A stretch of DNA of 64,000 bases, taken from contig PFVX01000014.1 of NCBI GenBank assembly GCA_002790835.1, forward strand, positions 1 through 64,000. The letters are read 5' to 3'. The position numbers were made by a program, and so were the translations under genes. Shown here one piece after another: positions 1 through 64,000 of the stretch. How positions within the stretch are numbered: the first letter of the stretch is position 1; every line of letters begins with the position of its first letter. The notes under the pieces are model-generated. The model was not told where the DNA came from and did no database searches. It saw nothing but the letters and a program-made list of their open reading frames with translations. Origin of the DNA: a bacterium CG_4_9_14_3_um_filter_65_15 (GTDB lineage Bacteria > Krumholzibacteriota > Krumholzibacteriia > LZORAL124-64-63).

Positions 1-1583
1 AGCAGGCCGTTGGGCCGCACCTGCCGGTCGGGACTCCCATCCGCATTCAGATGGTCGACCAGCCGCCCGTCATCCCAGAATTCGCGGCCGAAAGACTCCG
101 CCACCTTGCCGGCCAGGGCGCGGTAACGGGCGGCGCGGCCGGGATCTTCCAGCGCCCGCTCGGCGAGGCCGGCTCCCGCCAACAAACCCCGGTACCACAG
201 GGCCTGCACCTCCACGGCCCGATTGCCGCGAGGAGAATAGGGATGCTGTTCCCCGCCTGCGTCCATCCAGGTCTCGCCGTCGCCGTGGGTCAGGAAGCCA
301 TGGTCGTCGACCGCCGTCGCCAGGGCGCCCTCGATGGCCCGCATCACGACCGGGGCCATCTCACGGGCGAAACCGTCGTCGCCCGATTGCTGCCACAATT
401 CATCCAGGGCGCGGGCGAACCACCAAGTGCCGTCCACCCCCGCGTACTGCACCTGGTCCACGGTGACGAAATTGGGCACCCGGCCCAGGCGGTCGCTGCC
501 GGCGGTGGTGTCCTGGTAGGTGGCGAAGGAACGCAGCAGGGTGCGCGCGGTGGCGAAGTCCCCGTCCACGATGCACGCGCCCGGCAGGCTGATGAAGGTG
601 TCGCGTCCCCAGTAGGTGGTGAACCAGTAGAAGCCCGCGTAGATGCCCGGACCGCGCTGGTCCATGATGAGACCGTCCAGCGAGACGCGCGCCCAGGCCA
701 AGGCCATATCGTCTCGCGCGACGCCGCATGACGGAGCCCGCTCGTCGACCAGGGCCTGCAGACGCTCCCGTCGCTGCTCTTCCCGCTGGCCGGCTTCGGC
801 CTGCAGCGTCCAGGCCCGCAGGGCGGCGTCATCGTCGCCGGTGTCGGCCGCGAAGGTCACCAAAACATTGCCCCCCGGCGCCCGCGGGGGGATGTGCCCC
901 ACGACGGCCCCGGGAACATAGGGGGTGGCGTGGTCCATGGCCTTGCGGGCACGCCCCTTGGGGTAGTCGGTGGGCAGGTAGCGGCCGTCGGCCGCAAAAG
1001 TGTCGGCCCCGCGCACCGCCACCGCCAGCCAGCGGGGATGGGCCGGATCGGGCTCCTGGTTCAGGGCGTCCTGCCGACACACCCGCAGCACCCCGTCTTG
1101 CCAGCGGACCTCGTAACCGGGTTGGGCCACCTTCCACAAGAAACGCATGTCGATCCGGGGCAGGAAGCGGAACTCGCCCGCCGGCACCCCGTCGTACGAC
1201 ACCTGAAAACCGTTGGCGTTGTCGAACAGGACCACCGTTTCGGTCACGACCGAACCATCGGCCAGCCGGTGATGGCGCACCAGGCGATCCGGGGTCACGA
1301 CGGCCTCGAAGGCCGTTGATGGGCCGATCTCCGTGCCGTCCTCCAACTGCAAGGTCCAGCCGTCCACCAATTCGTGCATGGCGATATAGAAGCCGTGGTA
1401 GCTGCGGGTCGCCGGACCGATCGCTTCGCCGGCCAGGTGGGCGGCGCCCTTGTCGGTGAAGATGTACTCGCGCAGATGGTCCGTCGTGACGGTGAGCGCC
1501 ATGTCGTCCAGGGTGACCGCCTGCGCGCCGCAGGCCAGAAGCGCGGTCAGCAAAACGGCCGCCTGCCAAGGGATTGCCCTCAC
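1..1583 (-). CDS. Glycogen-debranching enzyme (amylo-alpha-1,6-glucosidase, GDE_C family), exported, 3' end outside window
   Basis: The gene is read from a GTG start, five bases after an AAGGAGG ribosome-binding site, and runs off the left edge after about 527 codons. Residues 1-22 look like a cleavable signal peptide (hydrophobic LLTALLACG, then AQA). An N-terminal beta-rich region is followed by the GDE_C catalytic barrel, marked by YWGRDTFISLPG near residues 324-335. Families with this motif remove alpha-1,6 branches from glycogen-like glucans. Export is unusual, so the substrate may be an external or periplasmic glucan; that is inference. No ATG start lies in this frame nearby, so the GTG and its strong ribosome-binding site fix the start. 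Confidence 0.8.
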   Translation of the reverse strand, partial: MRAIPWQAAVLLTALLACGAQAVTLDDMALTVTTDHLREYIFTDKGAAHLAGEAIGPATRSYHGFYIAMHELVDGWTLQLEDGTEIGPSTAFEAVVTPDRLVRHHRLADGSVVTETVVLFDNANGFQVSYDGVPAGEFRFLPRIDMRFLWKVAQPGYEVRWQDGVLRVCRQDALNQEPDPAHPRWLAVAVRGADTFAADGRYLPTDYPKGRARKAMDHATPYVPGAVVGHIPPRAPGGNVLVTFAADTGDDDAALRAWTLQAEAGQREEQRRERLQALVDERAPSCGVARDDMALAWARVSLDGLIMDQRGPGIYAGFYWFTTYWGRDTFISLPGACIVDGDFATARTLLRSFATYQDTTAGSDRLGRVPNFVTVDQVQYAGVDGTWWFARALDELWQQSGDDGFAREMAPVVMRAIEGALATAVDDHGFLTHGDGETWMDAGGEQHPYSPRGNRAVEVQALWYRGLLAGAGLAERALEDPGRAARYRALAGKVAESFGREFWDDGRLVDHLNADGSPDRQVRPNGL

Positions 1584-1657
1584 GGCATCCTCCTTCGGGG
1601 AAATTGGCTTGTTGTCGCTTTCATCGCGGAGCATCATACCAGCAAAGGAGGGACATC

Positions 1658-1723
1658 ATGTTCAAAAGAATCCTTGTCCTGACCACCTCGAGCTGGTCGC
1701 GCATCAAGACCCTCTACCGCTAA
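1658..1723 (+). CDS. Micro-ORF, 21 residues, basic peptide
   Basis: An ATG preceded by a near-ideal AAAGGAGGG site opens a 21-codon frame that begins MFKRILVLTT and ends RIKTLYR before TAA. Six bases after the stop a perfect 10-bp hairpin begins. The peptide has five Lys/Arg residues, no acidic residue and a short hydrophobic stretch. It lies between two genes on the other strand, so it would need its own promoter; I see no convincing one. It could be a small membrane-active or regulatory peptide, or a leader-like remnant. I do not recognise a family. Confidence 0.45.
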   Translation: MFKRILVLTTSSWSRIKTLYR

Positions 1724-1729
1724 TTGCGA

Positions 1730-1760
1730 GCGGGCTCCCGACCCGAGGCCGGGAGCCCGC
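1730..1760. terminator. Perfect 10-bp hairpin between micro-ORF and the convergent secreted-protein gene
   Basis: Arms GCGGGCTCCC (1730-1739) and GGGAGCCCGC (1751-1760) enclose an 11-base loop. There is no clear U-run on either side. It lies between two convergent reading frames and probably ends or stabilises both transcripts. Confidence 0.6.
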
Positions 1761-1781
1761 TGCGTGTGGATCGACTTTCCC

Positions 1782-4001
1782 TTACCGGACCATCAGCATC
1801 TTCATGGTCTCGTTCACACCTGCGCCGCGCAGGCGGTACAGATAGACACCCGAGGACAGCGGCAAACCGGTGTCGCCCCGTCCATCCCAGATTCGCATCT
1901 GGGGTCCACCGCCCACGAACCCGTCCACCAGGACCCGCACCAGGCGGCCCTGCATGTCGAAGATCTCCAGACGCGCGTTCCCGCCGTCGGGAGGCATCGT
2001 GAAGTGGATCACCGTGGTGGGGTTGAACGGGTTGGGCGCGTTGTAGAGCATGCCCGACTGCTCGGGAACATCGGGCACCATCGACACCAGGTCTTCGTAC
2101 AGCGCGAAGGCCATGTCAATGGACTGGCCGGCGAATTGGTGCTGCGGCGGATAGCGGAGCTCGGACCAGGGTCCGGGATACGGCTCGTTGCCGACACCCC
2201 ACGTCGCGTCGTCGTTCCAGTGAACCAGGCTCGTTTTCCAGCCGAACCAGGCGAAGGGATCCACCGGACGGGCCTGGACGTCGAGCCAGTACACCACCGG
2301 TTCCTGCTCGGCCCCCTCTTGATGGAAGGCCTCGTGCGGGGCCACGTGGAAACGGTAACGCCAGCAATTGGTGTCGCCGGGGTAGATGGAGTCATCCGGC
2401 GGGTTCAGCCAACCTTCTTCCAGCACGATGGGCACCGGTTCGACCTTGAATTCGCCGGGCTGGAAGGTGTGGACCCACAGGACCTCGCCGGGTTGGCTGT
2501 AGTTAACTCCACCGATGCCGGCGGGGATATCCTTGTGGAAGCTGAGGGTGAAGACCACGGCCCCGGGGTCGTCGTCGAATGGTTCATAGTCGGCCAGCCA
2601 GGAACCCCAGATGTGGATGTCGGTCACCGGGCCGCTGCGGTCGCAAAGGAAGTCGTCGGCCAGGATGTAGGCCGGCAAGCCGGGCGCTGCGGTCACGTTC
2701 ACGTCGATGCCCGTGACGTCAAGATCCGGATCCTGGATCCACTTGAATGCATAGCGATCCGCGATATGGACCTTGTAGTCCTCGACCTCGCCGTCGGGGA
2801 TCGCGCCGCTGGGAAGGATTCCGTCCGGACCCAGGCCGCCGGCTGAACTGAGCCGGAAGCGTGCGAAGGTGTCGGAGTTCTCGGCCACCGCTGCCGGAAC
2901 GTTGAACGTCAGGTTGTTGATGCCGGGAGTGAGCGGGACCGAGCTGAAGATGACCTCGCTCGCCTCCCACGACCCGCCGGCGTTGAAGTCCACCCAGGCG
3001 TCGAGCAGGCCCGCGGCCGAGGCCGTCACGTCCACGGTGGCGGGCTGGTTCGGCTTCAACACCGAGGTGAACACCACGCCATCCTCGTCGGCGATGCCTG
3101 CCATGTCGTCGCCGGTGGCGGTCGCGTTGGGTTGGCCGTCGGGTTCCGCATCGACCTGGATCCCCAGCATCAGGTTGGAAACCTGATGGTAGGCGCCGTT
3201 GCTGGCCAACAGGGTCGGATAGGTGGGATCAGGCGCGTCGCCGAAGTCGTACTGGTCCTGCTGGGCCGGGCCGTTCAGGACGAAAGCCAGGTCGATGGAC
3301 AGGCCGGCGAACTCGTGCTGGGGCGGGTAGAACAGTTCCCGCCAGAGCGTGGGCATGGGGATATCCCCGCTCCCCCAGACGGCATCGTCGTTCCAGTGGT
3401 TGTTGCTCGTCTTCCAGCCGAACATCTCCCCCTGTTCCCCGTGGGGGAAGGCCTTCACGACCAGCCAGTAGACCACGGGGGTATCTGGGCTGCCGTCCTG
3501 GACGAAGGCCGTGGCCTCGTCCACCATGAAGTTGTACTGCCAGCACAGGGCGTCGCCCAGGGGCAGGTAGTCCTCGGGCGGATCCATCCAGCCTTCCGGG
3601 CCCTGCCAGTACAGACGCGTGGCGAACGTGCCCTGCTGGAAGAACGTCTCCCAGAGCGGGTCCCCCGGAATGCTGTAGCCGTCGGGGTTCTGGTTGGCGG
3701 GGATGTCGGAGTAGATGGCCACGTGGAAATCCAGGTTGCCGGGATCACCGAGGGGAAACACGTCGCCCCGCCAGGACCCCCACAGGTGCAGTTCCGTGAT
3801 GGGGCCCTTCGCTGTGCAGAGAAAGTCGTCGGCCAGCAGGTAGTCCTGCGGATAGGGCGAACAGTTGACGTCGATTCCGGTGGGGTCGAGATCCGGCAAC
3901 TGGACCCATTTGGCTGCCATGCCCGGATCCCAGTCGGCGAAGAGGGGTAGGGAAAAGGCGAGGGGCAACACGAGCCCCAGGAGCCAGAGCCTGTGTTTCA
4001 T
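1782..4001 (-). CDS. Secreted multidomain protein: duplicated beta domain, GEVED domain, C-terminal sorting domain
   Basis: A 739-residue protein starting at MKHRLWLLGLVLPLAFSLPLFA, a clear signal peptide; GGGAGG lies 8 bases before this ATG, so the longer open frame upstream is not used. Residues about 40-240 and 430-625 are two copies of one domain (shared motifs LADDFLC, WGSW, FGWKTS, WNDDA, YPPQH.FAG.SID). Between them lies a GEVED-type domain (DFGDAPD to GEVEDYKV). The last 90 residues form an FlgD/type-IX-like sorting domain with APNPFNPTTVI and a closing LMVR. Such proteins are exported and surface-attached. The function of the repeated domain is unknown to me. Confidence 0.8.
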   Translation of the reverse strand: MKHRLWLLGLVLPLAFSLPLFADWDPGMAAKWVQLPDLDPTGIDVNCSPYPQDYLLADDFLCTAKGPITELHLWGSWRGDVFPLGDPGNLDFHVAIYSDIPANQNPDGYSIPGDPLWETFFQQGTFATRLYWQGPEGWMDPPEDYLPLGDALCWQYNFMVDEATAFVQDGSPDTPVVYWLVVKAFPHGEQGEMFGWKTSNNHWNDDAVWGSGDIPMPTLWRELFYPPQHEFAGLSIDLAFVLNGPAQQDQYDFGDAPDPTYPTLLASNGAYHQVSNLMLGIQVDAEPDGQPNATATGDDMAGIADEDGVVFTSVLKPNQPATVDVTASAAGLLDAWVDFNAGGSWEASEVIFSSVPLTPGINNLTFNVPAAVAENSDTFARFRLSSAGGLGPDGILPSGAIPDGEVEDYKVHIADRYAFKWIQDPDLDVTGIDVNVTAAPGLPAYILADDFLCDRSGPVTDIHIWGSWLADYEPFDDDPGAVVFTLSFHKDIPAGIGGVNYSQPGEVLWVHTFQPGEFKVEPVPIVLEEGWLNPPDDSIYPGDTNCWRYRFHVAPHEAFHQEGAEQEPVVYWLDVQARPVDPFAWFGWKTSLVHWNDDATWGVGNEPYPGPWSELRYPPQHQFAGQSIDMAFALYEDLVSMVPDVPEQSGMLYNAPNPFNPTTVIHFTMPPDGGNARLEIFDMQGRLVRVLVDGFVGGGPQMRIWDGRGDTGLPLSSGVYLYRLRGAGVNETMKMLMVR

Positions 4002-4080
4002 GGGGTTACCTCCCGTGATCGAACGCGCGGCTCCACAGCCCGGCATGGCGTTTAACCGGTTGCGGAACCATCGCTTGTAC

Positions 4081-4126
4081 TCCCGCAAAAAAGCGGGAAA
4101 ACCCCGCCCGCACAGGCCGGCGGGGT
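4081..4126 (-). terminator. Tandem hairpins after the MEMO-family gene
   Basis: On the minus strand ACCCCGCC pairs with GGCGGGGT (4126-4119 with 4108-4101) and is followed by a short T run. Next comes a second hairpin with 6-bp arms TCCCGC/GCGGGA and an A6/T6 loop. This is a Rho-independent terminator for the gene ending at 4257. The space between it and 4001 holds the leader of the next gene. Confidence 0.6.
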
Positions 4127-4256
4127 GGGGCAACGATCACGGTGGGAATGAACGGAACTGATGTGGAGCCAAGGCCGCGACGCCCTGTCCGGTCCCCCGG
4201 GGGATGATATCACAAGTCCAATTTTTTCGCCACCAGGGAAAAACCCCCAGCCCGCG

Positions 4257-5348
4257 CTAACGATAGACAATCGCCGGATACCCCACCCAGTGCCGCAGGG
4301 TGTTGGGAGCGGTCACGCCCAGATATTGCGTGTCGCATTCCAATCGACCATCGGTCACGCTGTCGCCGTAGCGCAGCAGGGTGCCGGTCAGGGGCTCGGC
4401 ACCCAGGTCGGCCTCGAGCTTTTCCGCCACGGTCAACCCGAAGGGAATGGAATACAGGCCGCACCAGGTGATCTTGTAGGGATAGGCGGGATAGTCCTCG
4501 CCGTCGCGGTCCCACACCCGCCGGATGAACCCGTCGATGGCCGCAGGTCCCAGGGCGCCGGCCAGAGTGGTCTGGGCCAGCCGGATGTCCTGGTCCCGGG
4601 CGGCGGCATGGCCGGCCTCGTCGCAACCGAATTCGTCGTAGGGATGGTCGCCCCAGCCGTCGCAACCGTAATGAACGGCGTCGGCGGAGATCATCAGGCC
4701 CAGATCCTTGCCCGGAGTCCAGCCGCGCTCCCGGCAGATGCCGGCCAGGATGCCCGCCAGTTCGCCTGCGAGGGAATCGAGATGTGCGGGCTCCATGCCC
4801 GGCACAAGGATGGGCACGAAGGTGAAATCCCCGGCCCCGGCTCCGATCCACGGCAGCAGCGCCTCCACCGAATGCTCCTCGGCGTGCCGCTCGCGTGACA
4901 CCTCGGCGCCGTCGCCCAGGCGCGCGAGCAGCTCCACGCGCAATTTTTCGTCAACCGGGAAATCCTGACCCGCGACGCGCCAGGCGTCGTAATCGTCCAA
5001 CAGCAGGCGGTCGCGCACGCCGAGTCGCCGGCACGCGTGGCACACCCCGAACACCACCCAGCGATCGGCCCGCAGATAGGGCAGCGCGTGAACGGCGGTG
5101 CGCCCGGCATAGAGGTAGTCGTCATGGGGCAGGATGGCGGCCACGGCCGGCCAGGCGGAGCGACGCTTCAGGGGATCGTTCAGGCCCTCGGCCGTGTTGG
5201 CGGCGTAAAGGACCCGGGCGAAATCCTCGCGATCGACGGCGAACCCCACGGTGTCGAGCTGGGCCCGCACCAGCGGCGTCGTTTCGGCGCGGGCGGTGAA
5301 CCCGGCCGACAGGATCATCAGAACGAACGCGCAACGGATCAGCTTCAT
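4257..5348 (-). CDS. MEMO-family protein (AmmeMemoRadiSam system protein B type), exported
   Basis: A 363-residue protein starting MKLIRCAFVLMILSAGFTARA, a signal peptide; GGAG lies upstream of this ATG. The MEMO fold is recognised from PHDDYLYAG (His75), FGVCHACRR (His104) and SADAVHYG, which match the places where the family carries its His/His/Cys metal-site residues. In many bacteria MEMO domains sit next to an AMMECR1 domain and a radical-SAM protein; neither is here. MEMO proteins resemble extradiol dioxygenases and human MEMO1 binds metal, so a periplasmic metal-dependent role is possible. The reaction is unknown. Confidence 0.75.
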   Translation of the reverse strand: MKLIRCAFVLMILSAGFTARAETTPLVRAQLDTVGFAVDREDFARVLYAANTAEGLNDPLKRRSAWPAVAAILPHDDYLYAGRTAVHALPYLRADRWVVFGVCHACRRLGVRDRLLLDDYDAWRVAGQDFPVDEKLRVELLARLGDGAEVSRERHAEEHSVEALLPWIGAGAGDFTFVPILVPGMEPAHLDSLAGELAGILAGICRERGWTPGKDLGLMISADAVHYGCDGWGDHPYDEFGCDEAGHAAARDQDIRLAQTTLAGALGPAAIDGFIRRVWDRDGEDYPAYPYKITWCGLYSIPFGLTVAEKLEADLGAEPLTGTLLRYGDSVTDGRLECDTQYLGVTAPNTLRHWVGYPAIVYR

Positions 5349-5427
5349 GACGGAACTCCGACTGATTCCCGGCAGACAAGGGAGCGAGGGAATTCTCCTG
5401 ATCTCAAGACTCCACCGGGCAAGTTGT

Positions 5428-6856
5428 TCAATCCGCTTCGGGGCCGGCTCCACCGTCGAGCGCCTCGCGCAGGCCGGTCGCCAAGCTGTGCAGCGATACC
5501 GGTTTGAACATCAACCCGTCCCCGATTCCCCCCAGCTCCTCCCCGTCGATCTCGTCGTCGATGTAACCGGAAGCGAACAGGATTTTCAGGGCCGGCCGCA
5601 AGGCGCGGGCTCGACGGCCAAGCTCGTCGCCGCTCATCCCCGGCATGACGACATCCGAGAGCAACAGATCGAGATGGAGATCCCGGTCCTGCAGGAACCG
5701 GAGGGCGGTGTTGCCGGAATCCGCGACCACGGTCCGGTATCCCAGCTTTTCAAGCATGAGCTTCATCACCCGGCGGGGTCCCGTGCACCGAACTGGTGGA
5801 CACCCGGATCCGCCCACCTTGCGGCATGGCGTCCCGCGCGTTGAGCACCAGGTTCATGAGCACCTGTTCGATCTAACCCTTGTCCGCCAGAATGGGACCC
5901 ACATCACCGGAAAGATCGAATTCCAGACTCACATCTTCGCCGAGGACCCGCTCCCATACGCTCGCCGGGTCCTTGATGTCCGCGTTCAGGTCGAGGGGTT
6001 CCTTGGTGAACACATCCTGGCGGCTGAAGGAGAGCAGCTGCCGAGTCAAGCGGGAGCCGCGGTCGCCGGCCTGCTGGACTGCCATGAGATTCTCCCGGAT
6101 CGGACTATCGGCAGGCAGATCCATGACGGCCAATTCCGTGTTCCCCACCATGGCCATCAGGATGTTGTTGAAGTCGTGGGCGATCCCCCCGGCGAGGCGT
6201 CCGAGAATCTCCATTTTCTGGGCGTGTTCGAGCTGCCGGGTCCTTTCGCGGACCTTGGCGTCCAGCTCCCGGTTCAGATGGGACAATTTCTCCAGTGAAT
6301 CCAGGACGTCCAGCCGCATCCCCATAATTTCCGCGGCCCGGTTCAACAGCTGAACTTGATCTTGCGGGTCGTCGGCGAAGCCTTCGCCCGCGAACAGGAA
6401 ACACCCCGGCTCGGACCGGGATCCGGGAGCGGGAATGAGAACCACCCCCGTGACCTGGGCAGCTGATTCCCCGTTGTCCGGCAGACCGACCCGCGCAGCG
6501 GCCTCCCCCCGGAGAATGACCATTCCCTGCCTGGCCTCAGCCTGGACCCGGGGATCCAGCCGGATCACCCCGCTTTCCAGGTTCTCTCCGTGCAGGCAAT
6601 AGCAGAAATCCAGATCCAACCCCTCCTCGCGCCACCGGCCGTAACCGGAATACGGGATCTCCTTGAGGATGGCGATCTTCTCCAGACCACGGGCCAGCAG
6701 ACCCTGGGGCGTATCGGCGGTCGTCACCTCGGCCGAGATGTGCCCGAGGAGAAAGATCTCCTCCGCGCGTTCCGCCGGCATCTGGTTTTCCAGCTGCAGC
6801 TGGCGCAGGATATCCTCGTTGCGGTCCGTGGTTCCCTCGTCATTTCCGGGGCTCAT
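5428..6856 (-). pseudogene. Hybrid sensor histidine kinase, broken by a nonsense codon and an internal deletion
   Basis: From the ATG at 6856 (17-base overlap with the hydrolase gene) the frame encodes a sensor domain, a coiled coil and a HisKA phospho-acceptor motif GRLAGGIAHDFNNIL. An in-frame TAG follows at 5873-5875, where relatives have the ATPase N box; the same frame goes on with [20 protein letters not shown], so the stop replaces a sense codon. About 50 codons later the G boxes of the ATPase are missing. The sequence jumps, out of frame, into the middle of a receiver domain (LLEKLGYRT-like start, phospho-acceptor Asp in LLSDVVMPGMSG, Lys in FKPVS), which lacks its N-terminal acidic pair. 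The kinase cannot be functional as read. Confidence 0.8.
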
Positions 6857-7679
6857 GGTCACTCCAGAATTTGCGTAACGACGCGGTGACAAGATCGGGT
6901 TGGTCGATCTGAATATAGTGCCCCGCCTGGGACACCCTCAGGAGAATGCTGTCGGGGATGTCCTCGCCCAGGCGCTTGGAGATGCCGGACGACAGGTAGC
7001 GATCGTCCTCCCCGCGCACGATCAATGCCGGGAGGTCGAGTCGACGCAGGGAGTCGGAAATTTCGGTGAGGTTGTGGTTGTCCAGGCAACGGGTGAAGTG
7101 GAGAAAGGCCTTGCGCCCGGTGGCGGTTTTCAGCGGGGCCGTGAACTTCCGCATCAACTCGGGGGTGAGCTTTTCCCGGTCCCAAAGTCCCCGCAGAACG
7201 ACCTGCCGGAACAGACCCTTGTCCAGGCTGGCCATGAGCAGCTGCTTGATGACCGGAGCCCGCAGGGATGTGATGGGTTGGACCGGCCAGAAGTCGTATC
7301 CGACCGTATTGAGCATGGCCAGATCCAGGAGCCTGTCCGGATGTTCGACCGCAAAGATCTGGGCGATGCCTCCGCCCAGATCGTGACCAACCAGATGAAA
7401 GGGCGGCAGGTCCAGGGCTCGGGCGAATCCCTGCAGGCGCGCGGCATGGTCGGTCAGGGAGTAGGAAACATCCAGGGGCATGTCGGAGTCGCCGCAGCCC
7501 AGAAGATCCAGGGCGATGACATCGTAATCGTAGCTGAGGTTGGCGCTGATTTCAGCCCAGATGAAGGAATAGGTCGTGATTCCGTGGACCAGGATCACGA
7601 CCGGACCCGACCCCGCCCTGCGGTAGGCCAAACGGTGAGGTCCCACATCGCAAAATTGGACAGGGAATTCTTGATCCAT
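6840..7679 (-). CDS. Alpha/beta hydrolase with Asp nucleophile (haloalkane dehalogenase / epoxide hydrolase-like)
   Basis: A 279-residue cytoplasmic protein with an HG oxyanion motif (LVHGITTY, residues 31-38). The nucleophile elbow is GHDLGGG with Asp100 instead of Ser, the acid lies in GEDDRY and the base in AGHYIQID near residue 257. An Asp nucleophile is typical of haloalkane and haloacetate dehalogenases and soluble epoxide hydrolases, not of esterases. A helical cap fits residues 135-215. The gene is upstream of and overlaps the broken kinase. The substrate is not predictable from sequence alone. Confidence 0.8.
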   Translation of the reverse strand: MDQEFPVQFCDVGPHRLAYRRAGSGPVVILVHGITTYSFIWAEISANLSYDYDVIALDLLGCGDSDMPLDVSYSLTDHAARLQGFARALDLPPFHLVGHDLGGGIAQIFAVEHPDRLLDLAMLNTVGYDFWPVQPITSLRAPVIKQLLMASLDKGLFRQVVLRGLWDREKLTPELMRKFTAPLKTATGRKAFLHFTRCLDNHNLTEISDSLRRLDLPALIVRGEDDRYLSSGISKRLGEDIPDSILLRVSQAGHYIQIDQPDLVTASLRKFWSDHEPRK

Positions 7680-7768
7680 GCCTTCTCCCCCCCTGGAGCC
7701 GGGTCACGGGTGATCCGAATCGCAGCGTAGACCCTCACCCGCGATCTGTCAGGCGGAATCCCCCGGGC

Positions 7769-10396
7769 TCAACCGACGGTGGCCGATTCCCCGGTCGCAC
7801 CGCCCGCCGTCGTCAGCACAAGCCCCTCTTCGCCGACCCCCACCTTGACCACCGTATCGGATCGCACGTCCCCCGCCAGAATCAAGTCCGCCAGAGGGTC
7901 CTGCACCTCCCGCTGGATCACCCGTTTGACCGGACGGGCGCCGAAGGCCGGGTCGAAGCCCAGCTCGGCCAGGCGCAACACCGCTTCGTCGGTGACCTGC
8001 AGGTCGATGTTCTGTTCCTTCAGGCTGCTGTCCATCTTGGCCAGTTCCAGGCGCACGATGGTGGCGACCATCTCCCGCGAGAGGCTGCCAAAGCGCACGA
8101 GGCCGTCGAGCCGGTTGAGGAACTCGGGCCGAAAATGCCCCTGCAGCGCCGCGATGACCCGGTTTTCCCGCTCCAGGCGTTCCTTTTCCGTTTCCTCGCG
8201 CCGCGGCGGCTCGAACTCGCCGTTCTGACAGAGGTTGCTGGTCATGATCACCAGGGTGTTGCGGAAATCCACCACGCGCCCCTTGCCGTCGGTCAGGCGA
8301 CCGTCGTCCAGAAGCTGCAGCAGCACGTTCATCACTTCGGGGTGCGCCTTTTCCACCTCGTCCAGCAGGATCACGCTGTAGGGGTGGCGGCGCACGGCCT
8401 CGGTGAGCTGTCCGCCCGCCTCGTGGCCGACGTAACCCGGCGGCGATCCGATCATGCGGGCCACCGCGTGCCGCTCCATGTATTCGGACATGTCGAGACG
8501 GACCAGGTGCGAGTCGTCACCGAACAGTTGCTCGGTGATCGCCTTGGCGAGTTCGGTCTTGCCCACGCCCGTAGGACCGAGAAACAGAAACGACCCCATG
8601 GGGCGGCTGCGGTCGGTCAGCCCGGCCCGCGACCGGCGGATGGTGCGGGCGACCTTCTCCACGGCCTCCTCCTGACCCACCACGCGGGTTTCCAGGCGCT
8701 GCTCCAGCTCGCGCAGCTTGGCCATCTCGTCCTCCACCAGCCGCTGGGCGGGAATTCCCGTCCACCGGGCCACCAGCTCGGCGATGTCGTCTTCCTCGAC
8801 CTCCTCCTTCAACAGGGGCCGCTCGCCCTGAATGCGCTTCAACTCCCGGCGCGCCCCGTCGAGGCGTTGTTCGAGCTCCTTCATCCCGGAATATTTCAAT
8901 TCGCTGGCCCGGGCCAGGTCGCCGCTGCGCTCGGCGCGTTCCATTTCCTGCAGCAGGTTATCCTGGTCCTTCTGCAGCGCCCGGATGACGTCGATGGCGC
9001 TCTTTTCCTGCTGCCAGCGCGCCTTGACCGCGTCCAGATCGTCTCCCAGTTCCGCCAGCTGGCGGTCGATGGTCTCGCGTCGAGCCACCGCTCCCCTTTC
9101 GGTTTCGTTTTCCAGGGCCAGACGCTCCATCTCGAGCTGGTTGCGCTGCCGTTGCAGGTCGTCCACCTCCGACGGCACCGAGTCGATTTCCATGCGCAAG
9201 CGGCTGGCGGCCTCGTCCATGAGATCGATGGCCTTGTCCGGCAGCATGCGGTCGGGGATGTAGCGCTGACTCAGCTTCACCGCCGCGACGATAGCCCCGT
9301 CGGTGATGCGAATCCCGTGGTGGACCTCGTACCGCTCCTTCAACCCGCGCAGGATGGCTACGGCCTGTTCCCAGGTCGGTTCCTCCACCAGCACCGGCTG
9401 GAAGCGGCGTTCCAGTGCCGGATCCTTCTCGATGTGCTGCCGGTACTCGTCGATGGTCGTGGCGCCGATGCAGTGCAGCTCGCCGCGCGCCAGGGCCGGC
9501 TTGAGGATGTTGGAGGCGTCCATGGCGCCGCCGGTGGCGCCCGCGCCCACCAGGGTGTGCATCTCGTCGATGAACAGCAGGACCTCGCCGGCCTGGTCGG
9601 TCACTTCCTTGATGACCTTTTTCAGCCGGTCCTCGAATTCGCCGCGATACTTGGTCCCGGCGATCAGGGCGCCCATATCCAGGGCCAGGACGCGCTTGCC
9701 CTTCAGCCCTTCGGGCACGTCGCCCTCGACCAGGCGGCGGGCCAGACCTTCGGCCACCGCGGTCTTGCCCACGCCGGGCGAACCGATGAGGACGGGGTTG
9801 TTCTTGGTCCGTCGGCTGAGGATCTGGATCGTGCGGCGGATCTCCTCGTCCCGGCCGATGATGGGGTCGATTTTTCCCGCGCGCACCTCGGCGCACAGAT
9901 CGCGGGCGTACTTGTCCAGGGCTTCCTCGGCGCCCTCGCCGAGGCCCGATTCGTCGTCCCCTCCGTAAGGCTGGTCTGCGCCGGCCTGTTCCAGGGCTTT
10001 CTGCAATTTCCTGGTGGTGACGTCGAAGGTCTGCAGCAGGCTGCCCGCCCGCCCCGGGTCACTCGCCAAAGCCAGCAACAATTCCCGGGTGCCGACCATG
10101 CCTCCCGACGTCTTCGCCAAGGACTCCGCCTCCAGAAACAGTTTCTGCAATTCCCGGCTGGGGCTGGGCACATCCTGTGCTGCCACCCGGGGCAGGCTCT
10201 GCAGCTCCTGTTCCGTGGTGCGCAGAACCAGACCCGGGTCGGTTTCCAGGCCCCGCAGGGTGTTGGTGGCCAGGCCGGTCTCGTGCAATAGGGCCCACAG
10301 CAGGTGCAGGGGTTCCAGTTCGGCGTGCTTCATTTCATAAGCCTTGGACTGGGCCTGCTGCAGCGTTTCCATGGCATTGACGGTCATGTTCTTCAT
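7769..10396 (-). CDS. clpB: ClpB disaggregase (Hsp100 AAA+ chaperone)
   Basis: The 875-residue protein has the full ClpB layout. It has an N-terminal Clp repeat domain (1-145) and a first AAA+ module with Walker A GSPGVGKT (205-212) and Walker [10 protein letters not shown] middle coiled-coil region (about 400-530) follows, then a second AAA+ module with GPTGVGKT and [11 protein letters not shown], and a C-terminal D2-small domain. It rescues aggregated proteins together with DnaK. The start is set by GAGGTGACCGGAA before ATG. I found neither a CIRCE element nor a clear heat-shock sigma promoter upstream, so its control is unresolved. Confidence 0.95.
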
Positions 10397-10699
10397 TTCC
10401 GGTCACCTCGCGTCTCATCCGGGGTCGGTGTGCTCGATTGGTCGTGGTTAGCATTGCATGGGGAAGGCCAAAGGGGTGCCGGAGCGGGGAAGTTTTTAAG
10501 TGTATTTATAACCTCAAGTTAACATCGAATAAGAGACTTTGTATACAGTACACACCAACACCTGGCTGGCTTGTGTGTCACTTTGTCATGACAATATTGC
10601 GGTCCGAGTCGGTGGTTGGCACTTGACCTCATGGAGCGGAAACTCCATGATCGGCCGAATTCGTTTTGTTCCTTCTCGCAGCCTCGGGGGCACATTCGG
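10397..10699. other. Divergent intergenic region clpB / trkA
   Basis: This 303-bp spacer is AT-richer than its surroundings around 10495-10620, as expected for back-to-back promoters. Apart from the palindrome annotated separately I see no gene, repeat or terminator in it. Confidence 0.5.
10623..10651 (+). promoter_or_regulatory. Candidate trkA promoter with an operator-like palindrome between -35 and -10
   Basis: TTGACC (10623-10628) and CATGAT (10646-10651) are separated by 17 bases. The spacer is almost filled by the perfect inverted repeat TCATGGAG-N6-CTCCATGA (10629-10650). This position would suit a dimeric repressor or activator. No protein is assigned. Confidence 0.35.
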
Positions 10700-12046
10700 A
10701 TGAAGATCGTCATCATCGGGGCGGGCGCGGTGGGGTTCCAGTTGGCCCAGACCATCAGCCGTCGCGAGCACGATGTGGTCATCGTGGAGGACAGCCAGTC
10801 CCGCATCGACGCCGTGGCCGAGCACCTGGATTGCCGGTTGGTTCAGGGCAACGGGGTCAACCCGGATGTGCTGGCCGAGGTCGGCATGCCCAATTGCGAC
10901 CTCGTGGCCGCCGTGACCAATCGGGACGAGATCAACATCATCGCCTGCCAGACCGCCCACGCCCTGGGCGCCCGCATCAAGGTGGCCCGGGTGCGCCAGG
11001 AAGACTACTACCACGAGCACCGGCTCCTGCTCGATGGCATCGACATGGCCATCAATCCCGACCGGGAGGCCGTGCACTCGATCCGCGAGGTGCTGTTCCA
11101 GACCGGAGCCACCGAAATCCACGACTTCGCGGGTGGCAAGGTACGCATCATCGGCGCCAACGTCGAACCCGACAGCCGGGTCGAGGGCCGTTCCCTGGCC
11201 CGTCTCAACCGCGACCTCGGCGACTCCATGGCCCTGGTGACCACCATCGTGCGGGATCAGAAAACGCTCATCCCCACCGGGCGCACCGTGTTGCAGGCCG
11301 GGGACATGGTCTTCATGGCCGGACGGCGCACCATCGTCAATCGCTCGCTGATCTACTTCCAGACCCGTCAACGCCGACTGTCCAACGTCATGATCGTGGG
11401 CGCCAACGCCATGGGCCGTGAGCTGGCGCGGGATCTGCTGGCGGCCGGAGTCGGCGTCAAGATCATCGATCGGGACGCGGAAAAATGTCGCCGCGCCAGC
11501 CGTCAGTTGCGCCACGCCCTGGTCCTGCACGGCGAGGGCACCGACGCCTCCCTGCTGGAAGCCGAGGGTGTGGCGGAAATGGACGGATTCGTATCGGTCT
11601 CCCAGGACGAGGAGACCAACATCATGGCGTGCCTGCTGGCCCACCATCATGGCGCAGCCAAAACCGTGTGCCTGGTGGATCGGTCCGACTACGTTCCCCT
11701 GCTGCCCCTGCTGGGGGTGGACGCAGCCATTTCTCCCCGCCTGGCGACATCCAACTGGATCGCCGGATTCGTGCAGCGAGGCGCCGTGGTCAGTTCCGAA
11801 TCCCTGGGCTTCAGCGACGCGGAGATCCTGCAGCTCGAGGTCGCTGGAGGTTGCCCCTGGCTGGGGCGCCGAATCATGGACCTCGATTTTCCCTGTGATG
11901 CCGTCATCGCCGCAGTGCTCACACACGGCAGCGTGAAGACCCCCAAGGGCGATACCGCCCTGGAGGCCGGCGACCAGGTGGTCGTGTTCGCCTTGTCCCA
12001 GGGCGTGGATCAGGTCGTGAAGTTCTTCTCCGGAGGAGCCGCGTGA
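10700..12046 (+). CDS. trkA: Trk potassium uptake regulatory subunit TrkA
   Basis: The 448-residue protein starts MKIVIIGAGAVGFQLA, a Rossmann GxGxxG site, and contains two RCK_N/RCK_C tandems; the second Rossmann motif is IVGANAMGRELA near residue 235. TrkA binds NAD(H) and nucleotides on the cytoplasmic face of TrkH and gates potassium uptake. The stop overlaps the trkH start (GTGA), so the two are translationally coupled. An in-frame start further upstream would precede the Rossmann domain with a tail absent from the family, so the ATG at 10700 is preferred, though its ribosome-binding site is weak. Confidence 0.93.
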   Translation: MKIVIIGAGAVGFQLAQTISRREHDVVIVEDSQSRIDAVAEHLDCRLVQGNGVNPDVLAEVGMPNCDLVAAVTNRDEINIIACQTAHALGARIKVARVRQEDYYHEHRLLLDGIDMAINPDREAVHSIREVLFQTGATEIHDFAGGKVRIIGANVEPDSRVEGRSLARLNRDLGDSMALVTTIVRDQKTLIPTGRTVLQAGDMVFMAGRRTIVNRSLIYFQTRQRRLSNVMIVGANAMGRELARDLLAAGVGVKIIDRDAEKCRRASRQLRHALVLHGEGTDASLLEAEGVAEMDGFVSVSQDEETNIMACLLAHHHGAAKTVCLVDRSDYVPLLPLLGVDAAISPRLATSNWIAGFVQRGAVVSSESLGFSDAEILQLEVAGGCPWLGRRIMDLDFPCDAVIAAVLTHGSVKTPKGDTALEAGDQVVVFALSQGVDQVVKFFSGGAA

Positions 12047-13491
12047 ACCGTTTCGCGGTCCTGAAGGTCCTGGCTTTCCTGTTGCTGGTCACCGCCGGCT
12101 GCCTCCTGTTGCCGGCGGCCGTGTCGGCCGCCTATGGCGACTCCGACTGGCCGTATTTCCTGGCGGGCGCGGGCCTGGGCACCCTGCTCGGCGGCCTGGG
12201 TCTGCTGTTGGTCCGCGATGCTCCCGACCTGCACGTGCGCGAGGGTTTCGCGGTCGTGGCCTGCGGTTGGCTGGTGGTGGGACTGCTGGGCGCGGTGCCC
12301 TACTGGCTGAGCGGACAGATCCCCTCCTTCACCGACGCCGCCTTCGAATCCATTTCCGGTTTCACCACCACGGGCGCCTCCATCCTCACGGACATCGAGA
12401 GCCGCAGCCACGGCGTCCTGTTGTGGCGCGCCACGACCCACTGGCTGGGCGGCATGGGTATCGTGTTGCTGGCCCTGGCCATCCTGCCCCTGCTGGGGGT
12501 GGGCGGCATGCAGCTCTTCCGCGCCGAGGTGCCCGGGCCGGTTTCCGAGCGCCTCACCCCGCGCATCAGCCAGACGGCGAAGCTCTTGTGGGGGGTCTAC
12601 CTGCTGTTGACCTTGGCCGAAATCGTCTCTCTGAAAATCGCGGGCATGGGGATTTTCAACGCCGTCTGCCACAGCTTCGGAACCATGGCCACCGGGGGCT
12701 TCAGCAACCACAACTCCAGCGTGGGCGGTTACCGGGCACCGGCGGTGGAGTGGACCATCATCGTGTTCATGTTCCTGGCCGGGGCCAACTTCTCGCTGCA
12801 CTACCTGGCCCTGACCGGCAAGGTGAAGGTCTACTTCAAGGACGAGGAATTCCGGTTCTACGTCCTGATCATCCTGGTCTGCGCGGTGCTGATTTCCACG
12901 TCCCTGTTCGCCGCCCATTTCTATCCCGGCCGGGGCGAGACCATCCGGCGTACCCTGTTCCAGGTGACATCCATCATCACCACCACCGGGTTCGGCACCG
13001 CCGACTACCTGAAGTGGCCCCCGGTGGCCCACGCCATCCTCCTGACCCTGATGATCATCGGCGGTTGCGCCGGCTCGACCGGCGGCGGGATCAAGGTCAT
13101 GCGCATCTTCCTGCTGCTGCGCAACGCCAAGTACGAGTTGAAAAAGATGCTGCACCCGCGGGCCGTCTACACCCTGTGGTTCAACGATCGACCCGTTCCG
13201 CAGGCCCTGCTGACCAACATCCTGGGCTTCTTCCTGCTCTACATGTCGATTCTCGTGGCGGGGGTCATCATCCTGACCCTGGGCGGGAGGGATCTGGTCA
13301 CCAGCATCGGCGCCACCGCCGCCACCCTGGGCAACATCGGCCCGGGGCTGGGTCTGGTGGGACCGGCGTGCAACTACGCCCACCTGCTGGACTGGGAAAA
13401 ATGGCTGCTGATCATGTTCATGCTCATCGGCCGGCTGGAAATCTTCACCGTGCTGGTGCTGTTTTTGCCCGAGGCGTGGCGGAAGCGGTGA
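12043..13491 (+). CDS. trkH: Trk potassium transporter membrane subunit TrkH
   Basis: A 482-residue polytopic protein with the four pore-loop repeats of TrkH/KtrB channels; selectivity-filter-like segments include [29 protein letters not shown] and ATLGNIGPG. The GTG start overlaps the trkA stop, and GGAGGAG lies nine bases upstream inside trkA. The 3' end overlaps the convergent acr3 gene by 47 bp. Confidence 0.93.
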
Positions 13492-14665
13492 ACCACCCCT
13501 GCGTCCTCAGGCAGATCCGAACCAGCAGCAGCATCACCGGCACCTCGATCAAAACACCCACCACCGTGGCCAGGGCCGCTCCCGACGACAGCCCGAACAG
13601 CATGACGGCCGTGGCGATGGCGACCTCGAAGTGGTTGGAGGCTCCGATCATGGCCGCCGGGGCGGCGTCCGCGTACTTCAGTTTCAGAACCCGGGCCAGG
13701 CCGTAGCCCAGCCCGAAGATCAGGAAGGTCTGGATGGCCAGCGGCACGGCGATCCACAGAATGGTCAGGGGATTGGCCAGGATCACCTCGCCCTTGAAGG
13801 AGAACAACAGGACGAGGGTGGCCAGCAGGGCGGTGATGGTGACCGGGGTCAGGAATTTCAGGAAGCGGCCTTCGAACCACGGACGCCCCTTGGCGGCGAT
13901 GAGCCACTTCCGGGACAGGAACCCGGCCGCCAGCGGCAGAGCCACATAGGCCCCGATGGACAGCAGCAGCGCCTGCCAGGGCACCGGCAGCCGGCCCACG
14001 CCCAGCAGGAATCCGCCCAGCACCCCGTACAGCACCAGCATGAGCAGGGAGTTGACCGCCACCATGACCAGGGTCAGGCCGTCGTTGCCGCGGGCCAGGT
14101 AACCCCAGACCAGCACCATCGCCGTGCACGGGGCGATGCCCAGCAGGATGCAGCCGGCCAGGTAGCTGCGCCACAGGGGGATCTGCAGCATCTTGATCCC
14201 CTCGTGCATCACGACGCTCCCGGCCCCGTGGATCGTGCCCACCGGCAGGTCCAGGCCCAGGGGCATCTTCACCAGATCGATCGCGTCGGGACCGATGAAT
14301 CCCTTGAACAGCAGGCCCAGAAAAACCGACGCCAGCGCATACATGGTGAACGGCTTGACGCACCAGTTCACGAACAGGGTCAGCAGGATGGGCCCTGCGC
14401 TCTTGCCCGATTGGACCACCCGCGAGAAATCGATCTTCACCATGATGGGGAACATCATGAAGAACAGGCAGATGGCAATGGGCACCGAGACCACGGGCGC
14501 GCCTCCGATATCGATGGACATGCCGTCCAGGGCCGCGGCCATGCCGGGGGCGAACTTGCCCAGCAGGATCCCGCCAACCATGCACAGCCCCACCCACACC
14601 GTCAGGTAGCGTTCGAAAGTGCTGCTCATGGTGCGGCGATCTTCGCTGACCGGGATCTGATTCAT
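13445..14665 (-). CDS. acr3: Acr3-family arsenite efflux transporter
   Basis: A 406-residue membrane protein with about ten hydrophobic helices. The Acr3 signature [18 protein letters not shown] is present, including the conserved Cys of helix 4, as is [13 protein letters not shown] late in the protein. Acr3 exports arsenite driven by the proton gradient. The start [11 protein letters not shown] follows AAAGGACCGACC. No arsR or arsC is adjacent. The last 47 bases overlap the end of trkH on the other strand, so the Acr3 C-terminus is encoded antisense to the TrkH C-terminus. Confidence 0.92.
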
Positions 14666-14719
14666 GGTCGGTCCTTTCCGTCTTCCCATCCCACCGTGAG
14701 GCGCTGCGGGACAGGCGAG

Positions 14720-15958
14720 TTAGTCCCACCAATCCAGGGGATAGACCGTGATGCTTTCTCCCTGGGGCAATTCGCCGTCCCCCTGGGGAATCTCGATCAA
14801 CACGTCTGCGCGAGCCAGCCCGCTGAGCATGTGGGATTCCTGCTTGCCGCCCGGTCGGGCGACCAGAGCGCCGTCCTGGATTTCGATATTTCCCCGCAGC
14901 CATTCGGTACGCATCCGCGCGCGGGGAAGGGGCTTTTCCAGGGCGATCGGGAGTGACCGAGGCGGGGAAAACCCGCCGCCCATCATCACACGCAGCGCGG
15001 GCCCCACGAGCTGATGGAAGCCCACCAGCGCCGAGACGGGGTTACCCGGCAGAGCGAACACCGGCACGCCGCCGGGCGCCAGGCCGAACATGCTGGGCTT
15101 GCCCGGCTTGACCGCCAACCGGGTGTACTGTTCGCGGATACCCAGTTCGTCGCGCACGGCGCGGGCGTGGTCGTGATCGCCCACCGAGGCGCCGCCCACG
15201 GTGATGACCAGATCGCTCCGCGCGATGGCCGCCGTCAGGGAGCCCTTCAGGGCGGAGGGACGATCGCCCACGCGGCGCACCCAGGCCTTGGCCGCTCCCA
15301 AAGCATACAACGCCGCCTGGAGGGCCGGTCCGTTGGCGTCGCGGACCTGCCCCGCGGCCAGCCGCGTCCCCGCGGGCACCAATTCCTCGCCCATGGTGAT
15401 GACCATGACCCGGGGCGCGCGCCCAACCGCCACCTCGGACAAACCGAGCGAGGCCAGCACCCCGATGACCGGCGGCGTCACCTTCATACCGGCAGGCAGG
15501 ATCACATCGCCGCGCCGGTATTCGCTGCCCACCGGCCGGATGTGATTTCCCTGCGGAACCGCGGTGCGCAGCACCGCGCAGTCGCCCCGATCCTCGACGA
15601 TCTCCACCATCGCCACCGCGTCGGCGCCACGGGGCAACCGGCCGCCGGTGAACACGCGCACCGCCTGGCCCGGCTTGAGGGTCAGCGATCGGTCGCTGCC
15701 GGCGGGAATTTCGCCGATGATCTGCAGGGTAACCGGCGCCTTGGGTCCGGCGCCGGACAAGTCCGTCGTTCGCACGGCGAATCCGTCCATGGAGGAATTG
15801 GCGAAGCGCGGCGAAGCGAAACGCGCCTTCACCGACTTGGCCAGGTAGCGACCGCTGATCGCATTCAGCGGCAAGGGTTCGGAATCCAGGGGCTTGATGG
15901 CCGTGCGGATCAACTCCAGGGCCCGGGGGTAGGGCGTCAACGGGGCGGGCCGATTCAT
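14720..15958 (-). CDS. moeA: Molybdopterin molybdenumtransferase MoeA
   Basis: A 412-residue protein with the MoeA domains in order: N-terminal domain with SSMDGFAVR, beta domain with FTGGRLPRGADAVAMVE, the MoCF-binding domain with TVGGASVGDHD and ALPGNPVSALVGF, and the C-terminal beta domain. MoeA inserts molybdate into adenylylated molybdopterin. The ATG overlaps the stop of the upstream MOSC gene by four bases (ATGA), which sets the start. The upstream moaA is wrecked, so the operon has kept late-step genes while losing its first-step gene at this locus. Confidence 0.93.
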   Translation of the reverse strand: MNRPAPLTPYPRALELIRTAIKPLDSEPLPLNAISGRYLAKSVKARFASPRFANSSMDGFAVRTTDLSGAGPKAPVTLQIIGEIPAGSDRSLTLKPGQAVRVFTGGRLPRGADAVAMVEIVEDRGDCAVLRTAVPQGNHIRPVGSEYRRGDVILPAGMKVTPPVIGVLASLGLSEVAVGRAPRVMVITMGEELVPAGTRLAAGQVRDANGPALQAALYALGAAKAWVRRVGDRPSALKGSLTAAIARSDLVITVGGASVGDHDHARAVRDELGIREQYTRLAVKPGKPSMFGLAPGGVPVFALPGNPVSALVGFHQLVGPALRVMMGGGFSPPRSLPIALEKPLPRARMRTEWLRGNIEIQDGALVARPGGKQESHMLSGLARADVLIEIPQGDGELPQGESITVYPLDWWD

Positions 15959-16413
15959 GATTCGGCTTCCAGCGGGGCCTGCCCCGGCTCCAGGTCCACC
16001 GCGTCGCCGACGGCAACCTGTCCGCCGACCAGGACCCGGCAGAACAGCCCTTCGCGCGGCATGATGCAGTCGCCGGTGATGCGCCGGATCTCGCAACCCT
16101 GGTGGCACTCCTTGCCGATCTGCGTGACCTCCAGCACCACCGGGCCCAGCGTGATCCGATCGCCCAGCGCGAAGGTCGCCTCGACCAGGCCCGAAACGAT
16201 CAGGTTCTCGGCGAAGGCGCCGTCGGCCAGGGAGGGCATCTTGTCCCGCATCCTGGCGATGCTCTCGGCCGGCAGCACCGAGACCTGCCGGTGCCAATCG
16301 CCCGCGTGGGCGTCGCCGACGATGCCGTGATCGACGCGGAATTCCGCCGGCGAAACCGGCTTCTTCACCGTCCCGCGGGCTTCGCTGATGCAGATGGCTT
16401 CCAGTCGTCCCAT
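15955..16413 (-). CDS. MOSC-domain protein
   Basis: A 152-residue single-domain protein starting MGRLEAICISEARGTVKKPV after GAGGAAGTATC. MOSC features are DHGIVGDAHAG and the Cys-containing segment KECHQGCEIRRITGDCIMPREG, where the conserved Cys may carry sulfur. MOSC domains are linked to molybdenum cofactor handling, and the overlap with moeA supports such a role. The exact reaction is unknown. Confidence 0.85.
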   Translation of the reverse strand: MGRLEAICISEARGTVKKPVSPAEFRVDHGIVGDAHAGDWHRQVSVLPAESIARMRDKMPSLADGAFAENLIVSGLVEATFALGDRITLGPVVLEVTQIGKECHQGCEIRRITGDCIMPREGLFCRVLVGGQVAVGDAVDLEPGQAPLEAES

Positions 16414-16422
16414 GATACTTCC

Positions 16423-16760
16423 TCAGCCCCCGATGCGGGCCATGCTTGGCAGTGTGGTGGCGGCCGCGGCGTGGCCGTCCACCTCATACTCCTGCGCCAC
16501 CGCAGCGACCCCCCGCGGCACCTCCGTGAGGTCGTGGGTGCGCCGCAGACGCGCCAGGATCTCCTGCCCGGACATGGTCTTCACCGGCCGCCCGCTTCCG
16601 TCGAAGCCCATGGCCTCGATGAAGCGTACCGTCAGCGGTCGGTCACCGCCAGACGCAGATAATCGAGACGCCGGCCCTGGGCGTCGACCAGGAGATCATG
16701 GTCGACAGCGGAACCGGCGCCGGCTGCCGGAGCACGAAAATGGGAGGCAAGTCGAATCAC
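16423..16760 (-). pseudogene. moaA: moaA remnant (GTP 3',8-cyclase) with two internal deletions
   Basis: The GTG at 16760 opens 42 codons ending LVDAQGRRLDYLRLAVTDR, the usual MoaA N-terminus just before the CxxxCxxC radical-SAM cluster motif. TGA follows at 16634-16632. One frame over, the sequence resumes at TVRFIEAMGFDG, normally around residue 180 in MoaA, continues through SGQEILARLRR and AQEYEVDG, and ends TTLPSMARIGG, the conserved MoaA C-terminal double glycine. So the radical-SAM core and most of the second cluster domain are deleted while both true ends remain. The protein cannot bind its [4Fe-4S] clusters. Confidence 0.82.
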
Positions 16761-16791
16761 GCGTCGCTCGCCTCCCTTTCCGTGCAGGCGG

Positions 16792-17814
16792 TTAGAACTT
16801 GTAGAAGAACGTCACACGGGGGATGACGTCGGAGTCCGGCTCCGGGCCCCCGGATTCTACCGCACTATAGGTGACCATTTCCACATTGGGCATCACGTGG
16901 ACGTTGGAAGATAGCGTGAAATCCAGGCCCGCCACAATAAAGGTAGGCTTGGCCGTGGTGTCGAACGGGATGTAGGAGATGCCGTCACCGTCGGGGTTGG
17001 GGTCGGAATTCCCGTCCACCCGGGCGAACACGGCGGTCTTGGGGCTGACCTGGGCCGCGGCAAAGGCCGACCAGATGGTCCAGTCCTTGTCCTCGGCGTC
17101 GACGCCCATCTGGCGGGTTTGGCGAGCGACCTGGAAGCCGACGCGGGCCTTGGCCGTCTTGTAGGCGATGAAGCCCTGCAGGGTGTGCCGGTTCATGTGG
17201 TCCGGCCGGCCGTCGTAGTCGGCGTAGCCCTCGATGACGATATTGTCGGACAACCACGCGCCCAGGGCGCCCATGATCATCTTCTGCTTGTTGGTCTCGC
17301 TCTTGTTGCCGGCGCCGTTGGAGAACATGGCGTGATAGTAGATCCGGCCGTCATCGTCCAGCTTGCCCTTGACCGCGAGTCCGAAATCGCGGGACGAGCC
17401 GAACTTCTGCAGGTCCAGGGGGGTCTTCTCGACCGCGCGATAACCCCAGATCGACTCGATGACGCCCCACGTCGGGGTGCTCGAGACACCGAACAGCACC
17501 TTGGTGTTGCCCGATTTCCACTGGAGGTAGGCGTCCTTCACGTCGGGGGTCATGGTGGACTTGGTGGTGAAATCGCCGGGGCCGGCCATCTCGGTGCGCA
17601 GGCGCACGGAGAAACCGTCATCCAGCTTCTGGTCGTAGGTGAAGTAGATCCGCCGCATCCAGAACCCGTTCATGTCCTCGATGGCCTTGTCGTGGTTGGC
17701 CGCCACGAAGTAGTAGTCGCCGAGCATGTAGCCGCTGAACTTGCCGGGCTCGCCCGCGAAGGCGAAGCCGGCCAACAGGGTCAGAAGGGCCAGAAAGATG
17801 ATTCTCTTCTTCAC
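16792..17814 (-). CDS. Outer-membrane porin-like beta barrel
   Basis: A 340-residue protein starting at GTG (MKKRIIFLALLTLLAGFAFAG, signal peptide) behind GGAGGAAAAAC. It consists of alternating beta strands, begins with a GKFSGYMLGDYYF strand after the signal and ends in Phe (VTFFYKF), the usual outer-membrane sorting residue. The layout fits phosphate-selective or general porins of the OprO/OprP type, but specificity cannot be read. It stands alone at the edge of the respiratory island. Confidence 0.75.
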   Translation of the reverse strand: MKKRIIFLALLTLLAGFAFAGEPGKFSGYMLGDYYFVAANHDKAIEDMNGFWMRRIYFTYDQKLDDGFSVRLRTEMAGPGDFTTKSTMTPDVKDAYLQWKSGNTKVLFGVSSTPTWGVIESIWGYRAVEKTPLDLQKFGSSRDFGLAVKGKLDDDGRIYYHAMFSNGAGNKSETNKQKMIMGALGAWLSDNIVIEGYADYDGRPDHMNRHTLQGFIAYKTAKARVGFQVARQTRQMGVDAEDKDWTIWSAFAAAQVSPKTAVFARVDGNSDPNPDGDGISYIPFDTTAKPTFIVAGLDFTLSSNVHVMPNVEMVTYSAVESGGPEPDSDVIPRVTFFYKF

Positions 17815-17879
17815 GTTTTTCCTCCGGGTAACCGATTTCTTGCTTTGCTAACCGCGAAGCGATTATCGCAGAGACTACC

Positions 17880-18077
17880 ATGATGGACAAACAAATTTAC
17901 AATCGGGCGGTGAAGCTGCAGTGGCTGCCCATCCTGATGGGCAATCTCGGCCTCCGCCACACCCTCGTGATGACCGTCTGGATGGTGATCGGCGGAATGG
18001 TCCAGGGTCTGGTGTTCGACTGGGCGCCGGACCGGCCCCCCGGTGGCGGGTTAATCCAGATCCGGAGGCAACGGTAG
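17880..18077 (+). CDS. Small membrane-protein-like ORF or gene fragment
   Basis: This 65-codon frame has strong G/C third positions, unlike random intergenic DNA. It predicts one hydrophobic helix (TLVMTVWMVIGGMVQGLVF) followed by FDWAPDRPPGGG. There is no obvious ribosome-binding site, and the last 27 bases run antisense into the LysR gene. It may be a real small membrane protein or the head of a deleted transporter gene. I recognise no family. Confidence 0.3.
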   Translation: MMDKQIYNRAVKLQWLPILMGNLGLRHTLVMTVWMVIGGMVQGLVFDWAPDRPPGGGLIQIRRQR

Positions 18078-18968
18078 TCCGAAGCTCTTGAAAAACACCT
18101 TCAGGAACTTTCCCGTCGTTTCCGTGGGACGAAAGTGGGGGGGCACGACCAGGGACCGCGGCCGGGTGTGGTCGAACCCCTTCAGGCGGTGGATCTTCAG
18201 CCGCCCGGCTTTGGCCTCGGCCGCGACCAGTTCCCGCGACACGAATCCGATACCCTGGCCCTCGCATACCTGCCGCACCAGACCCAGCAGATCATCGTAA
18301 TACGTCAGGTTCCCGAAGGCCGACCCATCCACCCCCATCTTCTCCAGCCCCCTCATCAGGAAACGGTGGGCGCATCCGTTCTGGGCCTTGAGGAAAAGAC
18401 GGTGGGGGGCCAGCCGCTTCAGATCGACCCTGCCGACGGGAATCCCCAGTCCGGGCGCGCTGGCAAAGACGGTGTCGTCGGGCGGCAGGGAATAAGCGGT
18501 GCAGGAGGACAGGTGCAGGTCGCAACAGTGTTCCATGGCCGCCAGGTCGTAGCGGCCTGCCAGCAGCCCGTCGATGATGTCCTCGGACAGACGAAAGGTG
18601 ACGTTGAAATCCAGGTCCCGACCGTACGCACCCACCAGCTTCCGGAAGATGCCGGGCAGCCTTGTCACGCCGAAGCACGGGGTGCAGCAAAAGCGGATAT
18701 GATGACGAACCTTGAGGCCGGTGACGGCTTCGTCCATTTCCTCCTGTAGTTCCAATATCCGCCGCGCCTTGCCGAGGAGCACGCGGCCTTCGGGCGTCGG
18801 GGTGACCGGCTCGGCGTCCCGGTCGATCAAGGCCATCCCATAGTGGCTCTCGAGCTGCTGAATGCGACGGGAAACCGCTGACTGGGTGACGCAAAGCTTG
18901 CCGGCCGCATCGGTGAAACTGCCCATTTCAGACACAATCACAAGGGTCTTCAATAAAACAAGTTCCAT
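18051..18968 (-). CDS. LysR-type transcriptional regulator 1 of the respiratory island
   Basis: A 305-residue regulator beginning MELVLLKTLVIVSEMGSF, with a LysR winged helix (DAAGKLCVTQSAVSRRIQQL) and a two-lobed effector domain from residue 85. The effector domain opens with RFCCTPCFG, a cysteine-rich motif shared with the two other LysR proteins of this island (27064 and 31428), and also has a NGCAHRF segment in the second lobe. It is transcribed away from extH-extI, the usual arrangement for a LysR controlling its divergent neighbour. Several in-frame starts lie upstream; this one matches the domain boundary. Confidence 0.88.
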   Translation of the reverse strand: MELVLLKTLVIVSEMGSFTDAAGKLCVTQSAVSRRIQQLESHYGMALIDRDAEPVTPTPEGRVLLGKARRILELQEEMDEAVTGLKVRHHIRFCCTPCFGVTRLPGIFRKLVGAYGRDLDFNVTFRLSEDIIDGLLAGRYDLAAMEHCCDLHLSSCTAYSLPPDDTVFASAPGLGIPVGRVDLKRLAPHRLFLKAQNGCAHRFLMRGLEKMGVDGSAFGNLTYYDDLLGLVRQVCEGQGIGFVSRELVAAEAKAGRLKIHRLKGFDHTRPRSLVVPPHFRPTETTGKFLKVFFKSFGLPLPPDLD

Positions 18969-18992
18969 GATCCAAGCATAGATTCCCGAGCC

Positions 18993-19014
18993 CTGTTTGT
19001 CCATGCGCAAACAG
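18993..19014. promoter_or_regulatory. LysR-type binding-site candidate between lysR1 and extH
   Basis: A perfect inverted repeat CTGTTTG-N8-CAAACAG contains a T-N11-A core (T18998, A19010), the generic LysR box, 25 bp upstream of the lysR1 start and 95 bp upstream of extH. An extra palindrome TTAATTAATTAA lies at 19055-19066, near the likely extH promoter. Confidence 0.45.
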
Positions 19015-19109
19015 CATAATTGTGATGATCAACATTCATTGGATCCCGGCATGGTTAATTAATTAACGTGGCGGTAATTGCTTACACCACACCCTTCAGG
19101 GAGGTACCG

Positions 19110-20369
19110 ATGTTCAGGCAAAAGAACAAGACGTTTCGACCGGCATGGTGGGGGTTGAGCCTGCTCACCCTGGCCGGCCTGCTCTCCTTCTGGGGTTGCT
19201 TCGACAATCCCACCAGCTACGAGGACCTCGAGGCGGATATCGTCACCACCAAGACCCCCACCGCCTTGATCGAGCCCGCGACCCTGAAGCTCTGGATGGA
19301 CGAGGGGCGCGTCAACAGCACCGATCCGGACAGCCGGGACAAGGTCGTGGTGCTGAATGTTTCGGATTCTGCCCATTTCGACGCCGGCCATATCCCCAGC
19401 TCCCAGCTCTATGGTTACTCCTCGACCTTCGAGGTGCGGCTCGAGGGTGTCGCCACCGTTGGCCATATGGTTGTGGACGGACCCAACATCGATGCCCTGC
19501 TGCAGGGCTTCGGCATCGACAGCCACACCACCGTGGTATTCACCGTGAGCGATGGGCTGGACCTCCGGCAGGCCACGCGTGGCTACTTCACCCTACGCTA
19601 TTGGGGCTTTCCCAAGGAACGGCTGAAGGTCCTGCAGGGCGGGGATGTCGGCTGGGTCGCCGCCGGTTACCATCTCACCATCGATGAGGCCGACATCGCG
19701 CCCTCCACCTTCTGCGTGCGGGATCTTGCGACCTACAGCGATTTCGGGGGCGACCAGCGCGCGTCCATCGGGGAAGTGATCACCGCCGTGGACGGGCTCA
19801 ACAACGGCAACCCCGACAACATCGCCATCCTGGATGTCCGCAGCATTGGTGATCCTGACCGGGTCGCCTACATGGCCAACGCCGGCCTGGACGCCTGGAA
19901 CGCCGTCTACGCCGCCGGCACAACGACCACTCTGCTCCCAACAGCCGATCTCAAAGTCCACCTGGCCGATTTCGGCATCACCTCGGCGACGAACATGACC
20001 TACGTGTATTGCAAAAGTGGAGTCAAGGCCACCGTCGCTTACTTCATCCTCGACGGCATCCTCGAGTGGCCGACCCGGGTGTACGACGGCTCCTGGAAAC
20101 AGTGGAGTACCTACACGAGCGACAACGGGGTCGGGACGGATTGGCAAGTGGACACCGACACGCCGGGCACAACTTCCCCTCGCACCGGCGGCACCCTGAC
20201 CAGCGGCTCCATGGTCCTCGATCCGGTGGCCAACAGCCTCTACGAGTCGGTGGACGACTGGCGCGCGAACCAGATCGAGAACGAGGACCTGGAATACTTC
20301 TCCAGCGGTGCGGGCGGCGGAACGCCCCCGGCCGGGGGCGGTGGTACGGGCGGCGGCAGCGGCTGCTGA
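19110..20369 (+). CDS. extH: Rhodanese-like outer-membrane/periplasmic lipoprotein, ExtH type
   Basis: The 419-residue protein starts MFRQKNKTFRPAWWG behind GGGAGG, and Cys30 follows a lipobox-like LSFWG, so it should be a lipoprotein. It has two rhodanese folds. The first (about 50-195) lacks a catalytic Cys; the second (about 205-330) carries the active loop CKSGVKA with Cys301. The C-terminal 35 residues are Gly-rich and end Ser-Gly-Cys. Rhodaneses carry persulfide or perselenide on the loop Cys. In Geobacter sulfurreducens extH heads extHIJKL and precedes the porin ExtI, as here. I infer a role in handling reduced selenium or sulfur; it is cotranscribed with the porin 66 bp downstream. 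Confidence 0.82.
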   Translation: MFRQKNKTFRPAWWGLSLLTLAGLLSFWGCFDNPTSYEDLEADIVTTKTPTALIEPATLKLWMDEGRVNSTDPDSRDKVVVLNVSDSAHFDAGHIPSSQLYGYSSTFEVRLEGVATVGHMVVDGPNIDALLQGFGIDSHTTVVFTVSDGLDLRQATRGYFTLRYWGFPKERLKVLQGGDVGWVAAGYHLTIDEADIAPSTFCVRDLATYSDFGGDQRASIGEVITAVDGLNNGNPDNIAILDVRSIGDPDRVAYMANAGLDAWNAVYAAGTTTTLLPTADLKVHLADFGITSATNMTYVYCKSGVKATVAYFILDGILEWPTRVYDGSWKQWSTYTSDNGVGTDWQVDTDTPGTTSPRTGGTLTSGSMVLDPVANSLYESVDDWRANQIENEDLEYFSSGAGGGTPPAGGGGTGGGSGC

Positions 20370-20435
20370 TCCGGTCCAACAGAAATCATCCGCCCCCTGC
20401 GGCGGCCAGGTCTTAAAGCAAGGAGAAGTGATTCC

Positions 20436-21653
20436 ATGAAATTCCGCAGCTTGATCTACGTGATCGCTGGCACCCTGTTGCTGCTGGCCCAGGCGGCCCC
20501 GGCCACGGCCGGCCCGCAATTAACCTTCGGACCCGACGACGAGGGGGTCCTGCAGATCGATTACAAGAGCCAGTTCCGTATGCTGGTCAGCGATTCCGGT
20601 TCCGGCCCCGACGGCGGCGACACGACCATGAACATGAACTTCCGCCGCAACCGCCTGGCGTTCATGGGCGCCTATGGCGACATCATGAGCATCTACGTAC
20701 AGACCGAGTACGGCCAAAACATGAACATTGGTCCGCTGGGGGTCGCGGATTCCGACCAGGGCTCGAACTTCCAGATGCTGGACGCGGTGATTCGCTTCAA
20801 CCTGGACGAACGGTTCAAGCTCAACGTCGGCAAGTTCAAGTACAACCTATCCCGGGAGAACCTGGAAGGCTGCGAGGTTCCGCTGAACCTGGATCGCTCG
20901 GACTTCATCCGCACCTCCCTGGTGGCCACGCGTGACCAGGGCATCGCCGCCTGGGGCAACCTGGCCGACGGCCTGTTCCAGTATCGCCTGGATGTCATGG
21001 AAGGCCGCAACGCCGTGTCCGGCGCCGTGGCGCCGGCCTCCAACTTCCGCTATGCCGCCCGCATCCATTTCTCCCTGCTGGATCCCGAGACGGCCTACGG
21101 ATACAAGGGCACCTACCGGGGACAGAAGAAGGTCCTGACCATCGGCGGCGCCGTGGAAACCGAACCGGATGTCGTCTATGCGGATGTGGCCGCCCTGACG
21201 GGGGAGAAGGACTACAACGCCTACACCTTCGATGTCTTCTTCGAGTATCCCGTAGGCGAAGGTGGAGCCTTCACCCTCTCGGGCGCCTACGAGAACATCG
21301 ACTTCGACGATGCCTACAAGGGCCTGCACCCCGACCCCGGAACGGTCGGTCTCAGCGGCCAGAAGAACGGCTGGTACATCAAGTCCGGCTTCATGCCCTC
21401 CGGTTCGAAGGTGCAGCTGTTCGGGCGCTACGAGTCCTGGAATTTCGCCATGTTGAAGAATGTGTGTGACCAACAGATCGACTGGTACGGGTTCGGGGCC
21501 AACTATTTCTTCCCCGACGACAAGCTCAAGCTGACCGTCCAGTACAGCAGCACGACCTTCGACAAGAAGGGGGTTTTCGACGGCATGCAGGGAACAGGCC
21601 TGGTGACCGACGACTTCGGCACTTTCGTGACGCAGTTGCAGCTAGTCTTCTGA
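20436..21653 (+). CDS. extI: ExtI-type outer-membrane porin, copy 1
   Basis: A 405-residue barrel with signal peptide MKFRSLIYVIAGTLLLL..ATAG behind AGGAGAAGTGATTCC. Alternating strands run throughout, with conserved pieces FDDAYKGLHPDPG and a terminal DFGTFVTQLQLVF ending in Phe. It is clearly paralogous to the barrel at 29922-31271 (shared FNLDERFKLNVGK/RPAVNFKVGLTK, FDDAYK and DFGTF ends). Geobacter ExtI takes part in selenite and tellurite reduction, probably as their entry channel. Position right after extH supports the assignment; substrate is by analogy only. Confidence 0.8.
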   Translation: MKFRSLIYVIAGTLLLLAQAAPATAGPQLTFGPDDEGVLQIDYKSQFRMLVSDSGSGPDGGDTTMNMNFRRNRLAFMGAYGDIMSIYVQTEYGQNMNIGPLGVADSDQGSNFQMLDAVIRFNLDERFKLNVGKFKYNLSRENLEGCEVPLNLDRSDFIRTSLVATRDQGIAAWGNLADGLFQYRLDVMEGRNAVSGAVAPASNFRYAARIHFSLLDPETAYGYKGTYRGQKKVLTIGGAVETEPDVVYADVAALTGEKDYNAYTFDVFFEYPVGEGGAFTLSGAYENIDFDDAYKGLHPDPGTVGLSGQKNGWYIKSGFMPSGSKVQLFGRYESWNFAMLKNVCDQQIDWYGFGANYFFPDDKLKLTVQYSSTTFDKKGVFDGMQGTGLVTDDFGTFVTQLQLVF

Positions 21654-21770
21654 GGGTTTTGCCTCTGAGATTGTGTGCGGTCCGGGGCTTGCTCATGACA
21701 TGAAGTGACTGTGCGGGGATCTGGATCCCCGCCGGCGAACAAAAGATCAACAGGCGCCCGCCGGCGCAAA

Positions 21771-21806
21771 AAGAAGGGAGGCCGCAATGGCCTCCCTTCT
21801 TTCTTG
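21771..21806. terminator. Strong bidirectional Rho-independent terminator
   Basis: Arms AGAAGGGAGGCC (21772-21783) and GGCCTCCCTTCT (21789-21800) close a 5-base loop, with A-rich sequence before and TTTCTT after. It separates extH-extI from the convergent 12-heme cytochrome gene. Confidence 0.9.
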
Positions 21807-21821
21807 TCGGAGGGGGTGGGC

Positions 21822-23678
21822 TCAGGGACCGACCGTCAGCAGGTGCATATGGAGGGAGTCCTGCAGGGCGTCGTAGTCCAGGGGCGCGCGGTAGACGGGA
21901 TCATCGGCCCGGACATGACAGATCAGACACAGGTTGACGCTCCAGATCCGGCGCACTTCGCCGTCGTCCAGCGGACGCCCACCTTCACGGCTGATGGCGG
22001 CGTGGGCCTTCACCCTGCCGTTCTTCACTGTCAGGAAGCCGTCCAGGGGTTTGGTCGGATCCTTCTCGCAAAGCAGGGTGCCGCGGGGAATACCGCTCTC
22101 GACGATGTGCTGCCCGAAGCCCAGGAAGGCCGGGTCGCCATGGCACTCCGCGCATCCCACCGCTTTTTTCCCGATGTTGTGACCGAAGAACGGTGCGAAG
22201 CGCAGCTGGGGCCGGCCGCGGAAGCGCAGAACCTCCTCGTCCCTGGTGCGCACCCCGCCGGAATCGATGACCGTCACGAAGGTCTGGCACCCCGGCGTGA
22301 CCGCGGAAATGCGGCCCTCCCGGTTCAGCGCCAGCGGGAACGGGTACAGGGTCCGAACATCCTCCGTCTCGCTGAAGGTGCCCGGTGTGCCGCGGCCGGC
22401 GATGAAATCCCAGCCGTCTTCCCTTCGGTCGTACAACGTGTGGCATCCGAAGCACTGGACCACCGTATGCGAGTGGCAGGTGTGGCATCCCAGGCGCTGG
22501 TGGCCTGCAATATCGTGCTCCGGGGTACCCGTCACCACCGGGGAAAGCAACACCCGACCGCTGCGTTTGAGCATGACCCGAACCTGACCGCTGTCGGTAT
22601 ACACGTTGGAGAACGGGCGTCCGCGGCCGGTCAGGACGAAGCGGGTGCCCGGAGCCAGGGGCTTCCCGTACCGGCGGGATTCCCGCAGGGGCGAAGCGTT
22701 CTCCCGCCAGACGGCCTCGGCCCGCGGCCGGTTCCCGCCGTCCCCGTGACAGTCCTCGCAGCGGACCTCCAGCTGGCCGTGCATGCCCGCAGCGGCGTAG
22801 CCGTCGCCCATGATCTCGCGCGAGGTGTGGCAGTCGATGCACTCCATGCCGGCGGTAAAGTGGACATCGGGAATGATGTGGGAATAGCTGCGCATGTCGC
22901 TGGCCGACACCGGCCCCGGCAGGCCGCCGCGGGTGGGGACCAGCCCGTTGTTGCCGTCGTTCAGGCCCTGGTAGGCCAGGGCCATGCGCCCGCTGCGCTG
23001 ATGGCAGACCTGGCAGGCGGACATGGGCGGCAGGCCCTGCAGGGTGTGGGTGCTGCTGTGCATTTGCCGCCCCTGCATGGTGGAGTCACCGCCCCGGTAC
23101 ACCGCGTCCGGCGCGAAGGGAAAATGGCAGGCGGCGCACCCGGCCGGGTGACCTGCCCCGTCCTCGGCGTCGTTCTGCCGTCCCAGATGACAACGCGCAC
23201 AGAATTTCCTGTACAGCTCCCCGGAAAGGCCGCCCAGGGCCAGCACGGAAGTGTGGGCCAAAGAGTCCCCCCGGACATCGTGCAGCCGGCCCGAATGAGC
23301 GGCGAACACCACGCTGTCCCGCATACCTTCCCAGGTGGCCTGGATCTGGGCGATCATGCCCGCGTTGCTGAACATCTGGCTGCTGCGCATTCGTTCGACT
23401 TGCTGACGGTGACAGGATCCGCAGCCCTGCTCCCACCGCCCAGGATAGGAGGGGTCGGCCAGTCCGTAGATTCCCCTGTGGCTCGCCTGCTTCGTCTTCC
23501 CGGCCGGGTTACCTCCATGACAGCCGACACAGCCGTTGTGGGAGGCCGAGGCGGTCTCCAGTTCGGCATGGCAGCCGACACAGCCGTCGTCCGCCCCCTG
23601 CCCGCGGCTGCATCCTGCCGCGCCCAAGGACAGCCACGCAGCAGCAGCCAAAAGGAGCGTGACCCTCACCGACCTCAT
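21822..23678 (-). CDS. Twelve-heme c-type cytochrome lipoprotein (ExtS-like)
   Basis: The 618-residue protein has a lipoprotein signal (LSLGAAGC) and twelve CXXCH heme sites, beginning CVGCH, CVGCH, CGSCH, CARCH, CAACH, CQVCH and ending CAECH, CLICH. A haem-poor beta-rich stretch (about 330-390 and 440-520) lies between sites. A lipid-anchored many-heme protein this size can act as a periplasmic or surface electron wire or terminal reductase. It is transcribed divergently from the ExtM-type gene, sharing a 75-bp promoter region. I recall an ExtS cytochrome lipoprotein in annotated selenite/tellurite operons; that match is by description only. Confidence 0.8.
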   Translation of the reverse strand: MRSVRVTLLLAAAAWLSLGAAGCSRGQGADDGCVGCHAELETASASHNGCVGCHGGNPAGKTKQASHRGIYGLADPSYPGRWEQGCGSCHRQQVERMRSSQMFSNAGMIAQIQATWEGMRDSVVFAAHSGRLHDVRGDSLAHTSVLALGGLSGELYRKFCARCHLGRQNDAEDGAGHPAGCAACHFPFAPDAVYRGGDSTMQGRQMHSSTHTLQGLPPMSACQVCHQRSGRMALAYQGLNDGNNGLVPTRGGLPGPVSASDMRSYSHIIPDVHFTAGMECIDCHTSREIMGDGYAAAGMHGQLEVRCEDCHGDGGNRPRAEAVWRENASPLRESRRYGKPLAPGTRFVLTGRGRPFSNVYTDSGQVRVMLKRSGRVLLSPVVTGTPEHDIAGHQRLGCHTCHSHTVVQCFGCHTLYDRREDGWDFIAGRGTPGTFSETEDVRTLYPFPLALNREGRISAVTPGCQTFVTVIDSGGVRTRDEEVLRFRGRPQLRFAPFFGHNIGKKAVGCAECHGDPAFLGFGQHIVESGIPRGTLLCEKDPTKPLDGFLTVKNGRVKAHAAISREGGRPLDDGEVRRIWSVNLCLICHVRADDPVYRAPLDYDALQDSLHMHLLTVGP

Positions 23679-23732
23679 GACGGAACCTCATCCCTTGTCG
23701 ACAAAAGGCATTCCCAAGGTGATTTACGTGCC

Positions 23733-23754
23733 TGCACGAATTATATTTCGTGCA
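23733..23754. promoter_or_regulatory. 22-bp palindrome touching the start codon of the 8-heme cytochrome gene
   Basis: TGCACGAA-N6-TTCGTGCA is a perfect 8-6-8 inverted repeat. Its last base is the A of the ATG at 23754, and it lies between two divergent cytochrome genes. The transcript would lack room for a normal ribosome-binding site, so the repeat may be an operator or an mRNA hairpin masking the start. Confidence 0.5.
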
Positions 23755-24887
23755 TGGCCAACTTGCGAGGCATTGTCCTAATCACGATGGCCCTTCTACC
23801 GGGGTTTTCCCGCCTGCCCGCCACGGCTGAACTCCCCCCCGCCACGGGCGACTGCGCCGCCTGCCATTCTGCCCAGGCTGCCGTCCTGTCCGGGATCATG
23901 GCCACCCGAAGCGGTGAACGCGCCTTCTTCTGCCGCGCCTTCGGCAAGGAGGGCGAGGATTTTTTCCAGGCTTCCTGCACCGGGTGCCACGTCACGTCCT
24001 GCGAGGATTGCCATCGTGACGACGCCCATCGATCGCCGGCGTCTTATGATCCCGCCTGCCTGGGCTGCCATCGCGGTTACTTCACCGGCTGGGACTACTA
24101 CGGTCGAGCGCCGCGCGAGGACCACGAGCGCTACCAGCGCGGCCCCTCCGACCAGGGCGAACATTACCTGACCATGCTGCCGGATGTGCACCGGGAGGCC
24201 GGTCTCGGCTGCGCCGACTGCCACCGCATCCACGCCACGGAAAAATCCGTTCGGACCTGCCGGGACTGTCACAGTGACCCTGACCGCAGCATCCCTGAAC
24301 ATGCCATCCAAATCCACCTGGACCGGATGGAATGCTCCGCCTGCCACGCCGCCTGGGCCGCCCAGGAGTACGGTACGACGCTGGTTAAGACCGTCACCGA
24401 CGAACAGGAAGATGCATTCGAAGCCCTGCCGTGGGCGGGGCCGTGGCAGAAGAGTGCGGCCCTGCGCCGACAGGATGCCCCCCCCCTGGGGCTGAACGCC
24501 CGGGGACGGGTCTCCCCCATCAGGCCCCAATTCATCCTTCTGGCCACCGACTCCGGACACGGCTGGGAGAACAAGCTGCTCGCCGCGGAGTGGAGGGCGT
24601 TCTCCCCCCATACCATCAGGCCTGGATCCGTCACCTGCGGAGGCTGTCACGACAACCCCCGCCGCTTCATGCTGGAGAGTGCGCAGCAACGCATCTTCGA
24701 TCTGCGCGCGGACGGTCTGCCCCTGGTATCCTGGTGGGACCAGACCGGACAGCAGGTCGTCAACGGAAGCTTCCTGTCCCGGGAACGCTTCGTGGAAATG
24801 AACACGCGGACGCCCGAATACGTGCGTCAGCATCTGAGGCGATGGCAAAATTTGTTGAATCCCGACGCCGATTCCTCAAGTCGCTGA
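23754..24887 (+). CDS. Eight-heme c-type cytochrome (ExtM-like)
   Basis: A 377-residue protein whose first residues [19 protein letters not shown] form a signal peptide. Eight CXXCH motifs follow: CAACH, CTGCH, CEDCH, CLGCH, CADCH, CRDCH, CSACH and, after a 120-residue insert with an [11 protein letters not shown] segment, CGGCH. It heads a tight operon: its last 46 bases overlap the Rieske gene. It should take electrons from the adjacent Rieske/cytochrome b proteins in the periplasm. The open frame extends far upstream of this ATG, but only antisense to the 12-heme gene. No Shine-Dalgarno site is seen; a palindrome lies there instead. Confidence 0.8.
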
Positions 24888-25249
24888 TCCCCGTGGTGGC
24901 GGGAATCGTCGGCCTGGGGAAATTCCTTTCTCCGCGGCTGCCCACGGGCACGGCGCAGGTGTCCGTACCGGTTGCCGACGTCCCGATCCGGGGCGCCCTT
25001 GTCCTGCCGGGCGAGGGGATCGCGGTGACCCAGTTGGAGGGCGGCCGTTTCACCGCCCTTGACCTGACCTGCACCCACCTGGGGTGCCGGGTGCGGGCCG
25101 ATGAGAAGGGATTCACCTGCCCCTGCCACGGTAGTCGCTTCGATTCCCGCGGCCGGGTACTGACGGGGCCGGCCGCCGCGCCGCTGCACCGGCTCGAAGC
25201 CGGCATCCGGGACGGCGTTGTCCACATCACCGGCAACCGGAGGGCGTGA
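24842..25249 (+). CDS. extO: Rieske [2Fe-2S] protein (ExtO-like)
   Basis: The 135-residue protein has a twin-arginine-type signal/anchor ([18 protein letters not shown]) and a Rieske fold with cluster ligands in CTHLGC (Cys77, His79) and CPCHGS (Cys93, His... His96). The small size matches menaquinol:acceptor Rieske subunits. With the two cytochrome b halves downstream it forms a bc/b6f-like quinol-oxidising module. It overlaps the 8-heme gene by 46 bp, and its stop TGA joins the next ATG as TGATG. Confidence 0.9.
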
Positions 25250-25866
25250 TGAGGGATTTCCTCAAACATCTGTTCCCCCGCGTCGTGCTGGAGCGTAACC
25301 TGCGCCTGACCTATACCTTCTGCCTGGGCGGGTTGGCCCTGACCACCTTCCTGGTCCTTGTCCTCACGGGCCTGCTGCTGCTGTTCTACTACCGGCCCTC
25401 GCCGGGCGGGGCCTACGATTCCATCCGCTTCATCGAAAACGCCGTGTGGGGCGGCCGCTATCTGCGTTCCCTGCATCGCCTGGCCTCGCACACGCTTCTG
25501 GTCCTGATCATGCTGCACGCCCTGCGGGTCATCCTGACCGGCGCCTACCGGCACCCCCGGCACGGCACCTGGGTCGTGGGCACCATGCTGATGTTCCTGG
25601 CGGTGTTCGCCGCCTACACCGGATACCTGCTGCCGCTGGATCAGCTAGCATACTGGGCCGCCCGCACGGGGATGGAGTTGCTGCGGGCCCTACCCGGGGG
25701 CGCGGTGATCTTCCACCTGCTGGTGCCCGACCAGATCGCGGGGCCGCTTTCCCTGCAGAGGTTCTTCGCCCTGCACATCGCCGTCATTCCCTTGAGCATG
25801 ATGGCGTTGATCTTCCTGCACTTTTTCCGGATCCGCAGGTCCAGAGGGTTGTTGCCGTACCTATGA
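25249..25866 (+). CDS. extP: Cytochrome b N-terminal half (b6-like, ExtP-like)
   Basis: A 205-residue membrane protein with four helices. Bis-His heme ligands sit at His76/His90 (SLHRLAS..IMLH, 14 apart) and His176/His191 (ALHIAVI..FLH, 15 apart), the b6-type spacing. It would hold two b hemes and the quinol sites together with the next subunit. The start overlaps the Rieske stop (TGATG); a GTG three bases earlier is also possible. The stop overlaps the next ATG. Confidence 0.9.
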   Translation: MRDFLKHLFPRVVLERNLRLTYTFCLGGLALTTFLVLVLTGLLLLFYYRPSPGGAYDSIRFIENAVWGGRYLRSLHRLASHTLLVLIMLHALRVILTGAYRHPRHGTWVVGTMLMFLAVFAAYTGYLLPLDQLAYWAARTGMELLRALPGGAVIFHLLVPDQIAGPLSLQRFFALHIAVIPLSMMALIFLHFFRIRRSRGLLPYL

Positions 25867-26273
25867 AGGATCAGGTTCCCAGTTCCCCCAGCCTTTTCCG
25901 CCTGATCAAACGGGCGCTGCTGGTCGCCGTGCCCCTGGTGCTGTTGGCCGCGGTGTTCATCCCCGCGCCCCTGGAAACCCTCGCCGACCCGGCCCATCCC
26001 CCCAATCCCGCCAAATCGGCGTGGTTCCTGCTGTGGATTCAGGAAGTCGTCAGCCACGGCACGGTCTGGATCTACCCCATCCTTGTCCTGGCGCTCGTCT
26101 TTGTGTTCCTGCCCTGGCTGCGGCCGAGAGATGCAGCGCGCGCCGCCTGGTTCCAGCCGGGCGAACGCCTGCCGGGGACGGCGGTCCTGGCCGTCTTCCT
26201 GGCCATCATTATCCTGACCCTGGTGGCCCAGTTCCTGAGAGGACCCAATTGGCAACTGCACGCGTGGTTTTGA
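25863..26273 (+). CDS. extQ: Cytochrome b C-terminal half (subunit IV-like, ExtQ-like)
   Basis: A 136-residue protein with about three hydrophobic helices and the subunit IV motif DPAHPPNPAKSAWFLLWIQE, placed as in b6f subunit IV before the helix that follows the quinol site. Together with the b6-like gene (ATGA overlap) and the Rieske gene it completes a split bc-type complex. It has no heme ligands of its own, as in the family. Confidence 0.85.
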   Translation: MKDQVPSSPSLFRLIKRALLVAVPLVLLAAVFIPAPLETLADPAHPPNPAKSAWFLLWIQEVVSHGTVWIYPILVLALVFVFLPWLRPRDAARAAWFQPGERLPGTAVLAVFLAIIILTLVAQFLRGPNWQLHAWF

Positions 26274-27031
26274 TTGCGGGACTGCTGTTGACATATGCAC
26301 TGGCCGCCGCCGCGCAAGAGGGCGGTTGCGTTTCCTGCCATGAGACCCACTTCACCCGGGAGGGTCGCTGCGCCTCCTGCCACCGCGGAGATCCCCAAGC
26401 CGTGCGAGAGACCCTCGCCCACCACGGCCTGTTGCGAGGACCTGCGGCGGCGTGGCGTATGCCGGGCTCGCCCATCCTGACCCGCGGCCGGGCGATGCGG
26501 GACAGCCTGGGCTGCAGGCGCTGCCACACCACCGGCGGCCGTGGCGAACGCCTGGCCATCGACCTGGACACCGCCGTTTGGGAGAGAAGCCAAACACAAC
26601 TCCGGGACGCCCTGCAGAAACCTGCGGCAAGCATGCCCGACTTCGCGTTGACCACCGCCCAGTGCGACACCCTGGCGGCCCTGCTGCTCCACGACGGGGA
26701 CCCCCATCCCGCCCAGGAAACATATCAGGTGCGCTTCCAACACACCGCCAGCGACACCGTGCCGGTGTTCACCCGCCTGTGCGGCGATTGCCACCGCGCC
26801 CTGGGCCGGGGCGGCCCCATGGGATCGGGCCGGGACGGCCCCGACCTGTCTGGTCTGACTGGGGAATTCTACCCCGTCCCCATCGACGCTCGCTGGGATG
26901 CCGAGCGCCTGGAAAAGTGGCTGGCCAATCCTCGGTCCCTGCGGCCGGCCACCACCATGCCCCCCGTCCGGGTGAATCGCGGGGAACTGCAGGCCATCCT
27001 CCGGGAACTCTCCGGCCTTCCCGCCCGGTAG
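26249..27031 (+). CDS. Four-heme c-type cytochrome of the Rieske/b operon
   Basis: The likely start is TTG at 26249 behind GAGAGGA; an in-frame GTG at 26264 is the alternative. A signal peptide (VVLIAGLLLTYALAAAAQ) is followed by four CXXCH sites: CVSCH, CASCH, CRRCH and CGDCH. The last lies in a mono-heme cytochrome c-like domain with a distal Met in TMPP. It overlaps the end of the subunit IV gene by 25 bp, so it probably is the cytochrome c partner of the Rieske/b complex, like cytochrome c1 in function. Confidence 0.78.
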   Translation: MATARVVLIAGLLLTYALAAAAQEGGCVSCHETHFTREGRCASCHRGDPQAVRETLAHHGLLRGPAAAWRMPGSPILTRGRAMRDSLGCRRCHTTGGRGERLAIDLDTAVWERSQTQLRDALQKPAASMPDFALTTAQCDTLAALLLHDGDPHPAQETYQVRFQHTASDTVPVFTRLCGDCHRALGRGGPMGSGRDGPDLSGLTGEFYPVPIDARWDAERLEKWLANPRSLRPATTMPPVRVNRGELQAILRELSGLPAR

Positions 27032-27063
27032 ACAGACCTCTCGCCCCCGCCTATATTCCCGGC

Positions 27064-28017
27064 ATGGAACTCCTGCTGTTCAGAACTTTCGCGGTCGTGG
27101 CCGAAACCGGCAGCTTCACTGCCGCCGCCGAGCGTCTTTGCGTCACCCAGTCCGCGGTGTCCCGCCGCATAAGGCAGCTCGAAGACCAGTACGGCGTCCG
27201 ACTCCTTGAACGGGGCGTCGACTCGGTGTCTCCGACCACGGCCGGGGCGATGGTGCTGCAGAAGGCGCGGAAGATCCTGGCTGTTGAGAACGAGATGGAA
27301 GAGGAAGTCGCCGAACTTGCTGGCAAGAAGCGCTTGGGGTTCTGCTGCACCCCCTGCTTCGGCACCGGTATTCTGCCCCGGGTTTTCGAGCGCTTCGTGG
27401 CCACCGACGGCATGGTCTGCGATTTCAATATTAATTTCCTGATGCCGGAAGAGATCGCCGTCGGCATCCGCAACGGAACCTACGATTTCGCCGTCGTGGA
27501 ACACTGCGACGACCTTGACCCCAACGGTGTGCCACACCACGCCCTGCCACCTGACACCATGCTTTTCGCGTCTGCTCCCTCACTGCACCTGGACCAGTCC
27601 ACGGTCACCATGGAGGATCTCGCCCGCTATCCCCTGTTTCTCAAGGCGCCTCACGGCTGCGCCTACCGCTTCATCCAGAGCGGTCTGCGGTCCCTGGGCC
27701 ACAGCATGGACGTCCTGCCCAACCTGGCCTTCTACGACGACCTGCCGGGGTTGATCCAGCAGGTGGTCGCCGGCATGGGGATCGGCTTCCTTTCACGAAC
27801 CCTGATAGGTGCCGAACTGGAAGCGGGAAAGCTCCGCATCCACCGGATGGAAGGGCTTAACCAGTTCCGGCAACGAACGCTCCTGCTTGCCCCGGGCCGG
27901 GAAACGAAACCCCTGATCCGGGATTTCATCGCTGCGATCTTCGTCGAACTGGGAGCCGTGGTGCCGGTTGAATTCAGCTCCTCTCCAAATGGTAAACCGG
28001 CCGCAGGCAGCCAATGA
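27064..28017 (+). CDS. LysR-type transcriptional regulator 2 of the respiratory island
   Basis: A 317-residue regulator, MELLLFRTFAVVAETGSF, with LysR helix-turn-helix LCVTQSAVSRRIRQL and an effector domain opening GFCCTPCFG; APHGCAYRF appears in the second lobe. It is closest in this window to the LysR at 18051. It lies 32 bp downstream of the tetraheme gene in the same direction. TATATT stands 7 bases before the ATG and no Shine-Dalgarno site is visible, so it may be read from its own leaderless transcript. Confidence 0.88.
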   Translation: MELLLFRTFAVVAETGSFTAAAERLCVTQSAVSRRIRQLEDQYGVRLLERGVDSVSPTTAGAMVLQKARKILAVENEMEEEVAELAGKKRLGFCCTPCFGTGILPRVFERFVATDGMVCDFNINFLMPEEIAVGIRNGTYDFAVVEHCDDLDPNGVPHHALPPDTMLFASAPSLHLDQSTVTMEDLARYPLFLKAPHGCAYRFIQSGLRSLGHSMDVLPNLAFYDDLPGLIQQVVAGMGIGFLSRTLIGAELEAGKLRIHRMEGLNQFRQRTLLLAPGRETKPLIRDFIAAIFVELGAVVPVEFSSSPNGKPAAGSQ

Positions 28018-28020
28018 GAT

Positions 28021-28048
28021 GGGGCCGGTCGTACTGTAAACCGGCCCC
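28021..28048. terminator. 9-bp GC hairpin between convergent lysR2 and extKL
   Basis: GGGGCCGGT (28021-28029) and ACCGGCCCC (28040-28048) form a perfect stem around a 10-base loop, three bases after the lysR2 stop. No U run follows, but the position suits a bidirectional terminator. Confidence 0.6.
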
Positions 28049-28074
28049 GGATCGCAGCAGGTTATTCCGGCCCG

Positions 28075-29421
28075 CTACGAACCTGAATTCACGAAGCTGA
28101 TCGTCCGCCTCTCTTCCCTCCACAGGAAGGCATCCTCGTCCTTGGTGCCGTAGGGCAGATACCAGAGCTTCACCTCGATGTCCATGCTGTCGCTGGGATA
28201 GGTACGGACCGTCTCGTCACCCTGCTCCACCTCTTCCACCGGGAAGAAGATGTCATAGGACGTTTTCACCGTGCGCAGCGGCGGCAGGCTGTTGTCCTGC
28301 AGGAGGCCGCTCTTTTCGTAGGGACCGCGTCCCATGCGGTCCCCGCGACCCATGCGCTGGGGAACCGGCATGAAGATCCGGTCCTGGTTGAAGATCTCGG
28401 TGCCGCTTTCGTCGCTCGCTGATACCGACAGAACCAGTCGGTTGGGAGTCGGTCAGCCGTCGGGTATGCCGTGACCGGCCTGGTTCGTCAGGTCGATTTC
28501 CACCGTGGCCTTGGGCCGCATGGTTGAAACATCCCTCCAGACGACGGCCTGGGTGGTGACCTCCATGGCGACGGCCTTGTCGGACATCACCTTGGCCCGA
28601 TAGCTCTGCATATTGTGACCGAGGCCTGATTCCTCCATATGGCACTGCTGGCAGGTCTTGTGCCCGCCTTCGGGGATGTAGGCGAACAGATAGCTGCCGT
28701 AGGCCGTGGCGCATTGGGTCGGATTTTCCAGTTCGAAGTTCGGGCCCTCGCCGTGGCACTGGCCGCAGAAGATCGAGGCGCCCATGATGGGGCTGGTTTC
28801 CTTGCGGCTGAAAGTCTCGTCTTCGTGCGCGATGTCGCCGCCGGCCAGGCCGTACACCGTATCGGTGCGGGGATAGCCGTCGGTCCACTTGTGCGTGATG
28901 GCGTTGCGGTTGTGACAGACCAGACAGTTGATGTTGAGCGAGAGGAGAGTCTCCTCCAACTCGTCCGCCTTGTCGTCATCCTCGTCCAGGTAGGCCGTCC
29001 GCCACGCGTCGATACTTTCCACGATCTCGCGGGCGACATCGTCCGTGGCGTCGGCCAACTGGGGCAGGTGGCACTTGGCGCACCCCATGAGGTGCTCCAC
29101 GCGCACGTCCTTCAACTCCTCAACACCCGATGCCTTCCAGGTCATCAGGCCGTTGAGGATGGCCGTGCGGAAGGTCAGGGCCGTCCGCCCCGTGCCGAAC
29201 AGGGAGCGGGAATGGGCCGATTCGCTCCACTGCTCGTGGGCTTCCTCGTGGCATTCGATACAGGATTCCGAATCGTAACGGGCCACCAGTTCGGCGATGG
29301 TTTTCGCCTTAAACCTCGCGGCCAGGGTCTGGTCGCGACCGATGCCCGCTGGGTGGTCATCGCCGGCCAGAGCCGGTGCAGCCACGACAAGAATCCCTGT
29401 GATGATCAGGGACCATTTCAT
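28075..29421 (-). CDS. extKL: Multiheme c-type cytochrome, probable selenoprotein (ExtKL type), in-frame UGA at codon 323
   Basis: The product is read as 448 residues with selenocysteine at codon 323 (TGA, 28455-28453). The start MKWSLIITGILVVAAPALAG is a signal peptide. Five CXXCH sites lie at 54, 114, 166, 219 and 257. A beta domain holds GHGIPDG, then UGA, then PTPNRLVLSV, and the frame stays open with matching codon bias for 125 more codons to TAG. Many multiheme cytochromes have a GHxxPTGxPxxR motif here, so the UGA replaces one residue in a conserved strand. A fitting SECIS hairpin follows. Gene context (ExtJ and ExtI type genes upstream) matches Geobacter extK and extL, which I recall being interpreted as one (seleno)protein. 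Without recoding it would be two fragments. Confidence 0.82.
28424..28442 (-). promoter_or_regulatory. Bacterial SECIS hairpin downstream of the extKL UGA
   Basis: Starting 10 bases after the UGA, ACCGAC pairs with GUCGGU in six base pairs. They enclose the 7-base apical loop UGGUUCU, which begins 16 bases after the UGA and has G at its second position. These features (short upper stem, 3-14 base loop, G among the first two loop bases, 16-37 base distance) are those of the bacterial SECIS element read by SelB. The GGU in the loop also occurs in the E. coli fdhF element. Confidence 0.65.
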
Positions 29422-29516
29422 GCAGGACCTCGCCTTCGGGGGAAAAGGAAGACGGGCGCACGGATCAAACCGAACCGGCCGATGAAAACGACCCGCGCGC
29501 CCGAATCCGAACAACA

Positions 29517-29837
29517 TCAGCAGCCGGAAAGGACCTTCTTGGCCTTCTTGATGTCCACCTTGTCGCCGACCTTGACCTTGACGGCCTTCTTCACGACCAA
29601 CGTGACCAGGAATTCCTCCTTGTCCACACCGATGATGGCGGCCTTGACCTTCTTGTCGATCTGGATTATCCGGCCTTCCTTGACCCAGTCAGCCTTGGCG
29701 AAGTCGGCCTTGACGACCTGCACCGTCAGGGTGTCGCCCTTGACGGTTTTGACCGTGCCCTCGAAGTGGGTCGCGGCCTGGGCCAGGGTGGCCCCGAAGA
29801 CCAGAATGGCCAGGATGATGAGTGTGCGCTTGATCAT
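29517..29837 (-). CDS. extJ: Small periplasmic protein, ExtJ type
   Basis: A 106-residue protein with signal peptide MIKRTLIILAILVFGATLAQA behind AAAGGAG. The mature part is a small beta-barrel-like domain rich in Lys and Val (FEGTVKTVKGDTLTVQVVK) resembling an OB-like fold, and it ends Ser-Gly-Cys, exactly as the ExtH-type lipoprotein does. It sits between extI-like and extKL-like genes, the Geobacter order. Its function is unknown; the lone C-terminal Cys is the only obvious reactive group. Confidence 0.75.
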   Translation of the reverse strand: MIKRTLIILAILVFGATLAQAATHFEGTVKTVKGDTLTVQVVKADFAKADWVKEGRIIQIDKKVKAAIIGVDKEEFLVTLVVKKAVKVKVGDKVDIKKAKKVLSGC

Positions 29838-29921
29838 GACGATCTCCTTTGGCTCTCCGGTGATAGTTTCCCCGGCAGGGGAATCCGGATTTCCCCGGCC
29901 GGGTGCTCGTGTCTCGATTTC

Positions 29922-31271
29922 CTAGAACACAACCTGCAGCATGGTGCGGAAGGTGCCGAAGTCCTTCATACCGGTAACCATGTTACCCATGCCGACGGGA
30001 AGGGCGGTCGGCTTGTCGAAATCGGTCTTCTGGTATTCCGCCGTGATCCTCACATTCTGCCTGTGGATGTAGTAATTGAGCCCGTACGAGTACTGGGTAA
30101 TGGTCTGGTCCGCGACTCCGGCCAACGCGGCGAATTCCCAGTTTTCATAGACGAAATAGGGCTGAATCATGCCTTCCTCGCCCACCGCACCGGGCAGGAT
30201 CCAGGCCAGCTTACCGAAGCCACCTTCCTTCTGGCCGTTTAGACCGGCGATAACGCCGAGCAGGTCCCCGGGGTTGTGGTTGGTCTTGTAGGCGTCGTCG
30301 AAGTCGACTTTCATGTACTGCCCATTCACCGTCACCGTTCCGGCAGACTCGAAGGGGTACTCGAAGAATAGGTCAGCCGCATACTCGTTCATGTCGGCGG
30401 TCTGGTCGTCGAGGACGCTCACCGCGCCGGTGTTCGGATCGAAATTCACGTTCCTGTACACCGCACTCGCCTCGTGCGCCATGGCCAGGCCGATGGTAAA
30501 CACGGGCATTTCCCCGAAGTAGGTGCCGACATAGCCCGAACCGAGTTCGGGGTCGAGGAAGGAATAGTGGATCCGGGCCGTGAACTCGAGGTTGCTGGCC
30601 GGCTCGAATGTCGTGCGGTATGTCATGGCGTTCAGGGGGTTGGTCAACATGGTGACGCCCTCACGCCCCTGGAACGCTCCGAGGAAATACTTGAAGTGGT
30701 CCTCATTGAAGTTACCGTGCATCACCACGCCGATATCACGACTGAACTTGGCGGCCGAGACCCCATAGGCGCTGTAGGTGAAGTTCGACCGGTCGTAGGT
30801 CAGGGGCGCGAAACAATCATCGAGATTTGCGCGTGAAATGGGCATCTTCGTCAGGCCCACCTTGAAATTCACGGCGGGTCTGAAATTGGCGATGGCGTAG
30901 GTGTCGATGATTCGGATATCCCGGTCGTTGTCGTTGGACGACTCCATCTCCGGAATGAACCCGATGGGCGTTCGGGTCGAACCGATGTGGCCGCAGGTCT
31001 GGAATTTGTAGCCCCACACGTCGTCGATCATGCCCGTGGCCGTCAGACGCAGCCGCTGGAAATGCAGGTCGGTGCGGCTGTCCTGGAAATCCAAACCCGA
31101 TCCGAAATCCAGAGTCTCGATGTAAACCTGCCCTTTGAGGTCGATCTTCAGGAACCCCTCATCCCCGAAGTCGATGATCGGGCCCGCGAAGGAAACCGTC
31201 GCCATGGCCAGAAGGCAGAGAATTGCTGCGATACTGGCGGTTTTTCCTGAAAAAACCAGGTTCCTGAACAT
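29922..31271 (-). CDS. extI: ExtI-type outer-membrane porin, copy 2
   Basis: A 449-residue barrel. MFRNLVFSGKTASIAAILCLL is the signal start, behind AAGGAGAGGATC; an upstream in-frame ATG would only add a hydrophilic leader. Strand pattern and pieces such as FDDAYKTNHNPGD and the terminal DFGTFRTMLQVVF relate it to the copy at 20436. It is about 45 residues longer, with inserts in extracellular-loop positions. It leads an extI-extJ-extKL operon and is divergent from lysR3. Duplicated ExtI porins may differ in oxyanion preference (inference). Confidence 0.8.
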   Translation of the reverse strand: MFRNLVFSGKTASIAAILCLLAMATVSFAGPIIDFGDEGFLKIDLKGQVYIETLDFGSGLDFQDSRTDLHFQRLRLTATGMIDDVWGYKFQTCGHIGSTRTPIGFIPEMESSNDNDRDIRIIDTYAIANFRPAVNFKVGLTKMPISRANLDDCFAPLTYDRSNFTYSAYGVSAAKFSRDIGVVMHGNFNEDHFKYFLGAFQGREGVTMLTNPLNAMTYRTTFEPASNLEFTARIHYSFLDPELGSGYVGTYFGEMPVFTIGLAMAHEASAVYRNVNFDPNTGAVSVLDDQTADMNEYAADLFFEYPFESAGTVTVNGQYMKVDFDDAYKTNHNPGDLLGVIAGLNGQKEGGFGKLAWILPGAVGEEGMIQPYFVYENWEFAALAGVADQTITQYSYGLNYYIHRQNVRITAEYQKTDFDKPTALPVGMGNMVTGMKDFGTFRTMLQVVF

Positions 31272-31427
31272 GATCCTCTCCTTTTGGTTATCAAACCCCA
31301 CTGTTCGTCCGGGAGTCACCGCCGGGTCCGGGGCATGGGTCTTCTGGTTGCAATTATCCAGCTGTCAATCCATATTCAAAGTGAGTGGTTTTCATGCCGG
31401 GATACCTGTTACGCATAGGGGTTTGAC
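31272..31427. promoter_or_regulatory. Divergent control region lysR3 / extI copy 2
   Basis: This 156-bp spacer must hold both promoters. A weak LysR-like core ATT-N11-AAT lies at 31353-31369. There is no perfect palindrome like those at 18993 or 23733, so the operator is not firmly placed. Confidence 0.3.
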
Positions 31428-32333
31428 ATGGATTCGGTCTACCTCCAAACGCTGCTGGAAGTAGTTGAAAAAGGGAGCCTTACGGAGGCGGCGGAATATC
31501 TATGCGTGACCCAGTCCGCCGTTTCCCGCCGGCTGAAACACCTTGAGGACCAGTTCGGTCAAACTCTTTTCGATCGGTCCGGTCCCCAGCCCGTGTTGAC
31601 CCCGGCCGGCACCATCATCTGCGACAAGGCGCGTCGCATCCTGGAACTTGAACAGGAACTGACCGGGGAAATCGCCGGCAGGGACTGGATCAAACCCGTG
31701 CGTTTCTGCTGCACTCCCGCCTTCGGCATGTCCCACCTGCCCCGGATCATGCGCCGATTCATGCAGGGTGGGCGATCACGGGCCGGTATCGAGATCCATT
31801 TCGACGTTCCCGACAGGATCCTCTCGGGTATGCAGAGCCACCATTTCGACATCAGCGTCCTGGATTTCAACGGCTGCGGCCGGTGGGATGGACTGATTTC
31901 GACGCCTCTTCCAGGCGACGAAATCCTCTTTCTGAGCTGTTCATGCCTCGGTTTGCCCAGCCCCGACATCTTTCTTTCGGAACTGTTCGCGCACACCCTG
32001 ATCACCCGCAAGGAGGGTTGCTGCTCGCGGCGCTGCCTGGACGGAAATCTGGAATCCGCCGGCTTTTCCGAGGCCGATTTCCGCAGTGTGTTGGTCATCG
32101 ACGACCTGCACCTGATCACCCAGGCCATCAGGGAAGGTCAGGGCATCACCTACCTGCCCTCGGACCTCTTCCGTGAACAATTGGATGCGGGGGACTTCAA
32201 GCTCCACCGGGTGCAGGAGTTCAACCACTGCCGCTCCCGAGCCCTGCTGGTGGATCCCGACGGCGCCGACAAGCCGCTGGTCCATGCCTTCATCGAGAGT
32301 ATCAAGGCCGAAACCCTGGGCAAGACCGACTGA
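31428..32333 (+). CDS. LysR-type transcriptional regulator 3 of the respiratory island
   Basis: A 301-residue regulator, MDSVYLQTLLEVVEKGSL, with LysR helix-turn-helix LCVTQSAVSRRLKHL. Its effector domain starts RFCCTPAFG, so the Cys pair is kept but the third Cys of the motif is Ala. The second lobe has the Cys-rich KEGCCSRRC where the paralogues have NGCAHRF or HGCAYRF. It is divergent from the extI-extJ-extKL operon and probably controls it. AGGGG precedes the ATG. Confidence 0.88.
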   Translation: MDSVYLQTLLEVVEKGSLTEAAEYLCVTQSAVSRRLKHLEDQFGQTLFDRSGPQPVLTPAGTIICDKARRILELEQELTGEIAGRDWIKPVRFCCTPAFGMSHLPRIMRRFMQGGRSRAGIEIHFDVPDRILSGMQSHHFDISVLDFNGCGRWDGLISTPLPGDEILFLSCSCLGLPSPDIFLSELFAHTLITRKEGCCSRRCLDGNLESAGFSEADFRSVLVIDDLHLITQAIREGQGITYLPSDLFREQLDAGDFKLHRVQEFNHCRSRALLVDPDGADKPLVHAFIESIKAETLGKTD

Positions 32334-32477
32334 TCTCCCTGTCCCCCGGGATGCGAGCCCTGGACACCCAGGCCATCCGCGCCAAGCGGCCCGGCCTCCT
32401 GACCATCGACATTCGTGGAGATTTTTTGTAGGTTTCCAGCCTGTCATTTTTTCCAAGATCCCGAAAAAGCGAGTCTG

Positions 32478-33209
32478 ATGATGAATACAGGCAAGGCGAT
32501 GATGGTCATGCTGGCCGCCGTGATCCTGTCCGCGACGGCCGCATCCGCCGGGGAATTGAAGAACCTGAAGGTGTTTCCCGCCGACACGGGAAAAGAGAAG
32601 GTCATCGAGGTCATGAAAACCTGGACCTCCGCCCTGGGCGTACGATGCGACCACTGCCACGTGCAGGCGGTGCCGGGCGACTTCCAGAGTTTCGATTTCG
32701 CCAGCGACGATAAACCCGAGAAGGGCGTAGCCCGCGGCATGATGCGGATGGTGCAGAACATCAACGGGAAGCTCCTGCCGCAGGCCACCGGCGAGAACGA
32801 CGCCGCGATCAGCTGCGTGACCTGCCATCGCGGAGTCACCCACCCCGCCCCCCTGGACCAGATCATGCTGATGACCGTGCAGACCAAGGGCGTGGACGCC
32901 GCCGTAGAGCGATACCACAACCTGCACGAACGCTTCTATGGCCGTGGCACCTACGATTTCGGCCCGCAATCCCTGGTCCCGGCCATCGACATCCTGGCCG
33001 CAGAAGGCGGCGACATGGCGGCTGCCCAGGCGCTGATGGATCTGACCGTCGAGCTATATCCCGACGACGCCAACAGCCGGGTCAGGCTGGCTCACCTTCT
33101 GTGGCGGCGGGGCGACAAGGCCGGGGCATCGGCCGCCCTCGCCAAGGCCCTTGAATTGGACCCGCAGAACCGGTTCGCGCTGAGGCTGCAGCAGCAGCTG
33201 GAGCGGTAA
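32478..33209 (+). CDS. Diheme cytochrome c related to photosynthetic reaction-centre cytochrome subunits, with TPR-like tail
   Basis: The 243-residue protein has a signal peptide (MMVMLAAVILSATAASAG). Its cytochrome domain has CDHCH and CVTCH and the spacing VIEVMKTWTSALGVRCDHCH .. ARGMMRMVQ .. SCVTCHRG, as in the CytoC_RC family. There Met residues in the helices before each CXXCH act as distal ligands. The C-terminal 70 residues form TPR-like helices (SRVRLAHLLWRRGDKAGASAAL). No photosynthesis gene is present, so it serves respiration. Two tandem ATGs make the exact start uncertain by one codon. Confidence 0.82.
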   Translation: MMNTGKAMMVMLAAVILSATAASAGELKNLKVFPADTGKEKVIEVMKTWTSALGVRCDHCHVQAVPGDFQSFDFASDDKPEKGVARGMMRMVQNINGKLLPQATGENDAAISCVTCHRGVTHPAPLDQIMLMTVQTKGVDAAVERYHNLHERFYGRGTYDFGPQSLVPAIDILAAEGGDMAAAQALMDLTVELYPDDANSRVRLAHLLWRRGDKAGASAALAKALELDPQNRFALRLQQQLER

Positions 33210-33211
33210 CG

Positions 33212-33667
33212 GTGGCCTCCGAAACGCGTCGCGGTCGCTCGAGGTGGTCGCGACGCCCCGTCATGACCGCCGCCGCGCTGATCCTGATCACCGGGGCCCA
33301 GTTCGTGCCCGTCGAGCGCACCAACCCCCCGGTGACCAGCGGGCCGATGCTCGGGCCCGCCCTCGGCGACATCCTGCGCAGCGCCTGCTACGATTGCCAC
33401 TCCAACGAGACCCGCTGGCCCTGGTACAGCCGCGTGGCGCCCGTTTCCTGGCTGCTTGCCGACCACGTGAAGGAGGGTCGGCGCCACCTGAACTTTTCCA
33501 ACTGGCCGACGATGGATTTCGAGCTGCAGGACCAGCTTCTGCGGGAGATCGGTGAGGAAGTCTCGGAAGGACACATGCCGCCGCTGTCCTACCGGCTCAT
33601 CCACGGCGAAGCTCGGCTCGACCCCGCACAGAAGCAGCGGCTGCTCGCCTGGGCAAAAGGAGAGTGA
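33212..33667 (+). CDS. Haem-binding domain protein (Haem_bd family, monoheme c)
   Basis: A 151-residue protein from a GTG start two bases after the preceding stop, hence coupled to the diheme gene. It has a membrane anchor or signal (TAAALILITGAQFV) and one c-type heme site in ACYDCHSNETRWPWYSRVAP, the hallmark of Haem_bd proteins, plus MPPLSYRLIHG near the end where a Met ligand is expected. It is probably a small periplasmic electron carrier. Confidence 0.85.
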   Translation: MASETRRGRSRWSRRPVMTAAALILITGAQFVPVERTNPPVTSGPMLGPALGDILRSACYDCHSNETRWPWYSRVAPVSWLLADHVKEGRRHLNFSNWPTMDFELQDQLLREIGEEVSEGHMPPLSYRLIHGEARLDPAQKQRLLAWAKGE

Positions 33668-33682
33668 CGACGGGCGTCACTC
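33662..33682. terminator. Hairpin formed by the two convergent stop codons
   Basis: GAGTGACG (33662-33669) pairs perfectly with CGTCACTC (33675-33682). The TGA of the Haem_bd gene lies in one arm and the TGA of the opposite lipoprotein gene in the other. It likely stabilises or ends both messages. Confidence 0.5.
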
Positions 33683-34336
33683 CCTGATGGAGTTTGCCCG
33701 ACGGATCTTGGGCCGATACCAACGGGGTTTTTGGGGCAGCATTTCGGCACGCAGGTGCGGCGGCCGGCCCTGGGGGAACCGGGCGTAGGTCCCGAGTTCC
33801 TCCCAGGGGTGTTGCGGCCACTTTTTCAAGGGCAGACTGTGTTGCGAGGAGGCCATGGTTCCGCCGATAATCCACCACATGGGCAGGGTGATCCCGGCGG
33901 CCCAGCCGTTGCTGAGCGAAAGCAGGGAGCCTCCAAATATCCAGTTCCCGGCCCGCTCCCCCTCGGGGTCGAAATATGCGACCTGTGCCTTGGCCACATC
34001 CTGTTTTCCGATGGCCGTGACAGGACAGGAGCCTGCGCGACCTCCAACCAGAACGAAGACGCTGTCGGCATCGACGGCCAGGAGTTCTCCCGCCAGAGGC
34101 GGTCGATATCCCAGGCTGTCGGCGAAGTCGACCGAGAACTCCCCCGCCAGATGCGGCCGGGCCCCCTCGTCGATGAGATGAACCGTGATCCAGGCTCCGT
34201 AGACGTCGGTGGGCGCCTCCTCGGCCAAGGGCAGCCAGTCGTCGGGTGCACCCGTGCTCGCGCAACCCGCGATCCCCGCGCACAAGCCCAGCAGCACCGC
34301 CACTCCCAGTACCCTCCGCAGGTCCTCAAGGGGCAT
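33677..34336 (-). CDS. Lipoprotein of unknown function
   Basis: A 219-residue protein starting MPLEDLRRVLGVAVLL with a lipobox CAGIAGC. The mature part contains predicted beta strands, a Gly/hydrophobic segment (GGSLLSLSNGWAAGITLPMWWIIGG) that may touch the membrane, and a Trp/Pro-rich tail (WPQHPWEEL). I recognise no family. Its start overlaps the preceding lipoprotein gene by 11 bases, so the two proteins are probably made and act together. Confidence 0.7.
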   Translation of the reverse strand: MPLEDLRRVLGVAVLLGLCAGIAGCASTGAPDDWLPLAEEAPTDVYGAWITVHLIDEGARPHLAGEFSVDFADSLGYRPPLAGELLAVDADSVFVLVGGRAGSCPVTAIGKQDVAKAQVAYFDPEGERAGNWIFGGSLLSLSNGWAAGITLPMWWIIGGTMASSQHSLPLKKWPQHPWEELGTYARFPQGRPPHLRAEMLPQKPRWYRPKIRRANSIRE

Positions 34337-35897
34337 AGCGGCTCCCCCAGAAATGAGCCTCCATGCCTGGCTCGAGTTCCTTGAACAGGGGCGCAAGGTA
34401 TCCGAGAGCCAGCCGAGGCCGCTTGAACATCAGGGCCGCCATGGCGGGATCCTCTTCGGCCAGCCATTCCTGGCGCATCCATTCCAGATAATAGCCCCGA
34501 CTCTCCAGGAAGATCTCCCAGTCCCCGTCCACCTCCGGCAAGGGATAGACCAGCTCGTACCGATCGCCGGGAAAGGTGACCAGGGTCTTTGCTGGGTCCG
34601 TCAAGGCGGCCAGGGCCTCGGAATCGTCGAACCCGTCGCGCAAGATCGCCACCGGAGGAATCCGTCGGGGTTCGACCGGTTGTTCAAGGGCCGCCAGGGC
34701 GACATAATCCAGCCGCCAGTTGCCCTTGGTCAGCCGGAGACGCAAACGGACCGGGCCTTCAACCGCAGACGGCGGCAGGCGCAGCATGTGGACGTTGACC
34801 GCCAGGGGACCGGTCTCGCCGACGGAGCCCACGGTGAGCCAGGTGCCGTCGCTTTGCGGGGCCTGCACCTCGATCCGGCCCAGCATATCGCCCATGGCGT
34901 TGCTGCCGGCGTCGGTTTCACACGATCCGGATACCCGGGCCAGGGACGGCGCGGCGGCCTCACCCAGATAGGCCAGGCCCTGGTAGAACAGGTACGTGCT
35001 CAACAGGGAGTGCCGCGAAGCCACGATCAGGCCGAGGGGTCCCGATGGCGGAGCGGAAAACTCGAGCTCCACCACTTCCTTCGCGCCCAGATAGAGGCTG
35101 TCGGCCAGGCTGGTGCGTTCATCCAGGTCGCAGGCGCTCAGCAATGCCGAGCAATCACCTTCCGGCCCCCTGCTGCGGTCTGCGGGCGTGATGTGCGAGG
35201 CCTCCCACCAGGTCCCGTCCTGGGCGGCCAGAACCCGCTTTCCCGCAGTTTGTGGCACCGCCAGCAGATCCACCCGCCGCACCACGTGGGTTTCCAGCGC
35301 CTCGTTGGTCATGGTCACCGTGACGTTCCCGCGGGCAGGGCCGGAAACAAACAGGGCGTCGAGGTCCGTCGCTTCCAGGCGCGGCGCCACGCTGGCGGAA
35401 AATCCTTCGGCCATCAGCCGGGGCTCACCCTGCTGGTCCGGCAGGTAAAAGGTGGGGCAGGAGCCGAAGCAGGCCTTCGGGTTCGTCAGGCAGTAGAGGC
35501 CGACCGCCGCGGAGACGATGGTCAGGACGGTCAGCCCGGCCGCCGCTCCGGACGTCTGGACCTCGTTCGATTCGAGGATGGAAACCGAATCCATCCCCAC
35601 GGTGAACATCCCGGTGGCGACCTCGACACGCCGGAAGTCCAGGTGAGAGCCTCTCCCGCTGATGGTGTTGCGTTCCTCATCGATCGTCCATTGGCTGAGG
35701 GTGTAGAGCCCGCCGTCCGGCATGTGGATCTTGAGCCAGGGGGACTTTCCGTCCATGCCTGCCAGCTGGCGGAGGTCTTGAGGATCGTGAAAAGATTTTT
35801 TGACGGTGTGGAGAGAACAGCTCCCGCAGAGCCAAATGCCCAAACCAAGCAGGCAAACGAGGAATTTTGTTCGACAGAATTGAAAATTCAATTCCAC
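34326..35897 (-). CDS. Large lipoprotein with CFGSCPTFY motif, unknown function
   Basis: A 523-residue protein from a GTG start with signal FLVCLLGLGIWLCGSC (lipobox before Cys). After a beta-rich region come a hydrophobic segment (AAAGLTVLTIVSAAVGLYCL) and a conserved-looking NPKACFGSCPTFYLPD motif. A long beta-sandwich region follows. CFGSCPTFY also occurs in lipoproteins of Bacteroidota-like bacteria as I recall, without known function. The start is uncertain: GAGGGG sits directly against the GTG. It is cotranscribed with the smaller lipoprotein. Confidence 0.65.
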   Translation of the reverse strand: MELNFQFCRTKFLVCLLGLGIWLCGSCSLHTVKKSFHDPQDLRQLAGMDGKSPWLKIHMPDGGLYTLSQWTIDEERNTISGRGSHLDFRRVEVATGMFTVGMDSVSILESNEVQTSGAAAGLTVLTIVSAAVGLYCLTNPKACFGSCPTFYLPDQQGEPRLMAEGFSASVAPRLEATDLDALFVSGPARGNVTVTMTNEALETHVVRRVDLLAVPQTAGKRVLAAQDGTWWEASHITPADRSRGPEGDCSALLSACDLDERTSLADSLYLGAKEVVELEFSAPPSGPLGLIVASRHSLLSTYLFYQGLAYLGEAAAPSLARVSGSCETDAGSNAMGDMLGRIEVQAPQSDGTWLTVGSVGETGPLAVNVHMLRLPPSAVEGPVRLRLRLTKGNWRLDYVALAALEQPVEPRRIPPVAILRDGFDDSEALAALTDPAKTLVTFPGDRYELVYPLPEVDGDWEIFLESRGYYLEWMRQEWLAEEDPAMAALMFKRPRLALGYLAPLFKELEPGMEAHFWGSRYAP

Positions 35898-36293
35898 CCC
35901 CTCGTCATCACCCTACGAGATCCATCGATCCCGTTGCAAGGCGGAAATCAACCGGGCAAACCAGGTTGAGATTTCGCCGTGCCCAGGGACGGAATTCGAT
36001 ATGTTATTGTGTTGACACATTTTCCCGCTCTACCGGTAGGAATTGTACCACATGTCGGCATCAAGGATATCCGGCGGGAAATACCAACCTGAAAAATAAA
36101 TACAAAGTCATTTAGATACAACAAGTTACAAAACTTAAATCGGACATTTTTTGTGTTGATAAAAAATTATCACAAGGATCGATTATTGCTTTACAGATCT
36201 CCGAGCAGCCCGATAGCTTATCACAGGTTTGTCATAGTTGACCCCAACAAGGCGGTTGGAAACTTGCGTTACAGATGCCCGAATTCGCGTCGG
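35898..36293. promoter_or_regulatory. AT-rich control region upstream of the porin-cytochrome conduit
   Basis: This 396-bp spacer is the most AT-rich stretch of the window (36090-36175). A consensus -35 TTGACA lies near 36013. At 36151-36175 there is a symmetrical element TTGTG-N15-CACAA containing a TGATAA/TTATCA hairpin around four A (36157-36172). I see no gene. Promoter activity in both directions is likely. Confidence 0.45.
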
Positions 36294-37226
36294 ATGACGG
36301 GGAGTCTGGCCATTGGTGGAGCCCTCCTGATCATGATCTGGCCGATGGTCGCCGCCGCGGCCACCGCGGACGGCGGGAGGCCCGACACTCAGGCCTGCCT
36401 GGATTGCCATGAAGACAGGGCCACCTCCCTGACCGGCGGACCCCATGCCGTCCTGCAGGACGGAAATCTGACCGATGTCGCCTGCGGCTCCTGCCACGCC
36501 GGCACTGCGGCCCACTGGGAGGATGACCCCGAAGCCTACCCGCGTGTGAATCCGGCGGCGGAAAACGCCGAAGGAACCGCGGCAATCTGCATAGGTTGCC
36601 ACCAGGAACCCCATGTCTACAGCCAGGCCAAGACCGGCCCCCACGCCGTCGCGGGGACGTCCTGCCTGGACTGCCACAGCGTCCACGGCTCCCAGGCGGA
36701 CCACCTGCTCAAGGCGGCCCAACCGGAGCTGTGCTACACCTGCCACGAGCAAGTGCGCGGGGAAATCGCCCAGCCGTACCGCCATCCGGTCGGCGAGAAC
36801 GAATTCATGCAGTGCTCGAGTTGCCACCTGGGCTCCGAGGGCAATCCCGACGTCGGCTCCTACCGGGGGCTCAACACCATGTGCCTGAAGTGCCACGCCG
36901 AGTTCCAGGGGCCCTTCCCCTACGAACACCAGGCGACCGTGGATTACGGGACCGAGGGCGGCGGATGCGTCGCCTGCCACAGCCCGCACGGTTCGGTCAA
37001 TCCGCAGTTGCTGAAGCAGCCCTACGAGGCCCCGCTCTTCCCGGCCTGCACGCAATGCCACTCGGTGGCTCTTCACAACAACAACAGCAACCACGGCAAC
37101 GAATGGAAAGGCGTCTCCTGCACGGAGTGCCACGTGGACGTCCACGGCTCCTACACCAACAAGAACTTCCTGTCGACCGCTCTGGAGGCCCAGGGGTGCT
37201 TCGCGGCCGGCTGCCATTCCCGATAG
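36294..37226 (+). CDS. Periplasmic decaheme (+1) cytochrome of a porin-cytochrome conduit (MtrA/DmsE type)
   Basis: The 310-residue protein starts MTGSLAIGGALLIMIWPMVAAAA (signal). It has ten CXXCH sites, from CLDCH and CGSCH to CTQCH and CTECH, with MtrA-like pieces CIGCHQEPHVY, CLDCHSVHG and CVACHSPHG. The C-terminal CFAAGCH is a CX4CH, a possible eleventh heme site. MtrA-type proteins thread hemes through an outer-membrane barrel. The barrel and an external lipoprotein cytochrome follow at once, so this is the inner part of an electron conduit. The start is chosen at the signal peptide; its ribosome-binding site is weak. Confidence 0.85.
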   Translation: MTGSLAIGGALLIMIWPMVAAAATADGGRPDTQACLDCHEDRATSLTGGPHAVLQDGNLTDVACGSCHAGTAAHWEDDPEAYPRVNPAAENAEGTAAICIGCHQEPHVYSQAKTGPHAVAGTSCLDCHSVHGSQADHLLKAAQPELCYTCHEQVRGEIAQPYRHPVGENEFMQCSSCHLGSEGNPDVGSYRGLNTMCLKCHAEFQGPFPYEHQATVDYGTEGGGCVACHSPHGSVNPQLLKQPYEAPLFPACTQCHSVALHNNNSNHGNEWKGVSCTECHVDVHGSYTNKNFLSTALEAQGCFAAGCHSR

Positions 37227-37238
37227 GAGGGTTACGCC

Positions 37239-38831
37239 ATGCGTTGGAAAATCAAAACCCTCGGGATGACGCTGCTGCTGGTCGTTGGTCCGCTGGCTTC
37301 CGCCTGGGCGGGAAGCTTGAACGGCACCGTCAAGGTCGGGGGCATCTTCAAGGATGAAACCGCCGGCGACCTGAGCGTCATGCCCGAGACCTTCAACATC
37401 TACGAAGGTTTCACCATCTCCGGCATCGACCTGAACGGAACCGTGGGTCGCCGCGGCTACTACCGGTTGGATGTCCGCGAGGTGAACCAGGAGAGTGCCC
37501 GCGGGATCTTCTCCTTCCGGGTTCCGAGCCGGTTCAACATGTTCATGCGCTACGACCGCCACCGTCAGCTCTTCGACCCCGCCGGCCAGGTCGAAAGCGT
37601 GCGCAAGAACCTGCGCGGCGGTTTCGTGCTGACACCTTCTGCGGACCTGAAGATCAGCGCGAACATCGGCAACCAGAAGAAGACGGGCAGCCGTATGTCC
37701 TACCTGCCCAATGAACCGGGCTTCCTGGGAAGCGGCTACGACAACAACCTGACCACCGGCCGCGTGGAGATCGCCGGGAACCGGGGGGGACGTTCGCTGG
37801 CCGCAGCCTACGACTTCTCCACCTTCTCGGACGACAACCTGGCCGCGGCCGACCGCAGCGGCGGGGTCTTCTCGGTGCGGCTCAACGGCCCCTGCTACCT
37901 GCTCCCGGATGTCGTGTCCCACCTGGTGCGGGCGTCCTACGGCAAGCAGAAGTTGACGGCCGTGGGCACGGATTACGAACTGGGCACCTTCCAGTACCTG
38001 GGCGTGGTCAAGCCCGCTCCCCAATGGCGGCTCAAGTACGGGTTCAACGCCACGACCGTTGACGACAAGTCCACGGACTACAAGACCGACGAGGTGCGCA
38101 ACGACTTCGACGCGGTGTGGTATGGCCCCCAGGGCAGTGTCAACGCCGGGTACGGCCGCGTGATCCACGACAGCTGGCAGGTGACCACCGCCAACGTCTG
38201 GCGCCTGGGCGGCACCTGGAGGATCCAGGATAACGCCAAGGTGCGCGTGGGCTACGACTCGAACCGGAAGACCGACGAGGAGCAAACCACCCTGCTGAAG
38301 GACATGGAAGCCAGTCGGTTCAGCGCCGACCTGGAGATCGAGGCCACGGACGAGCTGAGCTTCGGCGGCGGCTACATGGACCGCCAGCGCAGTTTCCCGC
38401 TCGTCGGTGTCGAGACCACCGGCAAGCGGTACCGTGCCTTCAGCCGCCTCGAACTGTCCGGCTGGGGCTCGCTGAACGTCGACTACATCTACTCCGACGA
38501 CGACTACACGGATTTCGACGGCAACGACGACGGCGGCGAGACCACCTGGACGCATTTCCGCGCCGACAACAGCACTGTCACCGGCCGGGTCGACGTCGAC
38601 ACCATCCGGAATCTCAAGCTTTCGTTCGGGGCGACCTATCTCGATATCGGCAAGGATCTCGACATCGAGAAGTCCATCCTGTCCTTCGCGGGCCATTACG
38701 ACATCGGCAAGGATTACTTCTTCGAGGCCAAATACAACGTTTTCAACTACGACGACTACATCCTTCTGGACCGCTACTACACGGCGAACGTCGTGTGGGT
38801 GAACTTCGGATACAGACTGTCGGTTGACTAG
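37239..38831 (+). CDS. Outer-membrane barrel of the porin-cytochrome conduit (MtrB/PioB-like)
   Basis: A 530-residue barrel with signal MRWKIKTLGMTLLLVVGPLASAWA behind GGAGGGTTACGCC. Regular amphipathic strands with short turns (GRRGYYRLDVREVN, FMRYDRHRQLFD) suggest some 26 strands, as in MtrB-type sheaths. It lies 12 bp after the decaheme gene. Its role would be to enclose the periplasmic cytochrome so that electrons cross the outer membrane. It does not end in the usual aromatic residue (RLSVD). Confidence 0.82.
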   Translation: MRWKIKTLGMTLLLVVGPLASAWAGSLNGTVKVGGIFKDETAGDLSVMPETFNIYEGFTISGIDLNGTVGRRGYYRLDVREVNQESARGIFSFRVPSRFNMFMRYDRHRQLFDPAGQVESVRKNLRGGFVLTPSADLKISANIGNQKKTGSRMSYLPNEPGFLGSGYDNNLTTGRVEIAGNRGGRSLAAAYDFSTFSDDNLAAADRSGGVFSVRLNGPCYLLPDVVSHLVRASYGKQKLTAVGTDYELGTFQYLGVVKPAPQWRLKYGFNATTVDDKSTDYKTDEVRNDFDAVWYGPQGSVNAGYGRVIHDSWQVTTANVWRLGGTWRIQDNAKVRVGYDSNRKTDEEQTTLLKDMEASRFSADLEIEATDELSFGGGYMDRQRSFPLVGVETTGKRYRAFSRLELSGWGSLNVDYIYSDDDYTDFDGNDDGGETTWTHFRADNSTVTGRVDVDTIRNLKLSFGATYLDIGKDLDIEKSILSFAGHYDIGKDYFFEAKYNVFNYDDYILLDRYYTANVVWVNFGYRLSVD

Positions 38832-38867
38832 GACGGGATGAAAGATCCCACAAGGAGGAGAAGAAAA

Positions 38868-39860
38868 ATGTCCAAGACTCTGAAGACCCTGATGCTCGTG
38901 TTCGGCCTGCTGGTCCTGATCGGGCTGGGAGCCTGCAGCCGTGACGTCACCACCGTGCTCGATCCCGGCGCCTCGCTCTGCTTCAACTGCCACAGCGACC
39001 AGGACACCTACCTGATCGACAAGCAGATGGAGTGGGCCTACTCCAGCCACGGAATCGGCAACTACGTCGCTTACGCCGGCGGCCGCAGCGGCTGCTCCGG
39101 CTGTCACTCGGGTGCGGGCTTCGAGGCTCGCCTGGCCGGCGAGACCGAGGTGCCTTACGCCACCCCGATCCGCTGCTTCAGCTGCCACGCTCCGCACAGC
39201 AACGCCAACTTCAACCTGCGCGTGACCGAGCCCCAGCCCCTGGCCAGCGGCTACACCATGGACCTGGGCGTCAGCAACCTCTGCACGGCTTGCCACGTTG
39301 GCCGCACCTCCGTGGACGACGCGGTTCCCCACGACGCCACTGAGGCCTCGGTCACCAGCACGCACTGGGGCGCCCACCACGGGCCGCAGGGCGACCTCTT
39401 CATGGGCCAGAACGGCTACGAATACGACGGCGTCACCTACCGCCGCGCCGTGCCCCCGGCCCACAACACCGACGAGTCCCGTTGCTTCGGCTGCCACGGC
39501 AACGACAACCCCGCGATCGACCTGGGCGGGCACTCCTTTATCCAGGATAACGGCGCCGATGAAGACAACCTCAACGTGGCCAGCTGCAACCGCTGCCACA
39601 GCGACCTGGAAGACTTCGACGTCAACGACGTCCAGACCGAGGTCGAGGACATGATGGCCGAACTCCAGGGCCTGCTGATCGGCATGGGTCTGCTCGATTC
39701 CGAAGGCGGCCTCATCAAGGACGTCACGGGCACCCCCGACGAGATCGGCGCCGTCTGGAACTACATCCTGGTCGAAGAGGACCGCAGCGCGGGCGTGCAC
39801 AACCCCGATTACATTCGCGACCTGCTTCAGGGCTCTCTCGACTATCTGAACAGCAAGTAA
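38868..39860 (+). CDS. Hexaheme surface lipoprotein of the conduit
   Basis: The 330-residue protein starts behind AAGGAGGAGAAGAAAA and has a lipobox LIGLGAC. Six CXXCH sites follow: CFNCH, CSGCH, CFSCH, CTACH, CFGCH and CNRCH. The C-terminal 90 residues lack hemes and are helical and acidic. As third gene of the decaheme-barrel-lipoprotein set it should be the outward-facing terminal cytochrome (the MtrC/OmcB role). I found no close named family. Confidence 0.8.
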   Translation: MSKTLKTLMLVFGLLVLIGLGACSRDVTTVLDPGASLCFNCHSDQDTYLIDKQMEWAYSSHGIGNYVAYAGGRSGCSGCHSGAGFEARLAGETEVPYATPIRCFSCHAPHSNANFNLRVTEPQPLASGYTMDLGVSNLCTACHVGRTSVDDAVPHDATEASVTSTHWGAHHGPQGDLFMGQNGYEYDGVTYRRAVPPAHNTDESRCFGCHGNDNPAIDLGGHSFIQDNGADEDNLNVASCNRCHSDLEDFDVNDVQTEVEDMMAELQGLLIGMGLLDSEGGLIKDVTGTPDEIGAVWNYILVEEDRSAGVHNPDYIRDLLQGSLDYLNSK

Positions 39861-39885
39861 CGTCGATCCCAGAGGGGGTCACGAA

Positions 39886-39922
39886 GGCGGGCGGAACTCC
39901 GGTTCCGCCCGCCGCTTTTTTG
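39886..39922 (+). terminator. Rho-independent terminator of the conduit operon
   Basis: GGCGGGCGGAAC (39886-39897) pairs with GTTCCGCCCGCC (39902-39913) around a four-base loop, followed by GCTTTTTTG. A textbook terminator. Confidence 0.95.
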
Positions 39923-40043
39923 CCCCTGGGTCCAGCGAAAATTTACTGCCTCCAAACCAAATCCTCGCTTTTCCCCCACCCACAACTCCTAGTATAGTGC
40001 CTGGCATTCGCCCCCTACATTTTGTGCGAACAGGAGGTTCCCG

Positions 40044-43000
40044 ATGTTCTCGCCACGTTCCCGGATCCTGCTTCTCATCCTGACCGCGGCCCTGATGCTG
40101 GCCGGCGGCTGTTCCCAACAAACCGACGTGACTCGGCCCGCGGCCGACGTCCCCTTCTCGCCCGACAAGGCCGCGCCCGCCGGCTACTACGACACGGTGG
40201 ATGCCTCCACCCCGGCGGCCCTGCGCTCCTCGTTGCACATTATCATCGGCGATGGAGCGAAAATCCCCTACACTTCGACCTCCACCGACACCTGGGACGT
40301 GCAGGAGAGCGCCTGCGAGGACCCCAACAACACGGGCCGGGTCCTGGACATCTATCTCAACGCGATCTATCCCAAATACGGTGGAGGGAACACGGACTAC
40401 AACCGGGAACACAGCTGGCCCAAGAGCTACGGCTTCCCCAACGACGGATCGACCAACTACCCCTACACCGACTGCCATCACCTGTTCATCTGCAACGACA
40501 GCTACAACTCGTCCCGCAATAACAAGCCCTACGGCACCGCCGGCGCCTCGGGCACCGAAAAGACCACCCTGGCCTACAACGGCGTGGGCGGCGGCAGCGG
40601 AACCTATCCCGGCTGGTCGAACTGGGACGACCCCACCTACTGGGAGACCTGGTGGGACCGCCGCGGCGATGTGGCCCGCGCCCTGCTGTACATGGACGTG
40701 CGGTATGAAGGCGGCGTCCACCCCGGCACCAGCAACGCCGAACCCGACCTGATCCTCACCGACAACCTGACCCTGATCCAGAATTCCAACACGGGTGCCA
40801 ACGAGTCGGTGGCCTACATGGGTCTGCTGAGCGTCCTGCTCCAGTGGAGCCAGGATGACCCGGTGGACGCCAAGGAAATGCTCCACAACGACGTGGTCTA
40901 TTCCTATCAGGGCAATCGCAACCCCTTCATCGACCACCCCGAATGGATCGACTGCGTCTTCGGCGGAACCTGCGGTGGCGGCGGCGGAGACACCACACCC
41001 CCCGCGGCTCCCACGGGCCTGATCGCCACCGGCGGCAGCGGCAGCGTGGGCCTGGATTGGGCGGATAACGGCGAGAGCGATCTCGCCGGCTACACCGTCT
41101 ATCGCTCCACCAGCAGCGGCGGACCCTACAACGCGGTCACCGGCGCCCTGCTGGGCACCAGCGCCTACACCGAAACCGGGGTCACCGCCGGAACGACCTA
41201 CTACTACGTGGTGACCGCCAGCGACAACTCCGCCAACGAATCGGGCCTCAGCGCCGAGGCGTCGGCCACCCCCACCGGTGGCGGCGGGGGCGGCGGTCCG
41301 TCCACGGCCTGGATCAACGAATTCCACTACGACAACAGCAGCACCGACACCGGTGAGTCCGTGGAGATCGCCGGCACCGCGGGCCTGGACCTGGCCGGCT
41401 GGGCCGTGTACGGCTACAACGGCAACGGCGGCACGGTCTACAGCACGGTGAACCTCTCCGGCGTGCTGCCCGACCAGCAATCCGGCTTCGGCACCCTCGC
41501 CTTCGCCATGAGCGGCATGCAGAACGGCAGCCCCGACGGCCTGGCTCTGGTGGACGACACCGCCGCGGTCGTGCTGTTCATCAGCTACGAGGGCACGATG
41601 TCCGCCACCGACGGCCCGGCCTCGGGCATGACCTCGACCGATGTGGGCGTGTCCGAGACGACATCCACTCCGGTGGGCTACTCCCTGCAGCTGGCGGGTA
41701 GCGGCACCGCGTACGTCGACTTCAGTTGGCAGGCGCCCCAGGCGGCCACGTCCGGCGCGGTGAATTCCGGCCAGAGCTTCACCGGCGGCCCGGTGAATCA
41801 GGCTCCCACTGCGGCGGCGAACGGCCCCTACTCGGGCGAGAAGGATGTGGCGGTGAGCTTCAGTTCCGCCGGGTCCAACGATCCCGACGGCACCATCGTG
41901 TCCTACGCCTGGGACTTCGGCGACGGGGGCAGCAGCACCGCCGCCAACCCCAGCCACACCTACGCGGCGACCGGCACCTTCACCGTCACCCTGACGGTGA
42001 CCGACGACGGGAGCGCCACGGATGCCGATCCCACCACCGCGACCATCGTCGACACCACGGCTCCGGCCGCGCCCACGGGCCTGACCGCAACCGCGGGTGA
42101 CGGCAGCGTCGGCCTCGGCTGGACGGGCAATGGCGAGAGTGACCTGGCCGGCTACACCGTGAGTCGCGCCACGACCAGCGGCGGCCCCTACACCGCTCTC
42201 AACGGAACCCTGCTGACGTCGAACAGCTACACCGACGGCACCGTCGTCAACGGCACGACCTACTATTACGTGGTCACCGCCAGCGACGGCGCGGGCAATG
42301 AGTCGGCCGCCGGCACGGAAGCGTCGGCGACCCCGGCCTCCGCCGGAGGCGGCGGGGGCGGCGCGAGCGTCTGGATCAACGAACTGCACTATGACAACGA
42401 CGGCACCGACACCGGGGAATCCTTCGAGATCGCCGGCACCGCCGGAACCGATCTGAGCGGATGGAGCGTCGCGGCCTACAACGGCAACGGCGGCACGGTG
42501 TACAGCACGGTGAACCTGTCGGGCGTCCTGGCCGACGACATGGGCGGATTCGGCGTCCTGTCCTTCGCCCTGAGCGGTATGCAGAACGGCAGCCCCGACG
42601 GCTTGGCTCTGGTCGACGGCACCGGCACGGTGGTGATGTTCCTCAGCTACGAGGGCGTGATCGTCGCCACCGACGGCCCCGCCGTCGGCACCACCTCGAA
42701 GGACATCGGGGTCAGCGAATCCTCGACCTCGCCCGTCGGATACAGCCTGCAGTTGGCCGGCACGGGGTCGGTCTACGGGGACTTCGCCTGGCAGGCCTCG
42801 GCGGCGGCCACATCCGGCGCCGTCAACACCGGCCAGACCCTCGGTGACGGCAGCACCGGCGGCGGCGGCGGATCCTGGTCCGTCATCACCTTCGACGATT
42901 TCGAATCCGGCATGGGCAACTACTTCGACGGCGGCGGGGACATGTCCCGGTACACCGGCGGCACCTACGCCCATCAGGGCAACGCGGCCGCCGACATCCA

Positions 43001-43337
43001 GGACAACAGCGGCACACGGTCGTCCTTCTCTCACACCTCGGGTTACGACGTGTCCGGATTCACCGACCTGGAAGTCGAGTTCTGGTACGAGGGCGTGAGC
43101 ATGGAGAGCGGCGAGGACTTCTTCGTCCAGTACTGGGACGGTTCGACGTGGCAGACCGTGGCCACCTTCGCCAGCGGCACGGATTTCAGCAACGGGAGCT
43201 TCGTGAACCAGGTGGTCGCGATCCCGGCCGGGTCCTACGCCTATCCCACCGATGCCAAGCTGCGCTTCATGTGCGACGCCAGCAACAACGGCGACGACGT
43301 TTACATCGACGAGATCGAGTTCCGCGGCTTCAACTAG
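40044..43337 (+). CDS. Large secreted endonuclease I-like nuclease with FnIII, PKD and repeated surface domains
   Basis: A 1097-residue lipoprotein-type export protein (lipobox LMLAGGC) behind AGGAGG. Residues about 45-310 are an endonuclease I (EndA/Vvn-like beta-beta-alpha metal) domain with NREHSWPKS, TDCHHLF and NNKPYG. Then come FnIII (about 320-410), a lamin-tail-like domain (about 425-580), PKD (about 590-670), a second FnIII and a second lamin-tail-like copy, and a C-terminal carbohydrate-binding-like sandwich. The two lamin-tail copies share long identical stretches, so the DNA is internally duplicated. It probably degrades extracellular DNA for phosphate and nucleosides. It lies between two terminators and is monocistronic. 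Confidence 0.88.
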   Translation: MFSPRSRILLLILTAALMLAGGCSQQTDVTRPAADVPFSPDKAAPAGYYDTVDASTPAALRSSLHIIIGDGAKIPYTSTSTDTWDVQESACEDPNNTGRVLDIYLNAIYPKYGGGNTDYNREHSWPKSYGFPNDGSTNYPYTDCHHLFICNDSYNSSRNNKPYGTAGASGTEKTTLAYNGVGGGSGTYPGWSNWDDPTYWETWWDRRGDVARALLYMDVRYEGGVHPGTSNAEPDLILTDNLTLIQNSNTGANESVAYMGLLSVLLQWSQDDPVDAKEMLHNDVVYSYQGNRNPFIDHPEWIDCVFGGTCGGGGGDTTPPAAPTGLIATGGSGSVGLDWADNGESDLAGYTVYRSTSSGGPYNAVTGALLGTSAYTETGVTAGTTYYYVVTASDNSANESGLSAEASATPTGGGGGGGPSTAWINEFHYDNSSTDTGESVEIAGTAGLDLAGWAVYGYNGNGGTVYSTVNLSGVLPDQQSGFGTLAFAMSGMQNGSPDGLALVDDTAAVVLFISYEGTMSATDGPASGMTSTDVGVSETTSTPVGYSLQLAGSGTAYVDFSWQAPQAATSGAVNSGQSFTGGPVNQAPTAAANGPYSGEKDVAVSFSSAGSNDPDGTIVSYAWDFGDGGSSTAANPSHTYAATGTFTVTLTVTDDGSATDADPTTATIVDTTAPAAPTGLTATAGDGSVGLGWTGNGESDLAGYTVSRATTSGGPYTALNGTLLTSNSYTDGTVVNGTTYYYVVTASDGAGNESAAGTEASATPASAGGGGGGASVWINELHYDNDGTDTGESFEIAGTAGTDLSGWSVAAYNGNGGTVYSTVNLSGVLADDMGGFGVLSFALSGMQNGSPDGLALVDGTGTVVMFLSYEGVIVATDGPAVGTTSKDIGVSESSTSPVGYSLQLAGTGSVYGDFAWQASAAATSGAVNTGQTLGDGSTGGGGGSWSVITFDDFESGMGNYFDGGGDMSRYTGGTYAHQGNAAADIQDNSGTRSSFSHTSGYDVSGFTDLEVEFWYEGVSMESGEDFFVQYWDGSTWQTVATFASGTDFSNGSFVNQVVAIPAGSYAYPTDAKLRFMCDASNNGDDVYIDEIEFRGFN

Positions 43338-43356
43338 ACCGCGACCTCATCACGAC

Positions 43357-43386
43357 AAAGGGGCCTCCCGCCGGGAGGCCCCTTTT
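43357..43386. terminator. Bidirectional terminator nuclease / amt
   Basis: AAAGGGGCCTCCCG (43357-43370) pairs with CGGGAGGCCCCTTT (43371-43384); T residues follow in plus direction and the A-rich flank gives a U run in minus direction. Confidence 0.92.
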
Positions 43387-43409
43387 CCATTCCTGCAAGA
43401 TATGTCCGA

Positions 43410-44612
43410 CTAGATGTAGGCATTCTCCCCGTGCAGGGACTCGTCCAGGGTGCCTTCTTCCGCTTCGCTCGTACGCACGGTGGTGATCTTATTGATCAGC
43501 CACAGCATGAAGAAGGTGAAGACGAAGGCGTAGATCGACGAACCGACGATGGCCGCGAGCTGCTTGACGAAGAAGTCGCCCCCGCCATAGAACAACCCGT
43601 TGGCCCCGCTGATGTTGACGGTCGTGGTGCCCAGCAGGCCGAGCATGACGATGCCCAGGGCGCCACCCACGCCGTGCACGCCCCACACGTCCAGGGCGTC
43701 GTCCCAGCCCAGACGGTTCTTCAAGCCCACGGCGATGTAGCAGACTGCGCCGGCACAGATGCCGATGATCACGGCGCTCGAAGTCGTCACGTAACCCGCC
43801 CCCGGCGTGATGGTGGCCAGGCCGGCCACCGAGCCCGTGAGCAGCCCGACGAACGAGGGCTTCTTGTCGTTGATCCAGGAGATGATCAGCCAGGTAACCG
43901 CCGCGAACGAGGCCGCGATGTCCGTGTTGAGGAACGCCGCTGCGGTGATCGAGTCCACCTGCAGCTCGCTGCCCGCGTTGAAGCCGTACCACCCGAACCA
44001 GAGCAACCCGGTGCCCAGGGCCACCAGGGGGATGCTGTGGGGGGCGCTGTCGACGATGCTGCGCCGGCCCACGTACAACACCGAGGCCAGGGCGGCCATA
44101 CCGGCGATGTTGTGGACGACGATACCTCCGGCGAAATCGAGCACGCCCCACTTGGCCAGCAGGCCGCCGCCCCAGATCATGTGCACGAAGGGGAAGTAGA
44201 CCAGCAGCAGCCACAGCACCAGGAAGATGAGGTAGGCGCTGAAGTGGACGCGGTTGGAAAACGCGCCGGTGATCAACGCCGGGGTGATGATGGCGAACAT
44301 CATCTGATAGGCGATGAACACGATCAGCGGAATCTGTCCGCCGGCGAAGGGCGTGTCGGGGGTCACCCCGCGCAGGAACGCCAGGTCCAGGTTGCCGATG
44401 ATGCCGCCCTCGCCGCCGCTGAAGCACAGGGAGTAGCCCACGGCGTACCACAGCACGGTGGTCACGCCCAGGGAGACGAAGCTCTGCATCATGATGGTCA
44501 GCACGTTCTTGCGCCCCACCAGGCCGCCGTAGAAGAACGCGAGGCCCGGCGTCATGAGCATGACCAAACTGGTGGCAAGCAGCATGAATCCGGTGTTGCC
44601 GGTATCGAACAT
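43410..44612 (-). CDS. amt: Ammonium transporter Amt
   Basis: A 400-residue, eleven-helix protein starting MFDTGNTGFMLLATSLVMLM behind AGGGGTGAATC. Amt marks are TPGLAFFYGGLVGRKN, the gate-region FVHMIWGGG, VVHNIAGMAAL with the first pore His, and VWGVHGVGGALGI with the second. It conducts ammonium. There is no N-terminal signal peptide, and no glnK lies next to it, although the usual partner PII gene is often adjacent. A NarL-type two-component pair follows downstream on the same strand after a terminator. Confidence 0.93.
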   Translation of the reverse strand: MFDTGNTGFMLLATSLVMLMTPGLAFFYGGLVGRKNVLTIMMQSFVSLGVTTVLWYAVGYSLCFSGGEGGIIGNLDLAFLRGVTPDTPFAGGQIPLIVFIAYQMMFAIITPALITGAFSNRVHFSAYLIFLVLWLLLVYFPFVHMIWGGGLLAKWGVLDFAGGIVVHNIAGMAALASVLYVGRRSIVDSAPHSIPLVALGTGLLWFGWYGFNAGSELQVDSITAAAFLNTDIAASFAAVTWLIISWINDKKPSFVGLLTGSVAGLATITPGAGYVTTSSAVIIGICAGAVCYIAVGLKNRLGWDDALDVWGVHGVGGALGIVMLGLLGTTTVNISGANGLFYGGGDFFVKQLAAIVGSSIYAFVFTFFMLWLINKITTVRTSEAEEGTLDESLHGENAYI

Positions 44613-44670
44613 GATTCACCCCTTTTGCCGCGTCCGGGGACGCGGACTTGATTCGAGAAAATCTCTTATC

Positions 44671-44699
44671 AAAAATACCCTCCCACCGGCGGAGGGGGG
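44671..44699 (-). terminator. Terminator after the two-component operon
   Basis: On the minus strand CCCCTCC pairs with GGGAGGG around CGCCGGT, followed by TATTTTTG. It ends the response-regulator message before amt. Confidence 0.75.
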
Positions 44700-44743
44700 C
44701 AGGGGGAAATCCCTCAAATCGGGGTGCGGAAAACCTCAACGGG

Positions 44744-45394
44744 TCAATCGACGGAGGTCAGGCCTTCGCGGATGGCGAACTTGGTCAGCTCGGCCACGCT
44801 GTGCAGATCGAGCCGGTCCATGATGCGCTTGCGGTGGGATTCCACGGTCTTGACGCTGACGCACAGGCGGTCGGCGATCTCCTTTGTGGTGTCGCCCTCG
44901 GCGATGAGCTGGAGGATCTCGCGTTCGCGCGGGGTGAGGACCGCGCCGTCGCCTTCGGGCCGGCCTTCGGCCAGGCGGAGGTAGTCCTGCAGCACCGAGG
45001 CGTTGATGCTCTTGCTGAGGGTGATCTCCCCCCGCAACGCGGCGTCGATGGCGCCACGCAGCTCGGGAAATCCGCAATCCTTCAGCAGATAGGCCGAGGC
45101 GCCCGCGCGCAGCATGCCGGTGACGAAGCGGCGGTCGTCGTGCATCGAGAGAGCCACCACGCGCGGCGGATTCTCCCGTTCCATGAGCTTGCGGGTGGTG
45201 TCCACGCCGTTGAGACCGGGCATGGAGATGTCCACGACCACCAGGTCCACCGGCGTGCCGGCGCAGATTTCCAGGACCTCGAGTCCGCTGGCCGCTTCGG
45301 CCACCACTTCCAGGTCGTCGCGGGCGTCGAGCAACCGGCGCAGGCCGTCGCGGAAGATCTTGTGGTCGTCGGCCACCAGGATGCGCACGCTCAT
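44744..45394 (-). CDS. NarL/FixJ-family response regulator
   Basis: A 216-residue regulator, start MSVRILVADDHKIF. The receiver has Asp9/Asp10, the phospho-acceptor Asp55 (VVVDISMPG) and a Lys in YLLKD. The LuxR-type helix-turn-helix is LTPREREILQLIAEGDTTKEIADRLCVSVKTVESH. Its ATG overlaps the stop of the kinase gene (ATGA), so the two are a pair. Target genes are unknown; a link with the neighbouring ammonium transporter is only suggested by position. Confidence 0.93.
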   Translation of the reverse strand: MSVRILVADDHKIFRDGLRRLLDARDDLEVVAEAASGLEVLEICAGTPVDLVVVDISMPGLNGVDTTRKLMERENPPRVVALSMHDDRRFVTGMLRAGASAYLLKDCGFPELRGAIDAALRGEITLSKSINASVLQDYLRLAEGRPEGDGAVLTPREREILQLIAEGDTTKEIADRLCVSVKTVESHRKRIMDRLDLHSVAELTKFAIREGLTSVD

Positions 45395-46140
45395 GATTGG
45401 TCCCCTTGCGGTCGGTCCAGAGGCAGGTCGAGCCGCACCCGGGTTCCCCGGCCCGGCTCGGTCTCCACATCCACGCCGCCGCCCAGCTGGCGCATGCGTT
45501 CGCGGATGCTGAACAGGCCAAAGGCCTCGGTGCGCAGATCGGCCTTTTCGGCGTCGAAACCGCAACCCCGGTCGGCCACCGCCAGTTCGAGGCCGTCCGG
45601 TCGCCAGGTGAGGGTCATGGTCGCGCTGTCGCAGCCGGCGTGGACAACCACGTTGCGCAGCAGCTCCTGGGCCGAGCGGAACACCATGATCTTCTGCTCG
45701 TCACGCAGATCGCGGGCCGAGCCGTTCACCCGGAAGGCCACCTGCAGGCCCTGCGTCGTTTCCATCCTCTCGGCCAGCCAGTCCAGGGCCTCTTCCAGCC
45801 CCAGCTCGAAGAGCACCGGCGGGCTGATGGTGCCGGTCAGGTCGCGCGTGTAGGTGATGGTCTGGTCCAGCAGCCGCAGCATCTCGCCGATTTCGGCGTT
45901 GGAGCCGGAAAAGATGGCGTTGCCGCGGAAGGTTTCCAGGCGGATCTTCATCACCGCCAGGGCCTGGCCCACGTGGTCGTGCAGGTCCTCGGCGATGGCG
46001 CGGCGCTCGCGGGCCTCGGTCAGGCCCAGCTGCAGGGCCAATTCGCTCAGACGGCGGCGTGTCTCGGCGTGGGCCGCGGTTTCCCGCGCCAAGGCCTCCC
46101 GGAGATCCGGTTCCCGCCGCTGCTCTCGTTGTTCCGTCAC
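45391..46140 (-). CDS. Sensor histidine kinase (HisKA_3, NarX/DesK type), soluble
   Basis: A 249-residue kinase starting at GTG (VTEQREQRREPDL). A coiled coil leads into the HisKA_3 box RRAIAEDLHDHVGQALA with His54, and a HATPase domain with ELLRNVVVHA, DRGCGFD and GLFSIRERM. It has no membrane segment and no recognisable sensor domain, so it may sense through a partner protein. It is coupled to the response regulator by an overlapping stop/start. An in-frame ATG far upstream would add a disordered leader without support. Confidence 0.88.
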   Translation of the reverse strand: MTEQREQRREPDLREALARETAAHAETRRRLSELALQLGLTEARERRAIAEDLHDHVGQALAVMKIRLETFRGNAIFSGSNAEIGEMLRLLDQTITYTRDLTGTISPPVLFELGLEEALDWLAERMETTQGLQVAFRVNGSARDLRDEQKIMVFRSAQELLRNVVVHAGCDSATMTLTWRPDGLELAVADRGCGFDAEKADLRTEAFGLFSIRERMRQLGGGVDVETEPGRGTRVRLDLPLDRPQGDQS

Positions 46141-46299
46141 GAATGATACCCCGCATGGCGATGAAGGCTGATCCTGCGCCGAGGGATCATAACCGCCCCC
46201 GCCCCGCGGACCAACCCCCGCGTAGTATTTTTGCCCCTCCGGTGGTACTCTCGGACCATCCGTCATCTCGCCTTCATCTCCGAAATAGGAGTGCCTGCC

Positions 46300-48357
46300 G
46301 TGCGCCAAGTCCTGAATATCTTCGTGCTGCTGAGCGTCCTGGTTTGGGCTGTTGCCGCCCAATCGGCCCCCGACCTTCCTCCGGGCGACAAGCCGGCGCC
46401 CACGCCCCTGTCGCGGATCGCCGACGTCGGCACGGCCGACGACCGCGACGGGGCCGACATGGTGGTCGTGCTGGACAAGGCCGTCAACAAGGTCAAGCCC
46501 AGCGGGGTGACCGACGTGAGCCACTACCGCCTGCTGAAGGTGCTGACCGAGGCCGGTTGCCGCGACCAGTCGGTGCTGAACTGGCACTACGATCCCCAGA
46601 GCAGCCACGTCGAGGTGCGCAAGGTCACCATCATCCGCGACGGCGAGTATCTGCCGGTGGATGTCGGCCCTCTGCACGACCTGCCCGCGCCCCAGTCGGC
46701 CATCTACTGGAACGACCGGGTCAAGACCCTGCAGCTGCCCCGGTTGCGGGTGGGCGACGGCATCGAGATCATCACCACGCGCAAGGGGTTCACCTACGCG
46801 CTGCTGGACGCAAAGCAGGGTGGCACGAAATCCTGCGGCGGCGGCCAGCCGGCCTACCAGGACACCGAGGAAGAGGATGCCCGCTACATCCCGCCCATGC
46901 CCGGCGAGTACTTCGACATCGTCATTTTCCCGGAAAACGACCCCGTGCTGGAGAAGCGCTACGAGCTGCAGCTGCCGCCGAACAAGAAGCTGCAGTCGCA
47001 GATCTACAACGGCGCCCTTTTTGCATCGACCAGCTTCGACGACGATCGCAACACCTACACCTGGTGGGCCCTGGACCTGCCCGCACGGACCCACGAACCC
47101 CACCAGCCCGATGCCGGCGATTTTGCGGCCAAGGTGGTCATGACCACCGTCGGCAGCTGGGAGGCCAAGAGCCGCTGGTTCTTCGACGTGAACCGCGACC
47201 AGTTCCAGGTCACCCCCGAGATCAAGGCCAAGGTGCAGGAGATCCTGGCGGCCGGCGGGCTGGAAAACGCCTCGGACGAGGCCAAAGCCCGCGCCCTGGT
47301 GCACTGGGTGGCGCAGAACATCCGCTACTCGGGCCAGACCATGGGCGAAGGCGAGGGATTCACGCTGCATCCGGGGAACATGATCTTCGAGCAGCGTAGC
47401 GGCGTGTGCAAGGACATCGCCGGCATGCTGATCACCATGATGCGCGGCGCCGGGCTCGACTCGTACGCCGCCATGACCATGGCCGGCAGTCGCATCGACC
47501 AGGTGCCCGCCGACCAGTTCAACCACTGCGTCACCGCCCTGCGCCTGCCCGACGGCAGCTTCCGCATGTACGACCCCACCTGGGTGCCGTACAACAACGA
47601 CATCTGGTCGCGCCTGGAGACCGAGCAGCAGTTCCTGGTGGGCAGCCCCGAAGGCACCGACCTGAACACCATCGCCTTCAGCTCGGCGGCCGAATCGCCC
47701 CTGAAGGCCGTGCACCAAGCCGGCCTCGACGGCGACGGCACCCTGAGCGGCACCCTGCGGCTGGACGGCACCGGGGCCATGGACAGCCGACTGCGCCGTC
47801 TCGTCAACGGTTCGCGCCGGGCCGAACTGGCCGATCGCTGCGCGCGCCTGCTGTCGGCGGCCAGCGATCGGGTGGTGATCGACAAGGTGACCAACCGCGA
47901 TCCCGCCGATTTCACGGGCGACATGTGGCTGGAGATCACCTATCACATGCCCGGCTTCGCCGCGCCGTCCTCCGGGGCGCTGAATTTCGCCAGCCCCCTC
48001 GGCCAGGTCATGCTGCACGAGCCCAACCTGCTGGGCACCGCCAACGAGACATGGGACAAGGATCGCGAAACCGACATGCTGCTGTGGTACACCCGGCAGA
48101 TCGACGGCAACGAAACCATCAAACTGCCGCGCGGGTTCGCTCTGGATGACGAGGCCGACGCCGTGGACGTCGATGAGACCTACGCCGGCTTCACCGGCGA
48201 GGCCGGCCTCGACGGCCGCACCCTGACGGTCACCTCGCGCTGCGAGGTCCGCCGCCGCCAGATCCCGCCCGACGGCTACCCGGGCTTCCGCGAGGCCATG
48301 ACCTCGGCCAAGGAATTCTGCAACCGCGTCTACCGCCTGAGCAAGGAGGGCAAATAA
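46300..48357 (+). CDS. DUF3857/transglutaminase-like exported protein, catalytic triad intact
   Basis: A 685-residue protein starting at GTG (VRQVLNIFVLLSVLVWAVAA signal) behind AGGAG. An N-terminal DUF3857 beta domain (about 60-280) is followed by a transglutaminase-like core with Cys in RSGVCKDIAGM, His in FNHCVTALRL and Asp in MYDPTWVP, the cysteine-protease-like triad, then a C-terminal beta domain. Such proteins are common in Bacteroidota-like bacteria, with unknown substrates. The stop overlaps the next start (TAATG): an operon with a second DUF3857-like protein and an amidase. Confidence 0.85.
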   Translation: MRQVLNIFVLLSVLVWAVAAQSAPDLPPGDKPAPTPLSRIADVGTADDRDGADMVVVLDKAVNKVKPSGVTDVSHYRLLKVLTEAGCRDQSVLNWHYDPQSSHVEVRKVTIIRDGEYLPVDVGPLHDLPAPQSAIYWNDRVKTLQLPRLRVGDGIEIITTRKGFTYALLDAKQGGTKSCGGGQPAYQDTEEEDARYIPPMPGEYFDIVIFPENDPVLEKRYELQLPPNKKLQSQIYNGALFASTSFDDDRNTYTWWALDLPARTHEPHQPDAGDFAAKVVMTTVGSWEAKSRWFFDVNRDQFQVTPEIKAKVQEILAAGGLENASDEAKARALVHWVAQNIRYSGQTMGEGEGFTLHPGNMIFEQRSGVCKDIAGMLITMMRGAGLDSYAAMTMAGSRIDQVPADQFNHCVTALRLPDGSFRMYDPTWVPYNNDIWSRLETEQQFLVGSPEGTDLNTIAFSSAAESPLKAVHQAGLDGDGTLSGTLRLDGTGAMDSRLRRLVNGSRRAELADRCARLLSAASDRVVIDKVTNRDPADFTGDMWLEITYHMPGFAAPSSGALNFASPLGQVMLHEPNLLGTANETWDKDRETDMLLWYTRQIDGNETIKLPRGFALDDEADAVDVDETYAGFTGEAGLDGRTLTVTSRCEVRRRQIPPDGYPGFREAMTSAKEFCNRVYRLSKEGK

Positions 48358-50276
48358 TGAAGACCCTGAAATGGCTTGCCCTCGCCGCCCTCCTGCTGAT
48401 CGCCACCGCCGCCTCGGCCGCGAACATGGGCACTTCCGCCGGATTCGACCTCGACGCCCTGCTGGCCACCGCCCGCTCGACCTACGGCCTGGACACCCAG
48501 GACGCGGTGGTGCTGCTGGAGGACCGGGAGGTCATTCAGGGCGCAAACGGCGACATCACCACCATCGTGCATCGCGTGGTGTGGATCGGCTCGGCCGTAG
48601 CCATCCGCTCCTACGCCGACCTGCGCGTGCCCTGGAACCAGGCAGGTTCGCAACTGGAGGTGGAAGTGCTGCGCACCTGGCGCGATGGCCGCTGGTGGCC
48701 GGACGCTGGGCAGATCAGCGAGACCGCCGTGGTGGAGACGCTGCCCTACGCCGTGTCCCACGCCGACGATTACACCCCGCTTCGCGAGACCATGCTGCTG
48801 CACGACGGCATCGAACTGCCCTGCGTCGTGGAGACGCGCTACATCATCACCCGACAGAACGCACCGGCCGCATCGGGCGTGTTCGTGTTTCCCCAGCGGG
48901 ATCCCACGGTGCGGGCGCGGCTGTCGGTGACCGTTCCCGACGACAGGACCTGGCACGCCGAGACTCTCCCCGGCGCTCCCCGGCCCACGGTGAACACCTC
49001 CGCCGGCGCGCACACGACCGTGTGGGACATGCAGTCGCCGGGCCAGCTGGGGCTGCCGGTCACCGCCCAGCCCGAGGCCACCGAACCCGCCGTCGTCTAT
49101 TCCACCTGGCAGGACTGGGAAACGCTGGGCGCGGTCTTTACCGCGGCCTTCGACGCGGCCGCCCACATCGGGCCGGCGCTGACCGATTCGGTGACCGCAC
49201 GAACCGAGCATTTGGCCGACCCGGTCGAGAAGGTCCAGGCCGTGCTGGATTTCGTCGCGGAATCCACCCGGAACATCCACAGCGACTGGCGCCTGTGGGA
49301 CGTGCCGCGGTCCGCCGACCGCACCTGGGAGACCGCCTACGGAAACGGATGGGATCGGCTGGCGCTGGCCGCCGGCGCCCTGCGGGCCCTGGCCGTTGTT
49401 CCCACCGAATCCGGCGCGGCTTCGCTGAGCGCCAACCCGGTGTTCCTGGGCGAAGGCATGGCGGCCGTGGCGCCCACGGTGCCCCGTCTCGATCCCAGCT
49501 GGGAACCGGCCCTGAACATCATGGTGGGCGACGGGGAATTCCTGGTGTGGACCCCCAACGGATCGCTTCACGGCGTCACGTATATGATGGGTCGGCCCAC
49601 CTTCGTGCCGTCCCTCGGCCAGCCCGAATTCATGACGTCCTCGGGCGTCGACAATCTGGTTTCGGCCGACCTGAAGCTCACCCCCACGGTGGACGAGGGC
49701 TGGTCGTGGAGCGGGACCCTGACCGCCCAGGGCGATTTCAGCCCCCACGGCGCAATCTTCGCGGGCAAGACCCTGAACGAGGCCGCCAAAGACATGCTGG
49801 GCGAGATGTTGCCCGACGCCGACCTGGACGCCTGCACCCCGCGCACATTCGTTCCCCTGGGCGTGAGCGTGGCGTGTAAGGGCACCCTGGCCGGTCCCGA
49901 GGAGCAGAAGAACGGGACAGTCCGGCTGACGGTGGGCGATCCGGGCGACGGCGTGCTCGGACACCGGCCCCACGACATCCACCTTTACGAAAGCGAGCGC
50001 AGTTCGGCGATCATGCTGCCGGCCATGGCCCAGGACATCACGGTGCGGCTGCCTCTGGACGGGTTCACGGTGGTGCGCCTGCCTGCGACGGTGATCGTGA
50101 ACAACGCCGCCGGTCACTGCACCGTCTCGGCCAAGGTCGCGGACGGTTGGCTGGTTTACCGGCGCTCGGTGAGCCTGACCGGCGCGGGCACTTGGCCCGA
50201 ATTGCGTGCCGTGCTGCTGGAAGCCGGTGAGGGTCGCAATCGCGACATCGTGTTGAAGGCCGGAGGCGATTCATGA
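48357..50276 (+). CDS. DUF3857-like exported protein with degenerate transglutaminase core
   Basis: The 639-residue protein has signal MKTLKWLALAALLLIATAASAA and a layout parallel to the preceding gene: a beta domain, then a transglutaminase-like helix region (KVQAVLDFVAESTRNIHSDWR). Where the neighbour has GVCKD, this protein has YGNGWDRLALAAGAL, with no catalytic Cys. It is therefore probably a non-catalytic partner of the protein encoded upstream. Start and stop overlap both neighbours by 1-4 bases, arguing for fixed stoichiometry. Confidence 0.75.
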   Translation: MKTLKWLALAALLLIATAASAANMGTSAGFDLDALLATARSTYGLDTQDAVVLLEDREVIQGANGDITTIVHRVVWIGSAVAIRSYADLRVPWNQAGSQLEVEVLRTWRDGRWWPDAGQISETAVVETLPYAVSHADDYTPLRETMLLHDGIELPCVVETRYIITRQNAPAASGVFVFPQRDPTVRARLSVTVPDDRTWHAETLPGAPRPTVNTSAGAHTTVWDMQSPGQLGLPVTAQPEATEPAVVYSTWQDWETLGAVFTAAFDAAAHIGPALTDSVTARTEHLADPVEKVQAVLDFVAESTRNIHSDWRLWDVPRSADRTWETAYGNGWDRLALAAGALRALAVVPTESGAASLSANPVFLGEGMAAVAPTVPRLDPSWEPALNIMVGDGEFLVWTPNGSLHGVTYMMGRPTFVPSLGQPEFMTSSGVDNLVSADLKLTPTVDEGWSWSGTLTAQGDFSPHGAIFAGKTLNEAAKDMLGEMLPDADLDACTPRTFVPLGVSVACKGTLAGPEEQKNGTVRLTVGDPGDGVLGHRPHDIHLYESERSSAIMLPAMAQDITVRLPLDGFTVVRLPATVIVNNAAGHCTVSAKVADGWLVYRRSVSLTGAGTWPELRAVLLEAGEGRNRDIVLKAGGDS

Positions 50277-51964
50277 AGCGCACAATGAAATATCCTGGCG
50301 CGATCTGCGCGCTGATCATCCTGACCGCTTTTGCGGGCTGCCAGAAGATCACCAGCGATCAGCCCCTGAACGACCGCACCGTGGCCACGGCCCAGGCGGT
50401 GGCGGGGCTGGACATGACCGCCGCCGAGCGCGCGATGATGCAGGACGAGCTGGCCTCGGCGCGCGACGCGTACCGGGGTCTTCGCCGGCTGCATCTGGCC
50501 AACGGAGAGCGCCCGGCGCTGGTGTTCGATCCGCTCATGGTGGCGCCCGACCTTAAAGTGGGCGCGGGCATGCCGGGCCTGGAGCCGCAGTGGTCGCCGG
50601 CGCCGGTGTTGTCGCGCCCGGACGACCTCGACAATCTTGCTTTCTATACCGTGGGCCAGCTCGGCACCCTGATCCGCACGCGGCAGGTTAGCTGCGAGGA
50701 ACTGACGCGCCTGTGCCTGGACCGGCTGCGCCGCTTCGACCCCCATCTGCACTGCGTGGTCACGCTGACCGAGGAGCACGCCCTGGACCGGGCCCGCGAG
50801 CTGGATGCGATGCTGGATCGCGGCGAGTACCTGGGTCCGCTGCACGGCATCCCGTACGGGGCGAAGGATCTGCTGGCTGTGCGCGGTAACCGGACCACCT
50901 GGGGCGCGGAGCCGTACCGCGACCAGATGATCGACGAAGATGCCGCCGTGATCCGCAAGCTCGACGAGGCGGGCGCCGTGCTGGTGGCCAAGCTCACCCT
51001 GGGCGCCTTGGCCATGGGCGACGTGTGGTTCGGCGGCAAGACGCGCAACCCGTGGAACCCCGATCAGGGCAGCAGCGGCTCGTCGGCCGGGCCGGCGTCT
51101 GCGGTGTCGGCGGGTCTGGTGCCGTTCGCCATCGGGACCGAGACCTGGGGCTCGATCGTCTCGCCCTGCACCCGCTGCGGCGTGACGGGCCTGCGGCCCA
51201 CGTTCGGGCGCGTGAGCAAGACCGGCGCCATGGCCCTGAGCTGGACCATGGACAAGATCGGCCCCATCGCGCGCACGGTGGAGGACTGCGCCCTGGTCTT
51301 CGACGCCATTCGCGGCCCTGATCCCACCGATCCCTCGGCGGTGGACATGCCGTTTCCCTACGACCCGTTCCGCGACGTGCGGAAGCTGCGCGTGGGCTAT
51401 CTGAAATCGGAGTTCGACCTGGACTATCCGTGGCACGACCTGCACGCCCAGGCCCTAGACGACCTGCGCGAGGCCGGGTTCGAGCTGATCCCCATCGTGC
51501 TGCCGGATTCGGCGGCCCTGGGTTGCAACGTGTACGACCTCGCGATCATCTTGTCGGCCGAAGCGGGCGCGGCGTTCCAGGATCTGGTGCTGTCGAACCG
51601 CGACGACGAGCTGGTCGCCCAGGACGCGGACGCCTGGCCCAACATCTTCCGCGCGGCGCAGTTCATCCCCGCGGTGGAATACGTCCAGGCCTTGCGCGCC
51701 CGCGTGCGCCTCATGCGACTGATGGACGATCTGTTCCGCAAGGTGGACGTGTATGTGACGCCGTCGTGGCAGGGCGCCAACCTGCTGATCACCAACCTGA
51801 CGGGCCAACCGCAGGTGGTAGTGCCGTGTGGGTTCAAGACCGAGAACTCGCCCCATTCGATCAGCTTCGTGGGCGGCCTGTACAACGAGGCCACGGTGCT
51901 GGAAGTGGCGCGGGCGTACCAGATGGCGACGGGGTGGGAGAGGGAGCATCCGGAGGGGTTTTGA
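50273..51964 (+). CDS. Amidase-signature lipoprotein
   Basis: A 563-residue protein with lipobox LTAFAGC, a helical leader (about 30-110) and an amidase-signature domain. The Ser-cisSer-Lys triad is seen as YGAKDLLAV (Lys), GSSGSSAGPASAV (cis-Ser) and GTETWGSIVSP (nucleophile). The family hydrolyses amides from small molecules to peptide C-terminal amides. Being exported and in one operon with transglutaminase-like proteins, it may work on periplasmic amide bonds; that link is inference. Confidence 0.88.
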   Translation: MKRTMKYPGAICALIILTAFAGCQKITSDQPLNDRTVATAQAVAGLDMTAAERAMMQDELASARDAYRGLRRLHLANGERPALVFDPLMVAPDLKVGAGMPGLEPQWSPAPVLSRPDDLDNLAFYTVGQLGTLIRTRQVSCEELTRLCLDRLRRFDPHLHCVVTLTEEHALDRARELDAMLDRGEYLGPLHGIPYGAKDLLAVRGNRTTWGAEPYRDQMIDEDAAVIRKLDEAGAVLVAKLTLGALAMGDVWFGGKTRNPWNPDQGSSGSSAGPASAVSAGLVPFAIGTETWGSIVSPCTRCGVTGLRPTFGRVSKTGAMALSWTMDKIGPIARTVEDCALVFDAIRGPDPTDPSAVDMPFPYDPFRDVRKLRVGYLKSEFDLDYPWHDLHAQALDDLREAGFELIPIVLPDSAALGCNVYDLAIILSAEAGAAFQDLVLSNRDDELVAQDADAWPNIFRAAQFIPAVEYVQALRARVRLMRLMDDLFRKVDVYVTPSWQGANLLITNLTGQPQVVVPCGFKTENSPHSISFVGGLYNEATVLEVARAYQMATGWEREHPEGF

Positions 51965-51976
51965 GGGGGAACATTT

Positions 51977-52411
51977 TTGATTTCCCGTGGTCTTGCGGCA
52001 ATGCCGCCGTCCCAGTTCGACCGCAAGGTGGTGCAACCGCCGGCCGTCCCGGCCGAGAACGCGCCGGTCCTGGGCCAGACCATCCAGGTCTGGCTGGACA
52101 ATCACGACTGGGATTTCCAGCCGTGGGTCATGGGTTTCCGGGATCGCATCTGGCTGAGCTGGCGCGTGCCCTCCGACTACAAGCAAGGGATCCTGAGCGG
52201 AACCACCGAGCTGTCGGTCACGGTCGCACGCGACGGGTCGCTGACCGCCTGCGAGGTGACCGGCAAATCGGGGACCGCCGCACTCGACCTCTCCAGCCTC
52301 GCGGCCGTGAAAGCCGCCGCTCCCTTCGCCGCCCTTCCCGCAAACTTTCCCGGCAACGACCTGATCCTGACCGTGCGCCTGGACTATCCCCGGCTCGCGC
52401 GAACCCCATGA
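51977..52411 (+). CDS. TonB C-terminal-like protein without membrane anchor
   Basis: A 144-codon frame from TTG behind GAGGGGGAAC; an in-frame ATG at 52001 is the alternative. Residues 50-135 resemble a TonB C-terminal domain (RIWLSWRVPSDYKQG, TTELSVTVARDGSL, ILTVRLDYP). Ordinary TonB proteins have an N-terminal membrane helix and Pro-rich linker. Here there is no helix and only a short linker, so the 5' part may have been lost, especially as the next stretch is also a gene fragment. Confidence 0.55.
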   Translation: MISRGLAAMPPSQFDRKVVQPPAVPAENAPVLGQTIQVWLDNHDWDFQPWVMGFRDRIWLSWRVPSDYKQGILSGTTELSVTVARDGSLTACEVTGKSGTAALDLSSLAAVKAAAPFAALPANFPGNDLILTVRLDYPRLARTP

Positions 52412-52609
52412 ACCGGGATCCGCAGCCCGATCGCCCTGCCCGGCGTGTCGGGCGCCACGGCGGGGCTGATCCTGCTGCTGCAGCCCGTGCTGGCCACGGT
52501 GTGGGGGCGGCTTGCCTTCGCCGAAACCCTCGACCCCGTCCAGATGCTCGCCGCCGCGCTCACCCTGGGCGCGATCTACCTGGGGACCGCGGGATCGCGG
52601 GGGAAATGA
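52412..52609 (+). pseudogene. C-terminal fragment of an EamA/DMT-family transporter
   Basis: Directly after the TonB-like stop, one frame reads SGATAGLILLLQP, then WGRLAFAETLDPVQML and AALTLGAIYLG before TGA at 52607. This is the last two helices of an EamA permease with its usual LLLQP motif. No start codon or N-terminal part is present, so it is the tail of a deleted gene. Confidence 0.75.
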
Positions 52610-52856
52610 CGCCTGTGACCGAACAAACGCCACTTCTCGGTGTCGACGATTCCGGGAATGATCAAGTTGTCATTTGAGGGGTTGAGACAATGCGCGGAAC
52701 GTTATGCTGTTTTGTGATTATTCATCGAAACCATTATGGAGCGGCTGGGGGCTTGCCGCCACCCGAATCCTTTCCTTACCTGAAGAGGATAGGCTTCCAA
52801 TTGGAGATCACGGGGAAGTGGGAATCCGGCTTCCCCTGAACGAACGAGGGTTGACC

Positions 52857-53315
52857 ATGCTGCCACGCTCCTCCCTGCATGGCGCGCTGACCGCGGTGTC
52901 TTTGCTGCTGGCTCCGCTGACGGCCCACGCCAGCGCGGGCGGCTACTCTGTGGGCCCGGTGACCGCTGTCGTCGACAGCGCCCTGACCGCTCTGGTGTCC
53001 TCCGTCGGCGACCTGCCCACCGCTCGGGGGGTCGAACTGAAGCCGGCCTACCCCAATCCGTTCAATCCCCGGACGACCATCGCCTGGGATATCGGACCGG
53101 AGGTGGCAAGCGCCTCGGTTCAGGTGGAAATCCTGGATGTGCGCGGGCACCGCGTCGCCAGGCTATTGGACGCCGTGCAGGCCGGCGGCCGGACCCACAC
53201 CACCCAGTGGAACCGTCTCGACGATGCGGGGCTGGCGGCACCCAGCGGCACCTACCTGGCTGCGGTCACTGTCGACAGCGTGCAGAAATCCCGCTTCATC
53301 ACCCTGGTCAAATGA
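52857..53315 (+). CDS. Small exported protein with FlgD/type-IX-like sorting domain
   Basis: A 152-residue protein starting MLPRSSLHGALTAVSLLLAPL behind GAGGGTTGACC. After the signal and about 50 low-complexity residues it is almost entirely a C-terminal sorting domain (PAYPNPFNPRTTI .. SGTYLAAVTVDS .. SRFITLVK). Usually such a domain follows a large passenger, so this may be a shortened gene. It precedes tlpA-like and barrel genes by short gaps. Confidence 0.7.
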   Translation: MLPRSSLHGALTAVSLLLAPLTAHASAGGYSVGPVTAVVDSALTALVSSVGDLPTARGVELKPAYPNPFNPRTTIAWDIGPEVASASVQVEILDVRGHRVARLLDAVQAGGRTHTTQWNRLDDAGLAAPSGTYLAAVTVDSVQKSRFITLVK

Positions 53316-53327
53316 GGTAACGGCAGG

Positions 53328-53855
53328 ATGGTCGACTCCAAATTTTCCCGCATCGCCGCAGCCTTCGCCATCTCCATGGTCCTGGCAGGACCGGCTCTCG
53401 CCCAGCTCCGTGCAGGTCAAGAATCAGCGCTTGATTTCACGCTGGATGACCTTCGCGGAGCGCCGGTCACGCTCTCGGACGTGCTCGCCGACGGGCCGGT
53501 GATCCTGGACTTCTGGGCCACCTGGTGCAAACCGTGCCGCAAGGCGCTGCCCCGGCTGCAGAAGCTGGCGACACAATACGAGGGGCGGGCCCGCGTGCTG
53601 GCCATCAGCATCGATGACCCGCGCAGCCGCACGAAGATCGCCCCGACGGCCCGGTCGCTGGGTATCACGTTGCCCGTGCTGCTGGACGGCGACAAGACGG
53701 TGGCCTCGCTCTATCGGGTATCGTCCATTCCGACGACATTCCTCATCGCCGCCGACGGCCGGATCATGGCCGTGCACAACGGATACCGCGACGGTGAAAT
53801 CAAAAAACTCGAATCCGAATTGAATCGACTGCTCGCCGAAGGAACCGGCCCATGA
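53328..53855 (+). CDS. TlpA/ResA-like periplasmic thioredoxin
   Basis: The 175-residue protein has a signal peptide (AAAFAISMVLAGPALAQ) and a thioredoxin fold with WCKPC (Cys67, Cys70) and the cis-Pro loop SSIPTTFLI. TlpA-type proteins reduce periplasmic disulfides, often in apocytochrome c maturation, which fits a cytochrome-rich organism. It overlaps the downstream barrel gene by four bases, so the barrel may be a partner. Confidence 0.9.
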   Translation: MVDSKFSRIAAAFAISMVLAGPALAQLRAGQESALDFTLDDLRGAPVTLSDVLADGPVILDFWATWCKPCRKALPRLQKLATQYEGRARVLAISIDDPRSRTKIAPTARSLGITLPVLLDGDKTVASLYRVSSIPTTFLIAADGRIMAVHNGYRDGEIKKLESELNRLLAEGTGP

Positions 53856-55438
53856 CCTTTTCCCCGTGGAGGCCGGTTCTGGCGGGTATCGGCCTGATCG
53901 CCCTCCTTGCGGGCGACATGGCGCCCCCGGCCCACGCCGCCGAAAACCGGGTGCAGGCCTCGAATCTGTTGCTTTACCAGGTCGGACGCGATCCCAACAC
54001 CCCGGAAAACGATGTCACCCGTTTCTTCGACCACGTCCAGCTGGACTACTTGGCCGGAGAATTCCGGTATGGGCTGCGGGCAGACCTCTACCGCACGTCC
54101 GAGGCCGGGCAGGTCTACGAGAACATCACCCAGAAGTACCTCGAATGGAGTAACCGCAACCTGGATGTGCGCGTCGGAAACGCCTACGCGACCATCGGGC
54201 GCGGGCTGCTGTTTCGGGCCTTCGAACTGCCCGGCATCGTGCGCGAGGTCAATACGATCACCGATTCGAAATACGCCGATTCGCGCGATCTCGAGGGCGC
54301 CGTGGTCAAGGGCCGCTACGGCCGGTTTCGCATCCAGGCGCTTACCGGCCGTCCCATGGCCTATCCCGACAATCCGCCGGGCCTGGGTTTTCTGATCCGT
54401 CGTGACGGAACGGTTTCCGGCGGCCACATCGGCGTGGACGTGGGCCGCGGCGTGAGTGTCGGCTCGGGCTACATGCGGGCCGACGGGTTCGTCTTCGCCG
54501 GAGATGCCGACCGTCAAGAATACGGCAGCTTCGATCTCGCCCTCGACGGCTCGCGCCTGGCGCCCGCCCTGTCCGCAGCCGGCTGGGACGTTCGTCTGTA
54601 CGCCGAATACGCAGGCCGGCACTGGACGCCCATCACAGACCCGTTCTCGACCGTGGACGGCAACCCGCACGCCCTCTACACCTCGGCCGCCCTGGCGTAC
54701 GATCGCTGGTCGCTGACATACGAAACGAAGGACTATCGCGATTTCTCCCTGGCGTTCAACGACCCGCCGAATCTGGTGCCCGAGCTGACGCCCTCGCTGG
54801 TCAATCGTCGCTCACACTTCTTGATCGCCGACGATGAGCGCGGCCACCTGATCGGACTGCAGGGCGCCGCCTGGAGGGACTGGACCATACACTACGAACG
54901 GGCCGACGCCCGCACCGGCGAAGACCCGAATCGCCTGCGCTACCGCCTGAACTACCTCGAGCTCGCCGGCCCGCCGCTGGCCGATACGCGCGGTTCGATC
55001 TTCCTCGCCGAAGGTCGCGACGACCTGGAAGCACTGGCCGGGCATAAGACCATTGGTTTTTCGCTCGAGCAGTCTTTGCCGCAGGGATTCGCCGCTACCG
55101 GCGACGTCGAGTACCAGCAGGTCGAACGCCCCTACAACGAGGGCGAACCCGACGAAGTGCTCGTATCGATGACCGTCAGTCACGCCGGAACCGGCAGCGT
55201 ATCGCTCGTTTGGGAACAATCGAACGATCCGCAACTGACCGACGACCCGCTCACGCTGGATATCGAAACCGCAAGCCGCCGCTGGCTCGGCGTGATCGTC
55301 CAGGGCTCGTTAAACGACAACCACGAAATGGGGATCTTCGTCGGTAAGCGCCGCGGGGGAACGGCCTGCACCTCGGGCACCTGCTATCTGGTACCGGATT
55401 TCGAGGGTGTGGAGGTGCGGCTGACGAGCCGGTTCTGA
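53852..55438 (+). CDS. Outer-membrane beta barrel (DUF6029-like)
   Basis: A 528-residue protein with signal MTFSPWRPVLAGIGLIALLAG and strands along its whole length. Early conserved-looking pieces are FFDHVQLDYL and VRVGNAYATIGRGLLFRAFE, and it ends VRLTSRF with a terminal Phe. The NAYATIGRGL motif and size suggest DUF6029 barrels, which often stand next to TlpA-like and sorting-domain genes. Transport substrate is unknown. Confidence 0.7.
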   Translation: MTFSPWRPVLAGIGLIALLAGDMAPPAHAAENRVQASNLLLYQVGRDPNTPENDVTRFFDHVQLDYLAGEFRYGLRADLYRTSEAGQVYENITQKYLEWSNRNLDVRVGNAYATIGRGLLFRAFELPGIVREVNTITDSKYADSRDLEGAVVKGRYGRFRIQALTGRPMAYPDNPPGLGFLIRRDGTVSGGHIGVDVGRGVSVGSGYMRADGFVFAGDADRQEYGSFDLALDGSRLAPALSAAGWDVRLYAEYAGRHWTPITDPFSTVDGNPHALYTSAALAYDRWSLTYETKDYRDFSLAFNDPPNLVPELTPSLVNRRSHFLIADDERGHLIGLQGAAWRDWTIHYERADARTGEDPNRLRYRLNYLELAGPPLADTRGSIFLAEGRDDLEALAGHKTIGFSLEQSLPQGFAATGDVEYQQVERPYNEGEPDEVLVSMTVSHAGTGSVSLVWEQSNDPQLTDDPLTLDIETASRRWLGVIVQGSLNDNHEMGIFVGKRRGGTACTSGTCYLVPDFEGVEVRLTSRF

Positions 55439-55557
55439 TCAGTCGTATCACTCGGGAATATATCCAAAATAAAGAAATCCTTAGTGTTGAGTCCGGTCTG
55501 TCGATAAGACTTGGGTGGTATTCAAGAATATGAGCCGGTCAAGACCGGAGGAAATTC

Positions 55558-56790
55558 ATGCCGACGACCGTTTCCGGAATCGATCTGTTTCCTACCGCAC
55601 GGGAGGGGTCCATCGCCCGGGAAGCCCTCTGGTGGCGCCTTCTCAGCGAACAGTCGCGCGACGGCATCGTCGTGCTGGATCACCGCGGAAAGGTCTTCTG
55701 GACCAACGAGAAGTTCCCCGCCATGCTGGGCCGCACTCGTGAAGAAACCCTCGGTCTCTCCGTGCCGGACTGGGAGGCCGATATCCCCCCCGACACGATC
55801 GAGGAGATGCTGGAGCAGGTCGATGCCTCCGGGGCTCACTTCGAGACGATCCACCGGCGCAAGGACGGGTCGACCTACGAGGTGGAGATCTGCTCGAACG
55901 CCGTGACGATCAACCAGGAAAAGCTGGCTTCCTTGGGCCAACTCGCCGCCGGAGTCGCCCACGAGATCAACAACCCCCTGGCCTTCATTCTGAGCAATTT
56001 TGTCAGCCTGACCGAGTACATGGATGACCTGGCCTGCTTCGTGGCCGAGGCCAAATCCCTGATCGAACTGCCGCATGACTCAGACCCTGAAGACGTGAAC
56101 GCCGCCGTCGCCTCCCTGCGCAACCTGTACAAAACCCGGGATATCGGGTTCGCCGCCGAGGACGCCCCGAAACTGGTGTTCGAGAACATCGAGGGGGTCG
56201 AGCGGATCCGGAACATCGTCGCCAACCTCAAGGGCTTCGCCCGGCCCGACGAGAAACGCCCCACCCCGTCGTCGGTCCGGAAAATGATCGAGGTCGCCAT
56301 GACCGTGGCGCACAACGAGTTGAAGTACCGTTGCGAGGTCGTCGTCGAATTGGACGATGATCTGCCTCCACTCTGCTGCTTCCGGCAGCAGATCGAGCAG
56401 GTCCTGATGAACCTCATGGTCAACGCCTCCCACGCCATGAAGAAAAGCGGGACGATCAGGATCGGGGCGGCCGTCGAAGGCGACCGGGAAATGCGGATCA
56501 CGATCGAGGATGACGGGTCCGGAATCGCCCCGGAAAACTTCAGTCGCATTTTCGACCCCTTCTTCACCACCAAGGAGATCGGCAGGGGGACCGGGCTCGG
56601 CCTGCACATCGTGCGCTCCATCATCGAGAGCCACGGCGGCAGGGTGGCGGTCGAAAGCCGCGTCGGTTCCGGCACCACCTTCACCATCTCCTGCTGGAAA
56701 TGGTGTACCAGCGGGCTCGGCTCTTTCCCGGCCATGAAATCCCCTTCCTGCAGGCCGTCACCGCGCTGGCCACCGCGGGCGACGTGGTGA
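55558..56790 (+). CDS. PAS-domain sensor histidine kinase with an aberrant C-terminal tail
   Basis: A 410-residue soluble kinase behind GGAGGAAATTC. A PAS domain (28-118) passes abruptly from EICSNAVTI into the HisKA box KLASLGQLAAGVAHEINNPLA. A complete HATPase follows with [26 protein letters not shown] and GRGTGLGLHI. The end of PAS and its PAC segment seem to be missing in frame. After GTTFTI the last 33 residues (SCWKWCTS..) are unlike any kinase end and read Cys/Pro/Trp-rich, which suggests a deletion junction. It may still be active. Confidence 0.75.
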   Translation: MPTTVSGIDLFPTAREGSIAREALWWRLLSEQSRDGIVVLDHRGKVFWTNEKFPAMLGRTREETLGLSVPDWEADIPPDTIEEMLEQVDASGAHFETIHRRKDGSTYEVEICSNAVTINQEKLASLGQLAAGVAHEINNPLAFILSNFVSLTEYMDDLACFVAEAKSLIELPHDSDPEDVNAAVASLRNLYKTRDIGFAAEDAPKLVFENIEGVERIRNIVANLKGFARPDEKRPTPSSVRKMIEVAMTVAHNELKYRCEVVVELDDDLPPLCCFRQQIEQVLMNLMVNASHAMKKSGTIRIGAAVEGDREMRITIEDDGSGIAPENFSRIFDPFFTTKEIGRGTGLGLHIVRSIIESHGGRVAVESRVGSGTTFTISCWKWCTSGLGSFPAMKSPSCRPSPRWPPRATW

Positions 56791-57285
56791 GGTCTATCTG
56801 GAACAAATCCGGATGCACGTTTCCGGGTTCGAGACCAGTTGCTTCGGCATGGAATGGTTGCGATTCGAGCCCGACGCCTCCTTGCCCGAACTCGTCAAGA
56901 CCGTGCCGCACGTCGCGTTCGTCGTAGATGATCTTGCCGCCGCGCTCACCGGGCGCGAGATCCTCGGTGCAGCCGGCGTGAACATCGCCGGCCTGTGTCT
57001 GACCGCCTGCGAGGGGCGCGGAGCGTCATCCATTTCGTGGTCGAGGACGCCGCCACGGCACGGCAGACCCTCGAAGATTCCGGAATCGCCATTCACCAAG
57101 AGACCGAAGTCTATGTGCTCAGCAAGGACGGCAAGGGGATCACCGGCAAGCCGGGATCCTTCGGGCCGATCTGTCGGATGCTGGCCGAACACGGCATCAC
57201 AATCCGTTTCGCCTATCCCGGGGAGAACAACATGTTCTTTTTCGGGGTCGACGATGTCGTTGAGGTTGGGAAACTCCTGGAATAG
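56770..57285 (+). pseudogene. VOC-domain fragment joined to a tandem-ACT-domain fragment
   Basis: From about 56777 one frame reads EVYLEQIRMHVSGFE, then ETSCFGMEWLRFEPD and KTVPHVAFVVDDLAAAL, the N-terminal half of a VOC/glyoxalase-like protein. At GREIL it changes to GAAGVNIAGLCLTACEG, typical of the end of an ACT-domain alpha helix and strand. After a small frameshift the other frame continues SVIHFVVEDAATARQTLE and GKPGSFGPICRMLAEHGI, a second ACT domain. So two unrelated genes are fused by a deletion and the second is frameshifted. The final 96 codons could still make one ACT domain from an internal ATG. Confidence 0.65.
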
Positions 57286-57368
57286 ACTCCGGGAAAAGCC
57301 GTCGTGAATTGCCACATGAAAGCTATAATCGGTTCATAACCGAAATCGTCCGCCTCAAGGAGCCCGTC

Positions 57369-58841
57369 ATGACCCGCAGCTTGATCCCGTTCATCCTGCT
57401 TATGCTCGCCGTGCCCGCCTGGGCGGGCACCGATCTCGCCCACTTCACCAAGTACTTCCGCGACGAGACCCTCCGCATCGACTACGACCACACCGGCAAC
57501 GCGGCCGAGGAGGTCGTCGCGCTGGACCGGGTTTCCCGGCAGGGCATCTACGCAGGCAGCCGCACCCGCCTGGTCGACGACCTGGAACTGGGTCGCTACT
57601 ACGCCGAGGTGTACGACGCCGCGTCCGGCGAGCTGCTTTGGTCACGCGGATTCGACAGCTACTTCGGCGAATGGAAAACCACCTCCGACGCCGCGGCCGG
57701 CGTGCGCCGCACCTACCACGAGTCGGCGCTGGTACCGTTTCCCAGGGCCCCGATCGATTTCGCCATCGAGATGCGGGGAGACGATTACCATTTGACCGAG
57801 ATCTTCCGCGTGCGCATCGACCCCGAGTCCTGGGAGATCCGCCGCGACGCCCTGGACGACGAGGTGATCGTCGTGGAAGCTGCCTACGGCGGCGACCCCC
57901 ACGGCTGCGTCGACGTGGCGATCCTCGGCGAGGGCTACACCGCGGCCGAAGATGGAAAATTCCGCAAGGATCTGGCGCACTTCACCGAGGTGTTGCTCGG
58001 CTACGAACCCTACGCTTCGTACCGGAGATCCATCAACGTGCGGGGCGTGCTCGCCCCGTCACAGGAACGCGGCTGCGACGAACCGAGCCGCGGCGTGTAT
58101 CGCAACACCCGCCTGGGCAGCACCTTCGATTCCCTCGGCTCCGAACGCTACCTGCTGACCGAGGACAACCGCGCCTACCGTGACGTGGCCGCCCACGTGC
58201 CGTACGACGCGCTGTTCATCATGGTCAACCACGAGCGTTACGGCGGCGGGGGGATCTACAACTTCTTCAACACTTTCACCAGCGACAACCAGTGGAGCGA
58301 CTACGTCTTCCTGCACGAGTTCGGCCACCACTTCGCAGGGCTGGCCGACGAGTACTACACCAGCAGCACCGCCTACAATGACTTCTACCCCCGCGGTGTC
58401 GAACCCAACGAGCGGAACATCACCCGCCTGCTCGACCCCAAGCATCCGAAGTGGGGGAATCTGGTCTCCAAGGGAGTCGCCGTGCCCACGCCGTGGCGCA
58501 AGGCCGAGTACGACAAGAAGGACGTGGCCTACCAGAACGAGCGTCACGCCATCAACGACCGCATCGCGCAGCTGATGCGTTTGGGAGCTCCGACCGATCA
58601 GGTGGAAGAGGCCAAGGCCGACGGCGAGCGCCTGTCCAGGGACCACCAGGACGAGGTCGACGCTTGGTTCACCACCAGCCCCTACGCCGCCAAGGTGGGC
58701 GCGTTCGAGGGCGCCGGCTACATGTCAACCGGGATGTACCGCTCGCAACTCGACTGCATGATGTTCACCAAGGGCATGAAGCCGTTCTGCGCGGCCTGTC
58801 ACCGGGGCATCATCGAAGTGATCGAGCGTTACCGTGAATAA
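57369..58841 (+). CDS. Secreted M64-type (IgA-peptidase-like) metallopeptidase
   Basis: The 490-residue protein starts MTRSLIPFILLMLAVPAWAG (signal) behind AAGGAG. An N-terminal beta domain is followed by the peptidase domain VDVAILGEGYTAAE. The zinc motif HEFGHHFAGLADEY has its first His at residue 316, with the M64-type downstream Asp/Glu. Near the end, FCAACHRG contains a CXXCH, but in M64 proteins this is a conserved disulfide-like segment, so heme is not implied. It probably cleaves extracellular proteins. Confidence 0.88.
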   Translation: MTRSLIPFILLMLAVPAWAGTDLAHFTKYFRDETLRIDYDHTGNAAEEVVALDRVSRQGIYAGSRTRLVDDLELGRYYAEVYDAASGELLWSRGFDSYFGEWKTTSDAAAGVRRTYHESALVPFPRAPIDFAIEMRGDDYHLTEIFRVRIDPESWEIRRDALDDEVIVVEAAYGGDPHGCVDVAILGEGYTAAEDGKFRKDLAHFTEVLLGYEPYASYRRSINVRGVLAPSQERGCDEPSRGVYRNTRLGSTFDSLGSERYLLTEDNRAYRDVAAHVPYDALFIMVNHERYGGGGIYNFFNTFTSDNQWSDYVFLHEFGHHFAGLADEYYTSSTAYNDFYPRGVEPNERNITRLLDPKHPKWGNLVSKGVAVPTPWRKAEYDKKDVAYQNERHAINDRIAQLMRLGAPTDQVEEAKADGERLSRDHQDEVDAWFTTSPYAAKVGAFEGAGYMSTGMYRSQLDCMMFTKGMKPFCAACHRGIIEVIERYRE

Positions 58842-59066
58842 AAAAACCAGGGCATTCCCCCGGTCTATGCAGAAGATGCATTCAACGTGACGAATTTTAT
58901 CCTGTTTTTTGTAGGGAACCGCTTCACCGCACCAGCATGACCATCTCGCACGCTGCCACGGGGCCCGCTGTGGCCCCAACCACCGCAATTGGTTTTCCAA
59001 TCCGAAAACGGCCTGTCATCATTGTCGGGCGGCAACCTATAACGACCCCTATGCCAAAGGCTTCAC

Positions 59067-59946
59067 CATGCGCAAAACTCTCGCAATCTTCGTCTGCCTT
59101 TCCCTGGCCACCATCGCCGCCCTGGGATCCTGGCGCCTCAACGTGGCGGTAGGGGTTTCGTCATGGATCCGATCCCGATCCGGACCGCGTACAACCCCGA
59201 AGGGACCGGCAAGACCTTCGGCACGCGTGAGCGGATGACGATCATCGGCCTGAGCCGATCCCTGAGCTGGCCCACGAGCCCGTCCACCACGGTGAGCGTA
59301 TCGTACGGGGTGGCCTGGCGGCGGCGCCCGCGACCCCTTTCGGTTCCTGATGTCCGCCGCCCGCACCTTCGAAATCGGACCGTCGTATCGCGACCATTCC
59401 ACCCAGGTCGGATTCGAGGCGACGGTGTTCGAGGTCCTGGCCCTGCGCTACGGCAACAGCACCCACTACCCGGGCGAAATCTCGAGCTGGGGGGCCGGGC
59501 TGATCCTCGATCACGGTCTGCTGGGTCGGTTCGCGGTGCAGGCCGATCTGGGCGGCAGCGACATGTCCGACGGCGGCCCGGCGGCCCTGCTGGTCAACCC
59601 GGCGCCCCTGGGTACGGGCGATCGCGCGGCCCTGGCCTTCGACCGAGCAGAATACCCCTACCCATTTTCCGCCCACTTCAACACCTACTCCGGGTTCGCG
59701 GCCCAGGGCCACTGGCACCTCGGCTTCGCGGTGGAGGATTTCGTTCCCGACACGGAGGACTGGCGCACCTCCTACAATCCCGAGGGTGATAACCGAACCT
59801 ACGAGATGCGGGATCGCATGACCCTCATCGGCCTGAGCCATAGCCGGGAATCGAGATTGTTCGGGCAATCGGTCCGCTGGTCCGTGGGCGCCGCCTGGCG
59901 GCGGTTCTCCAGCACCGTCAAGCAAACCGACCCCGACTCCACCCGG
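59067..59946 (+). pseudogene. Outer-membrane protein gene remnants, two partial copies
   Basis: A signal peptide (MRKTLAIFVCLSLATIAALG) at 59067 is cut after about 30 codons. It joins, in another frame, a segment with IRTAYNPEGTGKTF, RERMTIIGLSRS and VAWRR. From about 59350 a longer open stretch holds similar pieces in the same order: WRTSYNPEGDNRTY, RDRMTLIGLSHS and GAAWRRF. These are two fragments of one barrel-like family. The second ends by running into the reversed zinc-ribbon gene near 59950. Neither copy is a complete protein. Confidence 0.6.
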
Positions 59947-59959
59947 CAGCGGGGCGAAT

Positions 59960-60224
59960 TGCAGGAGACGTGCATCTCCATGGCGGCCAGTTTGTCGTCC
60001 CGGGCCGAGGTCAGGTCGGCGTGACACAGGGGGCAGGAAAAGGCGATCACGGTACCGGGGCGGAGGATCTCACCCAGGCTGGGGTCGCACAGGTACTTGG
60101 AGTTGCCCGGTTGCGGGCTGAGCAGGACCAGGCCCTGTCCTTGCCGGTATCGGCGACCAGCAGGATCTTCACATTGGGGTTCAGGACACCCCGGCAGTGA
60201 GGACAGACGAACGTCTTCTTCATG
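59960..60224 (-). pseudogene. Small zinc-ribbon protein gene, frameshifted and truncated
   Basis: ATG at 60224 behind GAGGTCGCGCC starts MKKTFVCPHCRGVLNPNVKI, a CPHC zinc ribbon. Near 60130 the frame breaks; the next frame continues GLVLLSPQPGNSKYLCD and FSCPLCHADLTS, the second CXXC knuckle. The homology stops near 59970, where the sequence enters the barrel remnant on the other strand. The family (two CPxC knuckles around a beta sheet) is of unknown function. Confidence 0.65.
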
Positions 60225-60316
60225 GCGCGACCTCGATAACGGACAAGGGAAAATGACAGGGCGGATTCTAATCCCGATCCCCCACCCCGTCAAATTCGAG
60301 AATGACCCCCATCGGA

Positions 60317-60865
60317 TCAGCGATAGGTGGCCTTCAGCGCACCCCACGGCTGACCGGGTGCGTCGACCGCGTCGGGAAACCGCGGGGCCAGCAGCAGACC
60401 CGGCCCGCCGCACTGGCTGTCCCAGGGCGCGGGAATGTTGCACAGCTCGGTGTGCTGCTCGTCGTCGTCGATCACATGGCCCACCGGGCTCGGCCCGCCT
60501 TCATCGCCGACGAACCACGAATGACAACACGGCAGGCAATAATGCGTGTAGGCAAAGACCACTTCCTCACCGACGGGCAAGGGATCGCCGTTGGTGTAGA
60601 ACGTGATCACGCAGCGGCCGTCGAAGGTTTCCGGATGACAGTACCAGCCGGCGGGCACGCCCATATCCCAGTAGGAATAGGTGCCGCATTCGATCAAGCC
60701 GGAATAGATGTGGAAGGAACGGATCTGCTCGCCGGTCACCGGAACGACGGTGTAGGTGTAGCGATAATTGTCGAATGTGCTGGTGATGATGGCTGCATCC
60801 GCCCCGCCCGGCGCACTAACGCCAAACGCACAAAGGAGCAGGAACCGGGTGATGATACTCCGCAT
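60317..60865 (-). CDS. Exported Cys-rich protein of unknown function
   Basis: A 182-residue protein. The ATG at 60865 (MRSIITRFLLLCAFGVSAPGGADA, signal) is placed by GAGGTTGATC. The mature protein has about ten Cys residues, often in pairs (THYCLPCCHSWF, WYCHPETFDGRC), probably as disulfides, and mainly beta sequence. It is not a cytochrome: no CXXCH is present. I recognise no family. It stands alone between a pseudogene and the feo operon. Confidence 0.65.
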   Translation of the reverse strand: MRSIITRFLLLCAFGVSAPGGADAAIITSTFDNYRYTYTVVPVTGEQIRSFHIYSGLIECGTYSYWDMGVPAGWYCHPETFDGRCVITFYTNGDPLPVGEEVVFAYTHYCLPCCHSWFVGDEGGPSPVGHVIDDDEQHTELCNIPAPWDSQCGGPGLLLAPRFPDAVDAPGQPWGALKATYR

Positions 60866-60947
60866 GATCAACCTCGATTTTGAATGTGTTATCCAGTTGG
60901 GCGAGGTTGTGAATACTTTATCTTATCGTGGGTTCAAAAATCAACCT

Positions 60948-61130
60948 TTAATGCTTCATTTCCCGCAGATCCTGCAAATCCTTCTCTTTGGTCAGGGGGC
61001 AATCTTCGCCCGCGCCACAGGAAGAACAGGCCTTGCCGCTGCGGATCGACCGCCACACCGCGCGCACCGCCCAGACCAAAGAGACCAGCACCATCACCCC
61101 GACGACGACGTTGTCCCAGCTGAGCGACAT
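60948..61130 (-). CDS. FeoB-associated Cys-rich membrane protein
   Basis: A 60-residue protein with one N-terminal helix (NVVVGVMVLVSLVWAVRAVW) followed by a Cys cluster (KACSSCGAGEDCP), the FeoB_associated layout. Its ATG overlaps the feoB stop (TGATG), and GGAGGAACG inside feoB serves as ribosome-binding site. It is likely an accessory of ferrous iron uptake. It was recognised by layout and position rather than by strong similarity. Confidence 0.82.
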   Translation of the reverse strand: MSLSWDNVVVGVMVLVSLVWAVRAVWRSIRSGKACSSCGAGEDCPLTKEKDLQDLREMKH

Positions 61131-63322
61131 CACGTTCCTCCCAGGCCCAACATCGTGCCCCCGTGAAACGCGATGAAGGTGACGACCCACGCCAGAAGAG
61201 TCAGCCCCAGATTCTGGGCAATCGCCCATTTCAGCGACCCGGTTTCCTGGCGGGTGATGGCGAAGGTGGCGATGCACGGCGTGCTGATCAGGGTGAAGAG
61301 CATGATGCAGAAGCCCACCAGGGGCGCATAGCGTTCGCGCAGACGATGGCGCAGCACGTCGGATGTCTCATCCACCTCGCCCACCGCGAAGACGATACCC
61401 ATCTGGGCCACGAAGACTTCCTTGGCCGCCACCGCGCCCACCAGGGCGGTGCCGATGCGCCAATCGAAGCCCAGCGGTCGCAACACGGTCTCCAGCACGC
61501 GACCCACCCGGCCGGCGATGCTGTAGCTCAACTCGGCCGACTGGATCTGGGCCGGATCCTGAAGCTGGCTGAATTGCGTTTCCGAACTGATGGTCGTCTT
61601 GTCGAATCCCGCCGGCACCACGTAGTCCGCGGGGGGCTTGGGGTAGACGGTCAAGAACCACAGGATGATCGCCGCGCCCAGGATCACCGTGCCGGCTTTC
61701 TTCACGTACAGCCAGGCCCGCGTCCACATCTGCACCAGCAGGCTGTCCACCGTCGGCAGGCGATAGGGCGGCAGCTCCATGACGAAGGGGGTGTTCTCGC
61801 CCTTGAACAGGGTCGCCCGCAGCAGGCGCGCGCCCACCAGGGCCAGCACGATGCCCGTCACGTAGATGATCCAGAGCACCGGACCCTGCAGGTGCGAGGG
61901 GAAGAAGGCGGGGATCATCAGCGCGTAGATGGGAAGCCGGGCGCCGCAGCTCATCAGCGGCAACACCATGATGGTGATCAGCCGGTCGCGGCGCGACTCG
62001 AGGGTGCGGGTGGCCATGATCGCGGGCACCGTGCACCCGAAGCCGATCAACAGCGGGATGAAGCTCTTGCCGTGCAGTCCGACCTTGCTCATGAATCGGT
62101 CCATGACGAAGGCCGCACGGGCCATGTAACCGGTGCCCTCGAGAACGGCGATGGCCAGGAACAGCAGCACGATATTGGGCACGAACACAACCACCCCGCC
62201 CACTCCGCCGATGACTCCGTCCACCAGCAGGGAGCGCAGGGGGCTCGTGCCGCCGGCCGGCCACAGGCCGCTGATCAGCCCGCCGAGGGCCGTAAAGCCG
62301 CGGTCGAGGAGATCCATGACCGGGTTGCCCAACCCGAAGGTCAGCGTGAACACCCCGTACATCAGGCCCAGGAAAATGGGCACGCCCCACACCGGGTGCA
62401 TGGTCCAGCGATCGATGCGGTCGCTGACGCTCGGCCCGTCCTGCTTGTCCCGCCGCAGGACGCCGTCGCACAGCTTGGTGATGAACTCGTACCGGCTCGC
62501 CGCCAGGACGGTGTCCGTCGCCCCCTTGTCGGCCTGACCGGCGAACTCCTCGGCGATGTGCAGGATTTCCCGGCGAACCTCGGGATCGGGGATCTCCTCC
62601 AGCACGGCGTTGTCCCGCTCCAGCAGCTTGATGGTCCGCCAACGGGCCGATTCTCCCGTCGGCAACAGCGCGGCGATGCGCTTCAGGTGGCGCTCGGCCA
62701 CCGGCCCGTAATCCGGCCGCAGCCCACCGGAGTGGGTGGAGAGATGGGCCAAGGCTTCGGTCGCCGGCCCCGCCTCCCGGCACAGGTCCGCCGGACCCGG
62801 GAGCGAAGTCCCGCTGATGGCCACCTCGGTGACGGCCTCGATCAGGTCTTCCAGGCCCTGTCCCTTGTTCCCCACCGCCGCCACGACGGGCACGCCCAGG
62901 CGGCGCGCCAGCAGGTGGGTGTCGATGCGGTGCCCGCTGTCACGGGCCACGTCCGACATGTTCAACACCAGCACCACCGGTAGCCCGATTTCCAGCAGCT
63001 CGGTGGTCAAAAAGAGATTGCGCTCCAGATTGGAGGCATCGACCACGTCCACGACCACGTCGGGCCGATGGTTGAGCAGAAAATCGCGCGCCACCAGTTC
63101 CTCGTCGGAAAAGGCGGTCAGGCTGTAGGTGCCCGGCAGGTCGTAGAGCTTGAGACGCCAATCACCGCGACGGACCGACCCCTCTTTCCATTCCACCGTC
63201 ACCCCGGGATAATTGCCCACGTGTTGGCGGGCGCCGGTCAGGCGGTTGAAAATGGTCGTCTTGCCGGAGTTGGGGTTTCCGGCTACGGCCACGGTGATCG
63301 TTTTTTCCAGGGTGTCGGTCAC
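61130..63322 (-). CDS. feoB: Ferrous iron transporter FeoB
   Basis: The 730-residue protein has an N-terminal G domain with GNPNSGKTT (G1, residues 15-23), LYDLPGTYSL (G3) and LNMSD (G4). A helical GDI region follows, then the polytopic membrane part with the two Gate motifs (including IPLLIGFGCTVPAIMATRTLE). It imports Fe2+. The GTG start overlaps the feoA stop (GTGA). Confidence 0.95.
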   Translation of the reverse strand: MTDTLEKTITVAVAGNPNSGKTTIFNRLTGARQHVGNYPGVTVEWKEGSVRRGDWRLKLYDLPGTYSLTAFSDEELVARDFLLNHRPDVVVDVVDASNLERNLFLTTELLEIGLPVVLVLNMSDVARDSGHRIDTHLLARRLGVPVVAAVGNKGQGLEDLIEAVTEVAISGTSLPGPADLCREAGPATEALAHLSTHSGGLRPDYGPVAERHLKRIAALLPTGESARWRTIKLLERDNAVLEEIPDPEVRREILHIAEEFAGQADKGATDTVLAASRYEFITKLCDGVLRRDKQDGPSVSDRIDRWTMHPVWGVPIFLGLMYGVFTLTFGLGNPVMDLLDRGFTALGGLISGLWPAGGTSPLRSLLVDGVIGGVGGVVVFVPNIVLLFLAIAVLEGTGYMARAAFVMDRFMSKVGLHGKSFIPLLIGFGCTVPAIMATRTLESRRDRLITIMVLPLMSCGARLPIYALMIPAFFPSHLQGPVLWIIYVTGIVLALVGARLLRATLFKGENTPFVMELPPYRLPTVDSLLVQMWTRAWLYVKKAGTVILGAAIILWFLTVYPKPPADYVVPAGFDKTTISSETQFSQLQDPAQIQSAELSYSIAGRVGRVLETVLRPLGFDWRIGTALVGAVAAKEVFVAQMGIVFAVGEVDETSDVLRHRLRERYAPLVGFCIMLFTLISTPCIATFAITRQETGSLKWAIAQNLGLTLLAWVVTFIAFHGGTMLGLGGT

Positions 63323-63546
63323 GGTTGTCCCAATTCCACTTCGATGCGTGAAGCCATGCCCCGTCCAATCACCACACGGCTGCCCTTGACCGCGATCACA
63401 AAGGGACCGTGGCCCGAATTGCGGATCACTTCCAGCTCCGTACCCGGCAACAGGCCCAGCGCCGCGAGCCGGCCCCGCAGTTCATGCCCGCCGTCGATGG
63501 CTTTCAGGACGGTGCGCGCCCCTTCCTGCACTTGGCTCAACGGCAT
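63319..63546 (-). CDS. feoA: Ferrous iron transport protein FeoA
   Basis: A 75-residue SH3-like protein, MPLSQVQEGARTVLKAIDGG .. RLAALGLLPGTELEVI, as usual for FeoA. GGAGG lies 7 bases before this ATG; an ATG three bases earlier is also possible. The start overlaps the stop of the DtxR-type gene and the stop overlaps feoB, so regulator, feoA and feoB form one message. Confidence 0.93.
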   Translation of the reverse strand: MPLSQVQEGARTVLKAIDGGHELRGRLAALGLLPGTELEVIRNSGHGPFVIAVKGSRVVIGRGMASRIEVELGQP

Positions 63547-64000
63547 CATTTCTCCTCCATCGGCGGCGCGGCCGGCAAATCCAGTTCCAGTCCCGATCCG
63601 CAGGTGTCGCGGCCACAGGTCCGTCCGCCGGATGCGACCTCGCGGTCGCAGAAAAAGCCCACCTGGTCGTCCCAGCGGACATCGGCGAGGGGACATTGTT
63701 CGAAATATTCCACGAACTTGACCAGGCGATCGATGATCTCGCCGCTGACGTTGTGCTCCATGCGGCAGGCGCCCTCGTCGGCCGCATCCTCGGGCAGCCC
63801 CAGCACCTGGGTCAAAAACGCCTTCATGGTGGTGTGGCGCTTGACCACGTCCCGAGCCAGGCGGCGTCCGGGATCGGTCAGGGTGATCACGTCGTAGGGG
63901 GCGTAGTTGACGAGGTGGCGCTCGGACAAGGCCCGCAGCGCCTGCGTCACCGAGGAGTTCTGCACACCCAAGGCCTGCACAAGATCCTTGGCGCGGGCGG
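63546..64000 (-). CDS. DtxR/MntR-family metal-dependent regulator, 5' end outside window
   Basis: The visible 150 codons begin inside the winged helix (ARAKDLVQALGVQNSSVTQALRALSE). The DtxR dimerisation domain follows with LTDPGRRLARDVVKRH and the metal-ligand region ADEGACRMEHNVSGE. The C-terminal tail has Cys pairs (TCGRDTCGSG). Such regulators repress iron or manganese uptake when metal is plentiful; being first gene of a feoAB operon, it is presumably autoregulated by Fe2+. Confidence 0.88.
   Translation of the reverse strand, partial: ARAKDLVQALGVQNSSVTQALRALSERHLVNYAPYDVITLTDPGRRLARDVVKRHTTMKAFLTQVLGLPEDAADEGACRMEHNVSGEIIDRLVKFVEYFEQCPLADVRWDDQVGFFCDREVASGGRTCGRDTCGSGLELDLPAAPPMEEK

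Follow-up and report, generated by a model that had tools for sequence, protein, structure and literature searches.

An ExtKL-type pentahaem cytochrome with a probable selenocysteine residue in a member of the Krumholzibacteriota

The gene at 28075-29421 on the minus strand of the window (the whole 64-kb stretch of DNA that was analysed) encodes ExtKL, a secreted pentahaem c-type cytochrome of an already known family, here in a copy from a different phylum. Its frame contains one in-frame UGA, and we consider it highly probable that selenocysteine (Sec) is inserted at this codon into a single ExtKL polypeptide. The UGA had been read as Sec in the initial annotation, and this reading is supported by results computed here: the affiliation with NCBIfam family NF040886, the exchange of UGA and Cys codons among homologues, the conservation of a SECIS hairpin and the Sec machinery of the genome.

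The extKL gene and its ext neighbourhood

The frame starts with ATG at 29421, preceded by purine-rich AAGGCGAGG (29428-29436, minus strand), a probable ribosome binding site, and ends with TAG at 28077-28075. The product of 448 residues begins with an apparent signal peptide and carries five CXXCH haem motifs, at residues 54, 114, 166, 219 and 257. As described initially, the frame is open except for the TGA at 28455-28453 (codon 323), and the 125 codons downstream keep the same codon bias, with GC contents by codon position of 0.60/0.45/0.83 before and 0.58/0.43/0.82 after the TGA. The downstream part stays open in only 1.6% of base shuffles. The family profile NF040886, labelled ExtKL, ‘multiheme c-type cytochrome (seleno)protein’, matches the product at 571 bits (cut-off 250) over model positions 18-422 of 423, and the top Pfam matches are haem domains. 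This match, the five motifs and the single UGA at residue 323 identify the product as ExtKL; the nearest protein chains in the PDB lead to the same identification (see below).

The cytochrome had also been placed among ExtH/I/J-like genes, and the neighbourhood proved to be richer than that, with ExtH, two ExtI, a J-like protein and homologues of ExtN, ExtP and ExtS. The plus strand encodes the rhodanese-like protein ExtH (19068-20369; NF040901, 317 bits), the first ExtI porin (20436-21653; NF040900) and an ExtN-like multihaem cytochrome region (23841-24887; NF040967, 468 bits, residues 713-1058), the latter being the C-terminal part of an ORF at 21705-24887 with eight CXXCH motifs. These are followed by a Rieske-domain ORF in the ExtO position (24431-25249; PF00355, residues 192-253), whose actual start is probably further downstream, an ExtP-like b-type cytochrome (25246-25866; NF040969, 221 bits, below the cut-off of 290) and the tetrahaem cytochrome ExtS (26021-27031; NF040971, 247 bits, domain from residue 81, four CXXCH). 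Upstream of extKL and on its strand are genes for an ExtJ-like small protein (29517-29837; NF040942, E 6e-8, below the curated cut-off) and a second ExtI-like porin (29922-31319; NF040900). Matches over the cut-off were thus obtained for H, I (two), N and S. Two LysR regulators of the multihaem-cytochrome-associated type (NF041036), both on the plus strand, are convergent to extKL (27064-28017, 281 bits) and divergent from extI2-extJ-extKL (31428-32333, 280 bits), respectively. ExtM was not found in the ext neighbourhood of the window by the family profile search.

Several features of this region deserve mention in their own right. Two ExtI-type porins are encoded at one locus on opposite strands, with 600 and 316 bits. 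The profile NF040968 bears the name ExtO iron-sulfur subunit, yet it scores 473 bits with the multihaem ORF 21705-24887, no worse than the ExtN profile, and gave no match to the Rieske ORF 24431-25249; this model looks misnamed or duplicated. Genes for a decahaem DmsE-like cytochrome, a 530-aa protein without a family match and an MtrC-like protein with six CXXCH motifs lie in a row at 36153-39860 and look like a separate outer-membrane electron conduit. The ORF at 40044-43337 encodes a large protein in which PKD domains occur together with an endonuclease I domain.

Selenocysteine machinery, the UGA site and the SECIS hairpin

The genome that contains the window (3.39 Mb, 94 contigs, 95% complete) was searched for selA, selB, selD and tRNA-Sec, as the initial annotation had proposed, and all four are present with scores over the cut-off (SelA 446 bits, SelB 308, SelD 361, tRNA-Sec 69.6). 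The selD gene (L018, G000:C8:31606-32523) itself has one in-frame TGA, and SelD of this genome is probably a selenoprotein, too.

Homologues were collected in a genome scan for ExtKL with 28 loci and in searches of two classes, where matches were found in 63 of 277 genomes (the class around a Desulfuromusa genome) and in 97 of 258 (the class around a Desulfopila genome), nearly all of them with exactly one internal TGA. Every UGA-type homologue compared has its UGA exactly at the position of residue 323. In the Desulfopila class, seven genomes each contain a full-length homologue free of stops that has TGC or TGT instead and reads GHRFPDG[C]PSPNR at the site; one of these homologues, when scanned, was a member of NF040886 at 474 bits. 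Two of the seven genomes (G395 and G412) possess a UGA copy in addition to the Cys copy. The alignment at residue 323 that had been suggested as a check therefore returned UGA, or Cys in seven cases, and no variable residues, within an otherwise invariant loop GH-x-(I/F)PDG-U/C-P.

The SECIS hairpin (28424-28442, minus strand) has the form ACCGAC-UGGUUCU-GUCGGU with its loop at 28436-28430. Its geometry is as described in the initial annotation: the 6-bp stem starts 10 nt after the UGA, and the loop, with G in second place, starts 16 nt after it. Likewise, the claim that this is the geometry of bacterial SECIS elements holds on all points of the published bSECIS model (PMC13188914), that is, an apical loop of 3-9 nt (here 7), an upper stem of 4-16 bp (here 6), a G as first or second base of the loop, usually with G or U next to it on the 3' side (here U-G-G), a loop that starts 16-37 nt after the UGA (here 16, the lower limit) and a minimum free energy of -7.5 kcal/mol or below (-9.1 for the hairpin by itself and -12.2 when 45 nt are folded). 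The combination of UGA and hairpin is unique within the window, where none is expected by chance. Compared with shuffled sequences, the folding energy is unexceptional (z = -0.55 for 45 nt and -1.5 for 22 nt) and uninformative; alone it is weak evidence, and the comparative evidence is strong. A longer alternative, in which the first CCGAC right after the UGA pairs with GUCGG in a fold of 75 nt, is unsupported because base 6 varies freely (C/T in several sequences) and its partner is a constant C in form A (see below).

Among 29 homologues, the excess of synonymous identity reaches 0.38 at codons 323-332, against a median of 0.05 (sd 0.06) over 388 ten-codon windows; this is the highest rank of all, and each of the twelve highest-ranking windows overlaps these codons. 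We sorted 124 UGA-region loci, which give 95 distinct sequences when the 42 bases from the UGA onwards are compared (some loci were fetched twice from one genome), and recognised two forms of the hairpin. Form A, shared by the window gene and the Desulfuromonadia type, has six of six stem pairs in all 36 distinct sequences, a figure that is partly a product of construction, as the sequences were sorted by the 3' arm GUCGG and the 5' arm was left unused. Form B reads GGUCC-UGGAU-G(U)GACC, and its loop begins at a distance of 22 nt from the UGA. All five pairs are kept in 54 of its 59 distinct sequences; the other five can form a variant with a shifted bulge, GGCAC-UGUAU-GUGACC. Both loops read UGG, with UGU in some form B genes, which fits the published bSECIS rules. 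The constrained codons follow the hairpin, from +5 to +9 in form A and from +6 to +11 in form B. Neither hairpin is kept in the seven Cys genes, and no matching constrained block was seen in them, though with seven sequences only.

Covariation is thin, because the stems hardly vary within each form: each alignment holds one compensatory double change, and in one form B gene (L179) GGUC/GACC is replaced by GAUC/GAUC. Covariation counts for the form A structure gave no signal above shuffles, as the majority of stems do not vary and the alignment still included form B sequences. RNAalifold run over all forms together produced no sensible structure, since two different hairpins were mixed.

One polypeptide or two

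In the proposed mechanism, SelB and tRNA-Sec, together with the downstream hairpin, would recode the in-frame UGA during translation. The product would be one secreted five-haem cytochrome of 448 residues, with Sec323 in the invariant loop GH-x-IPDG-U-P, inside a C-terminal β-sandwich that the UGA would otherwise halve. From the loop, the haems and the ext context we infer that Sec most likely serves as a redox-active or catalytic residue, which would receive electrons from the haems of the ext electron-transfer cluster. The ext cluster has been described in Geobacter, where ExtI was linked to selenite and tellurite reduction (Jahan 2018; PMC5877670). Going by this context, reduction of selenite or tellurite is the best guess at the reaction, with about even chances of being right.

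The pair GSU2937 and GSU2936 of Geobacter sulfurreducens was first proposed as a selenoprotein by Fujita 2007 (PMC1914089). As neither a SECIS nor a non-Sec homologue was found at that time, ‘a highly conserved operon’ was left open there, in line with the older Geobacter annotation of two genes. In such an operon the UGA would stop translation and extL would start anew, for example at Met351, and a two-gene structure is still described in the cable bacteria paper. We regard this as very unlikely. In the Cys homologues a single protein continues across the site, where the codon is either UGA or one for Cys and TAA and TAG do not occur. The UGA genes have a SECIS-like element that is maintained, and the PDB contains a homologue that was deposited as a single chain under a selenoprotein name. 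Purifying, protein-level selection acts on the stretch from the SECIS to Met351 (codons 334-350), where pN/pS is 0.44-0.47, close to the 0.34-0.35 of the codons before the UGA. The AlphaFold model (mean pLDDT 60, too weak for placing Sec near a given haem) has β-strands at 284-313 before the UGA and at 328-442 after it, so that a stop would split that domain. The UGA/Cys exchange, the synonymous constraint at the UGA and the two placements of the SECIS speak against the conserved-operon reading of 2007. The comparison answers the doubt left at that time, namely whether a single selenoprotein or a pair of genes is behind ExtK and ExtL.

A UGA followed by C is a leaky stop context, and C follows the UGA in the window gene and in every UGA-type homologue compared. 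This would favour plain readthrough or suppression with Trp, Cys or Arg and without selenium, an explanation to which we give even less weight than to the operon: the sole sense residue at the site is Cys, the usual partner of Sec, the hairpin constraint is confined to UGA forms, and the Sec machinery is complete. The assembly is a multi-contig draft, and a sequencing error or a pseudogene might be suspected. Nevertheless, the same UGA occurs in a relative from the same genus at 89% identity and in two more genomes of this family, and it recurs in other groups in many independent genomes, which makes a base error very unlikely, and the codon bias is kept in the downstream frame; error and decay are together the least credible of the explanations, extremely improbable in our view. 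Insertion of Sec into one polypeptide is retained as the preferred reading.

Relatives, distribution and origin

The initial annotation was right that Geobacter extK/extL had been treated as one (seleno)protein. The type is already documented as ExtKL (NF040886) and is listed among selenoprotein families in a 2026 review (PMC13188914). The window protein resembles G. sulfurreducens ExtKL in its full-length family match, five CXXCH motifs, UGA site and ext neighbours, but its host belongs to another phylum, and extI2-extJ-extKL is on the strand opposite to extH-extI-extN-O-P-S, with LysR genes between and beside them. The nearest PDB chains (best E 5e-171) are those of MccSep, ‘Multiheme cytochrome c selenoprotein’ (9wt8-9wtc), a solved homologue whose residue U325 (printed as X, and as A in the U325A mutant) aligns with residue 323; its sequence differs from that of the window protein, and it is thus probably from another organism. 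The pentahaem cytochrome c552 of Thermochromatium tepidum (5ze8) has a related C-terminal stretch (phmmer E 4e-7) and is the best fold match of the AlphaFold model, albeit with a low TM; it has Ala (GAP) and no Sec at the equivalent position. The pentahaem cytochromes sPHC and lPHC of cable bacteria, described as potentially catalytic, form one family with ExtKL by fold according to the cable bacteria paper, but their gene context differs from that of the window, and the word selenocysteine is absent from that paper. Annotation with the standard code will keep splitting extKL, as it probably did there.

In 80 genomes of the phylum, selA was detected in 77 and tRNA-Sec (over the cut-off) in 69, whereas ExtKL occurs in only four, from two genera of one family. 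The window protein shares 89% identity with the ExtKL of a genome that bears the label Candidatus Krumholzibacteriia. Ext-type Sec cytochromes thereby extend beyond Desulfobacterota into a phylum with near-universal use of Sec and rare ExtKL. In a first tree the four Krumholzibacteriota-type sequences group together (support 99) beside six sequences of the Desulfuromusa class, inside the form A clade and nested among Desulfuromonadia sequences. When the UGA/SECIS region was masked, form A again made up a single clade (support 97), and a total of two changes, the minimum possible, accounts for forms A, B and Cys. The rooting and the position of the Cys clade are uncertain, as both depend on long branches; one partial sequence with a long branch (L078) was excluded from the second tree.

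The simplest reading of these sequences suggests one horizontal transfer of extKL with its SECIS into a lineage that already used Sec, and we infer that it was probably acquired from Desulfuromonadia. On the whole, it seems likely that a gene for a selenoprotein passed from one phylum to another and took its SECIS along, that the SECIS moved once by six bases within the family and dragged the encoded residues along, and that one side lineage swapped Sec for Cys and lost the SECIS. If so, ExtKL represents a natural experiment in which the relocation of a SECIS and the exchange of Sec and Cys can be followed in a haem protein. The pieces missing in 2007 are now supplied, namely a conserved SECIS, homologues with Cys and a SECIS whose position differs between branches of the family; these and the new host are the additions made here, some of which may be known elsewhere, as the literature survey was partial.

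A divergent second group of UGA-bearing ExtKL-like genes (L152-L160, L166, L172-L176), with GHRIPDG-U-LWSGKVVLEVTA at the site and a form B SECIS, accompanies the standard ExtKL in some genomes. Two further ExtKL-type genes (L161 in G133:C82, and G459:C82:313239-314429) have an extra in-frame TAG besides the UGA, which we read as decay or sequencing error.
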